Of a stretch of 64,000 nt of DNA, positions 1-64,000 are shown one piece after another. The notes below the pieces were generated by a model. That model was not told the DNA's origin. It ran no database searches and was given only the letters and a program-made list of their open reading frames with translations. The stretch comes from Haloarcula halophila (GTDB taxonomy: Archaea > Halobacteriota > Halobacteria > Halobacteriales > Haloarculaceae). The translations under genes and the position numbers were made by a program. The first letter of the stretch is position 1. Every line of letters begins with the position of its first letter. The DNA is taken from assembly GCF_029278565.1 (NCBI RefSeq), contig NZ_CP119560.1, positions 434,001 through 498,000 on the forward strand. The letters run 5' to 3'.

Positions 1-63
1 CGGTCGCGTCGAAGCCGCCGGGTTCGAGCGATAGGATGTTCCCGCCGCCCTCGGACCCGGCCC

Positions 64-300
64 CTATTTTGTCGTCGAACGTGACCCTCTGGCTGACTTT
101 GCGACGCCGATAGGGACGAACCGGGACCGGTCGAGGACTGTGCGACTCTCTTTGCTGAGAGCGATGTATTTCTTGAGGCTGCACAGAGGATTGCACTGTC
201 GCGTGATGACGAAGTCGTCAAAGACATCGTCGATCAGCGAATCCGTCCCGTTTCGTCGGTATTTTCCTATTCGTGTCTCTTTTGTAGTTATATTTTCCAT
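64..300 (-). CDS. Uncharacterised small ORF at left edge
   Basis: An open frame of 78 codons from the ATG at 300 (an upstream ATG at 339 is also possible). The product is basic and mixed in character, with a Cys-x4-Cys pair around residue 37, no membrane segment and no family I recognise. Downstream of its stop, another minus-strand frame stays open to base 1 and reads like real protein (a Gly-rich stretch followed by ILSLEPGGFDAT), so the two may be halves of a frameshifted gene cut by the window edge. I cannot assign a function, and the ORF could be spurious. Confidence 0.25.
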   Translation of the reverse strand: MENITTKETRIGKYRRNGTDSLIDDVFDDFVITRQCNPLCSLKKYIALSKESRTVLDRSRFVPIGVAKSARGSRSTTK

Positions 301-429
301 ATACATTTGTGTTTTTGCCCGCTGCACATTACAATTCACTTATTTGAATGTGCTAATTGCCAATACGTCTCGAAGCATCCCAGACGATTATTCAGACGGC
401 TCTCGATCGCTTTACCCAGCCGATACGCG

Positions 430-835
430 TTATCGCTTCGGCCCCGATTGGGCGAGGGGTCCAGCGGCGTCTGCGATGATCTCGGCGATGTCCTGTCGTG
501 AACGCACGGAACGAAGTTCCTGGCTCGTCTGCCGGAGGACTTCGATGCGCTGCTCTCTGCGTTTTACGTCCGTAATATCTTGAACAGTCCAATGCAAGAG
601 TGATCCCCGTCTCTGGACTGCCGGGATTCACAGTGGAGGCGGAGCGAGCGCTTCGTCGTACCGCCATCGGAGAGGGTCGCGTCGGTGGTGAACCCGTCAG
701 ATTCGGTGACAGCCTGCTCGAACAGTTCGAGCAGTGCAGCCTCGTCGGTCTCGATGAACCGAGTGGGTTCCCGATTCACTCACCGAGAGGCCGTTGCCCA
801 CATCGAACCAGTAAAAACGGATGTTGGTCTTCGAC
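430..835 (-). pseudogene. Decayed PAS-domain sensor fragment
   Basis: Read on the minus strand, three frames each carry part of one recognisable protein. The first gives a PAS-like segment (FYWFDVGNGLSV), the second continues with ETDEAALLELFEQAVTESDG, and the third gives the typical PAS end and linker HWTVQDITDVKRREQRIEVL followed by RQTSQELRSVRSRQDIAEII, ending at a TAA at 430-432. This is how a haloarchaeal PAS/GAF sensor looks after several indels, so the locus is very probably dead. It lies downstream of the ABC permease operon on the same strand and has no evident functional link to it. Confidence 0.5.
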
Positions 836-897
836 TACTCGACATCTGTCAACTGCACCGGCACTCACCTGAGGACAAAGTAGATAGAGGAAAGTGC

Positions 898-1779
898 TCA
901 GACACCGGTGGTCCGGAACCCCTCGAGAAGGTACTGTCTGAGGAAGAAGACAAACACGAACGCTGGTAGGACGATCAGGATACTCGCGGCCATGATCTGT
1001 CCCCAGAAGACACGTTGCCCCTCCGAGAGCGTGAACAGCCCGACAGTCAGGGGCCACAGTTCACGATCGGACATCAGTACCTTCGGGATCGTGTATTCGT
1101 TCCAAGAGACTGCGTAGGAGAACAGCGCGACGGCGATCATTCCCGGTTTCGCCATCGGGAGCGAGATATCCTTGAACGCCTCGAACCGCGTCGCACCGTT
1201 GATGCGAGCCGATTCTTCGAGTGTCTGTGGAACCGTCTGGAAGAACTGCCACATCAGCCAGAGCGAGAAAGGAAGCGAGAGGGCTGTTTCGGCCAGAACA
1301 AGCCCCACGAGGTTGTTTGTGAGGTTGATCTCGTTCCAAATGATGAACATCGGGATTGATAGCAGGATGGCTGGAAACATGTATCCGAACAGGACCAAGC
1401 GGGCAAACCGTCGTTTGAACGGGAAATCGATACGCGCGAGTCCGTACCCGCCCAACGTTGACAACAGCACAGTCAGGCCCACGACACCCCCGGCTACGAG
1501 GAGGCTGTTCTTGTAGAACGTCAGGAAGTCCGTCTCAAACAAGAGCGTCCGATAGTGCACCAGTGAGATCGTTTCCGGGATGAGCTGAAGTTGCTCAGTG
1601 AAGATCTGATCCTGGGGACGGATGGACGTATGCAACATCCAGAGGATCGGTACGAGAACGACGGTAAGAACCAGTGCGACTGTTCCCCAGAGTGCCAGTT
1701 TCTTCAGTCGACGAACCCGCCTGTACCCGATACGTGACGCGAGCGACTGCTTGTCGACCACACTAGGCGGGGAACTCAT
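898..1779 (-). CDS. Carbohydrate ABC transporter permease (MalG type)
   Basis: A 293-residue inner-membrane permease of the CUT1 (MalG-like) family. Residues 25-50 form the first transmembrane helix, and about five more follow. The EAA loop that docks the ATPase is visible as EESARINGATRFEAFKDISL around residue 190. Length is normal for MalG-type subunits. Its ATG overlaps the stop of the upstream permease by 4 bp (ATGA), so the two are translationally coupled. It is the last gene of the importer operon. The substrate is not readable from the sequence; neighbouring oxidoreductases suggest a sugar, sugar acid or polyol. Confidence 0.93.
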   Translation of the reverse strand: MSSPPSVVDKQSLASRIGYRRVRRLKKLALWGTVALVLTVVLVPILWMLHTSIRPQDQIFTEQLQLIPETISLVHYRTLLFETDFLTFYKNSLLVAGGVVGLTVLLSTLGGYGLARIDFPFKRRFARLVLFGYMFPAILLSIPMFIIWNEINLTNNLVGLVLAETALSLPFSLWLMWQFFQTVPQTLEESARINGATRFEAFKDISLPMAKPGMIAVALFSYAVSWNEYTIPKVLMSDRELWPLTVGLFTLSEGQRVFWGQIMAASILIVLPAFVFVFFLRQYLLEGFRTTGV

Positions 1780-2735
1780 TCAGTCCGCACCTCCTTGGCC
1801 GGTTCAAGGACTCTGAAGTAGACGACAGCAACGCCGGCTAGGAACACGAACAACAGTGTCGACATTGCTGCTGCCATTCCGAGCCGTGTGAGACCGAATC
1901 CGAGTTCGTACGCGTAGATCGGGGCTAGTCGCGTCGCGTCGCCGGGACCGCCTCCCGTCAGGATGTAGACGATATCGAACTTGTTGAACATCCAGACGCC
2001 ACGTAACAGGAGTACGATGAAAATGACGCTCTTGAGGTTCGGGAGGGTGATGTCTTTGAACACCTGGAACGTGTTGGCACCGGCAACGCGGGCAGCTTCA
2101 TAGTGGTTCTCCGGAATACTCTGCAGCCGGGCGAGAACCATGATCGTCACGAAAATCGTGAACTTCCAACTGCTCGTGAGTATGACGGCAATCATCGCCG
2201 TGCTGTGGTTCCCGAACCAGCTGAACGGCTGGTCGAGCAAGCCGACCGAGAGTAGCACCTCATTGATAACGCCCCACTGTGCGTTACCCATCCACAGGGC
2301 GATGAAACCAAGTACAGCTGTCGGAATCATGTACGGAAGGATAACGATCGCTTGGACCACGTTTGAGAACTTGAACGACCGGTTGACCAGAAGCGCGATC
2401 CCGATCCCAGCGACGAGCTGTAACGTCGTAGAGCCCCCGGCGAACAGTACCGACCGCCACACTGAGACCCAGAACGTCTCCTGGGCCAAAAGCTCCGCAT
2501 AATTATCGAGGAAGACGAACTCCCACTGCGGAGAGAACACCGGGATCTCGTAGAACCCAGCGGCGATAGCCCACAGGATCGGCCCGAGGGTGATGAAGGT
2601 GAACAACAACAACGCCGGGAGGATCGTGATCGCTGCGAGGACCCGACGACGGGAAAGAAACCGGTACAGTGAGTCACGATACCCCGACCGCCGGCGCCAT
2701 ATGTTTCGGAGGTTTGTCGATAGATCGGTTGACAT
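1776..2735 (-). CDS. Carbohydrate ABC transporter permease (MalF type)
   Basis: A 319-residue permease pairing with the MalG-type subunit just downstream. It has a short charged cytoplasmic N-terminus (about 35 residues) and then six predicted helices. The EAA motif is present as YEAARVAGANTFQVFKDITL near residue 215. The sequence GGPGDATRL close to the C-terminal helices is typical of CUT1 MalF-like proteins. It lies 86 bp downstream of the solute-binding protein gene on the same strand, and its stop overlaps the next start. Membrane-embedded half of the translocation pore. Confidence 0.93.
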   Translation of the reverse strand: MSTDLSTNLRNIWRRRSGYRDSLYRFLSRRRVLAAITILPALLLFTFITLGPILWAIAAGFYEIPVFSPQWEFVFLDNYAELLAQETFWVSVWRSVLFAGGSTTLQLVAGIGIALLVNRSFKFSNVVQAIVILPYMIPTAVLGFIALWMGNAQWGVINEVLLSVGLLDQPFSWFGNHSTAMIAVILTSSWKFTIFVTIMVLARLQSIPENHYEAARVAGANTFQVFKDITLPNLKSVIFIVLLLRGVWMFNKFDIVYILTGGGPGDATRLAPIYAYELGFGLTRLGMAAAMSTLLFVFLAGVAVVYFRVLEPAKEVRTE

Positions 2736-2821
2736 TAGTAGGAACGTTGGATTGATACTTCTTTAATGTTTACCTGATTCGGAGTGCTGGTTCCCCGTCC
2801 CTGCCGCTGGTGGCCGGTGCA

Positions 2822-4297
2822 TCACCGAGCCTGATCGATGACGGACTGGATCTGTCCGGCGTACTCCTCAACGATGGTTTCGGGGTCACGCTCGTTGATC
2901 GTCGCGTCGTTGAGGATGTCGACCAGGAGTTTCGAACTGTAAATCGTTCCCGCATAGGGATTCGGCGGCGATGTCTCTTGGCTGAACGGCTGGATATTAT
3001 CGGCGAAGGCCAGAGAGGTTTCGATGTCGTCATCCGTCCATGCGTCATCGAGATTCTCGAGGCCAGTCTGATAGTCGGGATGCTCCCGGATAGACGGGTA
3101 GCCGGGGTTGTTGTGGATGGGAGTCAACAACAGGAGGTCGATGAAGTACTCTTCCTGGAACATGTAGCTGATGAACGCGTTTCCGGCCTCGACGTTCGCG
3201 TTCGCGAAGGTCATATACGCGATAGCGTTCGCATGACTCTGTTCGGACCGGTTCTGTGGGACTTGTGACGCACGCACCTCACCCGCGAAATCTTTGTCCT
3301 GCTGGACACTCTGAACTTTCGGTCGGGCGCCCACGTAACCGGCTTCAGCTGATGTTTCGGTTGGAATGGCCTGTACCTGCTGTGAACAGCTCGCGTTCGC
3401 ATTGGTCGGCGAGTACTGGTAGAGGTCGCTGAAGAATTCCAGTGTTTCGATGAACCGCTCGCGGTTCTCCCCCTCGTTTATGATGCACTGAACCTCCCCG
3501 TTAGAGTCACGTTCACAGACCTTTCCATCGTTCGCGTAGAGGTACGCCAAGAAGAACGAATCGTTACACAGCGCCGGCGCAAGCGGTATCGACGTTCCGC
3601 GAGTTCCGTTTGGATCATCTGCTTGGCTAGCGTAATTCAGCATGTCGTCCCAGGTTTCGGGCTCACCCTCGTATATGTCCTCTCGGTACCACTGTCCGGA
3701 GGGGTTGATCCAGCAGGGGACTGCGTAGTCGTCACCATCAGCCTGCACGCGTGTCCCACTGACGGGTTCGCCGTATCGGTCAATCATGTCGTTGACCGCT
3801 GAATTGACTGGTCCGGCAGCACCCTGATCCTGAAGCTGGACGACCCGCGTCTGGACAGCCTGCATCACATCCGGAGGATCACCAGCCTGGATCAACTGCG
3901 AGAGACGCTCCCCCTGTTCTCCGAGATTGACCAGATCCAGATTGACGGTCGCTCCGGTATCCTCCTCGAAGTCAGTTTTCACACGCTCGAAGAAGCTCGT
4001 GAAAGCTTCACTGGACTCATCAGTGAGGAAGTGCACCTCCGTCCCACTCAAGTCCGGCCACTCGCCGTCACCGGCATCTGCGGTTGTCGTTCCCCCGTCG
4101 CCGCTCCCCCCGTCACTACTGCCACTACTCCCGTCACTACTGCCGCTACCCCCGTCTCCGCTACAACCGGCCAGTCCCGTCAGCGCAGTCACAGACCCTG
4201 CCCCGGCCAACTTCAATACATCACGACGTCTGTGGCTGGAACCACTACGGTTACACTCAGTGCTGTCAGCGTGGTTTTCACTTTCGTCGTCCCGCAT
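2822..4297 (-). CDS. Extracellular solute-binding lipoprotein (CUT1 family)
   Basis: A 491-residue solute-binding protein (bacterial family 1) that captures substrate outside the cell for the adjacent permeases. The N-terminus has a twin-arginine signal (SSHRRRDVLKLAG) followed by a lipobox (LTGLAGC), then a low-complexity Ser/Gly/Asp linker of about 25 residues, as in haloarchaeal lipid-anchored binding proteins. The mature part shows the usual alternating alpha/beta pattern of family 1, for example the segment VQAIPTETSAEAGYVG. I chose the ATG at 4297 over 4309 because a TATA-like element at 4321-4328 would put the transcript start almost on it, as in leaderless haloarchaeal mRNAs. Substrate unknown. 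Confidence 0.92.
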   Translation of the reverse strand: MRDDESENHADSTECNRSGSSHRRRDVLKLAGAGSVTALTGLAGCSGDGGSGSSDGSSGSSDGGSGDGGTTTADAGDGEWPDLSGTEVHFLTDESSEAFTSFFERVKTDFEEDTGATVNLDLVNLGEQGERLSQLIQAGDPPDVMQAVQTRVVQLQDQGAAGPVNSAVNDMIDRYGEPVSGTRVQADGDDYAVPCWINPSGQWYREDIYEGEPETWDDMLNYASQADDPNGTRGTSIPLAPALCNDSFFLAYLYANDGKVCERDSNGEVQCIINEGENRERFIETLEFFSDLYQYSPTNANASCSQQVQAIPTETSAEAGYVGARPKVQSVQQDKDFAGEVRASQVPQNRSEQSHANAIAYMTFANANVEAGNAFISYMFQEEYFIDLLLLTPIHNNPGYPSIREHPDYQTGLENLDDAWTDDDIETSLAFADNIQPFSQETSPPNPYAGTIYSSKLLVDILNDATINERDPETIVEEYAGQIQSVIDQAR

Positions 4298-4405
4298 AGT
4301 ACAGACCACAAAGGGAACCTACATAAAAATTGTGGACAAAAGCAGGGCACATAATATGCGTGCCAGTTGGTCGGGCACACAACGAGTAACGGCTAGAGTC
4401 GGCGG

Positions 4406-5497
4406 TCACCGGCTCCGCGCTATCAGATTCTCGCTATCCGGGTCGAACAAGTACAGTTCCGAGGGGTCGACACTGATAGTAACGTCAGTACCCTCCTCGA
4501 CATCGCTGTCACGTGGAATCAGTGCGGAGAGTTCTCCGTACGGCCCATCGATGGTAGCCAACGACTGGTTCCCGAGTGCCTCCAAGAGCGAAAGTCGGCC
4601 TGACAACAACGAATGACCGGTCCCCGACAAGTCAACGTTGTCGGGACGGACTCCGAGCATTACCGAATCCCCTGTAAACCCATCGGCACGACGTTCGATC
4701 GGGAATTCGACGATCGATCCGTCGGCGGCAACTCGTGCATCGTCGGTACCGAGTGATTCGAGCGAGCAGCGGACGAAGTTCATGCTGGGGTTCCCGATGA
4801 ACTCGGCGACGAACATGTTTGCCGGGTACTGATACACTTCGTCGACGCCACCGATCTGCTCGATATTTCCGTCGTTCATGACGACGATCCGGTCGCTCAT
4901 CGTCATCGCTTCCTCCTGATCGTGTGTGACGTACACAGCGGGTTCACCGATCCGAGCGTGGATGCGCTGGATCTCTTTGCGGATCTCGATCTTGAGTTTT
5001 GCGTCGAGATCACTGAGCGGTTCGTCCATCAGAAACGCAACCGGATCACCCACGACAGTCCGGGCGAGGGCGACTCGTTGTTGCTGGCCACCGCTGAGAT
5101 TCCCCGGGTACTTATCGAGTTCTTCGTCCATCTGCATGAGCTCAGCCGCTTCCTTTACTCGCTTTCTTCGCTCAGCCTTTGGGACGTCCTTGACTTTAAG
5201 CGGGTACTCGATGTTCTCTTGTAGGGTCATATGCGGGTAGAGCGCGATGCTTTGGAACATCATCGCCAGGTTTCGATCATTGACTGGAACCTCCGTGACA
5301 TCCTCGCCATTGAACCGGATATGCCCCTCACTCGGCGTTTCGAGCCCAGCAATACATCGGAGTGTAGTTGTCTTACCGCACCCCGACGGTCCGACGATGG
5401 TGAGGAACTCCTCCTCCGCGACTTCGAAGCTGATATTATTGACAGCAAGGAGATCACCGTATCGTTTCGTCAATGAGTCTACTTCGATATGCGTCAT
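4406..5497 (-). CDS. ABC transporter ATP-binding protein (MalK/UgpC type)
   Basis: A 363-residue ATPase that powers the carbohydrate importer. Walker A is GPSGCGKTT, the signature is LSGGQQQRVALARTVV, and Walker B is FLMDEPLSDLD followed by the H-loop YVTHDQEEA. The last 120 residues form the MalK/UgpC-type TOBE regulatory domain. The ATG at 5497 (MTHIEVDSLTKRYGD) is preferred over an ATG 13 codons upstream because it fits family starts. The order is ATPase, binding protein, permease, permease. A 125-bp divergent promoter region separates it from the short-chain dehydrogenase gene on the plus strand. Confidence 0.94.
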   Translation of the reverse strand: MTHIEVDSLTKRYGDLLAVNNISFEVAEEEFLTIVGPSGCGKTTTLRCIAGLETPSEGHIRFNGEDVTEVPVNDRNLAMMFQSIALYPHMTLQENIEYPLKVKDVPKAERRKRVKEAAELMQMDEELDKYPGNLSGGQQQRVALARTVVGDPVAFLMDEPLSDLDAKLKIEIRKEIQRIHARIGEPAVYVTHDQEEAMTMSDRIVVMNDGNIEQIGGVDEVYQYPANMFVAEFIGNPSMNFVRCSLESLGTDDARVAADGSIVEFPIERRADGFTGDSVMLGVRPDNVDLSGTGHSLLSGRLSLLEALGNQSLATIDGPYGELSALIPRDSDVEEGTDVTISVDPSELYLFDPDSENLIARSR

Positions 5498-5622
5498 ACT
5501 GCTACGATGAGACCGACATAATATATTATTTTTCATGGACTAGGAACGAGTCCCGAGAATCCAACGTGGCCGATGAACCACCAATAGAATAATGAGTCCG
5601 TATCCAGAACTTGGGGACGGAT
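5498..5622. promoter_or_regulatory. Divergent promoter region, ABC importer / SDR
   Basis: The 125 bp between the ATPase gene (minus) and the SDR gene (plus) hold an AT-rich block (ataatatattattttt near 5517-5534) suitable as TATA box for the ATPase operon, and a weaker AT-rich block just before the SDR gene. No clear copy of the near-palindrome found beside iclR is visible here. Confidence 0.4.
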
Positions 5623-6402
5623 ATGTCCCGTCAACTCGAAGGAAAGACAGCTATCGTTACAGGATCAAGTACTGGTATCGGGGCGGCAATAGCGAAACGG
5701 TTCGCAGCGGAGGGAGCGAAGGTCGTGACGAATTCACGATCGCGTGAGCGCGCGAAAACAGTAGCCGACGAAATCGAAAACGAGGGAGGCACGGCTATCG
5801 CTGTCGAGAGCGATGTTACGGACCACGATGAGATGGCGGCCATGATCGAGGCGACTGTCGACGAGTTCGGGTCGCTGGATATCATGGTGAACAACGCCGG
5901 CTTGACCCGCATCGGACCGGCCGAATCGATTTCTCCGGAGGACTGGCGCCATGTCATCGACGTAGACCTGACGGGCGTGTTCTTCGGGTCCCAACTGGCG
6001 GGTCGCCAGATGATCGAACAGGAGTCGGGAGGTGCGATTCTCAACATCTCATCGATTATGGGCGGGATCGGGCTCCACAAACGGGCACCCTACTGCGCCG
6101 CGAAGGCCGGTGTCAATAACCTAACCCAAACGCTTGCCGTCGAGTGGGCACCGCACGAAATCCACGTCAACGCCCTCGCTCCGGGATTCATCAAGACGGA
6201 TATCACCGATCAGACCCAATCCGCCGCCGACTACACTGACGAGGATATTCGGAACCGAACACCGCTTGGTCGCTTCGGGACGCTTGATGAGATGACCGAG
6301 TGCGCGACCTTTCTGGTCAACACTGACCACTACGTGACGGGCGAAGTGCTCCACGCGGACGGGGGCTGGACAGCATACGCGTGGGGGAGCAGCGGCGAGT
6401 AG
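5623..6402 (+). CDS. SDR-family NAD(P)-dependent oxidoreductase
   Basis: A 259-residue classical short-chain dehydrogenase. The nucleotide-binding motif TGSSTGIGAAIA is near residue 13, NNAG near residue 88, the catalytic Ser in the ISSIMGG stretch, and the active-site Tyr-x3-Lys as YCAAK near residue 155. The C-terminal end TGEVLHADGGWTAY is typical of FabG/glucose-dehydrogenase-like enzymes. The ATG at 5623 gives the standard family N-terminus; the frame also opens with TTG at 5611. It probably oxidises the imported sugar or a derived polyol, judging only from the divergent importer operon. Confidence 0.9.
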   Translation: MSRQLEGKTAIVTGSSTGIGAAIAKRFAAEGAKVVTNSRSRERAKTVADEIENEGGTAIAVESDVTDHDEMAAMIEATVDEFGSLDIMVNNAGLTRIGPAESISPEDWRHVIDVDLTGVFFGSQLAGRQMIEQESGGAILNISSIMGGIGLHKRAPYCAAKAGVNNLTQTLAVEWAPHEIHVNALAPGFIKTDITDQTQSAADYTDEDIRNRTPLGRFGTLDEMTECATFLVNTDHYVTGEVLHADGGWTAYAWGSSGE

Positions 6403-6455
6403 TTGACGACCCCGTCCGGCGGGTCTTTTGTATCGATGTGAAGAGAAGCCTGCGG

Positions 6456-7529
6456 TCACCCGACCGGCTCGGGGAGGTCAACGCCGTATGTGCCTCCGAC
6501 CGATCGGAGGCGCTCGATGGTACTCGGTCGCAGTTCGACACCGGCCTCCTCCTGCTGGGCTAACTGTTCGGCCTCAATCTCGCCTGGGAGCCGTATTTCA
6601 TCGAATCCGTCCCGGGTTTCGATGGCTTTCAGTTGGTCGATATACTCGCCGATCTCCCTTTTGAACGTCTCTGTGTCCCGAAACGTTTCGATGTCGATTG
6701 CGGCAACGAAATGGCCGAGACGCATCGGCTTATCAAAGTCGTCGTACAGTGGACCAACGGTCGGGCTTGTCCCCGCTGAAGAGAGAACCCCGGAAAGGAC
6801 GTCTACCATAATACCCAGCCCGTACCCTTTCGGGCCGCCCAACGGACGGACTGCGACCGCCTCGTGTGGATCTGTCGTTGGTTCGCCGTGTTCGTTGACG
6901 GCCCATTCTGGCGGGATCTCGGTATCCTCTCGACGCGAAACCTCCTGGATCTTCCCCATAGCAACGACGCTGGTGGCCATATCGAGCGTTATCGGGAACG
7001 ACCGATCGGTCGGAACCGAGAACGATATGGGGTTCGTACCGAGGAACCGAGTCGCACCACCGAACGGGATCACGTCCGACCCGACGTTGGTCATGGCGAT
7101 CCCCAGGTAGTTCCGGTCGGACGCATACTCCGTGTAGTACGCAGCGGTGCCGAAATGATTGCTGTTCCTTACAGCGACTGTTCCGACCCCTGTCTCCTCG
7201 GCTAAGTCCATCGCTTCTGTCATCGCCAGCAACGCCGCGCTCTGTCCCGGCCCGTCATCGGCGTCAACCAGTGCCGATCCGCTACCGAGACGGTGGGTCT
7301 GGATATCCGGATCCGGGTTGAACCCACCCCCTTCGAACTTTTTCATATACGCTTCCAGTCGGGAGACTCCGTGTGAATCGACCCCGCGCATGTCTGCTCG
7401 AACCAGTCCGTGGGCTACCTGTTCCGCATGCTCTTTGACAACTCCGCCGGACTGGAGCACTGCTCCGACGAACTCCCGAAGCTGGTCCGGTTCGAAGCGA
7501 CGTGGCGTGTTCGTGTCTGATTGAACCAT
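6456..7529 (-). CDS. LDH2-family (malate/lactate/ureidoglycolate type) dehydrogenase
   Basis: A 357-residue NAD(P)-dependent 2-hydroxyacid dehydrogenase of the LDH2/MDH2 (YlbC/AllD/YiaK) fold, not related to classical lactate dehydrogenase. Diagnostic segments are RADMRGVDSHGVSRLEAYMK near residue 48, NSNHFGTAAYYTEYA near residue 122 (catalytic His), ITLDMATSVVAMGKI near residue 178, and GGPKGYGLGIMVDVLSG. It lies 43 bp downstream of a short-chain dehydrogenase on the same strand and is probably co-transcribed. Family members reduce or oxidise diketogulonate, ureidoglycolate, malate or sulfolactate, so the exact substrate is open. Confidence 0.9.
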   Translation of the reverse strand: MVQSDTNTPRRFEPDQLREFVGAVLQSGGVVKEHAEQVAHGLVRADMRGVDSHGVSRLEAYMKKFEGGGFNPDPDIQTHRLGSGSALVDADDGPGQSAALLAMTEAMDLAEETGVGTVAVRNSNHFGTAAYYTEYASDRNYLGIAMTNVGSDVIPFGGATRFLGTNPISFSVPTDRSFPITLDMATSVVAMGKIQEVSRREDTEIPPEWAVNEHGEPTTDPHEAVAVRPLGGPKGYGLGIMVDVLSGVLSSAGTSPTVGPLYDDFDKPMRLGHFVAAIDIETFRDTETFKREIGEYIDQLKAIETRDGFDEIRLPGEIEAEQLAQQEEAGVELRPSTIERLRSVGGTYGVDLPEPVG

Positions 7530-7572
7530 TAGTAGTTGATCTCCGGATGCAGAGCTTCAGTAGTGACCGTCG

Positions 7573-8337
7573 TTACTCCGCCGTTGTTCCCCCGTCGATA
7601 TTGACCACGGCACCGTTGACTTTACGGGCGCCGTCGGAAGCGAGGTACGTGGCAAGTTCAGCGATATCTTCGGGCTCGTTGAGTAGGCCGATAGGGATCG
7701 CCTTCCGTCGTTCCTCGACCCATTCCGGGTTCTCCTCGCGAACCTCTTCGTTGATGGCTGTCTTCGTCGTACCGGGTGCAATCGCATTGACGTTGACACC
7801 TTTCTGGCCGAACTCCACTGCCAACTGTTTCGTGAGTGTGTTCACACCCCCCTTACTAGCACAGTAGACGGGTAGATTTTCGATACCGCGTTCACCCGCC
7901 TCCGAGGAGATATTGATCAGCGTTCCGTCTGATTCGATGAGTTCGGGAAGCACCCCTTTCGCAAAGCGCATCGGCCCCTTGAGGTTTACGTCGATGACCA
8001 TCTCCATGTCTGACTCTTCCGTTTCAGTGATCGGACCGCGGGTCATAGCTCCTGCGCTGTTGAAGCCGATGTCGATTCCCCCAAAGGTGTCAACTGCTGC
8101 TCCGACAGCATCGTCGACGACGGATTGATCCGTGAGGTCACAGTTGAAGAACTCCGCCTCGCCACCGTCGTCCCGAATCACCTCATGGGTCGGACGCCCA
8201 CCGCCACGTGGTTCTTCCCGGATGTCCGCAACGGCGACCTGTGCGCCTTCACGAGCGAACCGTTCGGCCACAGCCTTACCGATACCTGACGATGCTCCGA
8301 CAACAAACGCTACCTCTGAGTCTAATCGTGCCGTCAT
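7573..8337 (-). CDS. SDR-family oxidoreductase (FabG-like)
   Basis: A 254-residue short-chain dehydrogenase. GASSGIGKAVAERFA near residue 14 binds the nucleotide, NSAGA replaces the usual NNAG, and the active-site motif is YCASK near residue 157. The C-terminus ends in NGAVVNIDGGTTAE. It is the first gene of a probable two-gene unit with the LDH2-family dehydrogenase, read away from iclR. A near-palindromic site that may be an IclR operator lies 91 bp upstream of its start, which suggests direct control by the regulator. Confidence 0.9.
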   Translation of the reverse strand: MTARLDSEVAFVVGASSGIGKAVAERFAREGAQVAVADIREEPRGGGRPTHEVIRDDGGEAEFFNCDLTDQSVVDDAVGAAVDTFGGIDIGFNSAGAMTRGPITETEESDMEMVIDVNLKGPMRFAKGVLPELIESDGTLINISSEAGERGIENLPVYCASKGGVNTLTKQLAVEFGQKGVNVNAIAPGTTKTAINEEVREENPEWVEERRKAIPIGLLNEPEDIAELATYLASDGARKVNGAVVNIDGGTTAE

Positions 8338-8427
8338 ACCGAGAACATCTGCAGGGTGCGTAAAATAACTTGTTGTGCCGTTTTAGCCAGCGGGCGAGTG
8401 CTCCGGACAGAGACATCCAGACACATC

Positions 8428-8445
8428 CGTTCAGCATTGTTGGAC
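8428..8445. promoter_or_regulatory. Putative IclR operator, copy 1
   Basis: The 18 bases cgttcagcattgttggac recur exactly at 9561-9578, on the other side of the iclR gene. The inner 17 bases are an interrupted palindrome of form GTYCARCA-W-TGYTGRAC, with all mismatches being transitions. That is the length and symmetry expected for an IclR dimer site. This copy sits between the SDR gene (minus) and iclR (plus). Operator function is inferred. Confidence 0.55.
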
Positions 8446-8748
8446 ATAGGTCCGTCTGGCATCAGAGACGGCATCAAAACCGCTGGAGCAAGCCAGGCTC
8501 TAACCACCCACTCTGAGCGTTCGATCTCACTAGCTAACCATTGTGTCTTTCACATTCTCAACGTATGCACGGACTCCGGTCGCTCCGCGGAGAGGTGTAT
8601 CCTGGTAAAACGGTCACTGAATCGTTCCGTATGATTGGACGGATTTGCTGTATTGTACGCGGACAGTAGAGTCAGTAGGGCCTCGATATACCTCATAAAA
8701 GTAAATTATAGTTGTCCAGGATAACCAGACGGGAGCAGCACAACCTAT

Positions 8749-9552
8749 ATGATAAAACGGGACAGATTTCGGGATATGACCGAAGCACAAAACGAACGGT
8801 CGAAGCATCAGATTCAAGCCCTTCACATGGCGACCGAAATCATCGAGACGCTACAGGAGCACGGCGAGATGGGCGTCTCGGCTCTTGCAGCTCGGCTAGA
8901 TATCCCGAAGAGTACAGCACATGCGTACCTCGACACGCTCAATTCCAACGGCTGGGTTGTCAACAATGACGGCCAGTACCGGCTCAGCCTCCGGTTTTTA
9001 GAGATCGGTGGGAAAACCCGACAAAGTATGCGGGTCTTCCAAGCCATCCGCCCTCACATCGACGAACTGTCGATGGAAGTGGGTGAGGTAGCCAACCTCG
9101 GAATCGAAGAGAAAGGGAAGCGAGTGCTCCTATATACCTCGGAACCATCGGAAGGCGTCTTCGATAACGCACCCTCGGGGCAGTTCGCACACATGAACTG
9201 GACGGCACTCGGGAAGGCACTGCTCGCCCAACTCTCAGACGAACGAGTTGACGAGATAATCGATCGACATGGGCTCCCGATGGCTACCGAGCACACCATT
9301 ACAGACCCTGAGGAACTGTACACGGAACTCGAACAAATCCGCCAACAGGGCTACTCCGTTGAGGACGAAGAACACCGGGAGGGGATCAAGGCCATCGCGG
9401 TGATGCTCCAATACGAAGACGAACCGTCTCCAGTCGCTGCTATCTCCATTTCTGGCCCCAAACGTCGAATCTCGAAAAAAGATACTGAGCAGTTGATCGA
9501 CTCGATCCGAAACACCGTGAACGTAATCGAACTTGAATACAAATACTATTGA
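8749..9552 (+). CDS. IclR-family transcriptional regulator
   Basis: A 267-residue regulator (258 if started at the ATG at 8776). An N-terminal winged helix is visible (IIETLQEHGEMGVSALAARL followed by DIPKSTAHAYLDTLNSNGWV), then the IclR effector domain (MNWTALGKALLAQLS, the segment HREGIKAIAVMLQY, and PVAAISISGP). It probably senses a small catabolite of the imported compound and controls the flanking dehydrogenases and importer. A TATA-like stretch (ataaaagtaaattata, about 8694-8709) precedes it. Two identical near-palindromes flank the gene. Confidence 0.93.
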   Translation: MIKRDRFRDMTEAQNERSKHQIQALHMATEIIETLQEHGEMGVSALAARLDIPKSTAHAYLDTLNSNGWVVNNDGQYRLSLRFLEIGGKTRQSMRVFQAIRPHIDELSMEVGEVANLGIEEKGKRVLLYTSEPSEGVFDNAPSGQFAHMNWTALGKALLAQLSDERVDEIIDRHGLPMATEHTITDPEELYTELEQIRQQGYSVEDEEHREGIKAIAVMLQYEDEPSPVAAISISGPKRRISKKDTEQLIDSIRNTVNVIELEYKYY

Positions 9553-9560
9553 GTACCGTG

Positions 9561-9578
9561 CGTTCAGCATTGTTGGAC
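9561..9578. promoter_or_regulatory. Putative IclR operator, copy 2
   Basis: Exact second copy of the 18-base near-palindrome found at 8428-8445, starting 9 bp after the iclR stop codon. No gene begins nearby downstream, so it may be a remote site for looping or a relic of a lost neighbour. Confidence 0.5.
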
Positions 9579-10236
9579 GTACCATCATGTACTATTGTGA
9601 TGATAACCCACTTTCAGCAGTGGCTAGCATACCAGTCGACTGTATAGCAGTACCAGCCTGAGTTGACCGTTTCTCAACTCCAAGGCCCACAATATCCCAG
9701 ATGTGCAGATGTTATATCATGCTGCAAACGAGTAATGGGGAACTCCTGTCGTGAGCGCTCATACTGATCGGGTCCCAGCCGAGATCGGAGGCGGTTCCGA
9801 AGAACACCGATCGGTCCCTATCCAGATGTATGGTGACCACAGACCCGCCCGTCAATAACATCTGTACGATCGTTATGCAAGCGACTATCATGGAAAATAC
9901 AATTACCACTATCGCCGGAGAAGGTTCCGAGTTGCTGTCTCAGCGAAAGTGATCTCTGCTTGATGGTGGTCTGGTTGGTCACGAGTGGGAGCAACCGGCC
10001 GGTCGATTGTTTCTTTCTAGTGGAAGGTATAGATATATACAGGCCTGTATGAATTAGAGTGAGATTAGAATTTTAAGATCGAAATTGAATTATCTGCCGC
10101 TAAAGAGATCCTGTATATAAAATACGACCACTAATACAGAATACGAAAGTCAAAATAACCGTTTCAGTTGATATTTGGGCCGTACCAATAAGAATGATCG
10201 CGATACGGTCGAATTCTAATATAATATAATACCATT

Positions 10237-10276
10237 CTGGATCTAAGTAAGTATTAGTATGCATATTTAGATCCAG
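10237..10276. repeat. Perfect 10-bp inverted repeat
   Basis: Arms ctggatctaa (10237-10246) and ttagatccag (10267-10276) are exact reverse complements around a 20-base AT-rich loop in the gene-free spacer. It could be a regulator site, a cruciform or the scar of a mobile element. Confidence 0.5.
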
Positions 10277-10919
10277 TATTTACGAATACGCTCCCAGCGT
10301 CGAGATTTCATCCAGTGTTCGATGAGATCCGTGATCGTCGAACGCCCTGTACAGAGTCCAGTCACTACTCCCGACCACTCGACAACTGAGGGCTCTATAA
10401 CAGTGAAATCAGACTCGGAACTGCTGGCGATGCCGAAATGTTACCCCCGCTAACTCGGTAAAAAGAGTCCAGCGGATGGAACAGAGAAGTGGTGCCTAAC
10501 CCTGGGAGTCGTGTCCCGGGAATAGGATTGAGGGATGGTTCGGGAAGCTCCCGCGCCACTAGGTAGCCGTATAGATGGGAGAGAATCGATGATACCGTTC
10601 GTCAGTGACTGTACGGCAGGTCGCTACTGGACTCTGTATCGACAATACTTGTAGAGCCACACTCCGGACGCGCACCCAAGAGCGGCCCGTGGACGCGTTG
10701 CCGGGTCAAGACGAACTAATCGATTAGCGCAGGCGTGGACGGTGCCGGAGAGATAGTCGGAGTTCTTGCCCCCGACACGTGTCGGTCCGCACCGAACTAT
10801 CAATCTGCCTTGTCCAACAGCTGGACACTTCTGCGTCGGGGAACCGGTACGATGGTCCCTAAACAGAACCACCCGAACGGTGGTCACGGATTTATGAACG
10901 GGGCGGCGAAGCGTGAGAT

Positions 10920-12176
10920 ATGCACGTCGATGCGGACCGTCTGCGTGAGGATATCGAGGCGAACGCACGGTTCGGGGCAGTCGATTCGTCCGGGGGTGTC
11001 GGTCGGACCGTTCTGACCGGAATCGAGGCTGACAGGCGGGTCAGAGAGCGCTTCGTCGAACGGTTGACTGCAGCAGGCCTGTCCGTCCGCGTCGACCCTG
11101 TGGGAAACATCGTCGGTCGCTGGACGCCGGCAAGTTGTGATCCGGAGGCCGCACCGGTCGCGGCCGGGAGCCATCTGGACTCCGTGCCGCGGGGCGGAAT
11201 CTTCGACGGGCCGCTGGGGGTCTACGCGGCACTGGAGAGCGTCCGTACCATGCAGTCGGCCGACGTTGCCCCCGACCGGCCGATCGAGGTTGTCTCGTTC
11301 ACGGAGGAAGAGGGCAGTCGGTTCGGTGTCGGAACCCTCGGGTCGTCGGTGGCGGCGGGACAGCGGACGCCCTCGGAAGCCCTGTCGCTCACGGACGACG
11401 ACGGCGTCTCCCTCGAAGAGAGCCTGCAGGGTATCGGCTTCGCCGGGGACGACACAGTCGAGGGCGATCGGTGGGACTCGTGGGTGGAACTCCACGTCGA
11501 ACAAGGGACGACGCTCACGGACACCGGTGCCGGAGTCGGTATCGTCGACTCGATTACGGGCATCACGAACTGTGAGGTGCGCATTACCGGCGAGGCGGAC
11601 CACGCGGGTTCGACGCCGATGGACGAGCGAACCGACGCATTCGCGGCGGCATCGGAGTTCGTCCTCGATCTGGAACGTGCCGGTCGGGACTGTGCCGAGA
11701 CGAGCGGAGCCGCGGTGGCGACTGCCGGGAAGGGATCTATCGCGCCGAACGCGCGGAACATCGTCCCCGAGCAGGTGGAGTTAGACCTCGACATCCGGGA
11801 TGTCGACCACGACAACATGACGCGGATGGTCGAACGCTGCCGGGACAGCCTCGCGCGGTTGGAGCGGAGTCGGGGCGTGGACACGTCGATAGAGCGGTAC
11901 CGGGACAGCGCCCCGACACCCTGCAGCGACCGGTTTCTCGTGGCGGCCGAGGCTGGGGCGACAGCGACCGGCGTCGAGTCGGTAAGGCTGTCGTCTGGAG
12001 CGATGCACGACACGGCCAACGTCGCCGCCGTCACCGACGCCGGACTGCTCTTTGCGCCGTCGGAAGGCGGCTACTCACACTCCCCGCGGGAGTGGACCGA
12101 CTGGAATGACTGCGCCGCGGCGACGGCCGTACTCGCGGAGACCGTTCGCTCACTCGCATCTGACGACACCGAATGA
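10920..12176 (+). CDS. M20 Zn-hydrolase, N-carbamoyl-amino-acid amidohydrolase type
   Basis: A 418-residue member of the AmaB/HyuC/allantoate-amidohydrolase branch of peptidase family M20. Zinc-ligand regions are SHLDSVPRGGIFDGPLG near residue 88, FTEEEGSRFG near 130 and WVELHVEQG near 192. The dimer-domain motif GEADHAGSTPMDERTDAF is near 225, and the last His ligand lies in EGGYSHSPREWTDW near 387. Such enzymes remove a carbamoyl group from N-carbamoyl-amino acids or ureido compounds. With a hydantoinase and urocanase paralogue nearby, N-carbamoylglutamate to glutamate is a good guess. A TATA-like ggatttatga at about 10888-10897 fits a leaderless start. Confidence 0.88.
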   Translation: MHVDADRLREDIEANARFGAVDSSGGVGRTVLTGIEADRRVRERFVERLTAAGLSVRVDPVGNIVGRWTPASCDPEAAPVAAGSHLDSVPRGGIFDGPLGVYAALESVRTMQSADVAPDRPIEVVSFTEEEGSRFGVGTLGSSVAAGQRTPSEALSLTDDDGVSLEESLQGIGFAGDDTVEGDRWDSWVELHVEQGTTLTDTGAGVGIVDSITGITNCEVRITGEADHAGSTPMDERTDAFAAASEFVLDLERAGRDCAETSGAAVATAGKGSIAPNARNIVPEQVELDLDIRDVDHDNMTRMVERCRDSLARLERSRGVDTSIERYRDSAPTPCSDRFLVAAEAGATATGVESVRLSSGAMHDTANVAAVTDAGLLFAPSEGGYSHSPREWTDWNDCAAATAVLAETVRSLASDDTE

Positions 12177-12265
12177 CCGGCGGCGCGGGTCCAGTTGGGG
12201 GGAGGGCTGTCGGACCACCATCCGGAGGGTGACGTTTTTTCCCTGATATCGGTGATGGTGGGGCT

Positions 12266-12709
12266 GTGACCAGTTACACTATCAACCCCCCGGAGCTCAA
12301 AGACGCCCGGGACATCGGCTACAACCACGCGCGTATCGACGGCGAGACCTTCTACATGGCCGGGCAAGTCGCCATGGACGCCGACTCGACGGTCGTTGGG
12401 GACGACATCGAGACGCAGGCCCGGAAGGCCTACGAGAACGTCGGGATTCTGCTCGACGCTATCGACAAGGGCTTCGGCGACATCTCGAAGGTGACGACAC
12501 ACATCGTCGATCCGGCCGAACACTACTACGACGGCTACAAGGAGGTCTACTGGGAGACCTTCGACGAGCCGTACCCGTGTCACACCGTGCTCGGCCACGA
12601 CCAACTGGCCAACGAGGAGTACCTCGTCGAGATCGAGGTCGAGGTCCCCCTCTCGCCGGCCGACATCGAGGCCATCGAGCCCGACGGCGAGACGGTACGC
12701 AAACTCTAA
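12266..12709 (+). CDS. Rid (YjgF/YER057c/UK114) family protein
   Basis: A 147-residue Rid-fold protein, starting at GTG; the nearby ATG is out of frame. The core is recognisable: FYMAGQVAMDADSTVVGDDI, ARKAYENVGILLDAI and a C-terminal LVEIEVEVPLS. The arginine that defines true RidA imine deaminases (in the P-x-R-x2-V stretch) is replaced here: the matching segment reads YPCHTVLGH. It is therefore probably a different Rid subfamily, possibly acting on a ureido, thioureido or enamine intermediate. It lies 89 bp downstream of the M20 hydrolase and is convergent with the D-aminoacylase gene, sharing stop-codon bases at 12706-12709. Confidence 0.85.
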   Translation: MTSYTINPPELKDARDIGYNHARIDGETFYMAGQVAMDADSTVVGDDIETQARKAYENVGILLDAIDKGFGDISKVTTHIVDPAEHYYDGYKEVYWETFDEPYPCHTVLGHDQLANEEYLVEIEVEVPLSPADIEAIEPDGETVRKL

Positions 12710-14307
12710 CGCGATGCCCGGAGCGCCCGGCCCGGGGTCGCGCCGGTCGTCTCGCCGTCCCTGACGACGAACTCGCCGTCGACGAGCACGTGATAGATGC
12801 CCTTAGGATGTTGTCTGGGGTTGTCGTACGTCGCCGGTGAGGAGACGATATCCGGGTCGAATACGACGAGGTCCGCGTCCATCCCGGGGCGAACGATGCC
12901 TTTCGTGTCTAGCCCCATCGACCGCGCGGGCAGGGAGGTCATCTTCCGGACGGCCTCCTCCAGCGACAGGAGATCCGCCTCGCGGACGTATTTGCCCAGC
13001 ACGCGCGGGAACGCCCCGTAGACCCGTGGGTGAGGGTTTCCGCCGAAGAGCCCGTCGGTGATGACGTTGACCCGCTCGGAGCTGAGGATGTCGCGCACGT
13101 CATCCTCGTCGATGAAGTGGTTGATGACACTGACGCCAAGTTCCTCCTCGGCCAGTAGATCACAGACGGCGTAGACCGGCTCGGTATCCCACCGGTGGGC
13201 CAGGGCCGCGACGGACTCGCCCTCGACGTCGCTGTTTGCATCGCTCTCGACGGAGGCGATAACGACGTTCTCCCAGCCGGAGTAGGCGCCGGGGTTGTCC
13301 CAGCCCTCGATGCGGTCCTGTTCGATGTCGGCTCTGATGCGCTCGCGGGCCTGCTCGTCACGGAGGTATTCGACCGTTTTCTCGGGTCCCTCGGCGTGGA
13401 CCCACGGCGGCAGAACGTACGACAGCAGTGTGTTGCTCGCCGTGTAGGGGTACTGATCGGCCGAAAAGTCGACGCCCCGCTCGCGGGCCGTCTCGACGAG
13501 CGCCAGTGCCCGGTCGGACTTGCCGTGCTGGAGCGGGCCGCCCAGTTTGAAGTGCGAGAGATGGACCGGCACGCCGGCCGCCGCGCCGATGTTGACGAAC
13601 TCGTCCAAGGCGTTCCAGATGTCCCCCCGCTCGCTGCGGATGTGGGCGACGAACGGACGGCCGTACGGCGACAGTTCCCCGGCCAGCGCGGTCAATTCCT
13701 CGGTCGTGGCGTAGGAACACGGCGTGATGACCAGCGCCGTCGACAGCCCGAACGCCCCCTCGTCCATCGCTTCGGCGACGAGATCCCGCATCTCGGACAG
13801 CTGTTCGTCGGTCGGCTCCGTGTCCTCCATCCCCAACACGTTGAACCGTACCGTCCCGTGGCCGACCAGCGTGCCGACGTTAGGCGCGACACCGCTTTCC
13901 TCGACGGCATCGAGATACGCGCCGACGCCGCCCCAGCTCCACTCGTGGTCGACCCGGCCGGCCAGCCCAGCCAGCTGATCCTGCCACTCCTCGGCACCGC
14001 CCTCCCGGTACATCGGGGCCATCGAGAACCCGTCCTGGCCGAGTATCTCCGTCGTGATCCCCTGCCGGATCTTCGGCGCGAGCGTCGGGTCGGCAAACAA
14101 CTGGAGGTCCGAATGCGAGTGGGTGTCGATGAAGCCTGGCGAAACGACGTTCCCGCCGACGTCGACGACGGTCTCGGCGTCCATCGACTGCTCCGGGACG
14201 CGACTCACGTCGGATATCTCGCCGTCTTCGAGACGGACCGTGCCGCGGAACCACGGGGCACCGGTCCCGTCGACGATGCGCGCGTTCTGCAGAAGCGTCG
14301 TGCTCAT
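12706..14307 (-). CDS. N-acyl-D-amino-acid deacylase family amidohydrolase
   Basis: A 533-residue D-aminoacylase-type member of the amidohydrolase superfamily. The metal motif is GFIDTHSHSDLQLFADP near residue 62, followed by the family marker GITTEILGQDGFSMAPMYR. Later blocks include TALVITPCSYATTEEL, HIRSERGD and a C-terminal strand GMDADLVVFDPD. Relatives hydrolyse N-acyl-D-Glu/Asp or similar amides. The start at 14307 (MSTTLLQNARIVDGTG) gives the classic N-terminus; the frame runs far upstream only as a shadow of the YeiH gene. A TATA-like gtatatatac (14334-14343) lies upstream. Its role beside hydantoin-type enzymes could be opening or desulfuration of a ring intermediate; this is a guess. 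Confidence 0.87.
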   Translation of the reverse strand: MSTTLLQNARIVDGTGAPWFRGTVRLEDGEISDVSRVPEQSMDAETVVDVGGNVVSPGFIDTHSHSDLQLFADPTLAPKIRQGITTEILGQDGFSMAPMYREGGAEEWQDQLAGLAGRVDHEWSWGGVGAYLDAVEESGVAPNVGTLVGHGTVRFNVLGMEDTEPTDEQLSEMRDLVAEAMDEGAFGLSTALVITPCSYATTEELTALAGELSPYGRPFVAHIRSERGDIWNALDEFVNIGAAAGVPVHLSHFKLGGPLQHGKSDRALALVETARERGVDFSADQYPYTASNTLLSYVLPPWVHAEGPEKTVEYLRDEQARERIRADIEQDRIEGWDNPGAYSGWENVVIASVESDANSDVEGESVAALAHRWDTEPVYAVCDLLAEEELGVSVINHFIDEDDVRDILSSERVNVITDGLFGGNPHPRVYGAFPRVLGKYVREADLLSLEEAVRKMTSLPARSMGLDTKGIVRPGMDADLVVFDPDIVSSPATYDNPRQHPKGIYHVLVDGEFVVRDGETTGATPGRALRASR

Positions 14308-14333
14308 GGCGCTACTGTGGACCGGCAACTCGC

Positions 14334-14343
14334 GTATATATAC
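14334..14343 (-). promoter_or_regulatory. TATA box of D-aminoacylase gene
   Basis: The sequence gtatatatac lies 27-36 bp upstream of the ATG at 14307, the distance expected for a leaderless haloarchaeal promoter. It implies the gene can be transcribed apart from the operon upstream. Confidence 0.5.
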
Positions 14344-14366
14344 ACGCCCCATATGGATACGGAAGG

Positions 14367-15371
14367 TTACGCCGAAAAGACCAGTCCAAGCACGGACAGC
14401 GTCACCACGCTGGCGACGAGCAGCGCCGCCGACACGATTACCACGGGCTCGATACCTGTCGCCCGGAGTTCTCCGATATCGATCTCCAGTCCCAGGCCGG
14501 CGAAGGCGAGCAGGAACAGCCAGCGATAGGCGTTCGTTAGCTCCTGTGTCGCCCTCGGGGAGACGAACGACGTCGAGGTGAGTACGATGAGCGCTACGAA
14601 GCCGAGGACGAACGTCGGCAGCGAGTCCCAGAGCGTCCGTACCGAGAAGTCCTCGGCCGTGTCGGCGTAAACGAGCGAGTAGCCACCGACGAGGAGCCCC
14701 AACAGGAGGTTCCGTGTGACCTTCGTGACCGTCGCCCACTCTCCAGCAGTCTCCGAGACGGTAAATCCCGCCGCCGTGACCGGGCCGGTGCTGAACATGG
14801 TGATGCCCGCCCAGATACCGAACACGCGGTCGGTGAGTCCGAGCGACGCCCCGACTACGGGGTACGCAAACAGCGTCACGACATCGAAAAGCAGGACGGT
14901 CCCGGCGGCGTAGGCGACGTGTCTCTCGTCGGCTCGGATACTTCCGGCGACCGCGACGACGGCCGAGACCCCACAGATACCCGCCCCGGCGGCCAGTAAC
15001 GAACCGAGCTTCCCCTTGATGCCGAAGACGGTGCGGCTCAACGTCTCTACGACCAGTATCGTCACGAGGACACCCGACAACGTGACGGCCAGCAGTTCGA
15101 GCCCGACGCCCAGCACCGTTCCGATCGAGATTCGCGCACCCATGAGAACGATGCCCGCTTCGAGCCAGAGTTTGTGTGTGTCGGCTCCGGGTTCGACCCA
15201 TCGGGGTATCGAGAGGGCGTTACCCACGACCAGTCCCAGCGTGACGGCGAGGATGAGCGGTGTCGCGTAAGGGAGGACGGAGCCGAGCCCGCGGGCGACC
15301 AGCGCGATGCCAGCGAGCACGAGCAGCCACGGAGCGTACCGCTCCGTGGTCTCAAGCAGTGTGGCCCTCAT
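14367..15371 (-). CDS. YeiH-family putative sulfate/sulfite exporter
   Basis: A 334-residue integral membrane protein of the YeiH (conserved hypothetical 698) family, with about ten hydrophobic helices. Family blocks seen are LEAGIVLMGARISIGTVLGV, the loop GAGICGVSAVVAVAGSIRAD and GFVALIVLTSTSFVSP, plus a C-terminal FAGLGLEIDIGELRATG. Relatives are annotated as sulfate or sulfonate exporters on limited evidence. I prefer the ATG at 15371 because an upstream GTG at 15422 would lie inside the small gene 15400-15540. Within this island it could remove sulfite or sulfate made from a sulfur-containing substrate. Confidence 0.85.
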   Translation of the reverse strand: MRATLLETTERYAPWLLVLAGIALVARGLGSVLPYATPLILAVTLGLVVGNALSIPRWVEPGADTHKLWLEAGIVLMGARISIGTVLGVGLELLAVTLSGVLVTILVVETLSRTVFGIKGKLGSLLAAGAGICGVSAVVAVAGSIRADERHVAYAAGTVLLFDVVTLFAYPVVGASLGLTDRVFGIWAGITMFSTGPVTAAGFTVSETAGEWATVTKVTRNLLLGLLVGGYSLVYADTAEDFSVRTLWDSLPTFVLGFVALIVLTSTSFVSPRATQELTNAYRWLFLLAFAGLGLEIDIGELRATGIEPVVIVSAALLVASVVTLSVLGLVFSA

Positions 15372-15399
15372 CTGTGCGCCGGTTGGTTGTCCCCCGACC

Positions 15400-15540
15400 T
15401 CACCACGGGATAGGGAGTCCACCGATCACGAGGCCAGTGACCAGCGCCGCGACGACTATCGCCCGCCAACCGCGGTCGAGGGCGGCCACGCGTCCCGCGG
15501 CCGTCACCAGCAGTCGAGTCACGCGGTCGGCGGTCGCCAT
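15400..15540 (-). CDS. 46-residue single-pass membrane protein
   Basis: A short frame that fits exactly between its neighbours: its ATG at 15540 follows the dehydrogenase stop after 3 bp, and its TGA at 15400 precedes the exporter ATG by 28 bp. It encodes a basic N-terminal half (MATADRVTRLLVTAAGRVAA), a Trp-Arg junction and one hydrophobic helix (AIVVAALVTGLVIGGLPIPW) ending in Trp. Tight operonic spacing is the main support. It may be an accessory subunit of the YeiH-type exporter. I know no named family. Confidence 0.6.
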   Translation of the reverse strand: MATADRVTRLLVTAAGRVAALDRGWRAIVVAALVTGLVIGGLPIPW

Positions 15541-15543
15541 CGT

Positions 15544-16542
15544 TCAGACCTCCCGGGTGAACGTCGGTATCAGGTCCGTCATGCTCCGCAGGCCCGGGTC
15601 GGCGGCGATGACCGTCGGGGCGACGTTTGCGACGACCGCGGAGGTGCTCACGTCCCCGTGGTAGCCACCGTCAACCGTGACGGAGACGGGCGGTTTGCTC
15701 TCGAAGTGGACCTCGTCGCGTGGCTCGTCGGCACCGACGTACATCTGCAGGTCGAGCGTGATGCGCTCCTCGCCGTCCGCGTAGCCGCGTGCGACCTGCC
15801 GGATGCCGGCCACCTCGCCGGCTTCGACAGTGAGATACTCCGTCTCGACGCGATCCTCCGCGATGACCGGTTCGATGGTCTCCTCGATGTCGTCGATGTC
15901 GAAGGAGAGCGCGTCGCCGAGCATGGCGACGGATTCCGTGCTCCCGACGTGGCCCGCCTCGGTGGCGATATCGCGTTCGAAGGTCTCGACAGTGACGCCA
16001 GCCCCGACCTTCCGCTGTAGCGGCTCCCGGCGACTTGCGGCATCCTGTACCCGTTCGACGGTGACGCGGTCGACGCTGGCCATCGGCGTCGAGAGGAACG
16101 CCGGCATCGTGTCCATCACGAACCCGGGATTGATACCGGTCCCCAGTACCGTCACGCCGCTGTCAGTCGCTGCCTCGTCCAGTTCGACGGCGGCATCCGG
16201 CGCGGCCCACTGCGGGTACGCCAGCTCCTCGGTCGTCGAGACGATGTTTGCGCCCGACTCGACGATCTCCAGTAACTGCGGGAGCGCGGTTTCGACGTCC
16301 GAAACCGTCGAATGGAAGACAACGTCGGGATCCGCGGCCAGCGCCGCCGCCGCGTCGTCGGTCACCTCGACGCCGACGGACTCGCCGAACCCGGCGACCT
16401 CCCCGAGGTCGGCGCCGACCTTCTCGGGGTCGATGTCGACGGCCCCGACGAACTCGAACCCGGTCCGGTGGGCGGCGTTCGCGATGCGGCTTCCTATCGG
16501 CCCGATACCGTACTGAACAGCGGTTGGTGTCTCGTCTGTCAT
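15544..16542 (-). CDS. DapB-like / 2,4-diaminopentanoate-dehydrogenase-like oxidoreductase
   Basis: A 332-residue protein with an N-terminal Rossmann motif (VQYGIGPIGSRIA near residue 9) and the layout of 2,4-diaminopentanoate dehydrogenase and related dihydrodipicolinate-reductase-like proteins: STVSD near residue 78, then VLGTGINPGFVMDTMPAFLS near 130, which forms the substrate side. It probably uses NAD(P) to reduce or oxidise a C-N bond. It lies in the operon between the hydantoinase (91 bp upstream) and the 46-residue membrane protein. Here it could act on an imidazolone or thiohydantoin propionate intermediate; the true substrate is unknown. Confidence 0.8.
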   Translation of the reverse strand: MTDETPTAVQYGIGPIGSRIANAAHRTGFEFVGAVDIDPEKVGADLGEVAGFGESVGVEVTDDAAAALAADPDVVFHSTVSDVETALPQLLEIVESGANIVSTTEELAYPQWAAPDAAVELDEAATDSGVTVLGTGINPGFVMDTMPAFLSTPMASVDRVTVERVQDAASRREPLQRKVGAGVTVETFERDIATEAGHVGSTESVAMLGDALSFDIDDIEETIEPVIAEDRVETEYLTVEAGEVAGIRQVARGYADGEERITLDLQMYVGADEPRDEVHFESKPPVSVTVDGGYHGDVSTSAVVANVAPTVIAADPGLRSMTDLIPTFTREV

Positions 16543-16633
16543 GGCTGTGATGCCGGCTCTCGTTCCGGCGTTCAGTACGTGACGAACGCCGACTGCGCGG
16601 GTATCTCTCCCCGCTCCGAATGGAGGGGCAATG

Positions 16634-18025
16634 TCACCCGTCCCGCTCGTCGCCGGCGGCTATCGGCCGGTCGATGTGCGTGCCGTGGCCTGGCGGGGCG
16701 GTCACCTCCCCGTTCTCGTAGGCGATTCGCCCCCGGACGAGCGTCTGGGTCGGCCAGCCGGTTACCTCCCGCCCGGTGTACATCGTGTAGTCCGCGCTGC
16801 TTTGCAACAGCTCCGGGGTCACCGTCTTCGTCTCCTCGATGTCGGCGACGACGATGTCGGCGTCGGTCCCCGGGCGGAGCGATCCCTTCTTCGGGTAGAG
16901 ATCGTACGCCTTCGCGGCGTTGGTGCTCGTCACGGCTGCGACGCGCCGGAGCCCGAGGCGGTCCTCGTGGAACCCCTCCGAGAGGACGAGCGGGAACATC
17001 GTCGCTGTCGACGGGGAGCCCCACATCGACTCCCAGATGTCCTCGCCGATCTTGTTCGCCCGCTTGTTGGCGATGTGGTCCGTCCCGACGATGGAGAGGG
17101 TCCCCCCGGCCAGATGCTCCCAGAGGGCATCTTGGTCGGCTTGCGACCGGATCGGCGGGTTGATCTTCATCCGGTCGTCACACTCCTCGCTCGTCAGACA
17201 GAGATAGTGCGTACAGGTCTCGCCGGTCACCCCGTAGCCCATCGACTGCAGGCGGGCCAGTTCCTCGGCCGTCTCCTTCGCGCTGACGTGGACGGCGTAG
17301 AAGTCGTCGTCGTAGCCGTGCTGTCGGGTGTGTGACGCGCCGGCGACGAGGCTCTGTGCCTCCGCGTATCCGGGGAACCGCTCGACGATGGCGTCGTACC
17401 CGTCCCGGCCGGCGTCCTGTAGCTGCTCGGTCAGGTGGGCCGTTATCTCGGCGTTCTCGGCGTGGTACGCGAGCGTCGTCGGTTCGTCGATCTCCGCCAG
17501 TTCCGAGATGAAGTGGTCGGCCACGTCGTCGAGCAGGTTCTGCTCCACGCCGAACCGCTCCGCGGCCTGCAGTTTGTAGTTCATGTACCACTTGAACGAC
17601 GTGATACCGAACTCGTCGATGACCGCGTCTATCTCAGTCGCGTGATCGTGCGAGAGGAGCCCCAGCGTGAAGAAGTAGTCGTGGCGGTAGTTCGGCTCCG
17701 CTTTCGCGAAAAAGTCGTCCATGATGTCCGGGTAGGACTTCCCCCGTCGGAAGATGTTCCCGGTCGTCGTGACGCCCCCCACCAGCCCCGAACGTGACTC
17801 CGTGTCAGCGTCGTCGGCCAGCGGCCGGAAGAGCCCGAAGTGGGTGTGCGGGTCGATGACGCCCGGGAAGACGTGCCGACCGGTGGCGTCGATGACCCGG
17901 TCCCCGTCGATGTCGCCCGCCGTCGAGACGGTAGTTATCAGCTCCCCGCCGATGCCGATGTCGGCGTCGAAGACGCCCTGTTCGGGGCTGACGACCGTGC
18001 CGCCTTTGATGGCAACGTCGTGCAT
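16634..18025 (-). CDS. Hydantoinase / dihydropyrimidinase family amidohydrolase
   Basis: A 463-residue cyclic-amide hydrolase. All expected metal-site elements are present: GVIDPHTHFG (HxH), the lysine that is carbamylated in this family in SFKWYMNYK, AYHAENAEI, FYAVHVSAKETAEEL, GETCTHYLC and the Asp in IVGTDHIANK. The start at 18025 gives the normal start MHDVAIKGGTVVSPE and lies 2 bp after the urocanase-like stop, so the genes are coupled. Hydantoinases open 5-substituted hydantoins to N-carbamoyl-amino acids. Beside a urocanase paralogue, hydantoin-5-propionate to N-carbamoylglutamate is the obvious candidate reaction; an M20 hydrolase for the next step lies at 10920. Confidence 0.9.
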   Translation of the reverse strand: MHDVAIKGGTVVSPEQGVFDADIGIGGELITTVSTAGDIDGDRVIDATGRHVFPGVIDPHTHFGLFRPLADDADTESRSGLVGGVTTTGNIFRRGKSYPDIMDDFFAKAEPNYRHDYFFTLGLLSHDHATEIDAVIDEFGITSFKWYMNYKLQAAERFGVEQNLLDDVADHFISELAEIDEPTTLAYHAENAEITAHLTEQLQDAGRDGYDAIVERFPGYAEAQSLVAGASHTRQHGYDDDFYAVHVSAKETAEELARLQSMGYGVTGETCTHYLCLTSEECDDRMKINPPIRSQADQDALWEHLAGGTLSIVGTDHIANKRANKIGEDIWESMWGSPSTATMFPLVLSEGFHEDRLGLRRVAAVTSTNAAKAYDLYPKKGSLRPGTDADIVVADIEETKTVTPELLQSSADYTMYTGREVTGWPTQTLVRGRIAYENGEVTAPPGHGTHIDRPIAAGDERDG

Positions 18026-18027
18026 CG

Positions 18028-19737
18028 TCACTCCCCCACTTGGTCCCCCATCGGGATCTCGATACCGGACTGGTCGGCCTCCCGCAGTGCCTTCTCGTAG
18101 CCGGCATCGGCGTGGCGCATGACCCCGCTCGCGGGGTCGACGTCGAAGACGCGGCGGGCCTTCTCCTCGGCCAGTTCCGAGCCGTCGAGGACGACGTGGT
18201 TGTTCGTCGAGGTCACTTCGCCGACGGCCCCGGCGCTCGAATGGAGGCTGACGATGTCGGCGCCGGCGGCGCAGTTCAGGAGTGCGTTGAGGATGGGCCA
18301 GTCGGCGACGGCGTCGGTCCCGTCTTTCATGTCTTCGGTAGCCTCGTTGGGGTTCGCGATACTCCCGCCGTCGAGTTGGTCGCGCGTGACCACTATCGGC
18401 GCTGCTATCTCGCCCTCGGCGACGAGTTCGTTCACTCGGAGCGCGAACCGGGCGCGCTCGCTCAGTCCGTCCTCGCCGGCCTGGTAGCCGAGCCAGCAGA
18501 CCCGCGCGGGCAGTCCCTGGAAGTCGACGTGTTCCTGTGCGAGGTCGATCCAGCGCAACAGCGAGTCGTTCTCGGGGAACAGTTCCTCGATAAGCGCGTC
18601 CGTGCGGTCGATGTCCTCGGGGTCCCCCGAGAGGGCGACCCACCGGAAGGGGCCACGGCCCTCACAGAACAGTGGTCGGACGTACTCCGGTGCGAACCCC
18701 GGGAGGTCGTGGGCCTCGGTCATGCCGCGCCGGTCCGCGACCTGTCCTCGGATACCGTTCCCGTAGGTGAACGTGACCGCACCCCGTTCGTACATGTCCA
18801 GCAGCGCTCGCACGTGCCGTTCCATGGTGTCGAGGCTCTCCTCGCGGTAGCGGTCGGGGTCCCGCTCACGGAGGTCGTCGGCTTCGTCGATCGTATAGCC
18901 GACCGGATAGTACCCCGTCAGTTCGTCGTGGGCGGCGGTCATGTCCGTGATAACGTCGGGGACGAACTCCCGGTCGAGCATCCCTTCCAGCAGCGAGACG
19001 ACGTTGGCCGGCACCGCGATACTGCAGGCCTCGCCCGCCTCCATCGCCGCCCGTGCCCGCTCCAGTGCGTCCTCGACCGAAGCGGCCGACTCCTGACAGT
19101 ACCCCTCGTCGATGCGGCGCTGGATGCGCTCGTCGCTCACTTCGGCGACGAGACAGACGCCGCCGTTCATCGTGACCGCGAGCGGTTGGTTCCCCCCCAT
19201 CCCGCCCAGGCCGGCGGTCACCACGAGACGGTTGGTCAGGTCCCCGTCGAACTCCTGCTCGGCGACCGCGGCCAGCGTCTCGTAAGTGCCCTGTAACACG
19301 CCCTGGGAGCCGATATACCCCCACGACCCGGCGGTATAGTTCCCCATCATCATCTTCCCGTCCGCCTTGAGCCGCCGGAACTCCTCCCAGTTGTCCCACT
19401 TGCTCACGAGGTTCGTGTTGGCGATGAGCACTCGCGGGGCTCGCTCGTGTGTCCGGAGCCGGCCCACAGGCTTGCCAGACTGGACGACCAGCGTCTCGTC
19501 GCTCTCCAGTTCCCGGAGGGTCTCGACTATCGTGTCGTAGGCGTCCCACGAGCGAGCCGCCTGTCCGACACCGCCGTAGACGACGAGGTTTTCGGGGTCT
19601 TCGGCGACTTCGGGGTCGAGGTTGTTGTTGAGCATACGGAGGGCGGCCTCCTGTCGCCACCCCTCACACTCGATCTCCGTCCCCGTCCGCGCGCCTCGGT
19701 ACTCGCGCCACACGTCGCTGGGTGTCTCGCTCGCCAT
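18028..19737 (-). CDS. Divergent urocanase paralogue (possible thiourocanate hydratase)
   Basis: A 569-residue urocanase-family protein (usual length about 555-580). The family frame is intact: GSQGVLQGTYET, TAGLGGMGGNQPLA, the active-site Cys in GLPARVCWLGY (Cys414), and [19 protein letters not shown]. However, the glycine-rich catalytic/NAD loop, HHGGGVGMGFSQH in classical enzymes and retained as [13 protein letters not shown] in the second copy at 27105, is here HSSAGAVGEVTSTNN (about residues 499-513). FEYGNNIRG of the second copy is FTYGNGIRG. These changes point to another substrate. It heads the minus-strand operon and diverges from the ammonia-lyase homologue. An urocanase-type hydration of thiourocanate is my inference. 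Confidence 0.85.
   Translation of the reverse strand: MASETPSDVWREYRGARTGTEIECEGWRQEAALRMLNNNLDPEVAEDPENLVVYGGVGQAARSWDAYDTIVETLRELESDETLVVQSGKPVGRLRTHERAPRVLIANTNLVSKWDNWEEFRRLKADGKMMMGNYTAGSWGYIGSQGVLQGTYETLAAVAEQEFDGDLTNRLVVTAGLGGMGGNQPLAVTMNGGVCLVAEVSDERIQRRIDEGYCQESAASVEDALERARAAMEAGEACSIAVPANVVSLLEGMLDREFVPDVITDMTAAHDELTGYYPVGYTIDEADDLRERDPDRYREESLDTMERHVRALLDMYERGAVTFTYGNGIRGQVADRRGMTEAHDLPGFAPEYVRPLFCEGRGPFRWVALSGDPEDIDRTDALIEELFPENDSLLRWIDLAQEHVDFQGLPARVCWLGYQAGEDGLSERARFALRVNELVAEGEIAAPIVVTRDQLDGGSIANPNEATEDMKDGTDAVADWPILNALLNCAAGADIVSLHSSAGAVGEVTSTNNHVVLDGSELAEEKARRVFDVDPASGVMRHADAGYEKALREADQSGIEIPMGDQVGE
19571..19680. repeat. Near-identical tract shared by the two urocanase genes
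   Basis: These 110 bases, reverse-complemented, match 27183-27292 with a single silent difference (CGT versus CGC), although the two proteins differ greatly elsewhere. This looks like a gene-conversion tract between paralogues about 7.6 kb apart. Confidence 0.7.
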
Positions 19738-19875
19738 AGGGTCACTGGCCCCAATTACCGCAAATAAATAGCCTCTCCCCTCGGAGGGTCAATGTTTTAT
19801 TCCGCTCGCACCGCCTCTCGGACCACTGACAATGCAAGCCAAGACAACCGCTAGTCCGCCACTCGCTGTGGTGTC
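19738..19875. promoter_or_regulatory. Divergent promoter region, urocanase-like / ammonia-lyase-like
   Basis: 138 bp between two divergent genes of the same putative pathway. AT-rich candidates are caaataaatag (about 19759-19769) and gttttattcc (about 19793-19802), in otherwise GC-rich sequence. A common regulator site is likely but I see no strong palindrome. Confidence 0.4.
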
Positions 19876-21357
19876 ATGATACCGATCGACGGCAGTCTCA
19901 CCGTCGACGAGGTGCGGGCCGTGGCCGACGGCGAACCGATGGAACTCACCGACGACGCCCGGGAACGAATGGACCAGAGTCGGGCGGCAGTCGACGACAT
20001 CATCGACGGCGACGATATCTCGGTCTACGGGGTCAACACCGGCTTCGGGGACCTCAAGGACATCTCGGTCGGCCGCGAGGAGATGGAACAACACCAGCAG
20101 AACCTGCTTCGCAGTCACCAGACAGCGACGGGACCGCCCGTGTCGCCGCGGCTGACGCGGGCCATCCTGGCCGTTCGCGCGAACGCGCTCGCCGTCGGCG
20201 TGTCCGGGGTCCGCCCGGAACTCGTCGACCGGCTCTGCACGCTCCTCAACATGGACGTGCTCCCGCTGATCCCCTCGGAGGGGAGCGCCGACAACGCGTG
20301 TGAACTCGCCAACGTCGGCCTCGTGCTGGCCGGCGAGGGCGAGGCGCTCGTCGACGGCGAACGGTGTTCGGGATCGGAGCCACTCGACGCCGCCGGACTG
20401 GACCCGTTCCGCTTCGGACCGAAGGAGAGCATCGCGCTTATCAGCGGCACCGCCGTGACGACGGCCCGGACCGCGGTGGCGATTGCGGACCTCCGGGCGC
20501 TTGTGACAGCGGCCGACATCGCCGGCGCGTGGACGTTCGAACTCGTCGGGACGGAGCCGGGGGCCTTCGACGAGCGGATATTCGACGCCCGGCCCGTGGC
20601 GGGCCACGCCACCACCGCCGCACACGTCCGGGTGCTGACCAGCGCGACACCGTCCTCGGCGGACATGACACAGGACCCGCTCTCGATTCGGTGTCTGCCA
20701 CAGGTCAACGGTGCACTGCGTGAACACCTCGGTATGTCGACTGACACCGTCGAGACCGAACTCGCCAGCGCGACCGACAACCCGCTGATCTTCCCCGACA
20801 AGACCGCGCGATCGTGTGGGACGTTCAACGCCCAGTACGTCGCCGGCGTCGCCGACCTCTTGGCACTGACGACGCGGAAAGTCGGTGCCGGAAGCGAAGC
20901 GCGATCGTCACTGTTGCTAGCTGCCGACGAACACAGCCCCCACCTGGCCGACGAGCCGGGGTTGGAAAGCGGCCTCGCGCGCGCCCAGTACGCCGCGGCG
21001 TCGCTAGTGACCGAAGCGGGGACGCTGGATACGGCCAGCGACCGGTCGTTTATCGCCTCCTCCGGACAGGAGGACATCCACAGTGCCGGCAACGTCGCCA
21101 GCGCGAACCTGCTGGCGACCGTCGACAAGATCGCCCGCGTCGTCGCCGTCGAACTCATTTGCTGTGCCCGTGCGACACGACAGACGGGGACGACGCTGCC
21201 CCCCGGTCTCGCCGCTGCCCGGGAGTTCGTCGAGGACGCGGCCGACGTGCGGAGCGGCGACGTGCCGTGGTCGGCCGACATCTCGTCGCTGGGTGACGCA
21301 GTTCGGGACAGATCGCTCGTGGATGCAGTCAGGCAAAGCGGCGTCGATATCGAGTGA
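19876..21357 (+). CDS. MIO-less histidine ammonia-lyase homologue (ergothionase-like)
   Basis: A 493-residue member of the aromatic amino acid ammonia-lyase superfamily. Conserved landmarks are YGVNTGFG (Tyr51), QNLLRSH, GPKESIALISGTAVT, SIRCLPQVNGA, NPLIF and SGQEDIHSAGN (Glu399). The Ala-Ser-Gly triad that cyclises to the MIO electrophile is absent: where lyases have GASGDLAPLAH, this protein has GSADNACELAN (residues 136-146), and GEGEA follows in register. The catalytic Tyr that precedes SLRC in histidine lyases is Leu269. MIO is needed to expel ammonia, but a quaternary ammonium leaves without it; known ergothionases, which release trimethylamine from ergothioneine, are MIO-less members of this family. 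That activity is inferred here from sequence and context. Confidence 0.85.
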   Translation: MIPIDGSLTVDEVRAVADGEPMELTDDARERMDQSRAAVDDIIDGDDISVYGVNTGFGDLKDISVGREEMEQHQQNLLRSHQTATGPPVSPRLTRAILAVRANALAVGVSGVRPELVDRLCTLLNMDVLPLIPSEGSADNACELANVGLVLAGEGEALVDGERCSGSEPLDAAGLDPFRFGPKESIALISGTAVTTARTAVAIADLRALVTAADIAGAWTFELVGTEPGAFDERIFDARPVAGHATTAAHVRVLTSATPSSADMTQDPLSIRCLPQVNGALREHLGMSTDTVETELASATDNPLIFPDKTARSCGTFNAQYVAGVADLLALTTRKVGAGSEARSSLLLAADEHSPHLADEPGLESGLARAQYAAASLVTEAGTLDTASDRSFIASSGQEDIHSAGNVASANLLATVDKIARVVAVELICCARATRQTGTTLPPGLAAAREFVEDAADVRSGDVPWSADISSLGDAVRDRSLVDAVRQSGVDIE

Positions 21358-21361
21358 GCCG

Positions 21362-22054
21362 TTAGGCCGCCACATTCGTGTCGGCTTCGAGGTCGCCCGA
21401 GATGACCTCCGGCGTGACCGCCTGTTCGATGTATTTGAACAGCTGGTCGAAGGCCAACACGGTCAACGCGCCCGGAATCGCGCCGGCGAGCATGATGTCG
21501 TAGCTAACCGACGTGAGCCCGGCCTGCACCCAGATACCCAGTCCGCCCGAGCCCACGAAGACCCCGATGTAGGCGACGCCGATACACAGCACCGTCGAGG
21601 TCCGAATCCCGGCGAAGATGACGGGCAAGGCGTAGGGCAGTTCGATCTGTCGGAGCCGCTGGAGGTTCGTCATCCCCATACCCCGGCCCGCCCGGACCAT
21701 CGAGTCGTCGACCTGTCGGATGCCGGCCACCGTGTTCTTCAGGATCGGGAAGACGGCGTAGATGACGATGGCCAGAATCGTCGGCCGCTGGCCGAGCCCG
21801 AGAACCGTGAACGTGAGCGCAACGACCCCGAGCGCCGGAATCGTCTGTGCGGTCGCCCCGAGGCTCTCGATCACCCGCGCAGCGCGGGGATCTCGCGTCG
21901 CGAGGATACCCGCCGGCACGGCGATGATAATGGCGATCAACTCGCCGATGCCGACCATCCGGATGTGGCCGGCGAGCAGTTCGAGGAACTGGTTCTGATT
22001 CGCCATGATGTACTCTAACCACCCCGTCGCGAGGCCCTGGAGCGGACTAAACAT
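21362..22054 (-). CDS. Quaternary-amine ABC transporter permease (OpuCB/EgtU type)
   Basis: A 230-residue ABC permease of the osmoprotectant (QAT) family, with five to six helices. The family core is visible: GLGQRPTILAIVIYAVFPIL, then NTVAGIRQVDDSMVRAGRGM and GMTNLQRLRQIELPYALPVI, then FAGIRTSTVLCIGVA. The start at 22054 overlaps the ATPase stop (22047-22049), favouring it over an upstream in-frame codon. It is the last gene of a four-gene importer unit (binding protein, permease, ATPase, permease). Convergent with the ammonia-lyase homologue, whose stop lies 4 bp away. Confidence 0.92.
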   Translation of the reverse strand: MFSPLQGLATGWLEYIMANQNQFLELLAGHIRMVGIGELIAIIIAVPAGILATRDPRAARVIESLGATAQTIPALGVVALTFTVLGLGQRPTILAIVIYAVFPILKNTVAGIRQVDDSMVRAGRGMGMTNLQRLRQIELPYALPVIFAGIRTSTVLCIGVAYIGVFVGSGGLGIWVQAGLTSVSYDIMLAGAIPGALTVLAFDQLFKYIEQAVTPEVISGDLEADTNVAA

Positions 22055-23006
22055 TCGTGACACCCTCGACCGTGGAGTCAGAGGCGACATCTCGGATGTC
22101 TTCTTCGCTGAGCGAGCCGACGACCGTCCCGTCTTCGATGACCGACAGCGGCTCGGTCGCGTGATAGAACGTCTGTAGCGCGGCTTTCAGACTGTCGTCC
22201 GGGTGCAACACGGTCTCCGTCCGGTCGGACAATTCGTGCGAGGTCATGACTTCGCGGACGGAAATCAGCGAGAGCCGCTTGAGGAGGCGGTCTTCGCCGA
22301 CGAAGTCCTCGACGAACTCGTTTTTCGGGTTCGCGAGTAGGTCCCTTGGGGAGTCGTACTGCACCAGCTCCCCCTTGTTGAGCACCGCGACCTTGTCACC
22401 CATCTTCAACGCCTCGTTGATGTCGTGTGTGACGAAGACGATCGTCACGTCGAGCCCGGCCTGAATCTCGACAAACTCGTCCTGTAGCTCCTCGCGCGTG
22501 ATCGGGTCGAGCGCGCCGAACGGCTCGTCCATGAGCATGATGTCGGGCTCGGCCGCCAGCGCGCGTGCGACACCGACGCGCTGTTGCTGACCGCCCGAGA
22601 GGGCCTCGGGATACCGGTCTTTCGCGCCCGCGGGGAGCTGGATCAACTCCAGCAGTTCGTCGATGCGGTCCTGCTTTCGCTGTTCGTCCCATCCCCGCAG
22701 GTCCGGAACGAGACCGATGTTCTCCCCGACGGTCATGTGGTCGAACAGGCCGATCTCCTGGATGACGTACCCGATGTTGCGTCGCAACTCTATCTTGTCG
22801 TGTTCGCTGATCGGCGTCCCGTCGATGATTATCTCCCCGTCGGTCAGCTCTGTGAGCCGGTTTATCATCGTCAACATCGTCGTCTTGCCACACCCGGACG
22901 GGCCGACCAGCGTCGCCGTTTCGCCCTGTTCGACCTCGAAACTCACCTGACTGACCGCCTCGGTACTGTCGCCGTAGACCTTGCGTACGTCGTTGAGTTC
23001 TATCAT
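22047..23006 (-). CDS. Quaternary-amine ABC transporter ATPase with CBS domain
   Basis: A 319-residue ATPase of the OpuCA/ProV type. Walker A is GPSGCGKTT near residue 35, the signature LSGGQQQRVGVARAL, Walker B IMLMDEPFGALDPITREEL, and the H-loop FVTHDINEALKMGDKVA. The last 75 residues form one CBS-type segment (SVREVMTSHELSDRTETVL, later PLSVIEDGTVVGSLSEEDI), a nucleotide or ionic-strength sensor in this family. Its start overlaps the stop of the permease upstream by 4 bp. Relatives import glycine betaine, choline, carnitine or ergothioneine. Confidence 0.93.
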   Translation of the reverse strand: MIELNDVRKVYGDSTEAVSQVSFEVEQGETATLVGPSGCGKTTMLTMINRLTELTDGEIIIDGTPISEHDKIELRRNIGYVIQEIGLFDHMTVGENIGLVPDLRGWDEQRKQDRIDELLELIQLPAGAKDRYPEALSGGQQQRVGVARALAAEPDIMLMDEPFGALDPITREELQDEFVEIQAGLDVTIVFVTHDINEALKMGDKVAVLNKGELVQYDSPRDLLANPKNEFVEDFVGEDRLLKRLSLISVREVMTSHELSDRTETVLHPDDSLKAALQTFYHATEPLSVIEDGTVVGSLSEEDIRDVASDSTVEGVTNV

Positions 23007-23653
23007 GCGTTGAGCCCCCGCTTTCCGCCCGGAATCCGTCGCTGTATCAGTCCCAGTCCGTAGTCAGTGAGAATCGCGAACAGGGAGACGACGAGGGTCG
23101 CCCCGACGATCTGTTTCGGGAGATTGAGCCTGATACCGGCGAAGATCGACGCGCCGAGCCCGCCCGCCCCGAAGAAGGCCGCGATCGTCGTGATACCGAT
23201 AATCAGCACCGCAGCCTGCCGGATTCCCGCGAATATCACCGGGACTGCCATCGGTAGCTTCACGCGAGCTAACAACTGTCGCTCGGTCATTCCGAGCCCC
23301 TCTCCCGCCCGTTCGACCGCGGTGTCGACCTCCTCCAAACCCGTATACGTGTTCCGCGTGATTGGCAACGCCGCGTACAGCACCAGCGCCACTATCGCGG
23401 GTGTCGTTCCGATCCCGACGATAGGGATGAGCAGGGGGAACAACACGAGACTGGGCAGGGTCAGTATCATCCCCGCGACGCCGATGACCGGCGTAGAAAA
23501 CCGGTCGTAGTGGTAGATGGCCACGCCGAGGGGAACCCAAAGGACGGTTCCGATACCGATAGACGTGAACGCGATGTCCATGTGCTCGAGTAACTGCTCT
23601 ACGAGCAGGTCGGTGTTCCCGAGCATCCAATCGACTGTCTCTCGAAGAATCAT
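23003..23653 (-). CDS. Quaternary-amine ABC transporter permease
   Basis: A 216-residue second permease of the same importer. Family segments include PSLVLFPLLIPIVGIGTTPA, then YAALPITRNTYTGLEEVDTA and ERAGEGLGMTERQLLARVKL. It begins 8 bp after the binding-protein stop, and its end overlaps the ATPase start. It is paralogous to the permease at 21362, as in two-permease OpuC systems. Confidence 0.92.
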   Translation of the reverse strand: MILRETVDWMLGNTDLLVEQLLEHMDIAFTSIGIGTVLWVPLGVAIYHYDRFSTPVIGVAGMILTLPSLVLFPLLIPIVGIGTTPAIVALVLYAALPITRNTYTGLEEVDTAVERAGEGLGMTERQLLARVKLPMAVPVIFAGIRQAAVLIIGITTIAAFFGAGGLGASIFAGIRLNLPKQIVGATLVVSLFAILTDYGLGLIQRRIPGGKRGLNA

Positions 23654-23661
23654 TGGACTGT

Positions 23662-24600
23662 CTATAGCAGGTTCTCGGACTCGAGCCAGTCCTGTGCGAC
23701 GTTCTCGGGGCTCTCCTCGTCAATCGAGACCCGAGCGTTCAGTTCGACCATCGTCTCGGTGTCGAGCGCCGAGGCGGGGGCATTCAGCGCCTCGCGGATG
23801 GTGTCATTGAGCACGTCTTGGTCGACGATGGGCGCGGGGTAATAGATGACGAACCAGTTCTGGTCGTCCTCGATGGTCGCGATGTCGAACTCCTGTAAGT
23901 TCGGGTTCGTCGCGAAGCCGACGCCGAGGTCAACCTCGCCCTCCGCGACTGCCCGGTAGTTGATGGTCCCGATCGCCATCCGTTCGTAGGTGACGTTGTC
24001 CATGTTCTCCCTGTACCCGTAGAAGTCGGGCAGATCCCCGAAGGCAGTCGGGTTGTTGATGTACTCCTGTGACACCGCCCACGTCACCTCGCCGCCGTCG
24101 TTGATGTACTCGGCCAACCCCGAGAGGGTCTCGACGCCGGTTTCCTCCTGCCAGTCCGTGTTCGCGGTCACAATGTACGTGTTGTTGAAATCCGCCGTCT
24201 GGAGCCATTCGATGCCATACTCCTCCTGATAGGCTTCGTTGACACTGTTGTACAACTCCTCGGGGTCCCGTATCTTCTCCTCCTCGTTCCCTAGGTGGAA
24301 GTTCCAGCCAGTCCCGGTGTACTCCCAGTAGTGTGTGGTCTCTCCGCTGATTATTGCCTCGTGGTTGGCGGTGTTTCCGCCCACCGGGAACGCGTCGTTG
24401 ATCGACACGCCGGCGTCTTCGAGCATCAACGCGCTCATATTACTGAGAAGCAGTTGCTCGGTGAACTGCTTGCCGCCGATTGTGACCTCTGTACTCCCCC
24501 CGAACGCGCCCTGAATCGAACTCGCACACCCGGCCGTACTGGCCGCGCCGCCGACTGCCGCCACTTTCAGCACTTTTCGCCGTGTGAGACTATCACGCAT
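23662..24600 (-). CDS. Quaternary-amine/osmoprotectant-type substrate-binding lipoprotein
   Basis: A 312-residue OpuAC-family binding protein. The start at 24600 gives a twin-arginine leader (RDSLTRRKVLKVAAVGG) and a lipobox (ASTAGCAS). The mature N-terminus shows the family block VTIGGKQFTEQLLLSNMSAL and then AIISGETTHYWEYTGTGWNF, rich in the aromatic residues that cage quaternary ammonium groups in this family. Relatives bind glycine betaine, choline, carnitine or ergothioneine (EgtU). Which one applies cannot be read directly, but the neighbouring MIO-less lyase favours a histidine betaine. First gene of the importer unit, divergent from an HTH-10 regulator. Confidence 0.92.
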   Translation of the reverse strand: MRDSLTRRKVLKVAAVGGAASTAGCASSIQGAFGGSTEVTIGGKQFTEQLLLSNMSALMLEDAGVSINDAFPVGGNTANHEAIISGETTHYWEYTGTGWNFHLGNEEEKIRDPEELYNSVNEAYQEEYGIEWLQTADFNNTYIVTANTDWQEETGVETLSGLAEYINDGGEVTWAVSQEYINNPTAFGDLPDFYGYRENMDNVTYERMAIGTINYRAVAEGEVDLGVGFATNPNLQEFDIATIEDDQNWFVIYYPAPIVDQDVLNDTIREALNAPASALDTETMVELNARVSIDEESPENVAQDWLESENLL

Positions 24601-24687
24601 GGTGAGTAAAACGACCATACATCGGTGTATATTATGCACCTCCATACGTGTGGCCAATTATATACCCTGACCAATCCAAATCCGCAT
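24601..24687. promoter_or_regulatory. Divergent promoter region, importer / HTH-10 regulator
   Basis: 87 bp with two TATA-like elements: gtatattatgc (about 24627-24637) and attatatacc (about 24657-24666). The spacing allows leaderless or near-leaderless transcripts for both genes. The regulator probably acts here and at related promoters of the island. Confidence 0.5.
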
Positions 24688-25383
24688 ATGCACGAAGCAA
24701 CATTTCACATTCGTGGCGGCGTTCCCTACGAGGAAGCGACAAGAAATCGAGACATCACCATCGAATTGTGGTGTAATAATCATTGTGATTTGCTACATGT
24801 CAAAGGACATGTGACCGACGAGGTCCAAAACGAGATCGCGGAGACGGTCGGCATTGAACATTCGAGTAGCAGTCAACCCGGGATCGAAGAGACCGTCGAG
24901 GGCGACAGCGAGCAGGTCATCATCACGTCTCAGTGTCTCCGTCCACACACCGAGAACAACATCGAGAGCTACCTCGCCGAGCACGACTGTCTCCTGCTCC
25001 CGCCGCTGCGGTACGAACGGGGGGGCAAGGTGGTCCGCGTCATCACGCTCGACCCGGAGAACCTGACGCGGTTCTATCAGGACATCCAGGAGTCGTTCCG
25101 TGTCGAGGTCCATTCGAAACGGAAGATCGACGCCATCTCACAGGACCAGCCGATGCTCTCGGTCGAGTCGCTCGTCCCCGACCTCTCCGAGCGCCAGCAG
25201 GAAGCCATCCTGATGGCGTGGCAAGCCGGCTACTACGAGATTCCCCGGGAGACCACGACCGAAGAACTCGCCGGGCGCATGGACATCGATCGGCGAACGT
25301 TCGAGGAACACCTCCGACTCGCGGAGAACAAGTTCATCGGCGCGCTCGTCAACCGACTCCTCAACACCCGGGGGCCCAACTGA
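24688..25383 (+). CDS. HTH-10 (Bat-type) transcriptional regulator with N-terminal Cys pair
   Basis: A 231-residue regulator starting at the ATG at 24688 (MHEATFHIRGGVPYEE). The C-terminal 60 residues form the HTH-10 domain of bacterio-opsin activators: LSERQQEAILMAWQAGYYEI, then ELAGRMDIDRRTFEEHLRLA. The N-terminal sensing part contains a Cys-x3-Cys motif (LWCNNHCDLLHV) and a further Cys in SQCLRPH, which could bind metal or report thiol/sulfur status. It is transcribed divergently from the quaternary-amine importer and convergently with the rhodanese, so it is the likely local regulator of the island. Confidence 0.9.
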   Translation: MHEATFHIRGGVPYEEATRNRDITIELWCNNHCDLLHVKGHVTDEVQNEIAETVGIEHSSSSQPGIEETVEGDSEQVIITSQCLRPHTENNIESYLAEHDCLLLPPLRYERGGKVVRVITLDPENLTRFYQDIQESFRVEVHSKRKIDAISQDQPMLSVESLVPDLSERQQEAILMAWQAGYYEIPRETTTEELAGRMDIDRRTFEEHLRLAENKFIGALVNRLLNTRGPN

Positions 25384-25392
25384 CGCGGGAGT

Positions 25393-26268
25393 CTACTCCG
25401 CGTCGGCGGTCTCGATGGGTGCGTTCACCAAGTTCCCCCACTCGGTCCACGAGCCGTCGTAGTTCTGGACGGCGTCGAAATCGAGGAGTTCGTGCAACAG
25501 GAACCACTCGATCGACGACCGTTCTCCGAGCCGACAGTAGGTGACCGTCGAGTCCTCCCCGTCGAGCCCGGACTCCGCATACAGTTCCCGCAACTCGTCG
25601 GGACTCTTGTACGTGCCGTCCTCGTTGTGAACCTTCGGCATCGGCACGTTTGTCGCGCCCGGGATGTGACCGGCCTGCTGTGCCGTCGGTTCGAGCCCCT
25701 CCGGCGCGATGACTTCCCCGTCGAACTCCTCGGGCGTCCGGCCGTCGAGCAGGGCCGCGTCGCCCTCAATTGCCGCGTCCACGTCGTCCTTGTAGGCGCG
25801 AATCGACTCGTCGGGTTCGCCCGCGTCGTATTCGAGAGCGGTGAAGGACGGTACGTCGGTCGTCGTCGGATAGTCGTTTGCCAGCCAGTACTGCTTGCCG
25901 CCGTCGAGGGCCCGAACGTCGTCGTGGCCGTAGTAGCTGTACACCCAGTAGGCGAACATCCCGTACCAGTTGGGGACCCGGCCGTTACCGTAGATGACGA
26001 CGGTCGTGTCCTCGGTGATGCCGGCCTCGGCATTGAGGCGGGCAAACCCCTCCCGGTCGACGATAGTCCGGCGTTTCTCGTCGGTGAAATCTCGGTTCCA
26101 GTCGAAGAACGTCGCCCCGGGGATGTGGGCCGTCTCGTAGGATGTGTGTTCTTCGGTCGTGACTTCCGGATTGTTCACCTCGACGAGTCGGTACGCCGGG
26201 TCGTCGCGTTTGAATTCCTCTAGATGGCTCTCGACCCAGTCGGCCGTGACGAGAACGTCCTCGCTCAT
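25393..26268 (-). CDS. Tandem-domain rhodanese (thiosulfate/3-mercaptopyruvate sulfurtransferase)
   Basis: A 291-residue protein with two rhodanese domains. The inactive N-terminal domain contains [16 protein letters not shown]. The C-terminal domain has the persulfide-forming Cys in [11 protein letters not shown] (about residue 245) and the family end [17 protein letters not shown]. It transfers sulfane sulfur to thiols, cyanide or carrier proteins in the cytoplasm. Position next to the putative ergothioneine genes suggests handling of released sulfur, but rhodaneses are common in haloarchaea. AT-rich promoter sequence lies at 26272-26300. Confidence 0.92.
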
Positions 26269-26327
26269 ACGTTATACATAAATTACTCAGAAGTTATAAC
26301 TATCGGTCGACCGTCGTTCCTCGCCGG

Positions 26328-26906
26328 TCAGAGCGCGAATTCTTCGGGGAGATAGGTCGGTTCCGTCTCGCCACGGTCGGAGAGGGCCATCCCGGTTACC
26401 GTGGCGATGGTCGTCGCCGTCTGTGCCTCGCAGGTCAACAGCAACAGCTCCACGATGTCACCGTCGTCGTAGCCCGCCATGCGGAGGGCCGCCAGCTTCT
26501 CGTCGTCGACACCGTCCGGGTCGTGGACGACCGCACGGGCGAACGAGACGACCGCCTGCTCGCGGTCGGACAGTCCCGAGTAGTCGCCGCCGGCCAGGGC
26601 GGTTATCGTTTCCGGCACCACGTCGTGGTCGTCGACGAGGTATCTCGCGTGGGTCGCCGCGACGAACCGTGTCTCCGTGACCAACGCGACGGTCAGATAC
26701 GCGAGCTCTTTCTCCCGTTTCGGGACTGCGCCGTCACCCATGAGTTTGCCGAAATACTCGACACGGCGGTCGAACACCGACGGGACGTTCGCGAGCATCT
26801 CGTAGAAGAGGTGCCGGTCCTCGCTGTCGGCGTAGGCCGATCCGTCGAGTGCCTCTCGGATCTCCGGAGGAGCGTCGTCGTACCGGACGTAGTCGATACG
26901 CGGCAT
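26328..26906 (-). CDS. Carboxymuconolactone-decarboxylase/AhpD-like protein lacking the Cys pair
   Basis: A 192-residue all-helical protein of the CMD/AhpD superfamily: [20 protein letters not shown], then [13 protein letters not shown] near residue 80, [19 protein letters not shown] near 112 and [14 protein letters not shown] near 143. AhpD peroxidase members have Cys-x2-Cys before the His; here the site reads [10 protein letters not shown] with no cysteine, so a disulfide-relay role is unlikely. It may be a decarboxylase-like or lyase-like member. It diverges from the canonical urocanase gene across a 198-bp promoter region. Confidence 0.85.
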
Positions 26907-27104
26907 CTCTCACAACTGTGGACGCGACACGTACTGGGTACGCGCCCCGCTTGTGGAGGGGGAATTTTATACCCCGAACGACGATCGACGGGCCGACCCG
27001 GTGCTGTCCCGATCGTGTTCCGGCGGTTGTCTTGCCGACCTGGTAAAAATCCCCCTCCCTTCGGTGGCGATTCAGTGTTCTCGTTGTGTGCCCACTGTCC
27101 ACAT
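26907..27104. promoter_or_regulatory. Mirror-image divergent promoters with shared TATA-C5T motif
   Basis: Two matching elements face away from each other. On the minus strand, GGTATAAAATTCCCCCT is read from 26973 to 26957, about 55 bp upstream of the CMD-like gene. On the plus strand, ggtaaaaatccccct is at 27042-27056, about 55 bp upstream of hutU. Similar TATA cores, an identical CCCCCT tail and symmetric placement suggest common control of both genes. Confidence 0.55.
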
Positions 27105-28847
27105 ATGAGTCAAGACGGACTCGAGCCGGCGAGTGAGACGCCGAGCGACGAGTGGCTCTCGTATCAGGGTGCCCCGACCGGGACGGAGATCGAGTGTGAG
27201 GGGTGGCGACAGGAGGCCGCCCTCCGCATGCTCAACAACAACCTCGACCCCGAAGTCGCCGAAGACCCCGAAAACCTCGTCGTCTACGGCGGGGCCGGAC
27301 GCGCGGCCCGCTCGTGGGACGCCTACGACGCCATCCTCTCCGAGCTTCGGGACCTCGGTGACGAGGAGACACTGCTCGTCCAGTCTGGCAAGCCTGTCGG
27401 CCGGTTCCCAACACACGAGCGGGCCCCGCGAGTGCTCATCGCGAACTCGAATCTCGTCGGGAACTGGGACAACTGGGACCACTTCCACGAACTCGAAGCC
27501 GACGGGAAGATCATGTACGGGCAGATGACAGCCGGTTCGTGGGCCTACATCGGGACCCAAGGTATCATCCAGGGGACCTACGAGACGCTGGCCGAACTCG
27601 CCAGGCAGGAGTACGACGGCGATCTCCGCGGGAACACCGTCGTCACCTCCGGCCTGGGCGGGATGAGCGGCGCACAGCCGCTCGCGGTGACGATGAACTA
27701 CGGCGTCTGTATCGTCGCCGAAATCGACGAGTCGTGTATCGACCGGCGCATCGAGACCGGCTACTGCATGGAGAAAGTCGAGACGCTCGACGAGGCCATC
27801 GAGCGCGCGACGGAAGCGGCCGAGGCGGGCGAGCCCTACAGCGTCGGCGTCCACATGAACGCCGCCGAGATGCTCGAGGAGATGCTGGAGCGGGATTTCG
27901 TCCCCGACGTCATCACCGACCAGACCAGCGCCCACGACGTGATGGAGGGGTACTACCCGGCGGGATACACGACCGAGGAGGCCGACACCCTCCGCGAACG
28001 GGACCCCGACCGCTACCGCGAGGAGAGCCTCGACACGATGGAGCGACACCTCGACGCTATCCTGACGATGCAGGACCGCGGCGCGGTCGCGTTCGAGTAC
28101 GGTAACAACATCCGCGGACAGGTACAGGAACACCGCGACCGGGACGACGCCTTCGACTTCCCAGGGTTCGTGCCGGCGTACATCCGCCCACAGTTCTGTC
28201 GGGGCCGGGGTCCGTTCCGCTGGGCGGCCCTCTCGGGGGACCCCGAAGACATCCGCCGCACCGACGAGGCGATCCTGGAGTTGTTCCCCGAGAAAGAGCG
28301 TCTCGCACGCTGGATCGACCTCGCCCAAGAGCAAGTGCAGTTCCAGGGGCTACCCAGTCGCGTCTGCTGGCTCGGGTACAACACCGACAGCGAGGGCGAC
28401 GAAGCCGAAGACTCCCTGACCGAGCGTGCCCGCTTTGCCCTCCGCATCAACGAACTGGTCGCCGAGGGGGAGATATCCGCACCCGTCGTCGTCACGCGGG
28501 ACCACCTCGACGCGGGCAGCGTCGCCAGCCCGTTCCGCGAGACCGAGGACATGAAAGACGGGACCGACGCCGTCGCCGACTGGCCCATCCTCAACGCCCT
28601 CCTGAACTGCGCCGCCGGCGCCGACATCGTCAGCGTCCACGACGGCGGCGGCGTCGGTATCGGTAACTCACTGCACGCGAACAACCACGTCGTCCTCGAC
28701 GGCTCGGAACTGGCCGAGGAGAAGGCCCGCCGTGTCTTCACGACCGACCCAGGCATGGGCGTCGTCCGCCACGCCGACGCCGGCTACGAGGAGGCCATCG
28801 ACGAGGCCGAGGAGTCCGACGTGCAGATCCCCATGCGGGACAACTGA
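27105..28847 (+). CDS. hutU: Urocanate hydratase (canonical copy)
   Basis: A 580-residue urocanase converting urocanate to imidazolonepropionate with bound NAD. Family features: [36 protein letters not shown], the catalytic Cys in [11 protein letters not shown] (Cys421) and the glycine-rich loop [13 protein letters not shown] (about 512-524), which matches classical enzymes. The start at 27105 gives [15 protein letters not shown], and the longer open frame upstream is non-coding. It is followed after 52 bp by hutI. No canonical hutH or hutG is present within the window. Its 5' end shares an almost identical DNA tract with the divergent paralogue at 18028. Confidence 0.95.
27183..27292. repeat. 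Partner of the urocanase near-identical tract
   Basis: These 110 bases match the reverse complement of 19571-19680 at 109 positions, the single change being silent. Flanking sequence is also similar but less so. Confidence 0.7.
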
Positions 28848-28899
28848 GCATGACGCCGACACACCATTCAACGTTGGTACCGGCGTTTTGGGGACAGGC

Positions 28900-30120
28900 A
28901 TGACCTACACCGTCGTTCACGATGCGGGCGAGGTCGTCACCGGTCCGGCCGACGGGGACCGCACCCTCGATACGTTGACAGACGCGGCCGTCGTAATCGA
29001 GGACGGGACGGTCAGCGAAGTTGGGCCATCGGACGAAATAACCGCGGACTACCCGCCGGAAAACGCCGACACCGCCGTCGACGCCGACGGGAACTGCGTC
29101 CTCCCCGGCTTCGTCGACTCGCATACCCACGCGCTGTTCGCCGGTGACCGGTCCGACGAGTTCGAGGCGAAGCTCTCGGGCAAATCGTATCAGGACATCC
29201 TCGCTGACGGCGGGGGCATCCTCCGAACCGTTCGGAACGTCCGCGAGGCCACCGACATGGAACTCGCCGAGGGGCTCCGGGCCCGCCTCGACGTGATGCT
29301 GGAACACGGGACGACGACGGCCGAGGTGAAGTCTGGCTACGGTCTGGACACGGAAACCGAGCTGCGGATGCTCTCGGTCATCGATCGTGTCGACGAGACA
29401 CATCCGGTCGATCTCGTTCCGACCTTTATGGGTGCACACGCGGTTCCCGAGGACGTGACCTCCGAGGCGTACACGGAGTCGGTACTCACTGAGCAACTCC
29501 CCGCGGTGGCCGACCAGGGTATCGCGCAGTTCTGTGACGTGTTCTGTGAGGCGGACGTCTTCTCCGTCGAGCAGTCCCGCCGAATCCTCGAAGCCGGCCG
29601 GGAGCATTCGCTCACACCGAAGATTCATGCCGACGAGTTTACGCGGCTGGGCGGGTCACAGCTCGCGGCCGATCTGTCGGCGGCCAGCGCCGACCACCTG
29701 CTTCAGTCGACGCCGGAGGACGCAGCCCGTCTCGTCGACAGCGGCGTGACGCCCGTGTTCCTCCCCGGAACTGCGTTCGGCCTCGACGGGGAGTACCCGG
29801 CACTGGAGCCGTTCCGGGAGCGGGAGACGCTGCCGGCTGTCGCGACCGACTTCAACCCCAACTGCTACGCGCCGACGCTCGGGTTCGCAGCGACACTCGC
29901 CTGTGTCGGTATCGGCATGACGCCCGCCGAAGCGATACTCAGTATCACCGAGCGCGGTGCCGCCGCGATCGAGAGCTCCGACGGCAGCGGGACCGTCCGC
30001 CCCGGCGCACCCGGCGACCTGGTTGTCCTCGACGCCCCGTCGTATCGACATCTCCCCTACAAGTACGATGTCGATCTCGTCGAGACGGTCCTCAAGAACG
30101 GCAGCGTGATTCGATCCTGA
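28900..30120 (+). CDS. hutI: Imidazolonepropionase
   Basis: A 406-residue amidohydrolase that opens 4-imidazolone-5-propionate to N-formimino-L-glutamate. Visible family marks: GFVDSHTHALFAGDRSDEF near residue 69 (metal HxH), GLDTETELRMLSV, the ligand region KIHADEF near 242 and VATDFNPNCYAPT near 323. The start at 28900 (MTYTVVHDAG) is chosen because the longer upstream frame overlaps hutU out of frame. Directly downstream of hutU and probably co-transcribed. The next step (hutG) is not in this window. Confidence 0.95.
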   Translation: MTYTVVHDAGEVVTGPADGDRTLDTLTDAAVVIEDGTVSEVGPSDEITADYPPENADTAVDADGNCVLPGFVDSHTHALFAGDRSDEFEAKLSGKSYQDILADGGGILRTVRNVREATDMELAEGLRARLDVMLEHGTTTAEVKSGYGLDTETELRMLSVIDRVDETHPVDLVPTFMGAHAVPEDVTSEAYTESVLTEQLPAVADQGIAQFCDVFCEADVFSVEQSRRILEAGREHSLTPKIHADEFTRLGGSQLAADLSAASADHLLQSTPEDAARLVDSGVTPVFLPGTAFGLDGEYPALEPFRERETLPAVATDFNPNCYAPTLGFAATLACVGIGMTPAEAILSITERGAAAIESSDGSGTVRPGAPGDLVVLDAPSYRHLPYKYDVDLVETVLKNGSVIRS

Positions 30121-30281
30121 ACGTGCCCATCGAGGTCAGCCTGGCATAGAGCAGTTCCAGGCTTGCCCTTCCACCGACCGACGTGGGCCACGAGCGTTGT
30201 CAGTCCTGCAGTCAGCACTCGGTAAGTGTGGCTAACCCGTTCGATGTCCCGATGAGAGCAGAGGACTCAGAACCGGTCTAC

Positions 30282-31175
30282 TCAGGAGAGATGGCTGCGG
30301 AGTGCGTCGGTTACCTCGTCTCGTTCGTGGTGGACCCAGTGCGAAGCATCCGGAAACGTCCGTAACCGACCGGTGGCACAGTACTCCATACTCCGTTCGG
30401 CCATCGAGGAAACGAGCGCGATGTCGTCTTCGCCCCAACAGAGCAGCGTGGGCTGGGTGACGCTGGCACGAAGTGGGTGTTCCGATCTGCGGAATCCACG
30501 GTACCAGTGGATCCGTGGTCGAATACCGGTGTGCTGCCAGGCTGCCCTGTAGTAGTCGATCGTCTCCTGGTCGAACGTGCCGGGATTCGACGTCAGTTCG
30601 AGCGAGTCGACCATGTTGTCCATTCCGTTCCGCGCCAACAGCCATTCGGGCAGTATCGGAAGCTGGTAGAACCAGACGTACCAGCTCCGGAGGAGCTGTC
30701 GGGGACTGGACCGGAGCGTCTCCCGATACACTGTCGGGTGCGGCACGTTGAGGATCCCGAGTCGGTCGACGAGCGACGGGCGCCGGAGTGCGAGATGCCA
30801 GGCGACGAACCCGCCGAAGTCGTGTCCCACGACGTGGGCCGACCCTCGGCCCTCACTGTCGATCAGGTCGGCGACATCCGCGACCAGTTCCGAGAGCCGA
30901 TAGGCGTCGATGCTATCGGGTGCCTCGCTCAGATTGCACCCCCGCTGGTCCGGGACGACCACGCGGAAGCCCGCGTCAACGAGGGGGCGAATCTGGTCGC
31001 GCCAGCCGTACCAGAAGTCGGGGTGCCCGTGCAGTAAGACGACCAGTGGCGCGTCGGGGTCGCCAGCAGTGACGACGTGTAACTCAACGTCGTTCACCGC
31101 CCGATAGGAGGACTCGATCTCGCTGCCAGTCAGTAACGAGGCGTCAGTCTCGGGGTGTGATCTCGTGACCGACAT
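30282..31175 (-). CDS. Alpha/beta-fold hydrolase (epoxide hydrolase type)
   Basis: A 297-residue hydrolase. LLHGHPDFWYGWRDQI (residues about 45-60) supplies the oxyanion-hole HGxP motif. The nucleophile is Asp in VVGHDFGGFVAWHLAL near residue 112, typical of epoxide hydrolases and haloalkane dehalogenases rather than esterases. The catalytic His is in DASHWVHHE near the C-terminus. The ATG at 31175 is preferred because the upstream part of the frame is not protein-like. Substrate unknown; no operon partner. Confidence 0.88.
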   Translation of the reverse strand: MSVTRSHPETDASLLTGSEIESSYRAVNDVELHVVTAGDPDAPLVVLLHGHPDFWYGWRDQIRPLVDAGFRVVVPDQRGCNLSEAPDSIDAYRLSELVADVADLIDSEGRGSAHVVGHDFGGFVAWHLALRRPSLVDRLGILNVPHPTVYRETLRSSPRQLLRSWYVWFYQLPILPEWLLARNGMDNMVDSLELTSNPGTFDQETIDYYRAAWQHTGIRPRIHWYRGFRRSEHPLRASVTQPTLLCWGEDDIALVSSMAERSMEYCATGRLRTFPDASHWVHHERDEVTDALRSHLS

Positions 31176-31391
31176 CAGTATCGACTCGAACCGGCGACCG
31201 TGGTTGGATGCAGTCCATCGAACATAGCTGTCTCCTGTTGCAGACGAACGTACGCCGTGTCGTTCCATACGGCGATTGCCCCATCCGTGGGGCTACTTAT
31301 GAGCCAGCGGCTCGATCCCGATACCTGACCACAGCAATGCGTGGGAGCCGTCGATCACCGTGGGCCCGTTGCGTTCACCGACGACACTCCC

Positions 31392-32048
31392 TCACTGGAC
31401 GATCTCGCTGAATACCCGGTGCTCGGCTTTACGAAGGTGTTCGCCGACGGTTCCGGGTCTGATACCGACGACATCGCTGATATCCTCCAGTGATGCCTGA
31501 CGGGGCTCGTCGTAGTAGCCCAGCTCCACCGCCGTCTCCAGAACTTCCTCCTGTCGATCGGTGATCATCCTGCTGAACGTCGACCCGTCGGACTCGTACT
31601 CGCCTGTCTGGAGGACGTCGACGTCCATGTAGTCGACACTCTCGACGTAATCGTACAAGTCGCTGAAGACATCGTCGGTCCCGAGATACGTGACCTTGAG
31701 AGTATCGTCAGCGGTGAACCGGATCGGGGTGTCGAGTACCAGCGGCGACTCTCGTTGGAGTTGCAACGAGTTGCGAACCACTTCTGTCGGTTCGAACTGA
31801 CTGACAGCCATCCAGGGGTCCTCTCCAGCAGTGAGATAGCTGCTGACGTGTGGGGAACGCTCCATGATCTCTCTGTACTGCTCCTGATCGCCGCTTGCCT
31901 CAGCTAACAACAGGACGGTCTCGTCGGTGAGCAGTTCGACGTGATGGATCGCCCGGCGCTGGATAGACTGTGCAGCCGTCAACTCCTCGCCGAGTGGGTG
32001 GAATGCGCTCTCTCCCTTGGGCTCGACTAACAGGGTGAGATATCGCAT
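31392..32048 (-). CDS. HTH-10 (Bat-type) transcriptional regulator
   Basis: A 218-residue regulator with the N-terminal sensing region common to haloarchaeal Bat-like proteins (MRYLTLLVEPKGESAFHPLG) and a C-terminal HTH-10 domain: ITDRQEEVLETAVELGYYDE, then LEDISDVVGIRPGTVGEHLR. No PAS or GAF domain. It is divergent from the NuoCD gene with 115 bp between, so it may control that orphan subunit. Confidence 0.9.
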   Translation of the reverse strand: MRYLTLLVEPKGESAFHPLGEELTAAQSIQRRAIHHVELLTDETVLLLAEASGDQEQYREIMERSPHVSSYLTAGEDPWMAVSQFEPTEVVRNSLQLQRESPLVLDTPIRFTADDTLKVTYLGTDDVFSDLYDYVESVDYMDVDVLQTGEYESDGSTFSRMITDRQEEVLETAVELGYYDEPRQASLEDISDVVGIRPGTVGEHLRKAEHRVFSEIVQ

Positions 32049-32163
32049 ACATCGCCTTCGAGGAGCTGTAAGTAAACTGCTGGGGAGAGCGGTTACTTAT
32101 ATTCCACCACTGGTGAGGCAGTTCGGCTACGCGACTCAGCCGTCAACAGCCACCAGATAGGCG

Positions 32164-33804
32164 ATGCAACAGCAACGAATCTCACCCGAGGAGCAACTCA
32201 TAGACAGTGTCGTCACAGCACTCGACGACGATATCGTCGGCCGTGAGTCACACGAGAACGCCCCAGCAGTCGTGGTCCGCGCCGACAGTGTCGAGAGCGT
32301 CCTTTCGACGCTCCGTGCGGAGGTAGGCCTCGACCACTGCTCGTGCGTGACTGCCCAGGAGTACGACGACCGCTTCGAGACGATCTATCACCTCACCAGC
32401 TACGATGACCGAACACAGGAGCTGTCGGTCGTCGTCCCGACCGCGAAGGACGACCCGATCAGCGAGTCTGGCACCTCGGTCTACCGAACGGCCGAGTGGC
32501 ACGAACGAGAGGCCTACGACCTCGTGGGGATCGAGTACGAGGACCACCCGGACTTGCGTCGCATCCTCCTGCCGGAGACCTGGCAGGGGCATCCACTGTC
32601 GGACGACTACGACCAGACCCAGCCACAGATCGTCCCCCTTCGCGAGAACGCGAACCCCTTGGCGGATGACCGCCGTGACGGAGCCGACACGATGCATCTC
32701 AACATCGGCCCACATCATCCCTCGACCCACGGGGTCCTCCACCTGAACGTGACGCTGGACGGGGAGACTGTCGCCGCTGTCGAGCCGGACATCGGGTACA
32801 TCCACCGCTGCGAGGAGCAGATGTGCGAGAAGGGGACCTACCGCCACCAGATCATGCCCTACCCCGACCGCTGGGACTGGGGCGGCGCAGGGCTCCTCAA
32901 CGAGTGGGCATACGCCCGCACGATCGAAGATCTGGCTGACATCGAGGTCCCCGAGTACGCCCAGGTGATCCGGACGATGAGCGCCGAACTGTCGCGTATC
33001 CTCTCGCACTTCCTGTTTACTGCGATGTACGCACTGGACGTCAGCGGCGAGTTCACAGCGACCTTCATGTATGGCTTCCGGGACCGAGAGGTCGTCGAGG
33101 ACCTGTTGGAGGACCTGACTGGCCAGCGCATGATGTTCAACTACTTCCGGGTCGGTGGTGTCGCCTGGGATGTTCCCGAACCCCGTGAGGAGTTTTTCGA
33201 GCGGGTCCGTGCCTTCGTCGACGACCTCCCGGGGAAGCTCGGAGAGTACCACGATCTGCTGACGAGCAACGAGACGTTCCAGCTCCGCTGTGTCGGCACC
33301 GGCGAACTCCCGCCCGAAGTCGCAAAGCAGTACGGTGTCACCGGCCCAGTCGCTCGTGGGTCCGGCATCGACTACGATCTTCGACGGGACGATCCGTATG
33401 GCTACTACGACAATCTGGACTGGAACGTCGTCACCGAGAACGACTGCGATAACTTCTCCCGTGTCCTCGTCCGGTTACGAGAGATCGAGGAATCCGCGGC
33501 GATCGTCGAGCAGTGCGTCGATCTCCTCGAAGACTGGCCCGACGACGACCGGGCTCTCCAGGCCAACGTTCCGCGGACACTGAAGCCCTCGGGTGAATGC
33601 TACAGGGCCGTCGAGGGTGCGAAGGGTGAACTGGGGATCTATATCCGCGCAGACGGCACCGAAACCCCCGCTCGGTTCAAGATCCGGGGGCCGTCGTTCT
33701 CGAACTTGTCGGCGCTCTCCGCGATGGCAAAGGGCGAGTCCGTCGCTGATCTCGTCGCGACGCTGGGGAGCCTCGACACCATAATGGGAGAAGTGGACCG
33801 ATGA
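32164..33804 (+). CDS. nuoCD: Orphan NADH-quinone oxidoreductase subunit C/D fusion
   Basis: A 546-residue fusion of complex I subunits C and D. The NuoC part (residues 1 to about 165) has EREAYDLVGIEYEDHPDLRR. The NuoD part starts with LNIGPHHPSTHGVLHLNVTL (quinone-site His region), then GYIHRCEEQMCEKGTYRHQI and MPYPDRWDWGGAGLLNEWAY, and FNYFRVGGVAWDVP. Haloarchaea normally carry this gene inside the nuo/fpo operon; here no other complex I gene is near. It is therefore a second, solitary copy, flanked by HTH regulators. Whether it assembles into complex I or a smaller hydrogenase-like unit is unknown. Confidence 0.9.
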   Translation: MQQQRISPEEQLIDSVVTALDDDIVGRESHENAPAVVVRADSVESVLSTLRAEVGLDHCSCVTAQEYDDRFETIYHLTSYDDRTQELSVVVPTAKDDPISESGTSVYRTAEWHEREAYDLVGIEYEDHPDLRRILLPETWQGHPLSDDYDQTQPQIVPLRENANPLADDRRDGADTMHLNIGPHHPSTHGVLHLNVTLDGETVAAVEPDIGYIHRCEEQMCEKGTYRHQIMPYPDRWDWGGAGLLNEWAYARTIEDLADIEVPEYAQVIRTMSAELSRILSHFLFTAMYALDVSGEFTATFMYGFRDREVVEDLLEDLTGQRMMFNYFRVGGVAWDVPEPREEFFERVRAFVDDLPGKLGEYHDLLTSNETFQLRCVGTGELPPEVAKQYGVTGPVARGSGIDYDLRRDDPYGYYDNLDWNVVTENDCDNFSRVLVRLREIEESAAIVEQCVDLLEDWPDDDRALQANVPRTLKPSGECYRAVEGAKGELGIYIRADGTETPARFKIRGPSFSNLSALSAMAKGESVADLVATLGSLDTIMGEVDR

Positions 33805-33950
33805 CAACACCTCCCTCGCTACGCACGGTTTTGGCCCTCACCTGGCCAGTCGATGCCCACGATAGGGGCTAGTAGTATAGCCTGTCTTCGGCGACGGCAT
33901 CGACAGGTGTAGTGGAATCGTTTCAGTGGGGTGGTAGCCAACACAGGTCT

Positions 33951-34358
33951 ATGAGTCACCTGCTCCCACAGAAACCACACGTGGACCGGCCAGCGCCGGA
34001 CTCCCGGATCGTCACCCTCGACGACGAGGATGCAGACGAAGTATTTGCCGCGCTCGGATCAGATGTCAGCCGAGCCGTACTGGCAGAACTGTATCGCGAT
34101 CCAGCGACGCAATCGGAACTTGCTGAACGGGTCGACACCTCCATCCAGAACATCGGCTATCACGTCGGAAAACTCCTCGAGGCGGACCTCATAACCGTCG
34201 TCGAGCAGTGGTATTCGGAAAACGGTGCCAAGATGGACGTCTTCGCTCCGGCTGGAGCCCCGCTAGTCCTTGTCGCCGGCGGTCACGAGCGGAGTGTAAC
34301 CGTCGAGAAGAACACGACTGCTTCGACAGTAGACGGTTTGGCGAACAGCGACGACTGA
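33951..34358 (+). CDS. ArsR-like winged-helix regulator, short form
   Basis: A 135-residue DNA-binding protein. The winged helix is clear: EVFAALGSDVSRAVLAELYR, DPATQSELAERVDTSIQNIG, then YHVGKLLEADLITVVEQWYS. Related haloarchaeal proteins continue after the segment APLVLVAGG with one or more membrane helices; this one ends soon after with a polar tail and no helix. It is thus either a soluble form or truncated. The ATG at 33951 gives the family start MSHLLPQKPHVD. Downstream of nuoCD by 146 bp on the same strand. Confidence 0.85.
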   Translation: MSHLLPQKPHVDRPAPDSRIVTLDDEDADEVFAALGSDVSRAVLAELYRDPATQSELAERVDTSIQNIGYHVGKLLEADLITVVEQWYSENGAKMDVFAPAGAPLVLVAGGHERSVTVEKNTTASTVDGLANSDD

Positions 34359-34441
34359 CGTTGGGTCTGGTGGTGAAAGAGCAGGACGCCAGCAACCCGC
34401 CTTACGCTCCATCGGACACTGCGACCTTTGCAGTGAGAGCT

Positions 34442-34825
34442 TCAGTCACCAGAGACCGAGGGTCGCGACTCGGTCGAGGAGTGGTCTGCTTCTCTGAACG
34501 TCATCGTGAGTCCGTCGACGGTCATCTCTAGGGCAAGCGATTCGAAGTCCGTTCTGAAGACGGTCCGATGGTGACCATCGCCATCGTACTGCATCTCCGT
34601 CTCGACCAGTCCTGCCTCCTGGAGGGCATTCAACCGTCGATACACCGTCGCCCGGGAAGCGCCACATTCGACTGCGATGTCGCGGGCGGGCTTGGCATCT
34701 GTACTGATCGCCTCCAGGATTTGCTGAGCGTATGCCGCGTTGAGACGTGTGAGAATCTCGCTTGACGGGAGCGTGTCGGCTTCCCTCTCTGAGTCATCGG
34801 TCGTTGTCGTGTCGGTGATTGACAT
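34442..34825 (-). CDS. Winged-helix transcriptional regulator
   Basis: A 127-residue soluble regulator. Core: LNAAYAQQILEAISTDAKPA, then DIAVECGASRATVYRRLNAL and QEAGLVETEMQYDGDGHHRT. This is the haloarchaeal helix-turn-helix type often found beside Bat-like sensors. It faces the ArsR-like gene tail to tail. Confidence 0.85.
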   Translation of the reverse strand: MSITDTTTTDDSEREADTLPSSEILTRLNAAYAQQILEAISTDAKPARDIAVECGASRATVYRRLNALQEAGLVETEMQYDGDGHHRTVFRTDFESLALEMTVDGLTMTFREADHSSTESRPSVSGD

Positions 34826-35149
34826 GGTCGTGCTCTGAGTAAGACTGTGTCACGACACCCTCCCAAACCTACTGTCAACTGACGTTGTCTCGCAGACGAC
34901 TCCCGGGCTATTAGTATTACGTTGTGAATCGATGACACACGATACAGCCACCCCCACTTCCACCGTTCGGTGTTGCGGTCAGTGAAACACGGAGTGGGGG
35001 CTTAGATGTGAGGCGAACCGATCGGAAAACTGTATGCGGATTCGTCGGCTCTCTGGACGGCGTCGCCACCTCATACCCCCCTTGGACGCATCGACCTCCG
35101 ACAGCGGACGTCGCTACTCCCGTCCCAGTAGACGAGGGAGTCCAACGCG
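34826..35149. other. Intergenic region without recognised gene
   Basis: 324 bp between the divergent winged-helix gene and the FAD-protein gene. It must contain both promoters; a weak AT-rich patch (ctattagtattacgttg, about 34909-34925) could serve the minus-strand gene. No RNA gene or repeat was recognised. Confidence 0.5.
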
Positions 35150-36466
35150 ATGACCACTGACCAGTCCCCGGACTCGACGGCTAGTGGCGCAACTGACGGG
35201 GGAGCCGAGTCGGCCACTCAGCGAGAGGGGCGTACCCCCGACAGCGTCGCGGAACAGAACTGGCTACTGGAAACGGACGACAGTGCCCCCCGTCGCGATA
35301 GACAGGTACTCGTTGTGGGAGAGACCGTCGTCGGGCGTACACTCACCCTCTTGCTCCATCGAGAGGGCTACGATCCACTACTCGTGCGCCAGTCCAGTGA
35401 CTCTATCGAGTCGCGAGCGACGTTCCTCCCTCAGCCAGCGTGTCGGGTCATGGACTCGCTCGCGATCGACACAGCCTCGTCGGACCACGGGGTTCCAGTC
35501 CAGCGTGTCTCGTTCGAACAGGGCAGGACCTCGGCGAAACCGTCGTCTGTCACCACGGCGGCCAGTAGCCCGGGCGATCCCGGCGCGGTTGTCGTGGATA
35601 CGCCGTGGCTCACAGACGCGCTGGAGGCGACGCTTCCGGATCGACACCGCAGTACTGATCGCGCTCTCGCCACGCTCTCGCCACGAGACGATGGGTTGGA
35701 AGTCACGTTCGAGGACGGCATCACCGAGTGGTTCGACGTGCTCGTCGATGCCACTCTCGACGGTGTGGCACACGGGCGGACACGCACCACCGAACCAGCT
35801 ACAGCGACGCTGGCACAGTACGAGGCGGTGGCCGACACGCAGCCGGTCGACTCGCGACAGGTTCGGGAGGCCTGGTATTCGAACGCTTTCGTGCAACGAC
35901 TCCCCGTTTCCGGCGGCGAGGCAACCCTCGTCCGTCTCACAGTTCCACAGACAGCAGTTGAGTCGATCTCGCCCAGCGAGGGATTCCACGCCCTGAACGA
36001 CGAAGGCGGTCCCGAAATCGGGGGCGGGCTTCCACCTGTAGACGAGTGGGAGTCGACCGTCGTTCGACAGTGTGTCGACTGTGGAGACAGCGACCGGACA
36101 CTGTGGGGGGGCGATCGGATCGTGTCATGTGGTCCAGCGGCCTATCCAACAGCGCCGGCAACCGGGTTTTCACCCTGGTTCGGCATCGAGAGTGGTCGCA
36201 GATTGCTCTCCGAACTGACGCGCCGGAACCGCTCGGTGTCGGACGTGATCGATGCGTACACGCGCCAGCGACACCAGCGACTCGGCACGCTTCGACGGAC
36301 AGTCCAAGAGACACGGGAAGCCCACGCGTACCCGGTTCTGGAATCGGCCCCGACGGTACTGGAGCGGGTCGCTGAACTCCGACAACTGGCGCTGGGGTCG
36401 TTCCTCGATAGTCGGTTACGGGCGATCCAGTGGGGGAGCCAGACCCTCCCTGACCAGTCTCGGTAG
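35150..36466 (+). CDS. FAD-monooxygenase-like protein with degenerate nucleotide motifs
   Basis: A 438-residue protein shaped like a PHBH-type FAD monooxygenase. The first 50 residues are polar and probably disordered. The strand-turn-helix that should hold FAD reads VLVVGETVVGRTLTLLLHRE, missing the usual GxGxxG. The segment that should be GDAAH reads IVSCGPAAYPTAPATGF. The substrate-domain pattern is otherwise kept (SRATFLPQPACRVMDSL, WFDVLVDATLDGV). Loss of both key motifs suggests weak, altered or no FAD use. Its stop codon directly abuts that of the giant sensor gene (36466/36467), tail to tail. Confidence 0.7.
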   Translation: MTTDQSPDSTASGATDGGAESATQREGRTPDSVAEQNWLLETDDSAPRRDRQVLVVGETVVGRTLTLLLHREGYDPLLVRQSSDSIESRATFLPQPACRVMDSLAIDTASSDHGVPVQRVSFEQGRTSAKPSSVTTAASSPGDPGAVVVDTPWLTDALEATLPDRHRSTDRALATLSPRDDGLEVTFEDGITEWFDVLVDATLDGVAHGRTRTTEPATATLAQYEAVADTQPVDSRQVREAWYSNAFVQRLPVSGGEATLVRLTVPQTAVESISPSEGFHALNDEGGPEIGGGLPPVDEWESTVVRQCVDCGDSDRTLWGGDRIVSCGPAAYPTAPATGFSPWFGIESGRRLLSELTRRNRSVSDVIDAYTRQRHQRLGTLRRTVQETREAHAYPVLESAPTVLERVAELRQLALGSFLDSRLRAIQWGSQTLPDQSR

Positions 36467-39400
36467 TCAGTCATCCTCGCCAAACAGCAGTTCGAAGGTC
36501 TGCTGCTCTGCGAGTCGGAGGTGTTTGTTGAACGTCGGCTGTGTAATATCCAGCCGAGTCGCGACCTCGCTCCCGTCGTGTTCGCGGGGCCACTCGAAAT
36601 ACCCTGCAGCGAGTGCCGTTCGGACGACCTCCAGTTGCCGGTCAGTGAGCGCTGTCTGGACCTGCTCGCTCAGTTCAGATGGTGTCCGGTCCTGGCGCTG
36701 GAGCTGACGCTGTGCGGTGAGTGAAAGCGACGGGGCGACGTCTCGAATCCGCTCGACAAACGATCGCACGTCTGCCTGTCGTGGCACCTCGACGAGGAGG
36801 GTCGTCTCACCGGGCTCGGCGACAGCCTCCCGGAGGATACCACCGTACTCGGCGATCGGGGAGCCGAACCAGTCAGTCGCGTGCGCCTCGACCAGGGTCG
36901 ATGCCGGCCCGGCAGTGACGACGTCGACTACCCCGGGGAGGCGCTGCTCGGCGATCTCGATCGCGTCGGTCGGGACATCGCCTTCGAAACTGAAGTAGAG
37001 GGTCGTGGACCCCTCCTGCCCGGCAGCCGTCCGTTCGAGTCTGACGCGACAGTCCGCGTCGGTTGCCGCCTGTGCGAACGGGAGTGTCTCGCCAGCACCG
37101 CGGAACTCTAGTTCGACGGTCTCGTCGGATTCGAGGGCCCGACGGCGCTCGATCGCTGCCAGCGCGTTCGCGATGGTGGCCCCGAGTTGGGAGAGAACGT
37201 CGCGTTCGCGCTTGCCGAACTCGTTGGGTGACTCGGAGCCGACAGTCAACACACCACGTGTGACGTCGTCGTAGGTCAGCGGGACCGCACAGAGGGATTG
37301 GTACCCCTCGGAGAGTCCGATCCGTCGCCAGTCGTCTGCTGGCCCATCGCCGACGAGCGAGTCTTCGACCTCCAGTTGATCGGTCGTCCAGGCATCGACT
37401 GCGGGATGTGGGTCCACCGTCTCACCCGCCGTCGTCAGATCCATTGATTCGACGTATCGGGCCGTCGTCCCGACGATCGCTCGGGGTACGAAACGGTCGG
37501 ATCCGGCGTCGACGCCGCCGATCCACGCCAGATCGTACGGTCCCGTCTCGGCGAGGCGCTCACAGACTGCCTGTTCCACGTCGGCACTGCTCGAGGCCTC
37601 GGTGATCGCGGCCTCGACCCGCTGTGTGAGGCGAGCGATACGGTCCAGCCGTTCCGCTCGCTCCGTCTGTGTCTGCAACTCCTCCTCTCGAGCGGCGAGC
37701 CGTCGCTGGCCTTCGAGATGATTGAGTGCTGCCTCCAGCGTCGCGGCGAGCACGTGGGCGGCCTGAACGGACTCCGCACCTAACGACCCGTCGGGAGTCC
37801 CCACTAGGAGGGTGCCGTGGCTCCCGAGTGAGAGCGCGCGCCAGGCTGAGAGAGCCGCCAGCCCTGTTGGAGGCCCGGACTCGGCTTGCCCGCTGTGAGA
37901 ACACCGTATCTGTTCGACCCCGTCGGATGTGACGCTCGTGCCAGCCGCGAACCCCTCCCAGAGTGGGCTCTCGCCCGGACCGATGGGGTCGCTCGCCATG
38001 TCTGTAGGGAGTTGCCCGGCCAGTACCTCCGGTCTGAGGACCCCCTCATCGTCGTCGTACAGGAAGGCCCCGACGGCAGGGAGATTGAGGGTCTCGGCGG
38101 CCGCCTCGACGGCGATTCGCGTCGCCTCTTCGGGTGTGTCCGCCGTGGCGAGATCGTCGGTCGCGTTATCGAACGAGGCCATACGTCGCTCTCGCCGTTT
38201 CCGCTCGGTGATGTCTCGACTGACGACGACGAGCCGTGTCTGACCATCGTCCCACTCGGTCGGGTAGTAGTCCGACTTGACCCAGCGGGTCGCTCCATCG
38301 GGGCGTCTGATTCGATACTCCTTGGAGTAGCTCTCTGCCGCCGTTCCGGCTCGAACAGCAGCGACGATGTCCTCGACGAACTGTCGGTAGGCGTCTGCAT
38401 CCTGTGGGTGGAGCGTGTCGAAGAACCCCTCGTCGTACGTCTCGGTGAGTTCCTCGAGCGACTGTCCCCAGATATCCTCGTAGCCGGAACTCACGTACTC
38501 GGGGGCCTGTGATCCGGAGGTGATCGCCTCGGCGCGCGTGATGAGGATCGCTTCGTCGATCCGATCGAGGACCGCACGGAGTCGCCGTTCGCTACGGCGC
38601 CGATCAGTGACGTCCCGACTGAGTGAGACGTGGCGCTGTTCCCCGTTGAGTTCGATACTCGTTCCTTTCACCTCCAGCCAGCGGATCTCCCCGTCGCTGG
38701 TCTCGACGGCCCACTCTGTCTGCTTGGGCCCGTCGGCGTCGAGTACCGTTTCGATGAACTCCTTCGCGCGGTCGATCGTATAGCCCTGCTCGGCCGGGCT
38801 GAATCCGGGGATTCCCATCTCCAGTATCTCCTCGCGGTCGTATCCCAGCATGTCACAGAACGTCTCGTTGGCGTCGACGAGTTCTGCCGTGTCAGGATCG
38901 TGGACCGTGATCGAGTCGGTGACGCCGTCGAAGATCTGTTCGTACTCGCGCTCGCGGCGCTTGCGTTCGGTGATATCATACAGGAGCGCGACAATGCGTT
39001 GCTCGCCCGCGATCTCACCCAGCTCGTGTCTCGCTCGGACCCATACCGTCTCACCGTTTGCCGCCTCCAAGGCCCACTCGAACTCCTGTCCGCCCTCACG
39101 CGCGGACTCCTGGATCAGCCGTCTGGCTTCCTGGGCACTGGCACCCTCGTCCGTGGCCTGGAACTCCGACAACGGTCGCTCGATGAACGCCTCGCGGTCG
39201 TATCCGAGCAGCTCTGCCATCTGTCTGTTGACGGTGACCACGTCACCACTCTCCGGGTCGTGGACGACGATTCCGTCACCGGCCATCTCGAATATCTGTT
39301 CGTACTCGCGCTCACGGCGCGTGCGTTCGGTGATGTCCTCGACACGGCCGACGACGCGGTCGACTTCGCCACGCTCGTTTGTGATCGGGAACCGGGTGAC

Positions 39401-41671
39401 GGTGACCCATCGTGTCTCACCGTCCCGGTCGATACGGTACTGACCTTCGTACGTTTCCTGTGGCTCGCCGGCAGCCACGTCGTCGATCAATCGCTGGACG
39501 TCGGCCTCGTATCTCTCACGGTCGTCCGGGTGAGCGACGTCGACGAACGATGTCGGCTCCTCGTACAGTTCCTCGACAGGCCGTCCGTAGATGTCCTCGT
39601 ACGCCGGGTTGATGTACAGCATCTCCGAGTAGTCTGCCGTCGTGAGATAGACGATCTCGTCGATATGTTCGGCGATGAGACGGAACCGACGCTCACTTTC
39701 ACGGCGTTCCCGGGCCTGCTGGACCCGGTCGAGTGCCGTCGTCGCGTGTCGCGCGAGGATTCGCGTTGCGTCGAGCGTGACCGTGTCGATCTGGCCGGCT
39801 CCCGGCGCTGCTGCGGCGACGAGACCGTGACCGTCGAGCGGGACGAGAACTGTCTCTGTGGATTGGTCTTCGTCGGGCTCCGTCTCAGACTCGACACGTA
39901 GTGCTTCCGCTTGGTACGCATCGTACGGCACCGAACCAGGCTCGATCAGATCGGACCCCGTCAAGCCCGCTGTGAGACCACGCTCCGAGTCGCTACGCAC
40001 GACCGGGGCTAGTTCCGGGCCGTCGTCCGTCGCACGCCAGCAGGCCGGCGCTGTCAGGTCGAGGACCTCTGTGATGGCATCCGCAACGGCCTCGTACACG
40101 GCCTGTTCCGTCTCGGCGGTCTGGACGGCTTCGGTCGACTCGTGGAGAGAACGGACCATCTTCTCACGTCGCTTTCGTTCCGTGACGTCGGTGTACCAGA
40201 CGTACGCATCGGCCACTCCACTCTCGCCCCGGCCAGCATCGAAGTGAATTACGTTGAACAGAAACTCGCGGGTTCCGCTCGCTGTCTGCCGTGGTGCGGT
40301 CGCGTTGACACGGTCACCGCTCGCTGCTTGCCGTCGGAAGCGGTCGAAGTCGGCGTGTTCGTCCTCCGGAACGAGCATCTCTTCGACAGAGGCCCCGACA
40401 ACCTCGTCGGCAGCGAATCCGAAGACCGTCTCGAATGCGGGGTTGATCTCTCTGATAATCGGCTCGTCGTCCTCCTCAAACCGAACCCGGACGACTGGGT
40501 CGGGGTTGTTCTCGAACAGTATCGATCGTCGATCCCGTTCCTGTTCGAGTCGTCGCTCGTACTCTGTGCGCGCGGTCACGTCCCGGGACAGGGCGAGAAC
40601 GCGGTCCTCCCCCGCAATGGTGGCCGGTGTCAACTTCGTCTCCAACCGTCGCTGCTCCCCGGCAGCAGTTTCGATCGTCCACTCGACGGTCTGGGCTTCT
40701 CCGGTCGCCGCGACACGTCGCTGGCGATCGTAGAGTGTTCCTGGCCCGGAGCCAGCATCGGACACACTGAGTCCACCGAGACCCATCTCCAGCAGCGTCG
40801 CGCGGTTGTATCCCGTCAGTTCGGTCATCGTCTGATTGACGTCGACGATCCGTTCCTTCCAGGGATCGTGGACGGTGATGACGTCGTTGACGTTGTCGAA
40901 CACCTGCTGGTACTTCCGTTCCTCTCGACGCCGTTCAGTGATATCCACCGACGTGGTTAGCACTACCTCACGGCCACCGACGTGGACTGTTCGCAGGCGT
41001 GCTTCTGTCCACCGAACCCCGTCCGCGGCTGTCTGGAGTGGCCATTCGATCTCGATTTCCTCGTCTTGCTCCGTAACACTCGACACAACCCGCGTTATCC
41101 ACTCGTGGTCGTATCCGGGGATATCGGCGGTGAACTCGCCGATTTCCATCGACTCTGTCTCCGCCCGATCCTGGCCAAGTAGTTCACAGAGTGTCTCGTT
41201 GGCGTGGAGCATCTCACCCGTGTCCGGATCGTGGAGAATGGCGACGCCCCCGATATTGTCGAAGATCTCGCGCGCGCTCGTCTGTGCACGTTCCCGTTCG
41301 ACGATTTCTCGCAAGCGCTCTCCCAGTACACCTGGGGCTGTCTCGGCTAGTCCGCGCGGAAGCCACTCTGCCGTACCGACCGACAACACGTCCCCGATCA
41401 ACTCCTCCTCGGCACTCCCCGCTAGTACGACTACCGGTGTATCCGGACGTTCAGCCGTCCACTGCTGTACGATGTCGACGACACTGTCCTCTCGCAGGCC
41501 GCTGCGTACGAGCAGACAATCGGTCTCCGGGGCCGCGTCCCCGTGGTCCCCCCATGTCGTTCTCGTGTCGAGTGAGAGCCCAGCCCCCTGTTCCAATGCC
41601 GATCGAAGCTCGCTGTCCGGATCCTCCCCCACAAGCAGGAACGAAAACGAGCGAGAGCCACCTGCAAACAT
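36467..41671 (-). CDS. Giant multi-PAS/GAF sensor with HTH-10 output
   Basis: A 1734-residue cytoplasmic regulator, far longer than usual Bat proteins (about 500-1100). In order: a divergent receiver-like domain (residues 1 to about 120, lacking a clear Asp pocket); two PAS domains with HDPDTGEMLHANETLCELLG and QVFDNVNDVITVHDP; a third PAS near 390; a GAF domain near 530; four more PAS domains, two with the YEQIF(E/D) start; two GAF domains near 1160 and 1330; a Bat-type domain; and a C-terminal HTH-10 (ALTDRQLEVVRTALAAGYFE, ATRLDITQPTFNKHLRLAEQ). There is no histidine kinase. The start at 41671 (MFAGGSRSFSFLLVGED) is preferred. It probably integrates redox or light signals directly to DNA. 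Confidence 0.92.
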   Translation of the reverse strand: MFAGGSRSFSFLLVGEDPDSELRSALEQGAGLSLDTRTTWGDHGDAAPETDCLLVRSGLREDSVVDIVQQWTAERPDTPVVVLAGSAEEELIGDVLSVGTAEWLPRGLAETAPGVLGERLREIVERERAQTSAREIFDNIGGVAILHDPDTGEMLHANETLCELLGQDRAETESMEIGEFTADIPGYDHEWITRVVSSVTEQDEEIEIEWPLQTAADGVRWTEARLRTVHVGGREVVLTTSVDITERRREERKYQQVFDNVNDVITVHDPWKERIVDVNQTMTELTGYNRATLLEMGLGGLSVSDAGSGPGTLYDRQRRVAATGEAQTVEWTIETAAGEQRRLETKLTPATIAGEDRVLALSRDVTARTEYERRLEQERDRRSILFENNPDPVVRVRFEEDDEPIIREINPAFETVFGFAADEVVGASVEEMLVPEDEHADFDRFRRQAASGDRVNATAPRQTASGTREFLFNVIHFDAGRGESGVADAYVWYTDVTERKRREKMVRSLHESTEAVQTAETEQAVYEAVADAITEVLDLTAPACWRATDDGPELAPVVRSDSERGLTAGLTGSDLIEPGSVPYDAYQAEALRVESETEPDEDQSTETVLVPLDGHGLVAAAAPGAGQIDTVTLDATRILARHATTALDRVQQARERRESERRFRLIAEHIDEIVYLTTADYSEMLYINPAYEDIYGRPVEELYEEPTSFVDVAHPDDRERYEADVQRLIDDVAAGEPQETYEGQYRIDRDGETRWVTVTRFPITNERGEVDRVVGRVEDITERTRREREYEQIFEMAGDGIVVHDPESGDVVTVNRQMAELLGYDREAFIERPLSEFQATDEGASAQEARRLIQESAREGGQEFEWALEAANGETVWVRARHELGEIAGEQRIVALLYDITERKRREREYEQIFDGVTDSITVHDPDTAELVDANETFCDMLGYDREEILEMGIPGFSPAEQGYTIDRAKEFIETVLDADGPKQTEWAVETSDGEIRWLEVKGTSIELNGEQRHVSLSRDVTDRRRSERRLRAVLDRIDEAILITRAEAITSGSQAPEYVSSGYEDIWGQSLEELTETYDEGFFDTLHPQDADAYRQFVEDIVAAVRAGTAAESYSKEYRIRRPDGATRWVKSDYYPTEWDDGQTRLVVVSRDITERKRRERRMASFDNATDDLATADTPEEATRIAVEAAAETLNLPAVGAFLYDDDEGVLRPEVLAGQLPTDMASDPIGPGESPLWEGFAAGTSVTSDGVEQIRCSHSGQAESGPPTGLAALSAWRALSLGSHGTLLVGTPDGSLGAESVQAAHVLAATLEAALNHLEGQRRLAAREEELQTQTERAERLDRIARLTQRVEAAITEASSSADVEQAVCERLAETGPYDLAWIGGVDAGSDRFVPRAIVGTTARYVESMDLTTAGETVDPHPAVDAWTTDQLEVEDSLVGDGPADDWRRIGLSEGYQSLCAVPLTYDDVTRGVLTVGSESPNEFGKRERDVLSQLGATIANALAAIERRRALESDETVELEFRGAGETLPFAQAATDADCRVRLERTAAGQEGSTTLYFSFEGDVPTDAIEIAEQRLPGVVDVVTAGPASTLVEAHATDWFGSPIAEYGGILREAVAEPGETTLLVEVPRQADVRSFVERIRDVAPSLSLTAQRQLQRQDRTPSELSEQVQTALTDRQLEVVRTALAAGYFEWPREHDGSEVATRLDITQPTFNKHLRLAEQQTFELLFGEDD

Positions 41672-41751
41672 AGATACTACCTGATACTCAACGCCCGTAA
41701 ATTGCTGGTAAGGAGTCACGATAGCGTCCAGACGACGCAGTATCCGAGTGG

Positions 41752-42813
41752 CTACAGTTCGCCGGCAATTGCGAGCGCCCGGTCGGTCGAACCCTCAACG
41801 ACAACCGCAGTGGTCACGCCGTCGTCGGTCCACGCCACGACGGCACGGTCCGCAACTGTTTGGACAGCAACCGTCTGGCCATCGATCGTCTCCGTGGTCG
41901 CGTTCTCGGTCAGCCGGTCGAACCGGTCGGTGGCGGTCGTCGAAATGACAGTGACGTTCCGCCCATCACTGTCGTACTGCTGCCCAACGACCGTTTCTCC
42001 CTGCCGGACAGTGACTGTCGCCTCGGCGAAGGTCGCATCCGGACTGGGGAGTTCAAGATCGGTCGCCGTCTGTGCGGCGTCGAACTCCTCGTAGCTGTCG
42101 ACCGTCGTCAGCGAGACTCGGTCAGTCGGCGGATCGAAGGTGCTGTCGTGAATCGAGACGTTGAACGCCGTCGACTGGACTGAAACGACCGTGCTGTTAG
42201 TGCCATCGGTCGCCTCCGATCGGACGACGCGTGAGTCATCCTGGGAGACCCACAGCGTCGTGGTGCCGTCAACCTCTGGATGGGTCAGTTCGACCTCGTA
42301 CGTGTCAGTTCCGTCGATCGACGGCGTCCCGACGACCGTCGCAGAGACGTTCGAGGCGTTCATGCTCGGCAGCCCCTGCTCGCTGAACCGATCTTCGGCG
42401 TCGTCAGACAGTCGCTCATCAGGTGCGACAGTGTCGTCGAAGGCCTCGCCGTTGGCGAGTGAGTCGACCGGGTACGCGACAGAGCGGTTCGGGCCGACCG
42501 CCCACGCAACGGTACCGTTCGTACCTGCTCGGTACGTCTCCCCATCATGGGAGATAATGGTCCGGCTCCGGTTGTCGGCCGTCGCCGCCATCTCAACCGT
42601 CGCAGTGGCCGATTCACTGCCGTTGCTGACGGTCACTGTGGCCTCGGTTGTGATCGTCTCAGCGCTCTCATACCGCTGCTCAACGCTGTCCAGTACCTCG
42701 TCGCCAGAAGGCTGCTGGAGCGTCTCGATCGCCGTCGCTGACCCTGCCAGTGTGGCAGCGATCACAACGAGAGCGACGAGCATTCGACTCCCGTCCAGTC
42801 TTGCACTCATCAT
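41752..42813 (-). CDS. LolA-like exported protein
   Basis: A 353-residue secreted or membrane-tethered protein. Residues 10-30 form a signal or anchor (MLVALVVIAATLAGSATAIE). The rest is rich in Thr, Ser, Val and Asn-x-Ser/Thr sites and has the repeated beta-strand pattern of LolA/LolB-like haloarchaeal proteins (SVEQRYESAETITTEATVTV, the block GTDTYEVELTHPEVDGTTTL). It diverges from a MacB/LolD-type ATPase-permease pair with 88 bp between, so the three may form one export or lipid/lipoprotein-handling system. No catalytic motif is seen. Confidence 0.75.
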   Translation of the reverse strand: MMSARLDGSRMLVALVVIAATLAGSATAIETLQQPSGDEVLDSVEQRYESAETITTEATVTVSNGSESATATVEMAATADNRSRTIISHDGETYRAGTNGTVAWAVGPNRSVAYPVDSLANGEAFDDTVAPDERLSDDAEDRFSEQGLPSMNASNVSATVVGTPSIDGTDTYEVELTHPEVDGTTTLWVSQDDSRVVRSEATDGTNSTVVSVQSTAFNVSIHDSTFDPPTDRVSLTTVDSYEEFDAAQTATDLELPSPDATFAEATVTVRQGETVVGQQYDSDGRNVTVISTTATDRFDRLTENATTETIDGQTVAVQTVADRAVVAWTDDGVTTAVVVEGSTDRALAIAGEL

Positions 42814-42901
42814 ATAATATTATGGCTGGACGTTCAAATACGTTCGTGCCGTGGGGACTCCGAGACAACCCTGATACACCTCCCGGCCTAAGGATAAATG
42901 A

Positions 42902-43603
42902 ATGGCACAGGCAGAAACGGATGACGTTGTTACGCTGTCGGATGTGCGAAAGCGCTACGATGTTGGCGGCGTTGTCGAAGCGTTGGCCGGGGTGTCGCTC
43001 TCACTACCAGCGGAGTCGTACACAGCCGTTATGGGCCCAAGCGGCTCGGGAAAAAGTTCACTGTTGAACCTCGTCGGTGGGCTAGACACACCGACTGAGG
43101 GGACTGTTACCGTCGGCGAGCAGGAACTATCGACAGCAACCGAAGCCGAACGGGCCGCGATCCGCGGGAGCCAGGTCGGCTTCATCTTCCAGACGTTCAA
43201 TCTGATGCCAAGGCTCACAGCTGTCGAGAACGTCGCGATGCCGCTGGTCTTCGACGAGTGGGGCCGGGCCGAGCGCCACGAGCGTGCCCGTGAGCTGCTG
43301 GCCGATGTCGGTCTCGGCAAGCGATTGGACCACAAACCGACCGAACTCTCAGGTGGCCAGCGCCAGCGGGTCGCGATTGCCCGTGCGCTCGCTCCGAACC
43401 CGGAGCTGATTCTGGCCGACGAGCCGACCGGCAACGTCGATACTGAGACTGGCGATCAAATTATGGGTCTCCTCGACGACCTCCATGCGGCTGGGAACAC
43501 GATCCTGCTGGTCACCCACGAGCGCCGAATCGCTGAACACGCCGGTCGGGTCGTCCACGTGCGCGACGGTGTCATCGAACGGATCGAGGAGCTGAGTGGC
43601 TGA
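42902..43603 (+). CDS. ABC transporter ATPase, MacB/LolD type
   Basis: A 233-residue ATPase. Walker [10 protein letters not shown] near residue 43, the family-specific [19 protein letters not shown], signature [15 protein letters not shown], Walker [13 protein letters not shown] and H-loop [13 protein letters not shown]. The protein couples to an FtsX-type permease encoded just downstream; the TGA of this gene shares its A with the ATG of the next. Systems of this type move lipids, lipoproteins or peptides outward rather than importing solutes. Confidence 0.93.
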
Positions 43604-44838
43604 TGGACCCCAGAGAATCAGCTACCATCGCCCTGCGCTCGATCCGTTCACACAAGCTTCGCTCGACGCTGACGGTCATAGGCGTCGTCATCGGCATTGC
43701 CTCGGTCGTCACGTTCGCGACGTTCGGCGCGAGCGTCGAGTCCGAAATCGTCGGCGGTATCGCCGACTCCGGCGCAAACAACGTCTACGTGTTCGGCCAG
43801 CCGAACAACGAGGAAGGATTCGATCAGGCGCTGCAACCAGTGTTTACCGAGTCTGACATCGACAATCTCGGAACGATTCCGGGGGTGGAAACCGTCGTGC
43901 CGCGCGGGAGGATCCCAGTAAACTCGGTGATCCATCGGGGCGACACAGTGTCGGTCCAGGAGACGACGGCGACCACGCCCGACGCGGTCACGAACGAGAC
44001 GCTCGTCGCCGGCCGCGGCTTCCACACTGGTGAAAACGAAACCGTCCTCAACCGAGCGGCGGTCGAGACAACCTTCGAGGAGAACGTCTCCGTCGGGGAC
44101 GAAATTACCGTCCAGCGAACGGACCAGACATGGAACCTAACTGTCGTCGGCATCGTCAACGGAACCCGCGGCGAGCTTCCGGTTGGCAATTTCGGCCCAC
44201 AGCCCGAGTTCTACGTTCCGGCCGACCCCTACTATCAGGCTATCGTCGAGAGTCCGTCGGCCAACGCCCGACAGCGAGCGTATCCACAACTCACTGTCGT
44301 CTCGGAGCCAGCCGAGACGCTGTCGGTTACCGACGCCGTCGAACGCTATTTGCAGGCGGAATCCGACGCTCGGCAGCTCGCCCCTGACGGGGTCGAACTG
44401 GTCGCTCGAACCAGCGGCGACTTCGCCGAGCAGATCAGCGATGTGATTCAGCAGATTACCCGATTCGTCACGGGGATTGCCGTCATCGCCTTGGTTGTCG
44501 GCGCGATCGGCATCGCCAACATCATGCTCGTCAGCGTAACCGAACGTACCCGGGAGATCGGGATTATGAAGGCCGTCGGCGCACGGAACCGCGACGTGAT
44601 GGAGCTATTCTTGCTGGAAGCGACGTTGCTAGGCACTTTCGGGGCGTTACTCGGGCTCCCGCTGGGCCTGATCGTCGGTTGGGGTGCAACCCGGTACGCT
44701 GAGGTCGGCTTCGCGTTCGCACCCTTCTGGTCGGCGCTAGCCGTCGGCGTCGGCGTGCTGGTCGGCGTCGTCGCGGGCCTCTACCCGGCGTGGCGCGCCG
44801 CCCGCGTCGATCCGATCGACGCGCTCCGATACGAGTAG
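43603..44838 (+). CDS. ABC transporter permease, MacB/FtsX type
   Basis: A 411-residue permease with the MacB layout: one N-terminal helix (STLTVIGVVIGIASVVTFAT, residues about 20-40), a large external domain of about 230 residues, then three C-terminal helices starting near VTGIAVIALVVGAIGIANIM and containing VTERTREIGIMKAVGARNRD, the hallmark FtsX loop. The last residues RAARVDPIDALRYE are typical. It partners the upstream ATPase. Confidence 0.93.
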   Translation: MDPRESATIALRSIRSHKLRSTLTVIGVVIGIASVVTFATFGASVESEIVGGIADSGANNVYVFGQPNNEEGFDQALQPVFTESDIDNLGTIPGVETVVPRGRIPVNSVIHRGDTVSVQETTATTPDAVTNETLVAGRGFHTGENETVLNRAAVETTFEENVSVGDEITVQRTDQTWNLTVVGIVNGTRGELPVGNFGPQPEFYVPADPYYQAIVESPSANARQRAYPQLTVVSEPAETLSVTDAVERYLQAESDARQLAPDGVELVARTSGDFAEQISDVIQQITRFVTGIAVIALVVGAIGIANIMLVSVTERTREIGIMKAVGARNRDVMELFLLEATLLGTFGALLGLPLGLIVGWGATRYAEVGFAFAPFWSALAVGVGVLVGVVAGLYPAWRAARVDPIDALRYE

Positions 44839-44973
44839 GGGTACCCCAAGGTCGTCGACCACAAGCCGTGTGTGGCCGTTTTTACTCCTCCGCTTCCCTT
44901 TGTTCCCAGCAAGCGAGATATCGGTGGGCGGTCGCCAAAGAGTGATAAGAATAGTATTTGATAAAGCTTCATT

Positions 44974-45028
44974 CTGGTCTTGCTTCTCGCAGCTTACTCG
45001 ACGAACTCTTTGACAGTCGATACAGGAG
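44974..45028 (+). repeat. Dispersed repeat, right-half copy A
   Basis: ctggtcttgcttctcgcagc (44974-44993) and following bases to about 45028 align with the right half of the repeat at 56129-56190 (ctggtcgtgattatctcagc). The copy ends within a few bases of the stop codon of the small membrane protein at 45031. Confidence 0.55.
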
Positions 45029-45030
45029 TC

Positions 45031-45243
45031 TTACTCCTCACTATGATACAGATTAAAAAGCCAATAGGCGACGGCACTTGCAACTATGACACCCAGGATA
45101 CCAGCTAGCCAGTTCCCCTCAAAAACCAACTCACGTATCCCTCCAGTAGCGCCCCTAAAGGCTATTAAGACGAGTAGGACAAGTGCTAACCGACGAAAAG
45201 AAAAGCCGAGTTCCGTTCCCGGGTTCGGCTTGTCTGTATCCAC
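45031..45243 (-). CDS. Small two-helix membrane protein (70 aa)
   Basis: A 70-residue protein with a polar N-terminus (MDTDKPNPGTELGFSFRR), a first helix around residues 19-29, a short charged turn, and a second helix (LAGILGVIVASAVAYWLF) before YHSEE. Size, start and composition are typical of small haloarchaeal membrane proteins. No named family is recognised. Repeat copies A and B lie directly at its 3' and 5' sides. Confidence 0.65.
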   Translation of the reverse strand: MDTDKPNPGTELGFSFRRLALVLLVLIAFRGATGGIRELVFEGNWLAGILGVIVASAVAYWLFNLYHSEE

Positions 45244-45379
45244 AGTATATGATTTTTCAGCTCTATCTCAATGGTTCTTTCCCCGTTCAATACGCACACC
45301 TACCTACCGGCTGTTTCAGCGGGAAAGGTATGGATTCAATAGGAGTTCAACAGAGCCTCGAATTCCGATCCTGCCTTTT

Positions 45380-45475
45380 ACGCTACTCAGAGGCAGTAGC
45401 TCCCTCCTTAGAAACTGGTCGTGCTTCTCGCAGCATTCTCAACGGAATAGACCAGCGATCTATACAGAATACGTC
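45380..45475 (+). repeat. Dispersed repeat, copy B (right half clear)
   Basis: The sequence ctactcagaggcagtagctc followed by actggtcgtgcttctcgcag and agcgatctatacagaa aligns with the right two thirds of the repeat at 56090-56190. The left third is diverged beyond reliable alignment by eye. It lies upstream of the 70-residue membrane protein gene. Confidence 0.55.
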
Positions 45476-45606
45476 TCTAGAGGAATTCGAGCTATTCGGA
45501 TATTGTCAGGTAACCCGTGCAAGATACAGAGCATAGATTCAGCAGGAACTTAGCGTATCATTTCATGCGATACGAGATACTGGCCTCTCCGAATGAGAGC
45601 TCGCAC

Positions 45607-46290
45607 TTACTCAACGACTAACATCTTGTTAGCACCACGCTGAAACTCGAATGGAACTTCTCGGATATCGGTGGTGTAGCCCTCTGACTGGAGGTCCTTG
45701 ACAAGTGTCTCAGCGATGTCGGACTGGTCGGCATCGAACCCATGCAGTGGGAACACGCGGAGTTGAGCGCCAACCCGGCATAACTCTCGGATAGTTTCGA
45801 GGTGAAACTCGTAGGACAACCGGTCGTCGTAGAGGAACAGAAAGTGTGCCGAAAGGACGAGATCAAACGCGTGATCGTCAAACGGGGTCGCTGGCAGATC
45901 CGCATAGACGTATCGGTCGCCGTTGTGGGCATAGTCAGACAGGAAGCGTGAGGCTGCCCGTTCACGGTAGGCCCTGAGTTCAGAAACATCGTCGTAGAAC
46001 TCCCACACGTATAGATCTTCGACACCATCGAGAGCATCCATCGCCGTTTCGATATCCTCGGCACAACTACTCGACAACGCAGCCGGCGACCGATTGTACA
46101 TTTTGTCTGCACCGACAGCCGTAATGTCATGTTCGTGAGCCACTGCCACGAAAGAACAGGGACCAGCAGGACAGTCGAGAATACTTTGTCCGGCCCAGGA
46201 AGCGGGATCGAAATCGAACATCTTCTGGTATTCGGTGAATGTTCGCCCTATGAAGGCGAACTCGTCAATCTCGTACTTTTTTGTAGTCAT
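45607..46290 (-). CDS. SAM-dependent methyltransferase-like protein
   Basis: A 227-residue class I methyltransferase-like fold. Motif I is SILDCPAGPCSFVAVAHEHD (residues about 36-55; Cys-Pro-Ala-Gly instead of the usual GCGxG). Motif II ends in GADKMYNRSP. The post-I strand is FDLVLSAHFLFLYDD near residue 140, followed by ELCRVGAQLRVFPLHG, as in several haloarchaeal proteins annotated only as methyltransferases. Substrate unknown. It is preceded by repeat copy C, about 160 bp upstream of its start. Confidence 0.8.
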   Translation of the reverse strand: MTTKKYEIDEFAFIGRTFTEYQKMFDFDPASWAGQSILDCPAGPCSFVAVAHEHDITAVGADKMYNRSPAALSSSCAEDIETAMDALDGVEDLYVWEFYDDVSELRAYRERAASRFLSDYAHNGDRYVYADLPATPFDDHAFDLVLSAHFLFLYDDRLSYEFHLETIRELCRVGAQLRVFPLHGFDADQSDIAETLVKDLQSEGYTTDIREVPFEFQRGANKMLVVE

Positions 46291-46450
46291 GACTCACCAC
46301 CCATGTTGACCATATATGTACACTGATGTATAAAAATGTCCGTTTCAGACAGGCACTCTCTCTCTAACTCGAATGCAAGACTCGCGCTCTCCATCTTGCA
46401 CAGCGTACAGAAAACCTACTGATATTGGCAGGACCGCTGGTGGTCAATAC

Positions 46451-46660
46451 CCACGCTGAGCAGCTGGTTCGTCCCAAGAGTTCTGAACTCAATTCTTGAG
46501 TGCTGTACCTTGGCGCCGTATCTGCGTATCCGATTTCCGCTCGTGCGGTGCACGCTAATCAGAGGGTGCAGGTCCCACTATGAAGCTGTTCATGATTATC
46601 TCAGCATGCTCAATCGAGTTGTCTAACGATCAGTGCAGGGAGTGGACTGTCCGTTGGTCA
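46451..46660 (+). repeat. Dispersed repeat, copy C (full length)
   Basis: About 210 bp running from cccacgctgagcagctggtt through gagttctgaactcaattctt, atcagagggtgcaggtccc and gattatctcagcatgctc (46594-46611, identical to 56135-56152) to gatcagtgcagggagtgg. Blocks and order match the copy at 55985-56190. Confidence 0.65.
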
Positions 46661-46873
46661 ACTGCCGCGATTCAGGTCGATCAGTCGGCTTCCTGGGCTC
46701 CGTCGCAGATCTGGAGATACGCACTGGTGATCGTCGCCGTTGCGACAGTCGCGCTCACGTCCGTGATAACTCCCTCGACGGTCTTCATAATGGTCCTGCC
46801 CTCGATGATCGTCTTCTCGGTCATCGCGTTCTTTTTGAGGATGAAATACGGGGAGTTCAACGCCAGTCCGTAG
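46580..46873 (+). CDS. Small two-helix membrane protein, start uncertain
   Basis: Up to 97 codons. The C-terminal 55 residues look real: a helix YALVIVAVATVALTSVITPS and a second PSTVFIMVLPSMIVFSVIAF, then FLRMKYGEFNASP, a pattern I recognise from small haloarchaeal membrane proteins ending in KxGE(Y/F). The first 27 codons lie inside repeat copy C and are probably not part of the original gene, so the true start may be lost or internal. The repeat may have inserted or recombined at the 5' end. Confidence 0.5.
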   Translation: MKLFMIISACSIELSNDQCREWTVRWSTAAIQVDQSASWAPSQIWRYALVIVAVATVALTSVITPSTVFIMVLPSMIVFSVIAFFLRMKYGEFNASP

Positions 46874-47034
46874 CGGTGTAGCTCAATAGCCAAGGCCCAC
46901 GTTGCTCCTGTCCTGAATAACGCGACATATAGCCGGTCGGGTGTGGGGTGTTCCAATGGAAGCACGAAACTCGGGAGGCCATTACCAAGCAACCTGCTTC
47001 AGCGGTTGATGCCTGAGAATCAAAGTACTATGCT

Positions 47035-47184
47035 CTATAGCTGCTCACTTCGCTCTCGTGTCACTTCTCCGATTCCCGCGTTCGCCGAACAGGCGGGGCA
47101 CGCATACACTGTGCCCTCACCGTCACCAAATACTCGCACGAACCGGTCCGAGACGTGTCCGCCGCAGGTACTGCATTCCGGCAT
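47035..47184 (-). CDS. Small zinc-finger protein (49 aa)
   Basis: A 49-residue protein with two Cys pairs: MPECSTCGGHVSDRFVRVFG (Cys4 and Cys7) then YACPACSANAG (Cys29 and Cys32). This matches a widespread haloarchaeal family of single zinc-finger microproteins that begin MPxCxxCG and contain RVFG, of unknown function. The stop at 47035 and start at 47184 are unambiguous. It begins 5 bp after the stop of the preceding 63-residue frame, and is the last gene of a short-gene run. Confidence 0.75.
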   Translation of the reverse strand: MPECSTCGGHVSDRFVRVFGDGEGTVYACPACSANAGIGEVTRERSEQL

Positions 47185-47189
47185 ACGGG

Positions 47190-47381
47190 TCAGTGACCCT
47201 CCTCAAGAGCCGACGCTTTGCGACCCAACTCATACTGCCTGTTGAAATCCTCGCGTGGATACGGTATGTGTTCCCAGAGTCGAATGCCTGTGCTATCTAT
47301 GTCACTCGTTCTGTCTTCCCGTATTGATGATCGTGGGCTATCAAACGCCGTTGTGGATTGGATACAGATGTCTGGTGTCAT
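47190..47381 (-). CDS. Small hypothetical protein (63 aa)
   Basis: A 63-residue frame whose ATG overlaps the TGA of the upstream zinc-ribbon gene by 4 bp (ATGA) and whose stop lies 5 bp before the next zinc-finger gene. The C-terminal part (RLWEHIPYPREDFNRQYELG) looks protein-like and is followed by RKASALEEGH. No family is recognised. Operonic fit is the main support. Confidence 0.5.
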   Translation of the reverse strand: MTPDICIQSTTAFDSPRSSIREDRTSDIDSTGIRLWEHIPYPREDFNRQYELGRKASALEEGH

Positions 47382-47767
47382 CGCTCTGAATACCGAATCG
47401 CTCCAGTCGTGACTTCGGTGATTCCGATATCAGCGAGTTCGGCTATCACTGCCGGCGGAAGCGTTTCGAGCGTCTCGTCAATCTGTGGGTCAACCGAAAC
47501 ACCATCGATCTTGAGTGCCGATAGCTTCCCGCGGCTACCGTGGGCGGCGACTTCGAATTCAAACGGGCGGTCACGATCGTCAACGGCCTGTACCCAGATC
47601 TTCGATAACCCGTTAGCGCTCTCCCAGTGAACACTGTTCGTCACTGTAACCGACCCAGCAGGAGGGACACATGAAGAGCTACACGCTTGGCACTGGCCTG
47701 GATGAGGCGAGGTGCCAACGTACTCATATTCGGTTCCACACCGGTAACACTGTAATGTTAGAATCAT
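47378..47767 (-). CDS. Zinc-ribbon protein (129 aa)
   Basis: A 129-residue soluble protein. An N-terminal zinc ribbon (MILTLQCYRCGTEYEYVG, then CQACSSSC) gives two Cys-x2-Cys sites, and the acidic C-terminal 80 residues have a mixed alpha/beta pattern ending in VTTGAIRYSER. No catalytic motif. It follows the ferredoxin gene by 24 bp and overlaps the next small gene by 4 bp. Confidence 0.65.
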   Translation of the reverse strand: MILTLQCYRCGTEYEYVGTSPHPGQCQACSSSCVPPAGSVTVTNSVHWESANGLSKIWVQAVDDRDRPFEFEVAAHGSRGKLSALKIDGVSVDPQIDETLETLPPAVIAELADIGITEVTTGAIRYSER

Positions 47768-47791
47768 CGCCTACACTTTTCCAGCAAGAGT

Positions 47792-48130
47792 TCAGAGCCG
47801 CCCCGCTCGTCCCGGGTCAACGTCGATGGCATCAACAGGGCAGACATCGACACAGAGCATACAGTCGATACACTGGTCCTCGTGGATGGGGTCGGCTTTG
47901 ATTTCGGACTCAGGGTGACCCGGCGTTTCAACCCACTCGAACACGTCAACAGGGCAGTCCTCTAGACAGGCCCCGTCCGCAATACAGATGTCGAAATCCA
48001 CTGCAACATGGGTCCCGTGGATACCCTGTTTTTGCTCCGTTGGTTCTTCACCATCTGTCGTCCATACCCGATGGTCCTCGTGCCTGTCGACTTCCTCGTA
48101 GGTATTCTCGAAACTTGGATCGATAGCCAT
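47792..48130 (-). CDS. 4Fe-4S dicluster ferredoxin
   Basis: A 112-residue ferredoxin of the haloarchaeal FdxA/PsaC-like type. The start at 48130 gives MAIDPSFENTYEEVDRHEDH. Two cluster motifs follow: FDICIADGACLEDCPVDVFE (with one Cys spacing changed to a longer loop) and DQCIDCMLCVDVCPVDAIDV, which is a classical CxxCxxCxxxCP. A cytoplasmic electron carrier, possibly a 7Fe/8Fe protein. It lies 52 bp downstream of sufB on the same strand. Confidence 0.9.
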   Translation of the reverse strand: MAIDPSFENTYEEVDRHEDHRVWTTDGEEPTEQKQGIHGTHVAVDFDICIADGACLEDCPVDVFEWVETPGHPESEIKADPIHEDQCIDCMLCVDVCPVDAIDVDPGRAGRL

Positions 48131-48182
48131 TGAGATGCCCTCTAGTACATTGGTCTTGTCCAGCAACCAGCTGAACCGGTCA

Positions 48183-49613
48183 CTACCCGAGCGACCCCTC
48201 CATCTCCAGTTCGATGAGGCGGTTCAGTTCGACGGCGTACTCGATGGGCAGTTCCTCCGTGATCGGCTCGATGAAGCCGGCGACGATCATCTGCTTGGCG
48301 TCGTCGTCGTCCAACCCACGGGACTGGAGGTAGAAGACGTCCTCGTCGCCGATCTTCCCAACCGTGGCCTCGTGGGCGACGTCGACCTTGTTCTCCTGGA
48401 TCTCCATGTACGGCATGGTGTCCGACGTCGATTCGTTGTCGAACATCAGCGCGTCACACTCGACGGAGGTCGAGGAGTCCTCGGCGCCGTCGGCAATGTG
48501 GACGAGGCCACGGTAGTTCGTGCGGCCGCCGTCCTTCGCGATGGACTTGGACTCGATGGTGGACTTCGTGTCGGGCGCGTTGTGGTAGACCTTCGCGCCG
48601 GTGTCGATGTCCTGACCCTCGCCGGCCATGGCGATGGTGATGTGGTTGTCCGTCGCGCCCGGACCCTTGAGGACGGTCGAGGGGTACAGCATCGTGGCCT
48701 TCGAGCCCATCGAGCCCGAGACCCACTCCATCGTCCCGTCGGCCTCACAGATCGCGCGCTTGGTGTTAAGGTTGTAGGTGTTTTTCGACCAGTTCTGCAC
48801 GGTCGAGTACTGGACGTGGGCGTTCTCGCCGACGAACACCTCGACGCCACCGCTGTGGAGGTTAAACGCGGAGTACTTCGGCGCGGAGCAGCCCTCGATG
48901 TAGTGGACTTCGGAGTTGTCCTCGGCGATGATGAGCGTGTGCTCGAACTGGCCCATCCCCTCGGAGTTCATCCGGAAGTACGCCTGAACGGGCATGTTGA
49001 CCGTGGTGTCCTCCGGGATGTAGACGAAGGAGCCACCGGACCACACCGCACCGTGGAGGGCGGCGAACTTGTTGTCGCTTGGGGGAACGCACTTCGTCAT
49101 GAAGTGCTCCTTGACGAGTTCTTCGTGCTCCTGGACGGCCTTGTCCATGTCACAGAAGATGACGCCTTTCTCCTCCCAGCGCTCCTGCATGTTCTGGTAG
49201 ACAATCTCCGATTCGTACTGGGCGCCCACGCCCGAGAGGGCGTTCTTCTCGGCTTCGGGGATGCCCAGTTTGTCGAAGGTGTCCTGGATCTCCTCGGGGA
49301 GGTCCTCCCAGGATTCGGCACCGCCGCGGGTTTCGATGTCCGGGCGGATGTAGGGGACAATATCGGCGATGTCGACTTCCGAGAGGTCCGGCGCACCGGG
49401 CCAGCCAGTCGGCATCGGCATCTCCTGGAACTGCTTGAGCGCGCGCAGGCGACGCTCGAGCATCCATTCGGGCTCGTCCTTGTCTTCGGAGATGACTCGG
49501 ACGGTCTCCTCGGTGAGGCCCTTCTCGGTCTCGAAGGCGGATTTTTCCTCCTTCTTGAACTCGAAGCGGGCTTCGGTATCGGTCTCTTTGAGGTGATCCT
49601 GGTCTGAGCTCAT
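48183..49613 (-). CDS. sufB: Fe-S cluster assembly protein SufB
   Basis: A 476-residue SufB scaffold subunit of the SUF system. The N-terminal region has GLTEETVRVISEDKDEPEWM, followed by LERRLRALKQFQEMPMPTGW. The beta-helix core contains SFVYIPEDTTVNMPVQAYFR, then the block VHYIEGCSAPKYSAFNLHSG with the conserved Cys, and VMAGEGQDIDTGAK-type repeats. Normally it works with SufC and SufD from one operon; neither is adjacent here, so it is solitary in this window. Close spacing to the ferredoxin gene may be functional. Confidence 0.95.
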   Translation of the reverse strand: MSSDQDHLKETDTEARFEFKKEEKSAFETEKGLTEETVRVISEDKDEPEWMLERRLRALKQFQEMPMPTGWPGAPDLSEVDIADIVPYIRPDIETRGGAESWEDLPEEIQDTFDKLGIPEAEKNALSGVGAQYESEIVYQNMQERWEEKGVIFCDMDKAVQEHEELVKEHFMTKCVPPSDNKFAALHGAVWSGGSFVYIPEDTTVNMPVQAYFRMNSEGMGQFEHTLIIAEDNSEVHYIEGCSAPKYSAFNLHSGGVEVFVGENAHVQYSTVQNWSKNTYNLNTKRAICEADGTMEWVSGSMGSKATMLYPSTVLKGPGATDNHITIAMAGEGQDIDTGAKVYHNAPDTKSTIESKSIAKDGGRTNYRGLVHIADGAEDSSTSVECDALMFDNESTSDTMPYMEIQENKVDVAHEATVGKIGDEDVFYLQSRGLDDDDAKQMIVAGFIEPITEELPIEYAVELNRLIELEMEGSLG

Positions 49614-49913
49614 GTATCAGATATTGAGTCGAGGGGTTAAAAATTTCTAGGTCAATCAGAGGTATTATTTTGTCTGAACCGTATGCTATTTTTTAAATCA
49701 AAAATATTTTTGTGCCCGCGTAATATGGGTTGGTATGGGAAAGACAGACAATTGCACCCGAGGAATTGCCCCAGCTACCGGGAGCCGTAGTCTTTCCCAA
49801 CTCCTATCAGAGTGGCACAGAGGACCGGCGACTCGGCTTCTCTGTGCTACTCTCTACAAATAGATAAAAAATAAGCTTATTAAAACAAGCAAGGTAACGG
49901 TATATGAAACTAA
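49614..49913. other. AT-rich intergenic region
   Basis: 300 bp between divergent sufB and selO. It includes AT blocks (ttattttgtctg, attttttaaatcaaaaatat) near sufB and a second AT block (aaataagcttattaaaacaag, about 49869-49889) just before selO, so both promoters can be placed. No gene was recognised. Confidence 0.5.
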
Positions 49914-51308
49914 ATGACCTTTTCATTTGATACCACTTACAAAAATTTAGACTCGGACCTCTATTCGAGAGTAACGCCAAAAAGTATCGCTAACCCCGAA
50001 ATTTTGCTTCTCAATGACGGGCTATGTGCTGATCTTGGATTGGATACAGCAAAGCTCAATGCTAAAATTCTAGCAGGCCAAGATCTCTTGGAAGAGTCAA
50101 TTGCCCAAGCATATGCAGGCCACCAGTATGGAAGTTTTACAGTTCTGGGCGATGGGAGAGCGATGATACTCGGTGAACATGTAAACGATGGCAATAGATA
50201 CGATATTCAACTGAAAGGGGCTGGTCGAACGCCGTACTCGGGAAGAGGCGATGGCAACGCGACTGTCAGCTCAATGCTCAGAGAGTATCTCTATTCATAT
50301 GCGATGCAGAATTTAAAAATCAAAACATCGAGAAGTCTGGCAGTCGTCGAAACTGACGAAGCAGTCGAACGACGGCAGACAGAACCTGGGGCCATCCTTG
50401 TCCGAGTGATGAACAGCCACATTCGATACGGGACCTTCCAGTATGTTGCGGGTCAGGCATCCGACGAACTACAGCGGTTCACTGACTATGTTATCAACAG
50501 GCACTACCCGCAGCTAAATGCGAAAGATCGCACATATCTAGCGTTCTTCGATGCAGTCATGCAGTCGTCAATTGAGATGGTTGTCGACTGGCTGCGTGTC
50601 GGATTCATCCATGGCGTCATGAATACGGACAACATGAGTATCAATGGAGAAACATTTGACTACGGACCATGTGCCTTCATGAATTACTATGATGAGGAGA
50701 CGGTCTTCAGCTCGATCGACAAGCACGGCCGATATGCATTCGGAAATCAGCGACCCATCTTGCGGTGGAATCTTGAACGATTTGCAGAGGCACTCCAACC
50801 GCTGTGTACGCAATCAGCGCTCACATATGATGAACTCGAAGGCAAACTGGACGAATTTGAGGATCGCTTTGATGCGCAATACTACACGATGATGCGGAAG
50901 AAACTGGGAATCAACTCAGATGGTGAGGACAGACTCGTCGATGAATTCATAGAGTGGCTTCGCAAATCGAACGCAGACTATACCAATACCTTCCTCGAAT
51001 TAGAAACGCCAGGTACATTTGATTATCCGGTGTTTGCAACCGAGGAATTCGAACAGTTGAGGAATAAGTTGGCTGCTGTCGGCCTAGATGAGAAGTTGAT
51101 GCAGGAAGCCAATCCGCGGTATATCCCCCGCAACTACCTAGTTGAAGTGGCACTGGGAGAGTATCTCGAAACTGGGGATCTATCCAAATTTAAGGAGCTA
51201 TTGACCGTGTTGGAAAATCCCTATACATCGAAGGATATGGGTTCACAATTCAAGCAACCACCGCCGCGAGAATTTGATTCAGAGTATACAACGTACTGTA
51301 ATACGTGA
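49914..51308 (+). CDS. selO: SelO/YdiU family protein adenylyltransferase-like pseudokinase
   Basis: A 464-residue SelO-family pseudokinase, which in characterised members transfers AMP to protein Ser/Thr/Tyr. Family blocks: AQAYAGHQYGSFTVLGDGRA near residue 64, then QLKGAGRTPYSGRGDGNATV (inverted glycine-rich nucleotide loop), SSMLREYLYSYAM, the catalytic-region GFIHGVMNTDNMSINGETFD and YGPCAFMNYYDEETVFSSID. The extreme C-terminus keeps the family cysteine (TTYCNT) where animal proteins have selenocysteine. Base composition is far lower in G+C than its neighbours, and SelO is uncommon in archaea, so recent transfer from a bacterium is likely. Divergent from sufB. Confidence 0.93.
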   Translation: MTFSFDTTYKNLDSDLYSRVTPKSIANPEILLLNDGLCADLGLDTAKLNAKILAGQDLLEESIAQAYAGHQYGSFTVLGDGRAMILGEHVNDGNRYDIQLKGAGRTPYSGRGDGNATVSSMLREYLYSYAMQNLKIKTSRSLAVVETDEAVERRQTEPGAILVRVMNSHIRYGTFQYVAGQASDELQRFTDYVINRHYPQLNAKDRTYLAFFDAVMQSSIEMVVDWLRVGFIHGVMNTDNMSINGETFDYGPCAFMNYYDEETVFSSIDKHGRYAFGNQRPILRWNLERFAEALQPLCTQSALTYDELEGKLDEFEDRFDAQYYTMMRKKLGINSDGEDRLVDEFIEWLRKSNADYTNTFLELETPGTFDYPVFATEEFEQLRNKLAAVGLDEKLMQEANPRYIPRNYLVEVALGEYLETGDLSKFKELLTVLENPYTSKDMGSQFKQPPPREFDSEYTTYCNT

Positions 51309-51351
51309 GCGGATATTACCAAAATGAGCATAGTCATCAATTTTAACAGCG

Positions 51352-53142
51352 TCAGTCGTCCTTTGGCTCACCCCCGTCGGTCAACGCGGACTTCTCCTCG
51401 TCCTCGCCGCCGTCGGTGATGGCCGTCTCCAGCTTGCGGTCGAACCAGGTCCACTCCTTGTTGAGCATCCCGTCGCGTTCGAGGTCCCACGGGTCGCCGT
51501 CCTCGACTTTTGGCCCCTCCAACCAGGACTGGAGAAGGTTCCAGACGAATATAAGCTGGCCGACTAGTAGAATGAACGCGCCGACAGTGGCCAGTTGGTG
51601 GAACGTCGAGACCTGTGCCAGCGGCGCGATTGCGCCGTCGAGCTGGTAGGTCGCATACCGGCGGGGCATACCCAGATAACCGAGTGCCAGCATCGCGAAG
51701 AACGTGAGGTTAGTCCCAACCATCGAGAGCCAGAAGTGGGCTTTCCCGAGCGTCCGCTGGTACATTCGGCCGGTAAAGATGGGAAACCAGTAATAGATGC
51801 CCGCAAATATACCGAAAGCGAGTGCCCCCATTAGAACATAGTGGAAGTGGCCGACCACATAGTAGGTGTCGTGCAGAATGAGATCGATGGGTACCGAGGC
51901 GAGGAAGACACCGGTGACACCGCCGATGATGAAGTTCGAGACGAAGCCGATACAGAACAGCATTGGCGTGGCCAGTCGCAGGCGGCCGTTCCACATCGTC
52001 GTAATCCAATTGAACGTTTTCACTGCGCTCGGGATGGATATCGCAATCGAGACGGCCATAAACGAGGCCCGCAAGCGTGGGTCCATTCCGGTCGAGAACA
52101 TGTGATGGGCCCATACGCCAAAGGAGAGGACGCCGATAGCCAGCGTCGAGTAGACGACGAACTTGAACCCGAACAGCTTTCGACCAGCGAACTTCGGTAG
52201 GATAAGACTCACCAGTCCCATCGGCGGGAGCACCAGAATATACACCTCGGGGTGGCCGAAGAACCAGAACAGGTGTTGCCACAACAGCGGACCACCGCCC
52301 TCGACAGCGAAGAACGTCGTCGAGAGGTTGCGGTCCATGAGCAACATCACGAGAGCGCTGCCCAGCAACGGAAATGAAAAGAGGATGAGCGCCGACTGGG
52401 TGAGAACAGTCCACGAGAACATATCGAGGTTTGCCCAGTTGACGTCCTCGCCGCGCTCGGTAAAGACAGTCACAATGAAGTTGATGGCTCCCAACGTCGT
52501 CGCGACTCCGGAGAGGTGCAGGCCAAGCAACATCAGGTCGACGCCGGGGTTGGCCTGCTCGACCGACAGCGGCGTGTACATCGTCCAGGCGGTCTGGGCC
52601 GGCTCGATCATGTTCTCGGTGACCGGTGCGAGGAAGAAGCCGGCCCAGATGAGCAGGGCCGCCGGCGGTAGCAACCAGAAGGCGATGGCGTTGATCCGCG
52701 GGAACGCCATGTCGTCGGCCCCGATCAGCAGCGGGATGAAGTAGTTCGCGAAGGCCGCGATGATCGGCGTCCCGAACAGGAACAGCATCGTGATGCCGTG
52801 ACTAGTAAGTATAGAATTGTACGCGCTCGGTCCAAGAATCGCTCCCCCCGGAACGATGAGCTGGATGCGGATGAGCATCGCCATGATACCTCCGACCGCG
52901 AAGGCGATGATGGCGTACAGCCCGTACAGCAGTCCGATGTCTTTGTGATCGACGGTCGTCAGCCAGCGAATTAGCCCAGTGGGTTTCTCGCGGTTGCGGA
53001 CGACGGCGTCTTTACCGGTCGCTGTTCCACCGCCGGCCAGTGGCGTATACGACCGCCAGTTCTCGATACGCGTGAGTACTGCGGTAATGCCGACGAGGAG
53101 GACAGCCATCAGCCCTGTCAGCACTAGATCTCCTACAGCCAT
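51352..53142 (-). CDS. Haem-copper terminal oxidase subunit I (orphan)
   Basis: A 596-residue subunit I with about 12-13 helices. The start at 53142 (MAVGDLVLTG) gives one extra N-terminal helix, then TTVDHKDIGLLYGLYAIIAF and the low-spin haem His in NSILTSHGITMLFLFGTPI. The binuclear-centre block is HLFWFFGHPEVYILVLPPMG (CuB His and cross-linked Tyr), then GVWAHHMFSTGMDP and YYVVGHFHYVLMGAL. This is a type A (cytochrome aa3-like) pattern. Subunits II and III are not nearby, so it is either a spare subunit or pairs with subunits encoded elsewhere. Confidence 0.94.
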   Translation of the reverse strand: MAVGDLVLTGLMAVLLVGITAVLTRIENWRSYTPLAGGGTATGKDAVVRNREKPTGLIRWLTTVDHKDIGLLYGLYAIIAFAVGGIMAMLIRIQLIVPGGAILGPSAYNSILTSHGITMLFLFGTPIIAAFANYFIPLLIGADDMAFPRINAIAFWLLPPAALLIWAGFFLAPVTENMIEPAQTAWTMYTPLSVEQANPGVDLMLLGLHLSGVATTLGAINFIVTVFTERGEDVNWANLDMFSWTVLTQSALILFSFPLLGSALVMLLMDRNLSTTFFAVEGGGPLLWQHLFWFFGHPEVYILVLPPMGLVSLILPKFAGRKLFGFKFVVYSTLAIGVLSFGVWAHHMFSTGMDPRLRASFMAVSIAISIPSAVKTFNWITTMWNGRLRLATPMLFCIGFVSNFIIGGVTGVFLASVPIDLILHDTYYVVGHFHYVLMGALAFGIFAGIYYWFPIFTGRMYQRTLGKAHFWLSMVGTNLTFFAMLALGYLGMPRRYATYQLDGAIAPLAQVSTFHQLATVGAFILLVGQLIFVWNLLQSWLEGPKVEDGDPWDLERDGMLNKEWTWFDRKLETAITDGGEDEEKSALTDGGEPKDD

Positions 53143-53504
53143 TATATGACAAAATAGCACTCTGATTGTATTCTTCTGCAGGTTATCCGTATAACACCTT
53201 TATATGGGGTTGCAAAAATTTTGTGCGGTTCTGGTCCTTCCGAACGTGACCACTGATTTCAAAAACCGCATTTATATGAGATAAATTATAATATTTTCGG
53301 CCTATCACAATCGGTCAACAGCATCGTTAGGAATGCCAGGACTTGTTCGGTCGCTTCCCCTAGACGACAGCGGAAATCACCACCTTACTTGTCGGACCAG
53401 ACTAACACTGCGACAATCCCGGCTACCAGAACAATAACATAAGTTACCGTTACGTATCGGGAAATAGGTTCGCAGCTAGACAATAAAATGGCAAATTAAA
53501 ACCA
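53143..53504. other. Intergenic region with duplicated TATA-like elements
   Basis: About 360 bp between the oxidase gene and an HTH-10 gene. It contains two similar stretches, cctttatatggggttgcaaa (from 53199) and ccgcatttatatgagataaa (from 53266), and a possible 32-codon membrane peptide (53385-53483, minus). Otherwise no feature was recognised. Confidence 0.45.
53385..53483 (-). CDS. Possible 32-residue membrane peptide upstream of oxidase gene
   Basis: A minus-strand frame opening at a TTG (53483) and ending TAA at 53385 encodes one clean helix: RYVTVTYVIVLVAGIVAVLV followed by WSDK. There is no ATG. It points toward the oxidase gene and recalls the tiny single-helix accessory subunits of some haem-copper oxidases, or it may be the remnant of a longer membrane gene. 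Weakly supported. Confidence 0.3.
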   Translation of the reverse strand: MSSCEPISRYVTVTYVIVLVAGIVAVLVWSDK

Positions 53505-54170
53505 ATGACCGATATTAAAGCCGACATACGGGTCGAGCATCCCGACATAGTGTGTACGAAGTCGGTCACGTACGACCAAAGTTCGAAAGTGATGTCGGTC
53601 TCAGAGGCGGGAACTGACCCAACATCTAGAACCTTCTATTACTACATCGAATCGTCCGACTTCCACCTGCTCGAAGAGGGATTACGGAATGATAATACCG
53701 TTGCTGAATTCGAACGGGTCATCGAAACCAGAGATCAGGAGGCGATATATTGCGTCGAATACAGTGGCGAAGGGATACTTTTCTCACCGGTGATTTCAGA
53801 CGCGAATGGTGTTATCCTCAATAAGAAAAATAATGGAAGCGCTTGGCTGTTCACAATCTGGCTGACAGAACGAGCAGACCTGCATCAGATCTGGGACTAC
53901 GCCCAAGAGAACGACATTGACATCGAGTTACTTCGCGTGAACGAATACGCGAGTTTAGGAAATACGGACGCTGGATTGACCGATAGCCAACGGGAAGCAC
54001 TCCTCGTCGCACTCGAAACAGGGTATTTCGAAGAACCACGGAACGCAACACTCGACGAAGTCGCCGCTGAGTTGGATATCTCGCAACCTGCAGCGGGTGG
54101 TCTCCTCCGACGTGGAATCAGGCGACTCATCATATCGTCCCTGCTAGCTGAGAGCAAAGCTCCAGAGTAA
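53505..54170 (+). CDS. HTH-10 (Bat-type) transcriptional regulator
   Basis: A 221-residue regulator with an N-terminal sensing region (KSVTYDQSSKVMSVSEAGTD) of unknown ligand and a C-terminal HTH-10 domain: LTDSQREALLVALETGYFEE, then TLDEVAAELDISQPAAGGLL. Divergent from the oxidase gene. Its G+C is somewhat lower than that of the metabolic genes. Confidence 0.88.
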   Translation: MTDIKADIRVEHPDIVCTKSVTYDQSSKVMSVSEAGTDPTSRTFYYYIESSDFHLLEEGLRNDNTVAEFERVIETRDQEAIYCVEYSGEGILFSPVISDANGVILNKKNNGSAWLFTIWLTERADLHQIWDYAQENDIDIELLRVNEYASLGNTDAGLTDSQREALLVALETGYFEEPRNATLDEVAAELDISQPAAGGLLRRGIRRLIISSLLAESKAPE

Positions 54171-54309
54171 CTACGAATCTGACGCCAGTATACTGTGAGG
54201 GTTGATGACTGGGTTCTTTCGCGCTGACTATGTGCCCTGGATCTTGCACGACTACCGGAACAGCTCTTGAAGCTGGCACAATCGATACACGAATCACTAT
54301 GAGTAGCTG

Positions 54310-54470
54310 GCCGGTCCAAAAATCCAAAATCAACTCTTTAGGAACTGTCCGTTGGCTCTGTGTCTATGTAGTCAACTTTTACTCATACGTCTCACCTACT
54401 CAGAGTTGGCAGGTCTCTCCAGGGAATTAGTCGTGCTTCTCCCAGCATGCAAGTAGATGCGACCGGCTAA
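54310..54470 (+). repeat. Dispersed repeat, copy D
   Basis: Blocks aaaatcaactctttaggaac (54326-54345), ctcagagttggcaggtctct and tagtcgtgcttctcccagca match the order and spacing of the copies at 55985, 56455 and 46451. It lies between the HTH-10 gene and the PAS histidine kinase gene. Confidence 0.55.
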
Positions 54471-54584
54471 ACACCATTGGCCGGCAATCAGTTCTAATGT
54501 CGATTACTTCAGAGGTTATACTCATCGGAGTTGTTTTCTGGATTTGAGGGCCCTGTTTATATCTCGTCCAGTCATACCACTCAT

Positions 54585-55979
54585 ATGGCAGAGGGATTGC
54601 ATCGAAAGCTTGTCGAAGAGTTCTCCGATATTGCGACGATTATCGATTCAGACGGGACGATTACGTATGTGAGTCCCTCGGTCACCCGGATGCTCGGATA
54701 TGAGCCAGAGGAACTAGTCGGTGAGGTCGGCTACGAATATCAGCATCCGGACGACCGTGACGCTGTTGCCGACGCCATTGAGAGAATCCAGACAAATCCC
54801 GACGACACCCAGATAATCGAGACACGGTTTCGTCGTGCCGATGGCTCGTGGTGTTGGATCGAGGCGACACTACAAAACCGACTCGACGATCCTGATATCA
54901 ATGGAATCCTCGTGAATAGCCGTGACATCTCCAAGCGAAAACGGAAGGAACACCAACATCAGGCGCTTGCCAAAGAGTACAAAACACTCCTTGAGAACGT
55001 CGATGACAGTATTTTCTTCATAAACGTCGAGTCAGCGGATGCGAAGTACGTGTTCCGCTTTGAACGTTTGAACCGTGCCTACGAGGAACAAACCGAGATT
55101 TCGACCGATGAAGTCCGGGGAAAGACTCCAACCGACGTGTTCGGTGAAGACCTCGGGACAGACCTCCAAGCAAACTATCATCGGTGTGCCCGAACTCAGG
55201 AACCGATCTCGTATGAGGAGGAGGTTCCAGTCGAGACGGGCGCACGGTTTTGGCAAACGGTTCTCACACCAGTTCTTACCAACGGCGAAGTGACCCAGAT
55301 TATCGGTATCACACGGAACATCACAGAGCGGGTCAAACAGGAGCGACAGCTCCAGAGCCAAAAGGAGCAACTTGACGAGTTCGCAAGCGTAGTGTCACAC
55401 GATCTGCGGAATCCACTCAGTGTCGCACAGGGTCGGTCAGAACTCCTCGCAAACGACTGCGACAGCGACCATCTCCCTCCCATCAGCAGATCACTTGACC
55501 GGATGGAAGAAATCATCGCTGATACGCTCACACTTGCCAGACAGGGCCAAGTTGTCTCAGATCAAGAGCCGATAGATTTAGTCAATTTAGTCGGAAAGTG
55601 CTGGAAGAACGTACGATCAGATGAGGCTACCATCGAGATTGAAGACAAAGTCATGATCACTGGTGATCCGGGTCGACTCCAACACATATTCGAGAACCTC
55701 TTTCGGAACGCAATTGAACACGGCGGGACGGACGTGACTGTCCGAGTCGGCCAAATCGATACACACGGAATTTACGTCGAAGACACTGGTTCAGGGATTC
55801 CGGAAGACGCCCGTGAGGCAGTGTTTGATGCTGGGCATACCTCGGCAAGTGGCGGAACCGGGTTTGGGTTGACAATCGTCAAACGGATCGCAGAGGCCCA
55901 CGGCTGGAAGGTTAAGATCGTCGAGGGGATTGATGGTGGAGCCCGATTTGAGTTCACTGATATCGATATCGATCAGTGA
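54585..55979 (+). CDS. PAS-PAS histidine kinase
   Basis: A 464-residue soluble kinase. First PAS at about 5-115 (IATIIDSDGTITYVSPSVTR, GYEYQHPDDRDAVADAI), second PAS at about 130-250 (DDSIFFINVESADAKYVFRF). The phospho-accepting His is in FASVVSHDLRNPLSVAQGRS near residue 270. The ATP-binding domain shows FENLFRNAIEHGG, VEDTGSGIPEDAREAVFDAG and the G2 box GGTGFGLTIVKRIAEAHGW. The start at 54585 (MAEGLHRKLVEEF) is chosen over an upstream frame extension lying in non-coding sequence. No partner response regulator is adjacent, though receivers occur at 56728 and 61368. Confidence 0.92.
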   Translation: MAEGLHRKLVEEFSDIATIIDSDGTITYVSPSVTRMLGYEPEELVGEVGYEYQHPDDRDAVADAIERIQTNPDDTQIIETRFRRADGSWCWIEATLQNRLDDPDINGILVNSRDISKRKRKEHQHQALAKEYKTLLENVDDSIFFINVESADAKYVFRFERLNRAYEEQTEISTDEVRGKTPTDVFGEDLGTDLQANYHRCARTQEPISYEEEVPVETGARFWQTVLTPVLTNGEVTQIIGITRNITERVKQERQLQSQKEQLDEFASVVSHDLRNPLSVAQGRSELLANDCDSDHLPPISRSLDRMEEIIADTLTLARQGQVVSDQEPIDLVNLVGKCWKNVRSDEATIEIEDKVMITGDPGRLQHIFENLFRNAIEHGGTDVTVRVGQIDTHGIYVEDTGSGIPEDAREAVFDAGHTSASGGTGFGLTIVKRIAEAHGWKVKIVEGIDGGARFEFTDIDIDQ

Positions 55980-55984
55980 CAAAT

Positions 55985-56190
55985 ACGCAGCCACACTGAG
56001 AAGGTGGTTCATCCCAACAGTGCTGAAATCAATTCTCTGGATTCTGTCTTTTCGGTCCGTATCGTCGTATTGTGCTTGCGGGCCCAAGCCAATCAGAGGT
56101 GGCAGCTCTCAGTTGGAATAGAATACCTGGTCGTGATTATCTCAGCATGCTCGACCGAGCAGACCGACGGTCAGTACAGTGAGTGCGAGT
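55985..56190 (+). repeat. Dispersed repeat, copy E (full length)
   Basis: About 205 bp with the best-preserved blocks: ggtggttcatcccaacagtg, ctgaaatcaattctctgg, atcagaggtggcagctctc, ctggtcgtgattatctcagc and gacggtcagtacagtgagtg. It runs from just after the kinase stop to just before the stop of the small membrane gene at 56195. Confidence 0.65.
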
Positions 56191-56194
56191 TGCG

Positions 56195-56407
56195 TCAGGT
56201 TGTGTTGTTCGGGTCGAGCGCGTAGTAGACGACAGTCATTGAGACGCCCATCGCGATCGGGCCGAAACTTCCATTCCCCGGCAGCAAGCTTCTGACAGCG
56301 AATACGGCCACCGCGGAGATGAGGCCGACGAGCAGAGCGTACGAGAGCCGCGAGAGACCCCGTACTCGGTTGTCAAGTCTACGGTACAGATGTTGGAGGG
56401 CATCCAT
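56195..56407 (-). CDS. Small two-helix membrane protein (70 aa), conserved haloarchaeal type
   Basis: A 70-residue protein beginning MDALQHLYRRLDNRVRGLSR, followed by helix YALLVGLISAVAVFAVRSLL and helix GPIAMGVSMTVVYYALDP, ending NNTT. This layout is familiar from small haloarchaeal membrane proteins of unknown function. The start at 56407 is the natural one. It is bracketed by repeat copies E (3' side) and F (5' side), with a gap of fewer than 50 bp at each end. Confidence 0.75.
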   Translation of the reverse strand: MDALQHLYRRLDNRVRGLSRLSYALLVGLISAVAVFAVRSLLPGNGSFGPIAMGVSMTVVYYALDPNNTT

Positions 56408-56454
56408 ACGCTCGAATACCGTCAGCGGAGGGATACCTCTTTTTGTTAAACACG

Positions 56455-56600
56455 CATACCCACGGAACAACTGGTTCATCCCACAGTGCTGAAATCAGCT
56501 CTGTGAGAACTGTCTAGTGACTCCGTCTCTGTGGATTCGATTTGCCCCGTCGACCCCGTATTCACGGTGCCAGCTCTCTCCAGGAAAACTGGTCGTTGTG
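56455..56600 (+). repeat. Dispersed repeat, copy F
   Basis: cacgcatacccacggaacaa, then ctggttcatcccacagtgct, gaaatcagctctgtgagaac, gtgccagctctctccaggaa and aactggtcgttgtgctgg. The left half matches copy E closely; the right end diverges after about 56600. Confidence 0.6.
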
Positions 56601-56727
56601 CTGGAGGTGCGCTCGGACGTGAAGCACGCGACGACGGTCCATACACGCTCCAACCGGGAGCCACAGAGCCACAAGAGCCCGTCGGCATGACTGTCTTTTT
56701 GTCGACGGGCTAATAATGAGTGCATAG

Positions 56728-57105
56728 ATGCCGGGTGAGATACTCGTCGTCGACGACGACGAAACGATCAGGCGGCTCGTCTCCCACCGGCTCGAAGCGG
56801 CGGGCTACGACGTGCGGACCTGCGAGGACGGCCGCGAAGCGGCCGACCTGTTGGGGACCGACTACCGGCCTGACCTCGTCGTGATGGACGTGATGATGCC
56901 CCGCCTCGACGGAACGCGGTTGGCCCGGATGGTCCGCAAGGGAGAACTCGCGGTCCCGACGGACCTGCCGATCGTGATGCTCACTTCCCGTGGCCGGGAG
57001 GAACACGTCCTCGAAGGATTCGACGCGGGCGTCGACGACTACGTGACGAAACCGTTCCGGAGCGCGGAGCTCGTCGCCAGAGTCCGGAGGCAGATGGATG
57101 GTTGA
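56728..57105 (+). CDS. Single-domain response regulator
   Basis: A 125-residue receiver domain. The acidic pocket is ILVVDDDETIRRLV (Asp8-Asp10), the phospho-accepting Asp is in PDLVVMDVMMPRLDGTRLAR (about residue 54), Thr in PIVMLTSRGREEH and Lys in DDYVTKPFRSAELVARV. No output domain. Its end overlaps the start of the HEAT-repeat gene by 8 bp, so it is translationally coupled. It likely regulates the membrane HEAT protein and glycosyltransferase by protein contact. Confidence 0.93.
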   Translation: MPGEILVVDDDETIRRLVSHRLEAAGYDVRTCEDGREAADLLGTDYRPDLVVMDVMMPRLDGTRLARMVRKGELAVPTDLPIVMLTSRGREEHVLEGFDAGVDDYVTKPFRSAELVARVRRQMDG

Positions 57106-58246
57106 GCCGGTCGTGCTCCAGACGGGCGACGTGGTCGCGTTCGGCTACACGGTCCCGTTGACTGTCGTCGTGGTCATGCTGGCACTCGTGATCGCGCTTG
57201 CGCTGGCGGTTTCGATGTTTCTGACGGTTGGGCTCTCGGTGTACCACTCGGTACAGGACACCCAGCGCGAGCGGGTCAAACCGGACTTGCGCGAGGAACT
57301 ACTGAGCCGGCTGTTCAGTCAGGACCCGGACTGGGAAGCACTCGTCGCGGACTGTTCACGCACCGAACGGCGCGTCCTCGAATCCCTGCTCGACGAACAC
57401 CTCCGGGAACTCGACGGCAGCGATGCCGACCGGCTCAGAGAGTTGGGCGACGCCCTCGGGATTCCCGACCGGGCTCGACGCCGGCTCGGGAGCGGGAACG
57501 AGTACCGACGGCTCCACGCGCTGACGTGGCTGACACTGCTCCGGCGGCCGGAGCCGTACGTCGAGTCCTCGTTCGAGCCCGAGACCCCGCGTGAGCGGGC
57601 CGCGGCGGTTACACTTTTGCAGGCGTGTGACCGGCTCCCCGACGCGGAGACGGGGGTATCACTCCTGCTCGACGGCGCGAACGAGCAGTTCAGCGTATTC
57701 GGTCAGGACACCCTCTACCGTGTCGCACGTAGCGACCCGGAGCCGCTGTTGGCCCGCGCGAGCAGCCACTATCGCGACTGGCCCGAGCCGCTGCTCGCAC
57801 AGGTACTGGCGGTCTGTTCGCAGTTGGAGACCAGCGTCGGCGACCGGAGCTTAGAGTGGGTGACCGCCGCCCTGGAGACCGAAAACGAGGCGATCCGGGC
57901 GGCGGCCGCTGACACACTGGGTAGTTTCGGCTGGCGGGCATCGCTCCGCGACCAGCTATTCCTCGAACGGGCGACCGACGATCCCTCGCCCCGCGTTCGC
58001 GCGGCGGTGTACGAGATGCTCGCCTCGTGGGGCGACCGGGAAGCGATCACCGTCCTCCTGTTCGCGCTCGTCGAGGAGACCGACCCCCGGGCGCTGACAC
58101 TCGGGACGACGGCGCTGGTCGGCCGCCGGGACCACGTCGACCACGACACGGCGGCGGTGTTGGGGCCCGCCTGGGACTGGAGCTTCGAACACTCGGAGTA
58201 CGACCGCATCGCCGGTCGCGTGACCGCCGGGACGGTGCGTGGGTAG
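57098..58246 (+). CDS. HEAT-repeat protein with N-terminal membrane helix
   Basis: A 382-residue protein: one membrane helix near residues 18-45 (VVVMLALVIALALAVSMFLT), then about 330 residues of paired helices with HEAT-like repeats, for example RAAAVTLLQACDRLPDAETG, then AIRAAAADTLGSFGWRASLR and RVRAAVYEMLASWGDREAIT. Such proteins are protein-binding platforms. It overlaps the response regulator gene, and its stop lies one base before the glycosyltransferase start, so the three act together, plausibly as a signal-controlled polysaccharide synthase. Confidence 0.88.
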   Translation: MVEPVVLQTGDVVAFGYTVPLTVVVVMLALVIALALAVSMFLTVGLSVYHSVQDTQRERVKPDLREELLSRLFSQDPDWEALVADCSRTERRVLESLLDEHLRELDGSDADRLRELGDALGIPDRARRRLGSGNEYRRLHALTWLTLLRRPEPYVESSFEPETPRERAAAVTLLQACDRLPDAETGVSLLLDGANEQFSVFGQDTLYRVARSDPEPLLARASSHYRDWPEPLLAQVLAVCSQLETSVGDRSLEWVTAALETENEAIRAAAADTLGSFGWRASLRDQLFLERATDDPSPRVRAAVYEMLASWGDREAITVLLFALVEETDPRALTLGTTALVGRRDHVDHDTAAVLGPAWDWSFEHSEYDRIAGRVTAGTVRG

Positions 58247-58247
58247 G

Positions 58248-59673
58248 ATGCACTCGCCGGAACACGTCGTGGGGACGGCGCTGCTGGTGTTTGGCGTGTT
58301 CGTCGTCGGCTACTACGCCGCCATCAACGCCGGCTATCTACTGTTGCACGTCCTGGCGCTGCTGGAGCTTCGCGACGACGTCCGCGAGTCCGAGTGGGAC
58401 CCCCTTCCGGGAGTTCACGTCGCCGTTTTACCCTGGGATCGGGATCGTCCTCCCGGCGTACAACGAGGAGGCGACGATCGTCGAGAGCGTCCAGTCGATG
58501 CTGTCGCTGAACTACCCGGAGATCGAGGTCGTCGTCGTCAACGACGGCTCGACCGACGCGACCGTCGAGCGCCTGGTCGAGCACTTCGATCTGGAACCAG
58601 TCGACGCCGACATCCCCTTCGAGGTCCCTGCCGAGGAGATCCACGGCGTCTACCGCTCGCGGATCTACGAGGAGTTGCTCGTCGTCGACAAGGACAATGG
58701 CGGGAAAAGCGACGCGCTCAACGCCGGTCTCTGGCTCACCGAGATGCCGCTGTTCTGTGCGGTCGACTCGGATACGGTCATCGACCGGGAGGCGCTGCTG
58801 TCGCTGGTCAGGCCCTTCCTGGAGGCGCCGACGACGGCGGTCGCCTCGGGCGGCGTGATCCGCGTCGCGAACAACTGCCGGATCGAGGACGGGGTCGTCA
58901 AGGACGTGTCGTTGCCCAAAACCGGGCTCGCCGGACTGCAGGTGATGGAGTACCTCCGGGCCTTCTACTCGGGCCGACTGGGGCTCAACCGGCTCAACGG
59001 CCTCATCCTTATTTCGGGCGCGTTCGGGCTGTTTCAGACCGAGACGGTCCGTGAGATCGGCGGCTACCGCCACGACACGATCACCGAGGACTTCGACATC
59101 GTCGTCCGGCTCCACCGCCATCTCAAGGAGACCGACCGGGAGTACACCGTCGACTTCGTCCCGGAACCAGTCGCGTGGACGGAGGTCCCCTCGACACGCC
59201 GGGTCCTGGGCCGACAGCGCCGACGGTGGTACCGGGGGATGGTCGAGACTGTCGTCACCCATCGGCGGATGGTCGGCAACCCACGATACGGGCGCGTCGG
59301 CTGGTTCGTCATGCCCTTCTTCGTGATGGCGGAGACGGTCGGCCCGCTGATCGAGGGGATCGGCTACGTCCTGTTGCCCCTCGCCTGGTACTTCGGCTTC
59401 CTGAACGTCGAGTTCTTCCTCGCCTTCTTCCTGTTGACGACCGGATTCGGGATCTTCCTCTCGTGGTTCGGCGTCTTCAGTGAGGTCTGGAGTTTCAACC
59501 GCTACGATAGCCCGTGGCAGGTGCTCCGGCTGCTCTGGTACGGCGTCCTGGAGAACTTCGGCTACCGGCAGTGGAAGACCATCGTCGCGTGGCAGGGACT
59601 GTTCGAGTACCTCAGGGGCGTGGACACTTGGGGGGCCATGGAGCGGACCGGCTTCTCGACCCGGGACGATTAG
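58248..59673 (+). pseudogene. GT2 family membrane glycosyltransferase, frameshifted
   Basis: The protein is readable only across two frames. The first (from ATG at 58248) gives the N-terminal helix VFGVFVVGYYAAINAGYLLL and ends LRDDVRESEWDP. At the C5 run (58400-58404) the frame shifts, and the second continues FREFTSPFYPGIGIVLPAYN, then the nucleotide-sugar motif VVVNDGSTDATVERL, DKDNGGKSDALNAGL, the D-x-D site CAVDSDTVIDREAL, TEDFDIVVRLHRH, and QRRRWYRGMVE (QxxRW), followed by four helices. This is a processive GT2 synthase (poly-N-acetylglucosamine/cellulose-synthase type). One extra C in the run would explain it: real mutation, slippage or a sequencing error. Confidence 0.85.
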
Positions 59674-59696
59674 TGACTCGGCCGTGAAGACGGGTT

Positions 59697-60853
59697 ATGT
59701 CCGAACAGGAGGTACGGAACTACTTCCGGGATCTCTACGAGCTCGGGGCGGACTCGTCGGCGACGCTAGACGAGAAGATCGAACGGGCGATCGCCGTCGG
59801 TCGAGACCGGCTCGACGTCGACTACGGGGTACTCTCGTTCACCGGGGACGGCGAGTACGAGGTCGTCGGCTCGACGATCGAGAGCGGCGATTACTCCGCC
59901 GGATCGGTCCACGACCTGGACACCACCTGGTGCCGGCACGTCGTCGACGACGAGGAACTACTGATGATCGCCGACGCGGGGTCGTCGGCCTACGCGGACG
60001 ACATCGCGCGCGAAGTGACCGGCCTCCAGTGTTACATCGGGGCGCCGATCACCGTCGACGGCGAGATCTACGGGACGTTGTGTTTCTCGGGGGAACAACC
60101 CCGTGATCGGTCCTTCGACGGGGACGAGCAGCGGTTCGTCGAACTGCTGACCCGCTGGATCGGCCACGAGATCGAACGGGAACGTCACTACCGGGCTCTG
60201 GACGCACAGAACGAGCGGTTAGACGAGTTTGCGGGTGTTTTGGCACACGACCTGCGGAACCCGTTGACCAGTGCGTACGGGTACACGGAACTGGCGTCCG
60301 AGACGGTCTCGGAACCGGAATCGGAGTATCTCGAGACGGCCCTCGATTCGCTCGATCGAATGGATGAGATGATCACCGAGACGCTGTCGCTCGCCCGGGA
60401 GGGCATCGACGTCGGCGAGCGGGAGTCGGTCCGGCTCTCGGAGGTCGCTCGCAGTGCCTGGAACACGATCGACCCCGACACCGCGACCCTGGAGATCGTC
60501 GACGACAGATCGATCCGGGCGGACGCCTCTCGTCTCCGCCACCTCTTCGAGAACCTGTTCAGGAACGTCGACGAACACTGCGGCCCGGGGACCCGGGTGA
60601 CCGTCGAGGAACCGACGACGGCTTCGCCGTCGAGGACACGGGTCCGGGGTTGCCCGCCGACGTTGCGGACTCGTTGTTCGGCGGCGAGTACGGCGACGGC
60701 CGCCGTGGGCTCGGCCTGCTCATCATCGAACGCGTCGTCTCCGGGCACGGCTGGACGGGCCAGGCCCGTGTGACGGACGCCGGCACCCGCTTTGTCTTCT
60801 CGGGCGTGGGCACCGTGACGGAGACTCCGGCGACGGCTTCCCGGCCGGAGTGA
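59697..60853 (+). pseudogene. GAF histidine kinase, frameshifted near C-terminus
   Basis: A soluble kinase with a GAF domain at about residues 15-165 (DYGVLSFTGDGEYEVVGSTI, CRHVVDDEELLMIADAGSSA, LQCYIGAPITVDGEIYGTLC). The phospho-accepting His is in FAGVLAHDLRNPLTSAYGYT. The ATP-binding domain starts with HLFENLFRNVDEHCGPGTRV. In 60606-60613 the frame changes: the first frame runs to 60773 as nonsense, while another frame continues DDGFAVEDTGPGLPADVADS, then GRRGLGLLIIERVVSGHGWT to a stop at 60853. A single missing base restores the whole kinase. It follows the glycosyltransferase by 23 bp. Confidence 0.82.
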
Positions 60854-60924
60854 CCGGCCGCTCCGGGGGTCGACCGACGTGAGACGAGTCCACGTGGCTG
60901 GGATATCCCTATTGTTACGCAGCG

Positions 60925-61280
60925 ATGAGTCCGTTCCTGACCGCCGACATCGAGCCGCTGGTCGAGTCCTGTGAGTTCGGCGAGGACCGCGTCTACCTTC
61001 TGCTGGCCATCGCCCGGGAAAAAACGAGGGACCGGCGTCGACACCCACGCATCCGGAGGGTGGTCGAGGACGAGGGCTCGAACGGGCGATCGCAGAACTC
61101 GGCCACGCCGCCCGTCGGTCCGACGAGCGGTTCCGCCTGTATCTCAGACCTCTGAACCATACCGGGCTGACCGTCGACGCGCTCCGAGCGTGCTATCTTC
61201 TGGTTGTCCGCCCGGTCCTCAACGAGTCCGAGCGGCGACTACGGCGGAGCGGACGACCCCCACTGTCATCAAGCGGATGA
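60925..61280 (+). pseudogene. Frameshifted uncharacterised haloarchaeal protein
   Basis: From ATG 60925 a protein-like frame reads MSPFLTADIEPLVESCEFGE, then DRVYLLLAIAREK and RIRRVVEDEGS. Near 61077 the sense passes to another frame: LERAIAELGHAARRSDERFR, then LYLRPLNHTGLTVDALRACY, ending at 61280. The combined pattern (FGxDRVYLLLAIAR ... HAARRSDxRFRLY) recalls a conserved haloarchaeal protein of unknown function, here shifted and probably truncated. No function can be assigned. Confidence 0.6.
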
Positions 61281-61367
61281 CCGACTGTCCGGTGTGGACG
61301 CTCTCCTGGCTGGGTCTGACTGACCCGGCGGCGGTCGGTACTGTCGGCGGTTATAATTGTGAGTCGG

Positions 61368-61766
61368 TCAGTCCCTCGCGACAACCGGGGCCGAGATGTG
61401 TCGGTTGATACAGGCAGTCAGGTCGCTGCGGGCAATCGGCTTAGTGAGATAGTCATCAAGACCGTCCGGTACTGACTCTTCGGCGTCAACTGCCGAGACC
61501 ATTACGAACGGGACCTCGATAGCGTGCTCTTGTATCCGGGTGTAAAGTTCGTCCCCAGACATCTCGGGCATTCGCCGGTCGCTCAAAACGAGGTCAATCT
61601 CGTCGGTAATCAGTCCGAGTGCGATAGCACCGTTCGCTGCTGTCTGCACATTGTATGTCTGCTGAAGATAGAGTTCGTATATTTCCCGCACATCTGGGTC
61701 GTCCTCAACAAGAAGAACAGTAGGGAGCGGTGATTGTCTGTCACGATCGGGCGAAACTGAGGTCAC
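61368..61766 (-). CDS. Single-domain response regulator
   Basis: A 132-residue receiver: TVLLVEDDPDVREIYELYLQ holds the acidic pair, the phospho-Asp is in IDLVLSDRRMPEMSGDELYT, then PFVMVSAVDAEES (Ser in place of Thr) and DDYLTKPIARSDLTACINRH with the conserved Lys. No output domain. It stands alone, convergent with the decayed gene at 60925. Confidence 0.92.
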   Translation of the reverse strand: MTSVSPDRDRQSPLPTVLLVEDDPDVREIYELYLQQTYNVQTAANGAIALGLITDEIDLVLSDRRMPEMSGDELYTRIQEHAIEVPFVMVSAVDAEESVPDGLDDYLTKPIARSDLTACINRHISAPVVARD

Positions 61767-62239
61767 GGAAAGAAGTAACTGGTGTATCGTAATCGGAGTG
61801 CTTCCTTACTAGTGTGGTAGCAGTCACGAGCTTGGTGGTTTGTAACAACCTACTGTCCGCCAGCCTACTGCACAGCCAGTTCGGCGTCTCCAGCGTCAAA
61901 ATCGAACTGATGTACTAACTCCCTGTACTGACCGAGGACTGAGGTTTACCTCGCTGTCGATACTACTGAAGGATTGGAGCGATTCGGTCGTGTCAAGATC
62001 GTCTCCGCCTCCCAGAGAGGGCAAAATAGCGCGATAAAGATGACCGGGTCAAGCAGAATAGGATCATTTCTTCACCCCGAGAACTATTCGAAATCTGCGA
62101 GACTGCGAGCGCATAGGTGGCAAAGCGCTTCGGATTTTCTCTGGCAGCGGGGGATCTGAATACGGAAAGAGAGTACCGGAATTGTAACGGTGACTCCTCA
62201 CCCTCAACGAGGCTCTCCCGGATGGATACAACCATCGCG
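61767..62239. other. Intergenic region, no gene recognised
   Basis: About 470 bp between the receiver gene and the transposase remnant. Short open frames on both strands show no protein-like pattern. Part of it may be degraded IS flanking sequence. Confidence 0.4.
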
Positions 62240-62700
62240 TTAAATTTGGCGTGAATTATGATAGACGAAGGCTTCGAGCCACTCTTGAGCTGTCTCTAGC
62301 TCGACATGGCTGAAACTATTCGTAAATGAGGAAGTTTGTTGTTCTGTTTTTCAGAATATACGTTTGATAGCAGTCCAATTTCCATGTGTGAGCGTCTGAA
62401 ATCGGAGTCATCTCCAGCCAGAACTGGACCGGGATAATCAGCACCGTCGACAAGAAATAGCACGTCGTCAAGCTGATCTCGATGGTGGAGTTCGGCTAGA
62501 ACTCACCGTGTCTCTGTTTCGTCACCGTCGGAAAGAGGCTGACACTGGATTTTGTTCGTTTTGGGATCAACAGCGCCGTACAGCCAAAATTTCTGCCTAT
62601 GGAGGCCGATCATCTTTTCGTCGACCGCGAACTGATCCGCAGTCACCGTTGAGATCGGTCTAGTGAACCTACTCGTGGATCGAGACACGACTGCGTTGGG
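62240..62700 (-). pseudogene. IS6-type (ISH) transposase remnant
   Basis: Minus-strand pieces in different frames resemble the DDE transposase of haloarchaeal IS6-family elements. First STVTADQFAVDEKMIGLHRQ, then KFWLYGAVDPKTNKIQCQPL and a stop. A second frame has LHHRDQLDDVLFLVDGADYP, where the first part of the catalytic core continues. A third gives FSHVELETAQEWLEAFVYHN, ending SRQI at a TAA (62240-62242). The N-terminal part and intact terminal repeats are missing, so the element is dead. Confidence 0.7.
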
Positions 62701-62949
62701 ATGCCCAACCTATCGAAAAACTGATTTACATACTTAAGTGATGTATATTATATATGATACCGAATGCCCACTCGAATCGCCCACTCAGGAGTCCGTCGAC
62801 GCTCCACAAACGACAATTCGAGCCACACGATAGTCCACTGGGATGGTCATAGACACTCTGATCCCGTCCACCTCATCCTTCAACTTAACGCGACCCCACC
62901 CTCAGGGCCAACATCTATTACCCATCAGTATATTGGTCTAAATACAGAA

Positions 62950-62975
62950 TGTAGTAGTATATAGGATATATAAAA
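62950..62975 (+). promoter_or_regulatory. TATA region of MgtC/DUF4010 gene
   Basis: agtagtatataggatatataaaaatg contains two TATA-like cores, tatatagg and tatataaaa, about 30-45 bp upstream of the ATG at 63004, a good position for a haloarchaeal promoter. Confidence 0.5.
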
Positions 62976-63003
62976 ATGACGGAACAACCGCTTGTAAGCT
63001 AAG

Positions 63004-64000
63004 ATGACTGTACTGAGTGCAATCGCGAACACGGCTGTTTTCGGAGGTATAGAGGCGATAAAAGTCGATCCTGAGATACTGAACCTTTTTATTGCAGGTG
63101 CACTGGGGATGCTGCTCGGACTCGAACGAGAGTGGGCCAACAAGTCGGCGGGCATCCGCACGTTTACCCTGACCAGCCTGGTCGGGGCTGCCGCAATGTC
63201 GCTCAACGAGACGATCCTCCTCGCTGCTGGAGGAGCACTGGTTCTCGTACAAGGGGGGTTGCTCGGGATTCGGGGTATAGTCGCACAGTGGACCGGCGAC
63301 GATGGTGACTCTGGCTTATCCCTGACAACGTCGACATCACTCCTCGTCGCGTACGCGGTCGGGATTCTAGTCGGAGCCAATCACGTCCTGATCGGCGTCA
63401 TCATCGGCATAACGTCGTCGTTCCTACTAGTCCTTCGGAGGGAGCTACACGGGTTTGCGAACCAGTTATCGCGAGAGGAAGTACGTAGTGCCGGTGAGTT
63501 TGCGATCATCTCGTTTGTCGTGTATCCGCTCCTGCCTGGCGGAACGTACGGACCGTGGGATGCGATTGATCCGAAACTGGTCTGGATGCTGGTGATCGCA
63601 GTCAGTGGGATCGGGTTTGTCAACTATATCGTGATGCAACGATACGGCAGTAAGGGGATCGCTGTCACTGGCTTTTTCGGCGGTTTGGTGAACTCCACCG
63701 CCGTAATCGGTGAAATCGCGGGCCGTGCGAAGAACAACGTGGGAATCACAGAGCTAGCAGTGGGAACGATACTAATAGCTGATGCAGCGATGGCCGTCCG
63801 GAACTTAGCGATCATCGTCGCATTCGTCCCCGAATCGGCTGTCAGCGTTGGACTGCCGCTCGGTCTGATCGCCATCAGTGGCGTCGGACTCGCATATTAC
63901 GATAGCGACTGGGAGGGTGATCTCGAACTGGACTTCGACTCGCCGTTTAGCAGCGCGAATGCGCTGAAGTTCGGCGTGCTCTTTCTTGCCGTCTTGATTC
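63004..64000 (+). CDS. MgtC/SapB plus DUF4010 membrane protein, partial
   Basis: At least 332 codons, open to the window edge, so the C-terminus is missing. After a short N-terminus it shows the MgtC/SapB block LFIAGALGMLLGLEREWANK followed by SAGIRTFTLTSLVGAAAM (residues about 27-64), then helices of the DUF4010 domain: TTSTSLLVAYAVGILVGANH, EFAIISFVVYPLLPGGTYGP, then VSGIGFVNYIVMQRYGSKGI and FFGGLVNSTAVIGEIAGRAK. About nine helices are visible. The family is a membrane transporter or regulator of unknown substrate, sometimes linked to Mg homeostasis. An in-frame ATG upstream (62976) is blocked by a stop. Antisense frames here are not coding. Confidence 0.9.
   Translation, partial: MTVLSAIANTAVFGGIEAIKVDPEILNLFIAGALGMLLGLEREWANKSAGIRTFTLTSLVGAAAMSLNETILLAAGGALVLVQGGLLGIRGIVAQWTGDDGDSGLSLTTSTSLLVAYAVGILVGANHVLIGVIIGITSSFLLVLRRELHGFANQLSREEVRSAGEFAIISFVVYPLLPGGTYGPWDAIDPKLVWMLVIAVSGIGFVNYIVMQRYGSKGIAVTGFFGGLVNSTAVIGEIAGRAKNNVGITELAVGTILIADAAMAVRNLAIIVAFVPESAVSVGLPLGLIAISGVGLAYYDSDWEGDLELDFDSPFSSANALKFGVLFLAVLI

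Follow-up and report, generated by a model that had tools for sequence, protein, structure and literature searches.

A MIO-less ammonia-lyase-fold protein of Haloarcula halophila, a predicted trimethylamine-lyase for a histidine betaine

Histidine ammonia-lyase (HutH) builds its MIO electrophile from an Ala-Ser-Gly triad, and a homologue that lacks the triad raises two questions: is it still an enzyme, and if so, what does it act on? Such a homologue is encoded within a 64,000-nucleotide stretch of the Haloarcula halophila genome, referred to here as the window. An earlier note, made from the DNA alone, held that the triad had been replaced while the rest of the fold was conserved, that this was a change of mechanism rather than decay, and that the loss would suit a substrate with a built-in leaving group, such as trimethylammonium; it proposed an alignment of archaeal homologues and a structural overlay on Treponema ergothionase and Pseudomonas HutH as checks. 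Having followed up these points, we think it reasonably probable that the protein is a MIO-independent trimethylamine (TMA)-lyase for a histidine betaine, which in H. halophila would likeliest be ergothioneine or a sulfur-oxidised form of it.

The lost MIO site and the retained frame

The lyase gene and the positions within it that bear on the argument are as follows.

19876..21357 (+), MIO-less ammonia-lyase-fold protein, predicted histidine-betaine trimethylamine-lyase, 493 aa
20281..20313 (+), shortened loop at the MIO site, G136 to N146, with Asp139 at the MIO-Gly position
20680..20682 (+), Leu269, equivalent of HutH Tyr280; Leu in ergothionases too
20980..20982 (+), Arg369, equivalent of HutH Ile383; marker of the Type A pocket (see below)

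The ORF is intact and full length, and its product is the sole PF00221 protein of the H. halophila genome. The Pfam model Lyase_aromatic (PF00221) covers nearly the whole protein at 404.6 bits, which reaches the gathering score, and the NCBIfam hutH model (TIGR01225) gives 383.6 bits, below its curated cut-off of 539.15. After PLIPSEG, where HutH has GSxGASGDL, the translation reads G136-S-A-D-N-A-C-E-L-A-N146, the Ala and Gly that form MIO being absent; in the alignment, the change is a three-residue deletion combined with substitution (GS-LGA-SGD to GS---[ATS][DE][DN]). The loss of Ala-Ser-Gly is real. The flanking landmarks that the earlier note had placed in register (PLIPSEG, GEGEA, Tyr51, Q266-D-P-L269-S-I-R272-C and Q398-E-D400) were all found where it had put them, and the residue before SIRC is indeed Leu269. 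The equivalent of HutH Asn195 is Ser190.

BLAST searches of 391 haloarchaeal genomes with the H. halophila lyase as query recovered the MIO-less form in 11 genomes, representing eight genus codes and four family codes, and the gene was also present on four named plasmids (from Haloarcula sp. GH36, Haladaptatus pallidirubidus, Halomicrococcus gelatinilyticus and Halocatena marina). Clade members scored at least 370 bits versus at most 284 for canonical haloarchaeal HutH; one member, G383 (genomes are given by number where they must be told apart), scored 273 bits by a partial alignment. The same three-residue deletion occurs in all 15 clade members and [AS]SG is kept in each of the 37 HutH sequences of the tree alignment, so the change is due neither to chance nor to sequencing error. 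A more distant archaeal match, G677, turned out to carry GASG and to be canonical HutH, and a further contig scan yielded at least 80 loci, those checked being MIO-bearing HutH. A second PF00221 protein is kept in 8 of the 11 genomes with the MIO-less gene; in G239, G379 and G274 it is canonical HutH.

The active site outside the loop is a mixture of old and new. In P. putida HutH numbering, Tyr53, Gln277, Arg283, Phe329 and Glu414 are retained in all 15 haloarchaeal members compared (H. halophila Y51, R272, F317 and E399 are likewise conserved in 15/15). Tyr280 has become Leu throughout the clade, as in 8/8 ergothionase-type sequences, and Asn195 is replaced by Ser or Asp. His330 is Asn and the acid at 347 is Lys in every member, and the MIO-Gly position is occupied by an acid in all 15 (Asp139 in H. 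halophila). Leu269, Asn318 and Lys335 make up the invariant new residue set of the clade.

The AF2 model of the H. halophila lyase (mean pLDDT 91.4, pTM 0.93) was aligned by VIA-align over its full length with both P. putida HutH (Z 43) and T. denticola ergothionase (Z 42.7), in agreement with the proposal that the fold is conserved from end to end; the input alignment consisted of HutH homologues, so the model bears on the fold rather than on the details of the MIO site. The GH36 copy is 96% identical to the H. halophila lyase with a dN/dS of 0.15, and the dN/dS against G239 is 0.34, values which point to purifying selection on the lyase gene. Taken together, the intact fold, the invariant Tyr, Arg, Phe and Glu and the selection seen against GH36 support a changed mechanism rather than decay.

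Kinship with ergothionase and HutH

Ergothionase is described in PMC13405746 as a TMA-lyase that works without MIO (citing Maurer 2019). According to the same paper (2026), definitive identifications of ergothionase are confined to a few bacteria, and divergent homologues are unaccounted for. The haloarchaeal lyase is like ergothionase (T. denticola 6S7J/6S7Q; Burkholderia sp. HME13) in its HAL fold, in the absence of MIO, in the change of Tyr280 to Leu and (in most members) of Asn195 to Ser, in the retained Tyr, Arg and Glu, in the urocanase-like and hydrolase genes nearby and, as predicted for the haloarchaeal protein, in the elimination of TMA. It is unlike ergothionase in being archaeal, in belonging to a separate clade and in having lost three residues rather than one from the loop, the T. 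denticola version of which (SSIGEGDI) is a single residue shorter than that of HutH. It also lacks Lys383, which is present in 7/8 ergothionase-type sequences by a criterion defined from the present alignment rather than a curated rule, and the place of which is taken by Tyr372 in 15/15 haloarchaeal members. Of the link to ergothionase, therefore, the MIO-less HAL fold stands; the distinct clade, the different deletion and the missing Lys lead us to reject a straight ergothionase label, and we retain a functional analogy.

In a tree of 61 rows from which the MIO columns had been removed, the haloarchaeal MIO-less clade, the ergothionases and haloarchaeal HutH each formed a group at 100/100. 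The MIO-less clade was sister to the ergothionases at 83/82, on long stems, and an AU test did not reject its joining to haloarchaeal HutH (p 0.52), so one and two losses of MIO are both compatible with the data; we dropped a firm claim of independent loss for this reason. By pairwise score, the H. halophila lyase is closer to HutH (235 bits to 7TQR versus 118 to 6S7J), and its best PDB sequence match is the Thermoplasma HutH. It shares the fold, the length and the Tyr51/Arg272/Phe317/Glu399 frame with HutH (P. putida 1B8F, T. acidophilum 7TQR) but differs in the absent triad, the replaced Tyr280 and Asn195 and a score under the hutH curated cut-off.

Gene neighbourhood and the second urocanase

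The lyase gene lies within the following cluster.

10920..12176 (+), M20-family Zn hydrolase, possible N-carbamoyl amino acid hydrolase
12266..12709 (+), RidA family protein
12706..14307 (-), D-aminoacylase-type amidohydrolase
14367..15422 (-), YeiH-type (PF03601) putative sulfate/sulfite exporter
15544..16542 (-), 2,4-diaminopentanoate-dehydrogenase-like (DAPDH-like) oxidoreductase
16634..18025 (-), dihydropyrimidinase/hydantoinase-like amidohydrolase, start by analogy with GH36
18028..19737 (-), second urocanase of HutU descent, active-site positions altered, gene divergent from that of the lyase
21362..22090 (-), betaine-type ABC permease
22047..23006 (-), betaine-type ABC ATPase
23003..23653 (-), betaine-type ABC permease
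23662..24612 (-), OpuAC/ProX-type substrate-binding protein
24625..25383 (+), HTH_10 regulator
25393..26268 (-), rhodanese-type sulfurtransferase
27105..28847 (+), canonical hutU
28903..30120 (+), canonical hutI

The most consistent neighbour is a betaine transporter, which stands next to the lyase in 13 of the 15 loci and comes from two unrelated families. In 11 loci the neighbour is an ABC transporter of the OpuC type, made up of a substrate-binding protein, two permeases and an ATPase. In G217 and G334, which have neither this transporter nor other context genes, a BCCT betaine transporter (460 bits) lies about 130 bases upstream of the lyase. The remaining two loci have MttB-type methyl-transfer genes beside the cluster, the Halomicrococcus locus also encoding a corrinoid protein, a RACo-type activator, MtrH and dimethylglycine-dehydrogenase-like proteins. 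No betaine transporter of either type was found at the 12 canonical HutH loci examined. The adjacency in 13/15 versus 0/12 loci supports a trimethylammonium leaving group, and in this respect the gene context (OpuC 11, BCCT 2, MttB 2) backs what the earlier note had suggested. MttB was considered as a general partner and rejected, as it occurs only in G371 among the 17 genomes searched; that genome holds 11 MttB-family methyltransferase genes on many contigs, and the 16 others hold none. The substrate-binding protein matches ProX, OpuCC and EgtUC, with ProX best among the natural proteins; being no closer to EgtUC than to ProX or OpuCC, it is uninformative as proof of ergothioneine uptake. Similarly, YeiH had been considered as a rare marker of sulfur chemistry, but PF03601 is common in haloarchaea (234/391 genomes), and only its position in the cluster counts.

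Two of the transporter arrangements deserve separate mention. At the BCCT-linked loci of G217 and G334 (L170:7443-10676 and L171), the MIO-less lyase follows the transporter directly, and G334 has no urocanase in its genome, so that it may release the product or take another route. In G239 and G370 (L163 15780-18094; L164 4377-6352), tandem substrate-binding proteins accompany one betaine-type ABC transporter, which possibly reflects two related substrates.

The loci with ABC or MttB-type neighbours fall into two groups. Type A (H. halophila, GH36, G239, G370, G371 and Halomicrococcus; n = 6) carries the second urocanase, the hydantoinase-like amidohydrolase and the D-aminoacylase, with the ABC transporter in 4/6 loci, the DAPDH-like protein in 5/6 (Halomicrococcus being the exception) and YeiH in three (H. 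halophila, G239 and G370). Type B (n = 7 loci, among them those of Haladaptatus pallidirubidus, WP_227779172.1, and Halocatena marina, WP_264556426.1) consists of lyase and transporter without the Type A accessory genes. Each of the five Type B genomes of the search set has a single urocanase, and in G274 and G383 a canonical hut operon adjoins the lyase. The pockets differ accordingly: HutH positions 382-383 are Met-Ile or Met-Met in 7/7 Type B enzymes, and a small residue followed by Arg in 6/6 Type A enzymes (Ala368-Arg369 in H. halophila) and in both BCCT-linked ones.

The second urocanase is about 70% identical to haloarchaeal HutU. The thiourocanate hydratase model NF058530 gives it 622.7 bits, below the cut-off of 930 (canonical haloarchaeal HutU scores 640-646), and the S-methyl-thiourocanate hydratase model gives 680 bits, also below cut-off. 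Sixteen of 206 HutU-invariant columns are changed in all six copies, and 10 of the 16 are changed too in two bacterial thiourocanate hydratases (hypergeometric p = 3e-4, a value that ignores sequence relatedness and uneven column variability). The second urocanase is like thiourocanate hydratase in 10 of the positions that have changed and unlike it in its closeness to HutU, its score and its replacement residues, which mostly differ. Judged from these columns, its substrate is probably something other than plain urocanate.

Among bacteria, the ergothionase-type lyases of Burkholderia arboris and Paracoccus denitrificans adjoin thiourocanate hydratases that score above cut-off, and the P. denitrificans cluster contains homologues of the H. 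halophila M20 hydrolase (35% identity) and hydantoinase. YeiH homologues are found near the MIO-less lyases of Polaromonas, Paracoccus saliphilus and Rhizobium, and the Rhizobium lyase is near an OpuC-type ABC transporter as well. An ergothioneine sulfonate catabolic pathway in Agrobacterium radiobacter (Yan 2022) is cited in PMC13405746; the Rhizobium, Polaromonas and Paracoccus loci, with MIO-less lyases near YeiH, may belong to this pathway. These bacterial clusters encode ornithine-cyclodeaminase-family proteins, whereas the haloarchaeal ones have the DAPDH-like oxidoreductase, the D-aminoacylase and the second urocanase; a search of the bacterial ergothionase clusters found no DAPDH-like or D-aminoacylase homologue.

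Several bacterial MIO-less lyases (loci L048, L049, L175, L176 and L178) are annotated as histidine/aromatic amino acid ammonia-lyase. That of L049 lacks the Lys shared by the other ergothionase-type proteins, and its substrate may be a different one. The B. arboris and P. denitrificans lyases (L047 and L177) have an apparent signal-peptide-like start, and at both loci an MFS transporter gene lies between thiourocanate hydratase and lyase.

Proposed reaction and candidate substrates

We propose that the substrate would be imported by the betaine ABC transporter, that Tyr51 would remove the beta-proton and Arg272 hold the carboxylate, and that the alpha-trimethylammonium would then depart by elimination. 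As a matter of chemical reasoning, a quaternary nitrogen has no lone pair and cannot attack MIO, so the cofactor would be dispensable. The shortened loop may accommodate N(CH3)3+, which Asp139, the acid at the MIO-glycine position, probably faces. TMA elimination is likely, and a histidine betaine is fairly likely to be the substrate; we have moderate confidence that in H. halophila this is ergothioneine or a sulfur-oxidised form, the main rival being hercynine. The lyase product would pass to the adjacent remodelled urocanase, then to the hydantoinase and the N-carbamoyl-type hydrolase to yield glutamate, and the sulfur would exit through the YeiH exporter. We infer the reaction, the substrate and each of the pathway steps, and no desulfurase was identified.

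For Type A, H. halophila included, the predicted substrate is ergothioneine or its sulfur-oxidised form, and for Type B it is hercynine. Arg369 might place a cation near ring carbon C2, where it would suit a thiolate or sulfonate. In the AF2 model, a single helix spans residues 368 to 382, which puts Arg369 and position 372 (the ergothionase Lys) one turn apart on the same face. The Type A enzymes and the BCCT-linked pair form one clade, so the correlation with Arg369 amounts to about one evolutionary event. Against ergothioneine, Tyr372 replaces the ergothionase Lys in every member, and the second urocanase is close to HutU and well under the thiourocanate hydratase cut-off.

Could H. halophila instead have a hercynine (Nalpha-trimethylhistidine) lyase, which would yield TMA and urocanate, the latter being degraded by the HutU and HutI of the cluster? 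Canonical hutU and hutI beside the lyase, in a genome that has no hutH anywhere, fit a urocanate product and a hercynine substrate equally well; in G239 and G370 the two genes likewise lie inside the lyase cluster, position 372 carries the HutH-like Tyr and not the ergothionase Lys, and the Type B relatives have canonical HutU only, twice adjoining the lyase. We nevertheless consider hercynine rather unlikely for this enzyme, since the Type A pocket has changed HutH Met382-Ile383 to a small residue and Arg and co-occurs with a remodelled urocanase and a hydantoinase, both superfluous if the product were urocanate, and since the best HutG match in the H. halophila genome, at 120 bits, falls short of the curated cut-off of 229. 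A different leaving group or betaine (S-methyl-ergothioneine, an N-methylated imidazole betaine or a non-histidine betaine) strikes us as improbable. It would accord with the higher score of the second urocanase for S-methyl-thiourocanate hydratase (680 versus 623 bits, both below cut-off), with replacements that mostly differ from those of thiourocanate hydratase and with a binding protein no nearer to EgtUC than to ProX/OpuCC, but the urocanase-type partner genes point to a histidine-derived product.

That the protein is a catalytically dead HutH paralogue, either decaying or in a regulatory or structural role, seems very improbable: it has lost the cofactor-forming residues and two active-site residues, but the catalytic frame is kept in 15 loci with dN/dS of 0.15 and 0.34, the transporter linkage is conserved, Leu269, Asn318 and Lys335 are invariant, and MIO-less homologues are known to be active (PMC13405746). 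Least credible of all is a histidine ammonia-lyase with some other electrophile. The best PDB match would be in keeping with it, as would the retention of hutU and hutI in a genome whose sole PF00221 protein is this one. Against it, all 15 members lack the Gly for backbone cyclisation and have Tyr280 and Asn195 replaced, and a second PF00221 protein persists in 8/11 genomes that carry the MIO-less gene.

Returning to ergothioneine or its sulfur-oxidised form as the Type A substrate, one broader and decidedly tentative possibility is that haloarchaeal MIO loss was independent of the bacterial ergothionases, that Type B is a hercynine lyase feeding the histidine pathway, and that in Type A a HutH-type lyase and a duplicated HutU jointly re-evolved, in archaea, the catabolism of ergothioneine (or ergothioneine sulfonate). 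MIO-less TMA-lyases have been described before; what is new is an archaeal clade that has a deletion and pocket types of its own. The clade would extend trimethylamine release without MIO to archaea, by another arrangement of the active site, and would offer a natural comparison of the HAL fold with and without a built-in electrophile. Should Type B prove to be a hercynine lyase, we know of no description of that activity in the open literature searched. The split between the types makes the substrate determinants directly testable by exchanging single residues, and gives concrete form to the question of how ergothioneine is turned over in salt environments.

Elsewhere in the window, 36467-41719 (-) encodes an unusually large haloarchaeal sensor-regulator of 1750 aa with several PAS domains along with GAF, BAT and HTH_10 domains, and 49914-51308 (+) is a SelO-family (protein adenylyltransferase) gene on the H. 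halophila replicon. IclR-type regulators resembling one another are encoded near the H. halophila lyase (8749-9552, +) and upstream of the BCCT-lyase pair (L170:6198-7007, -).
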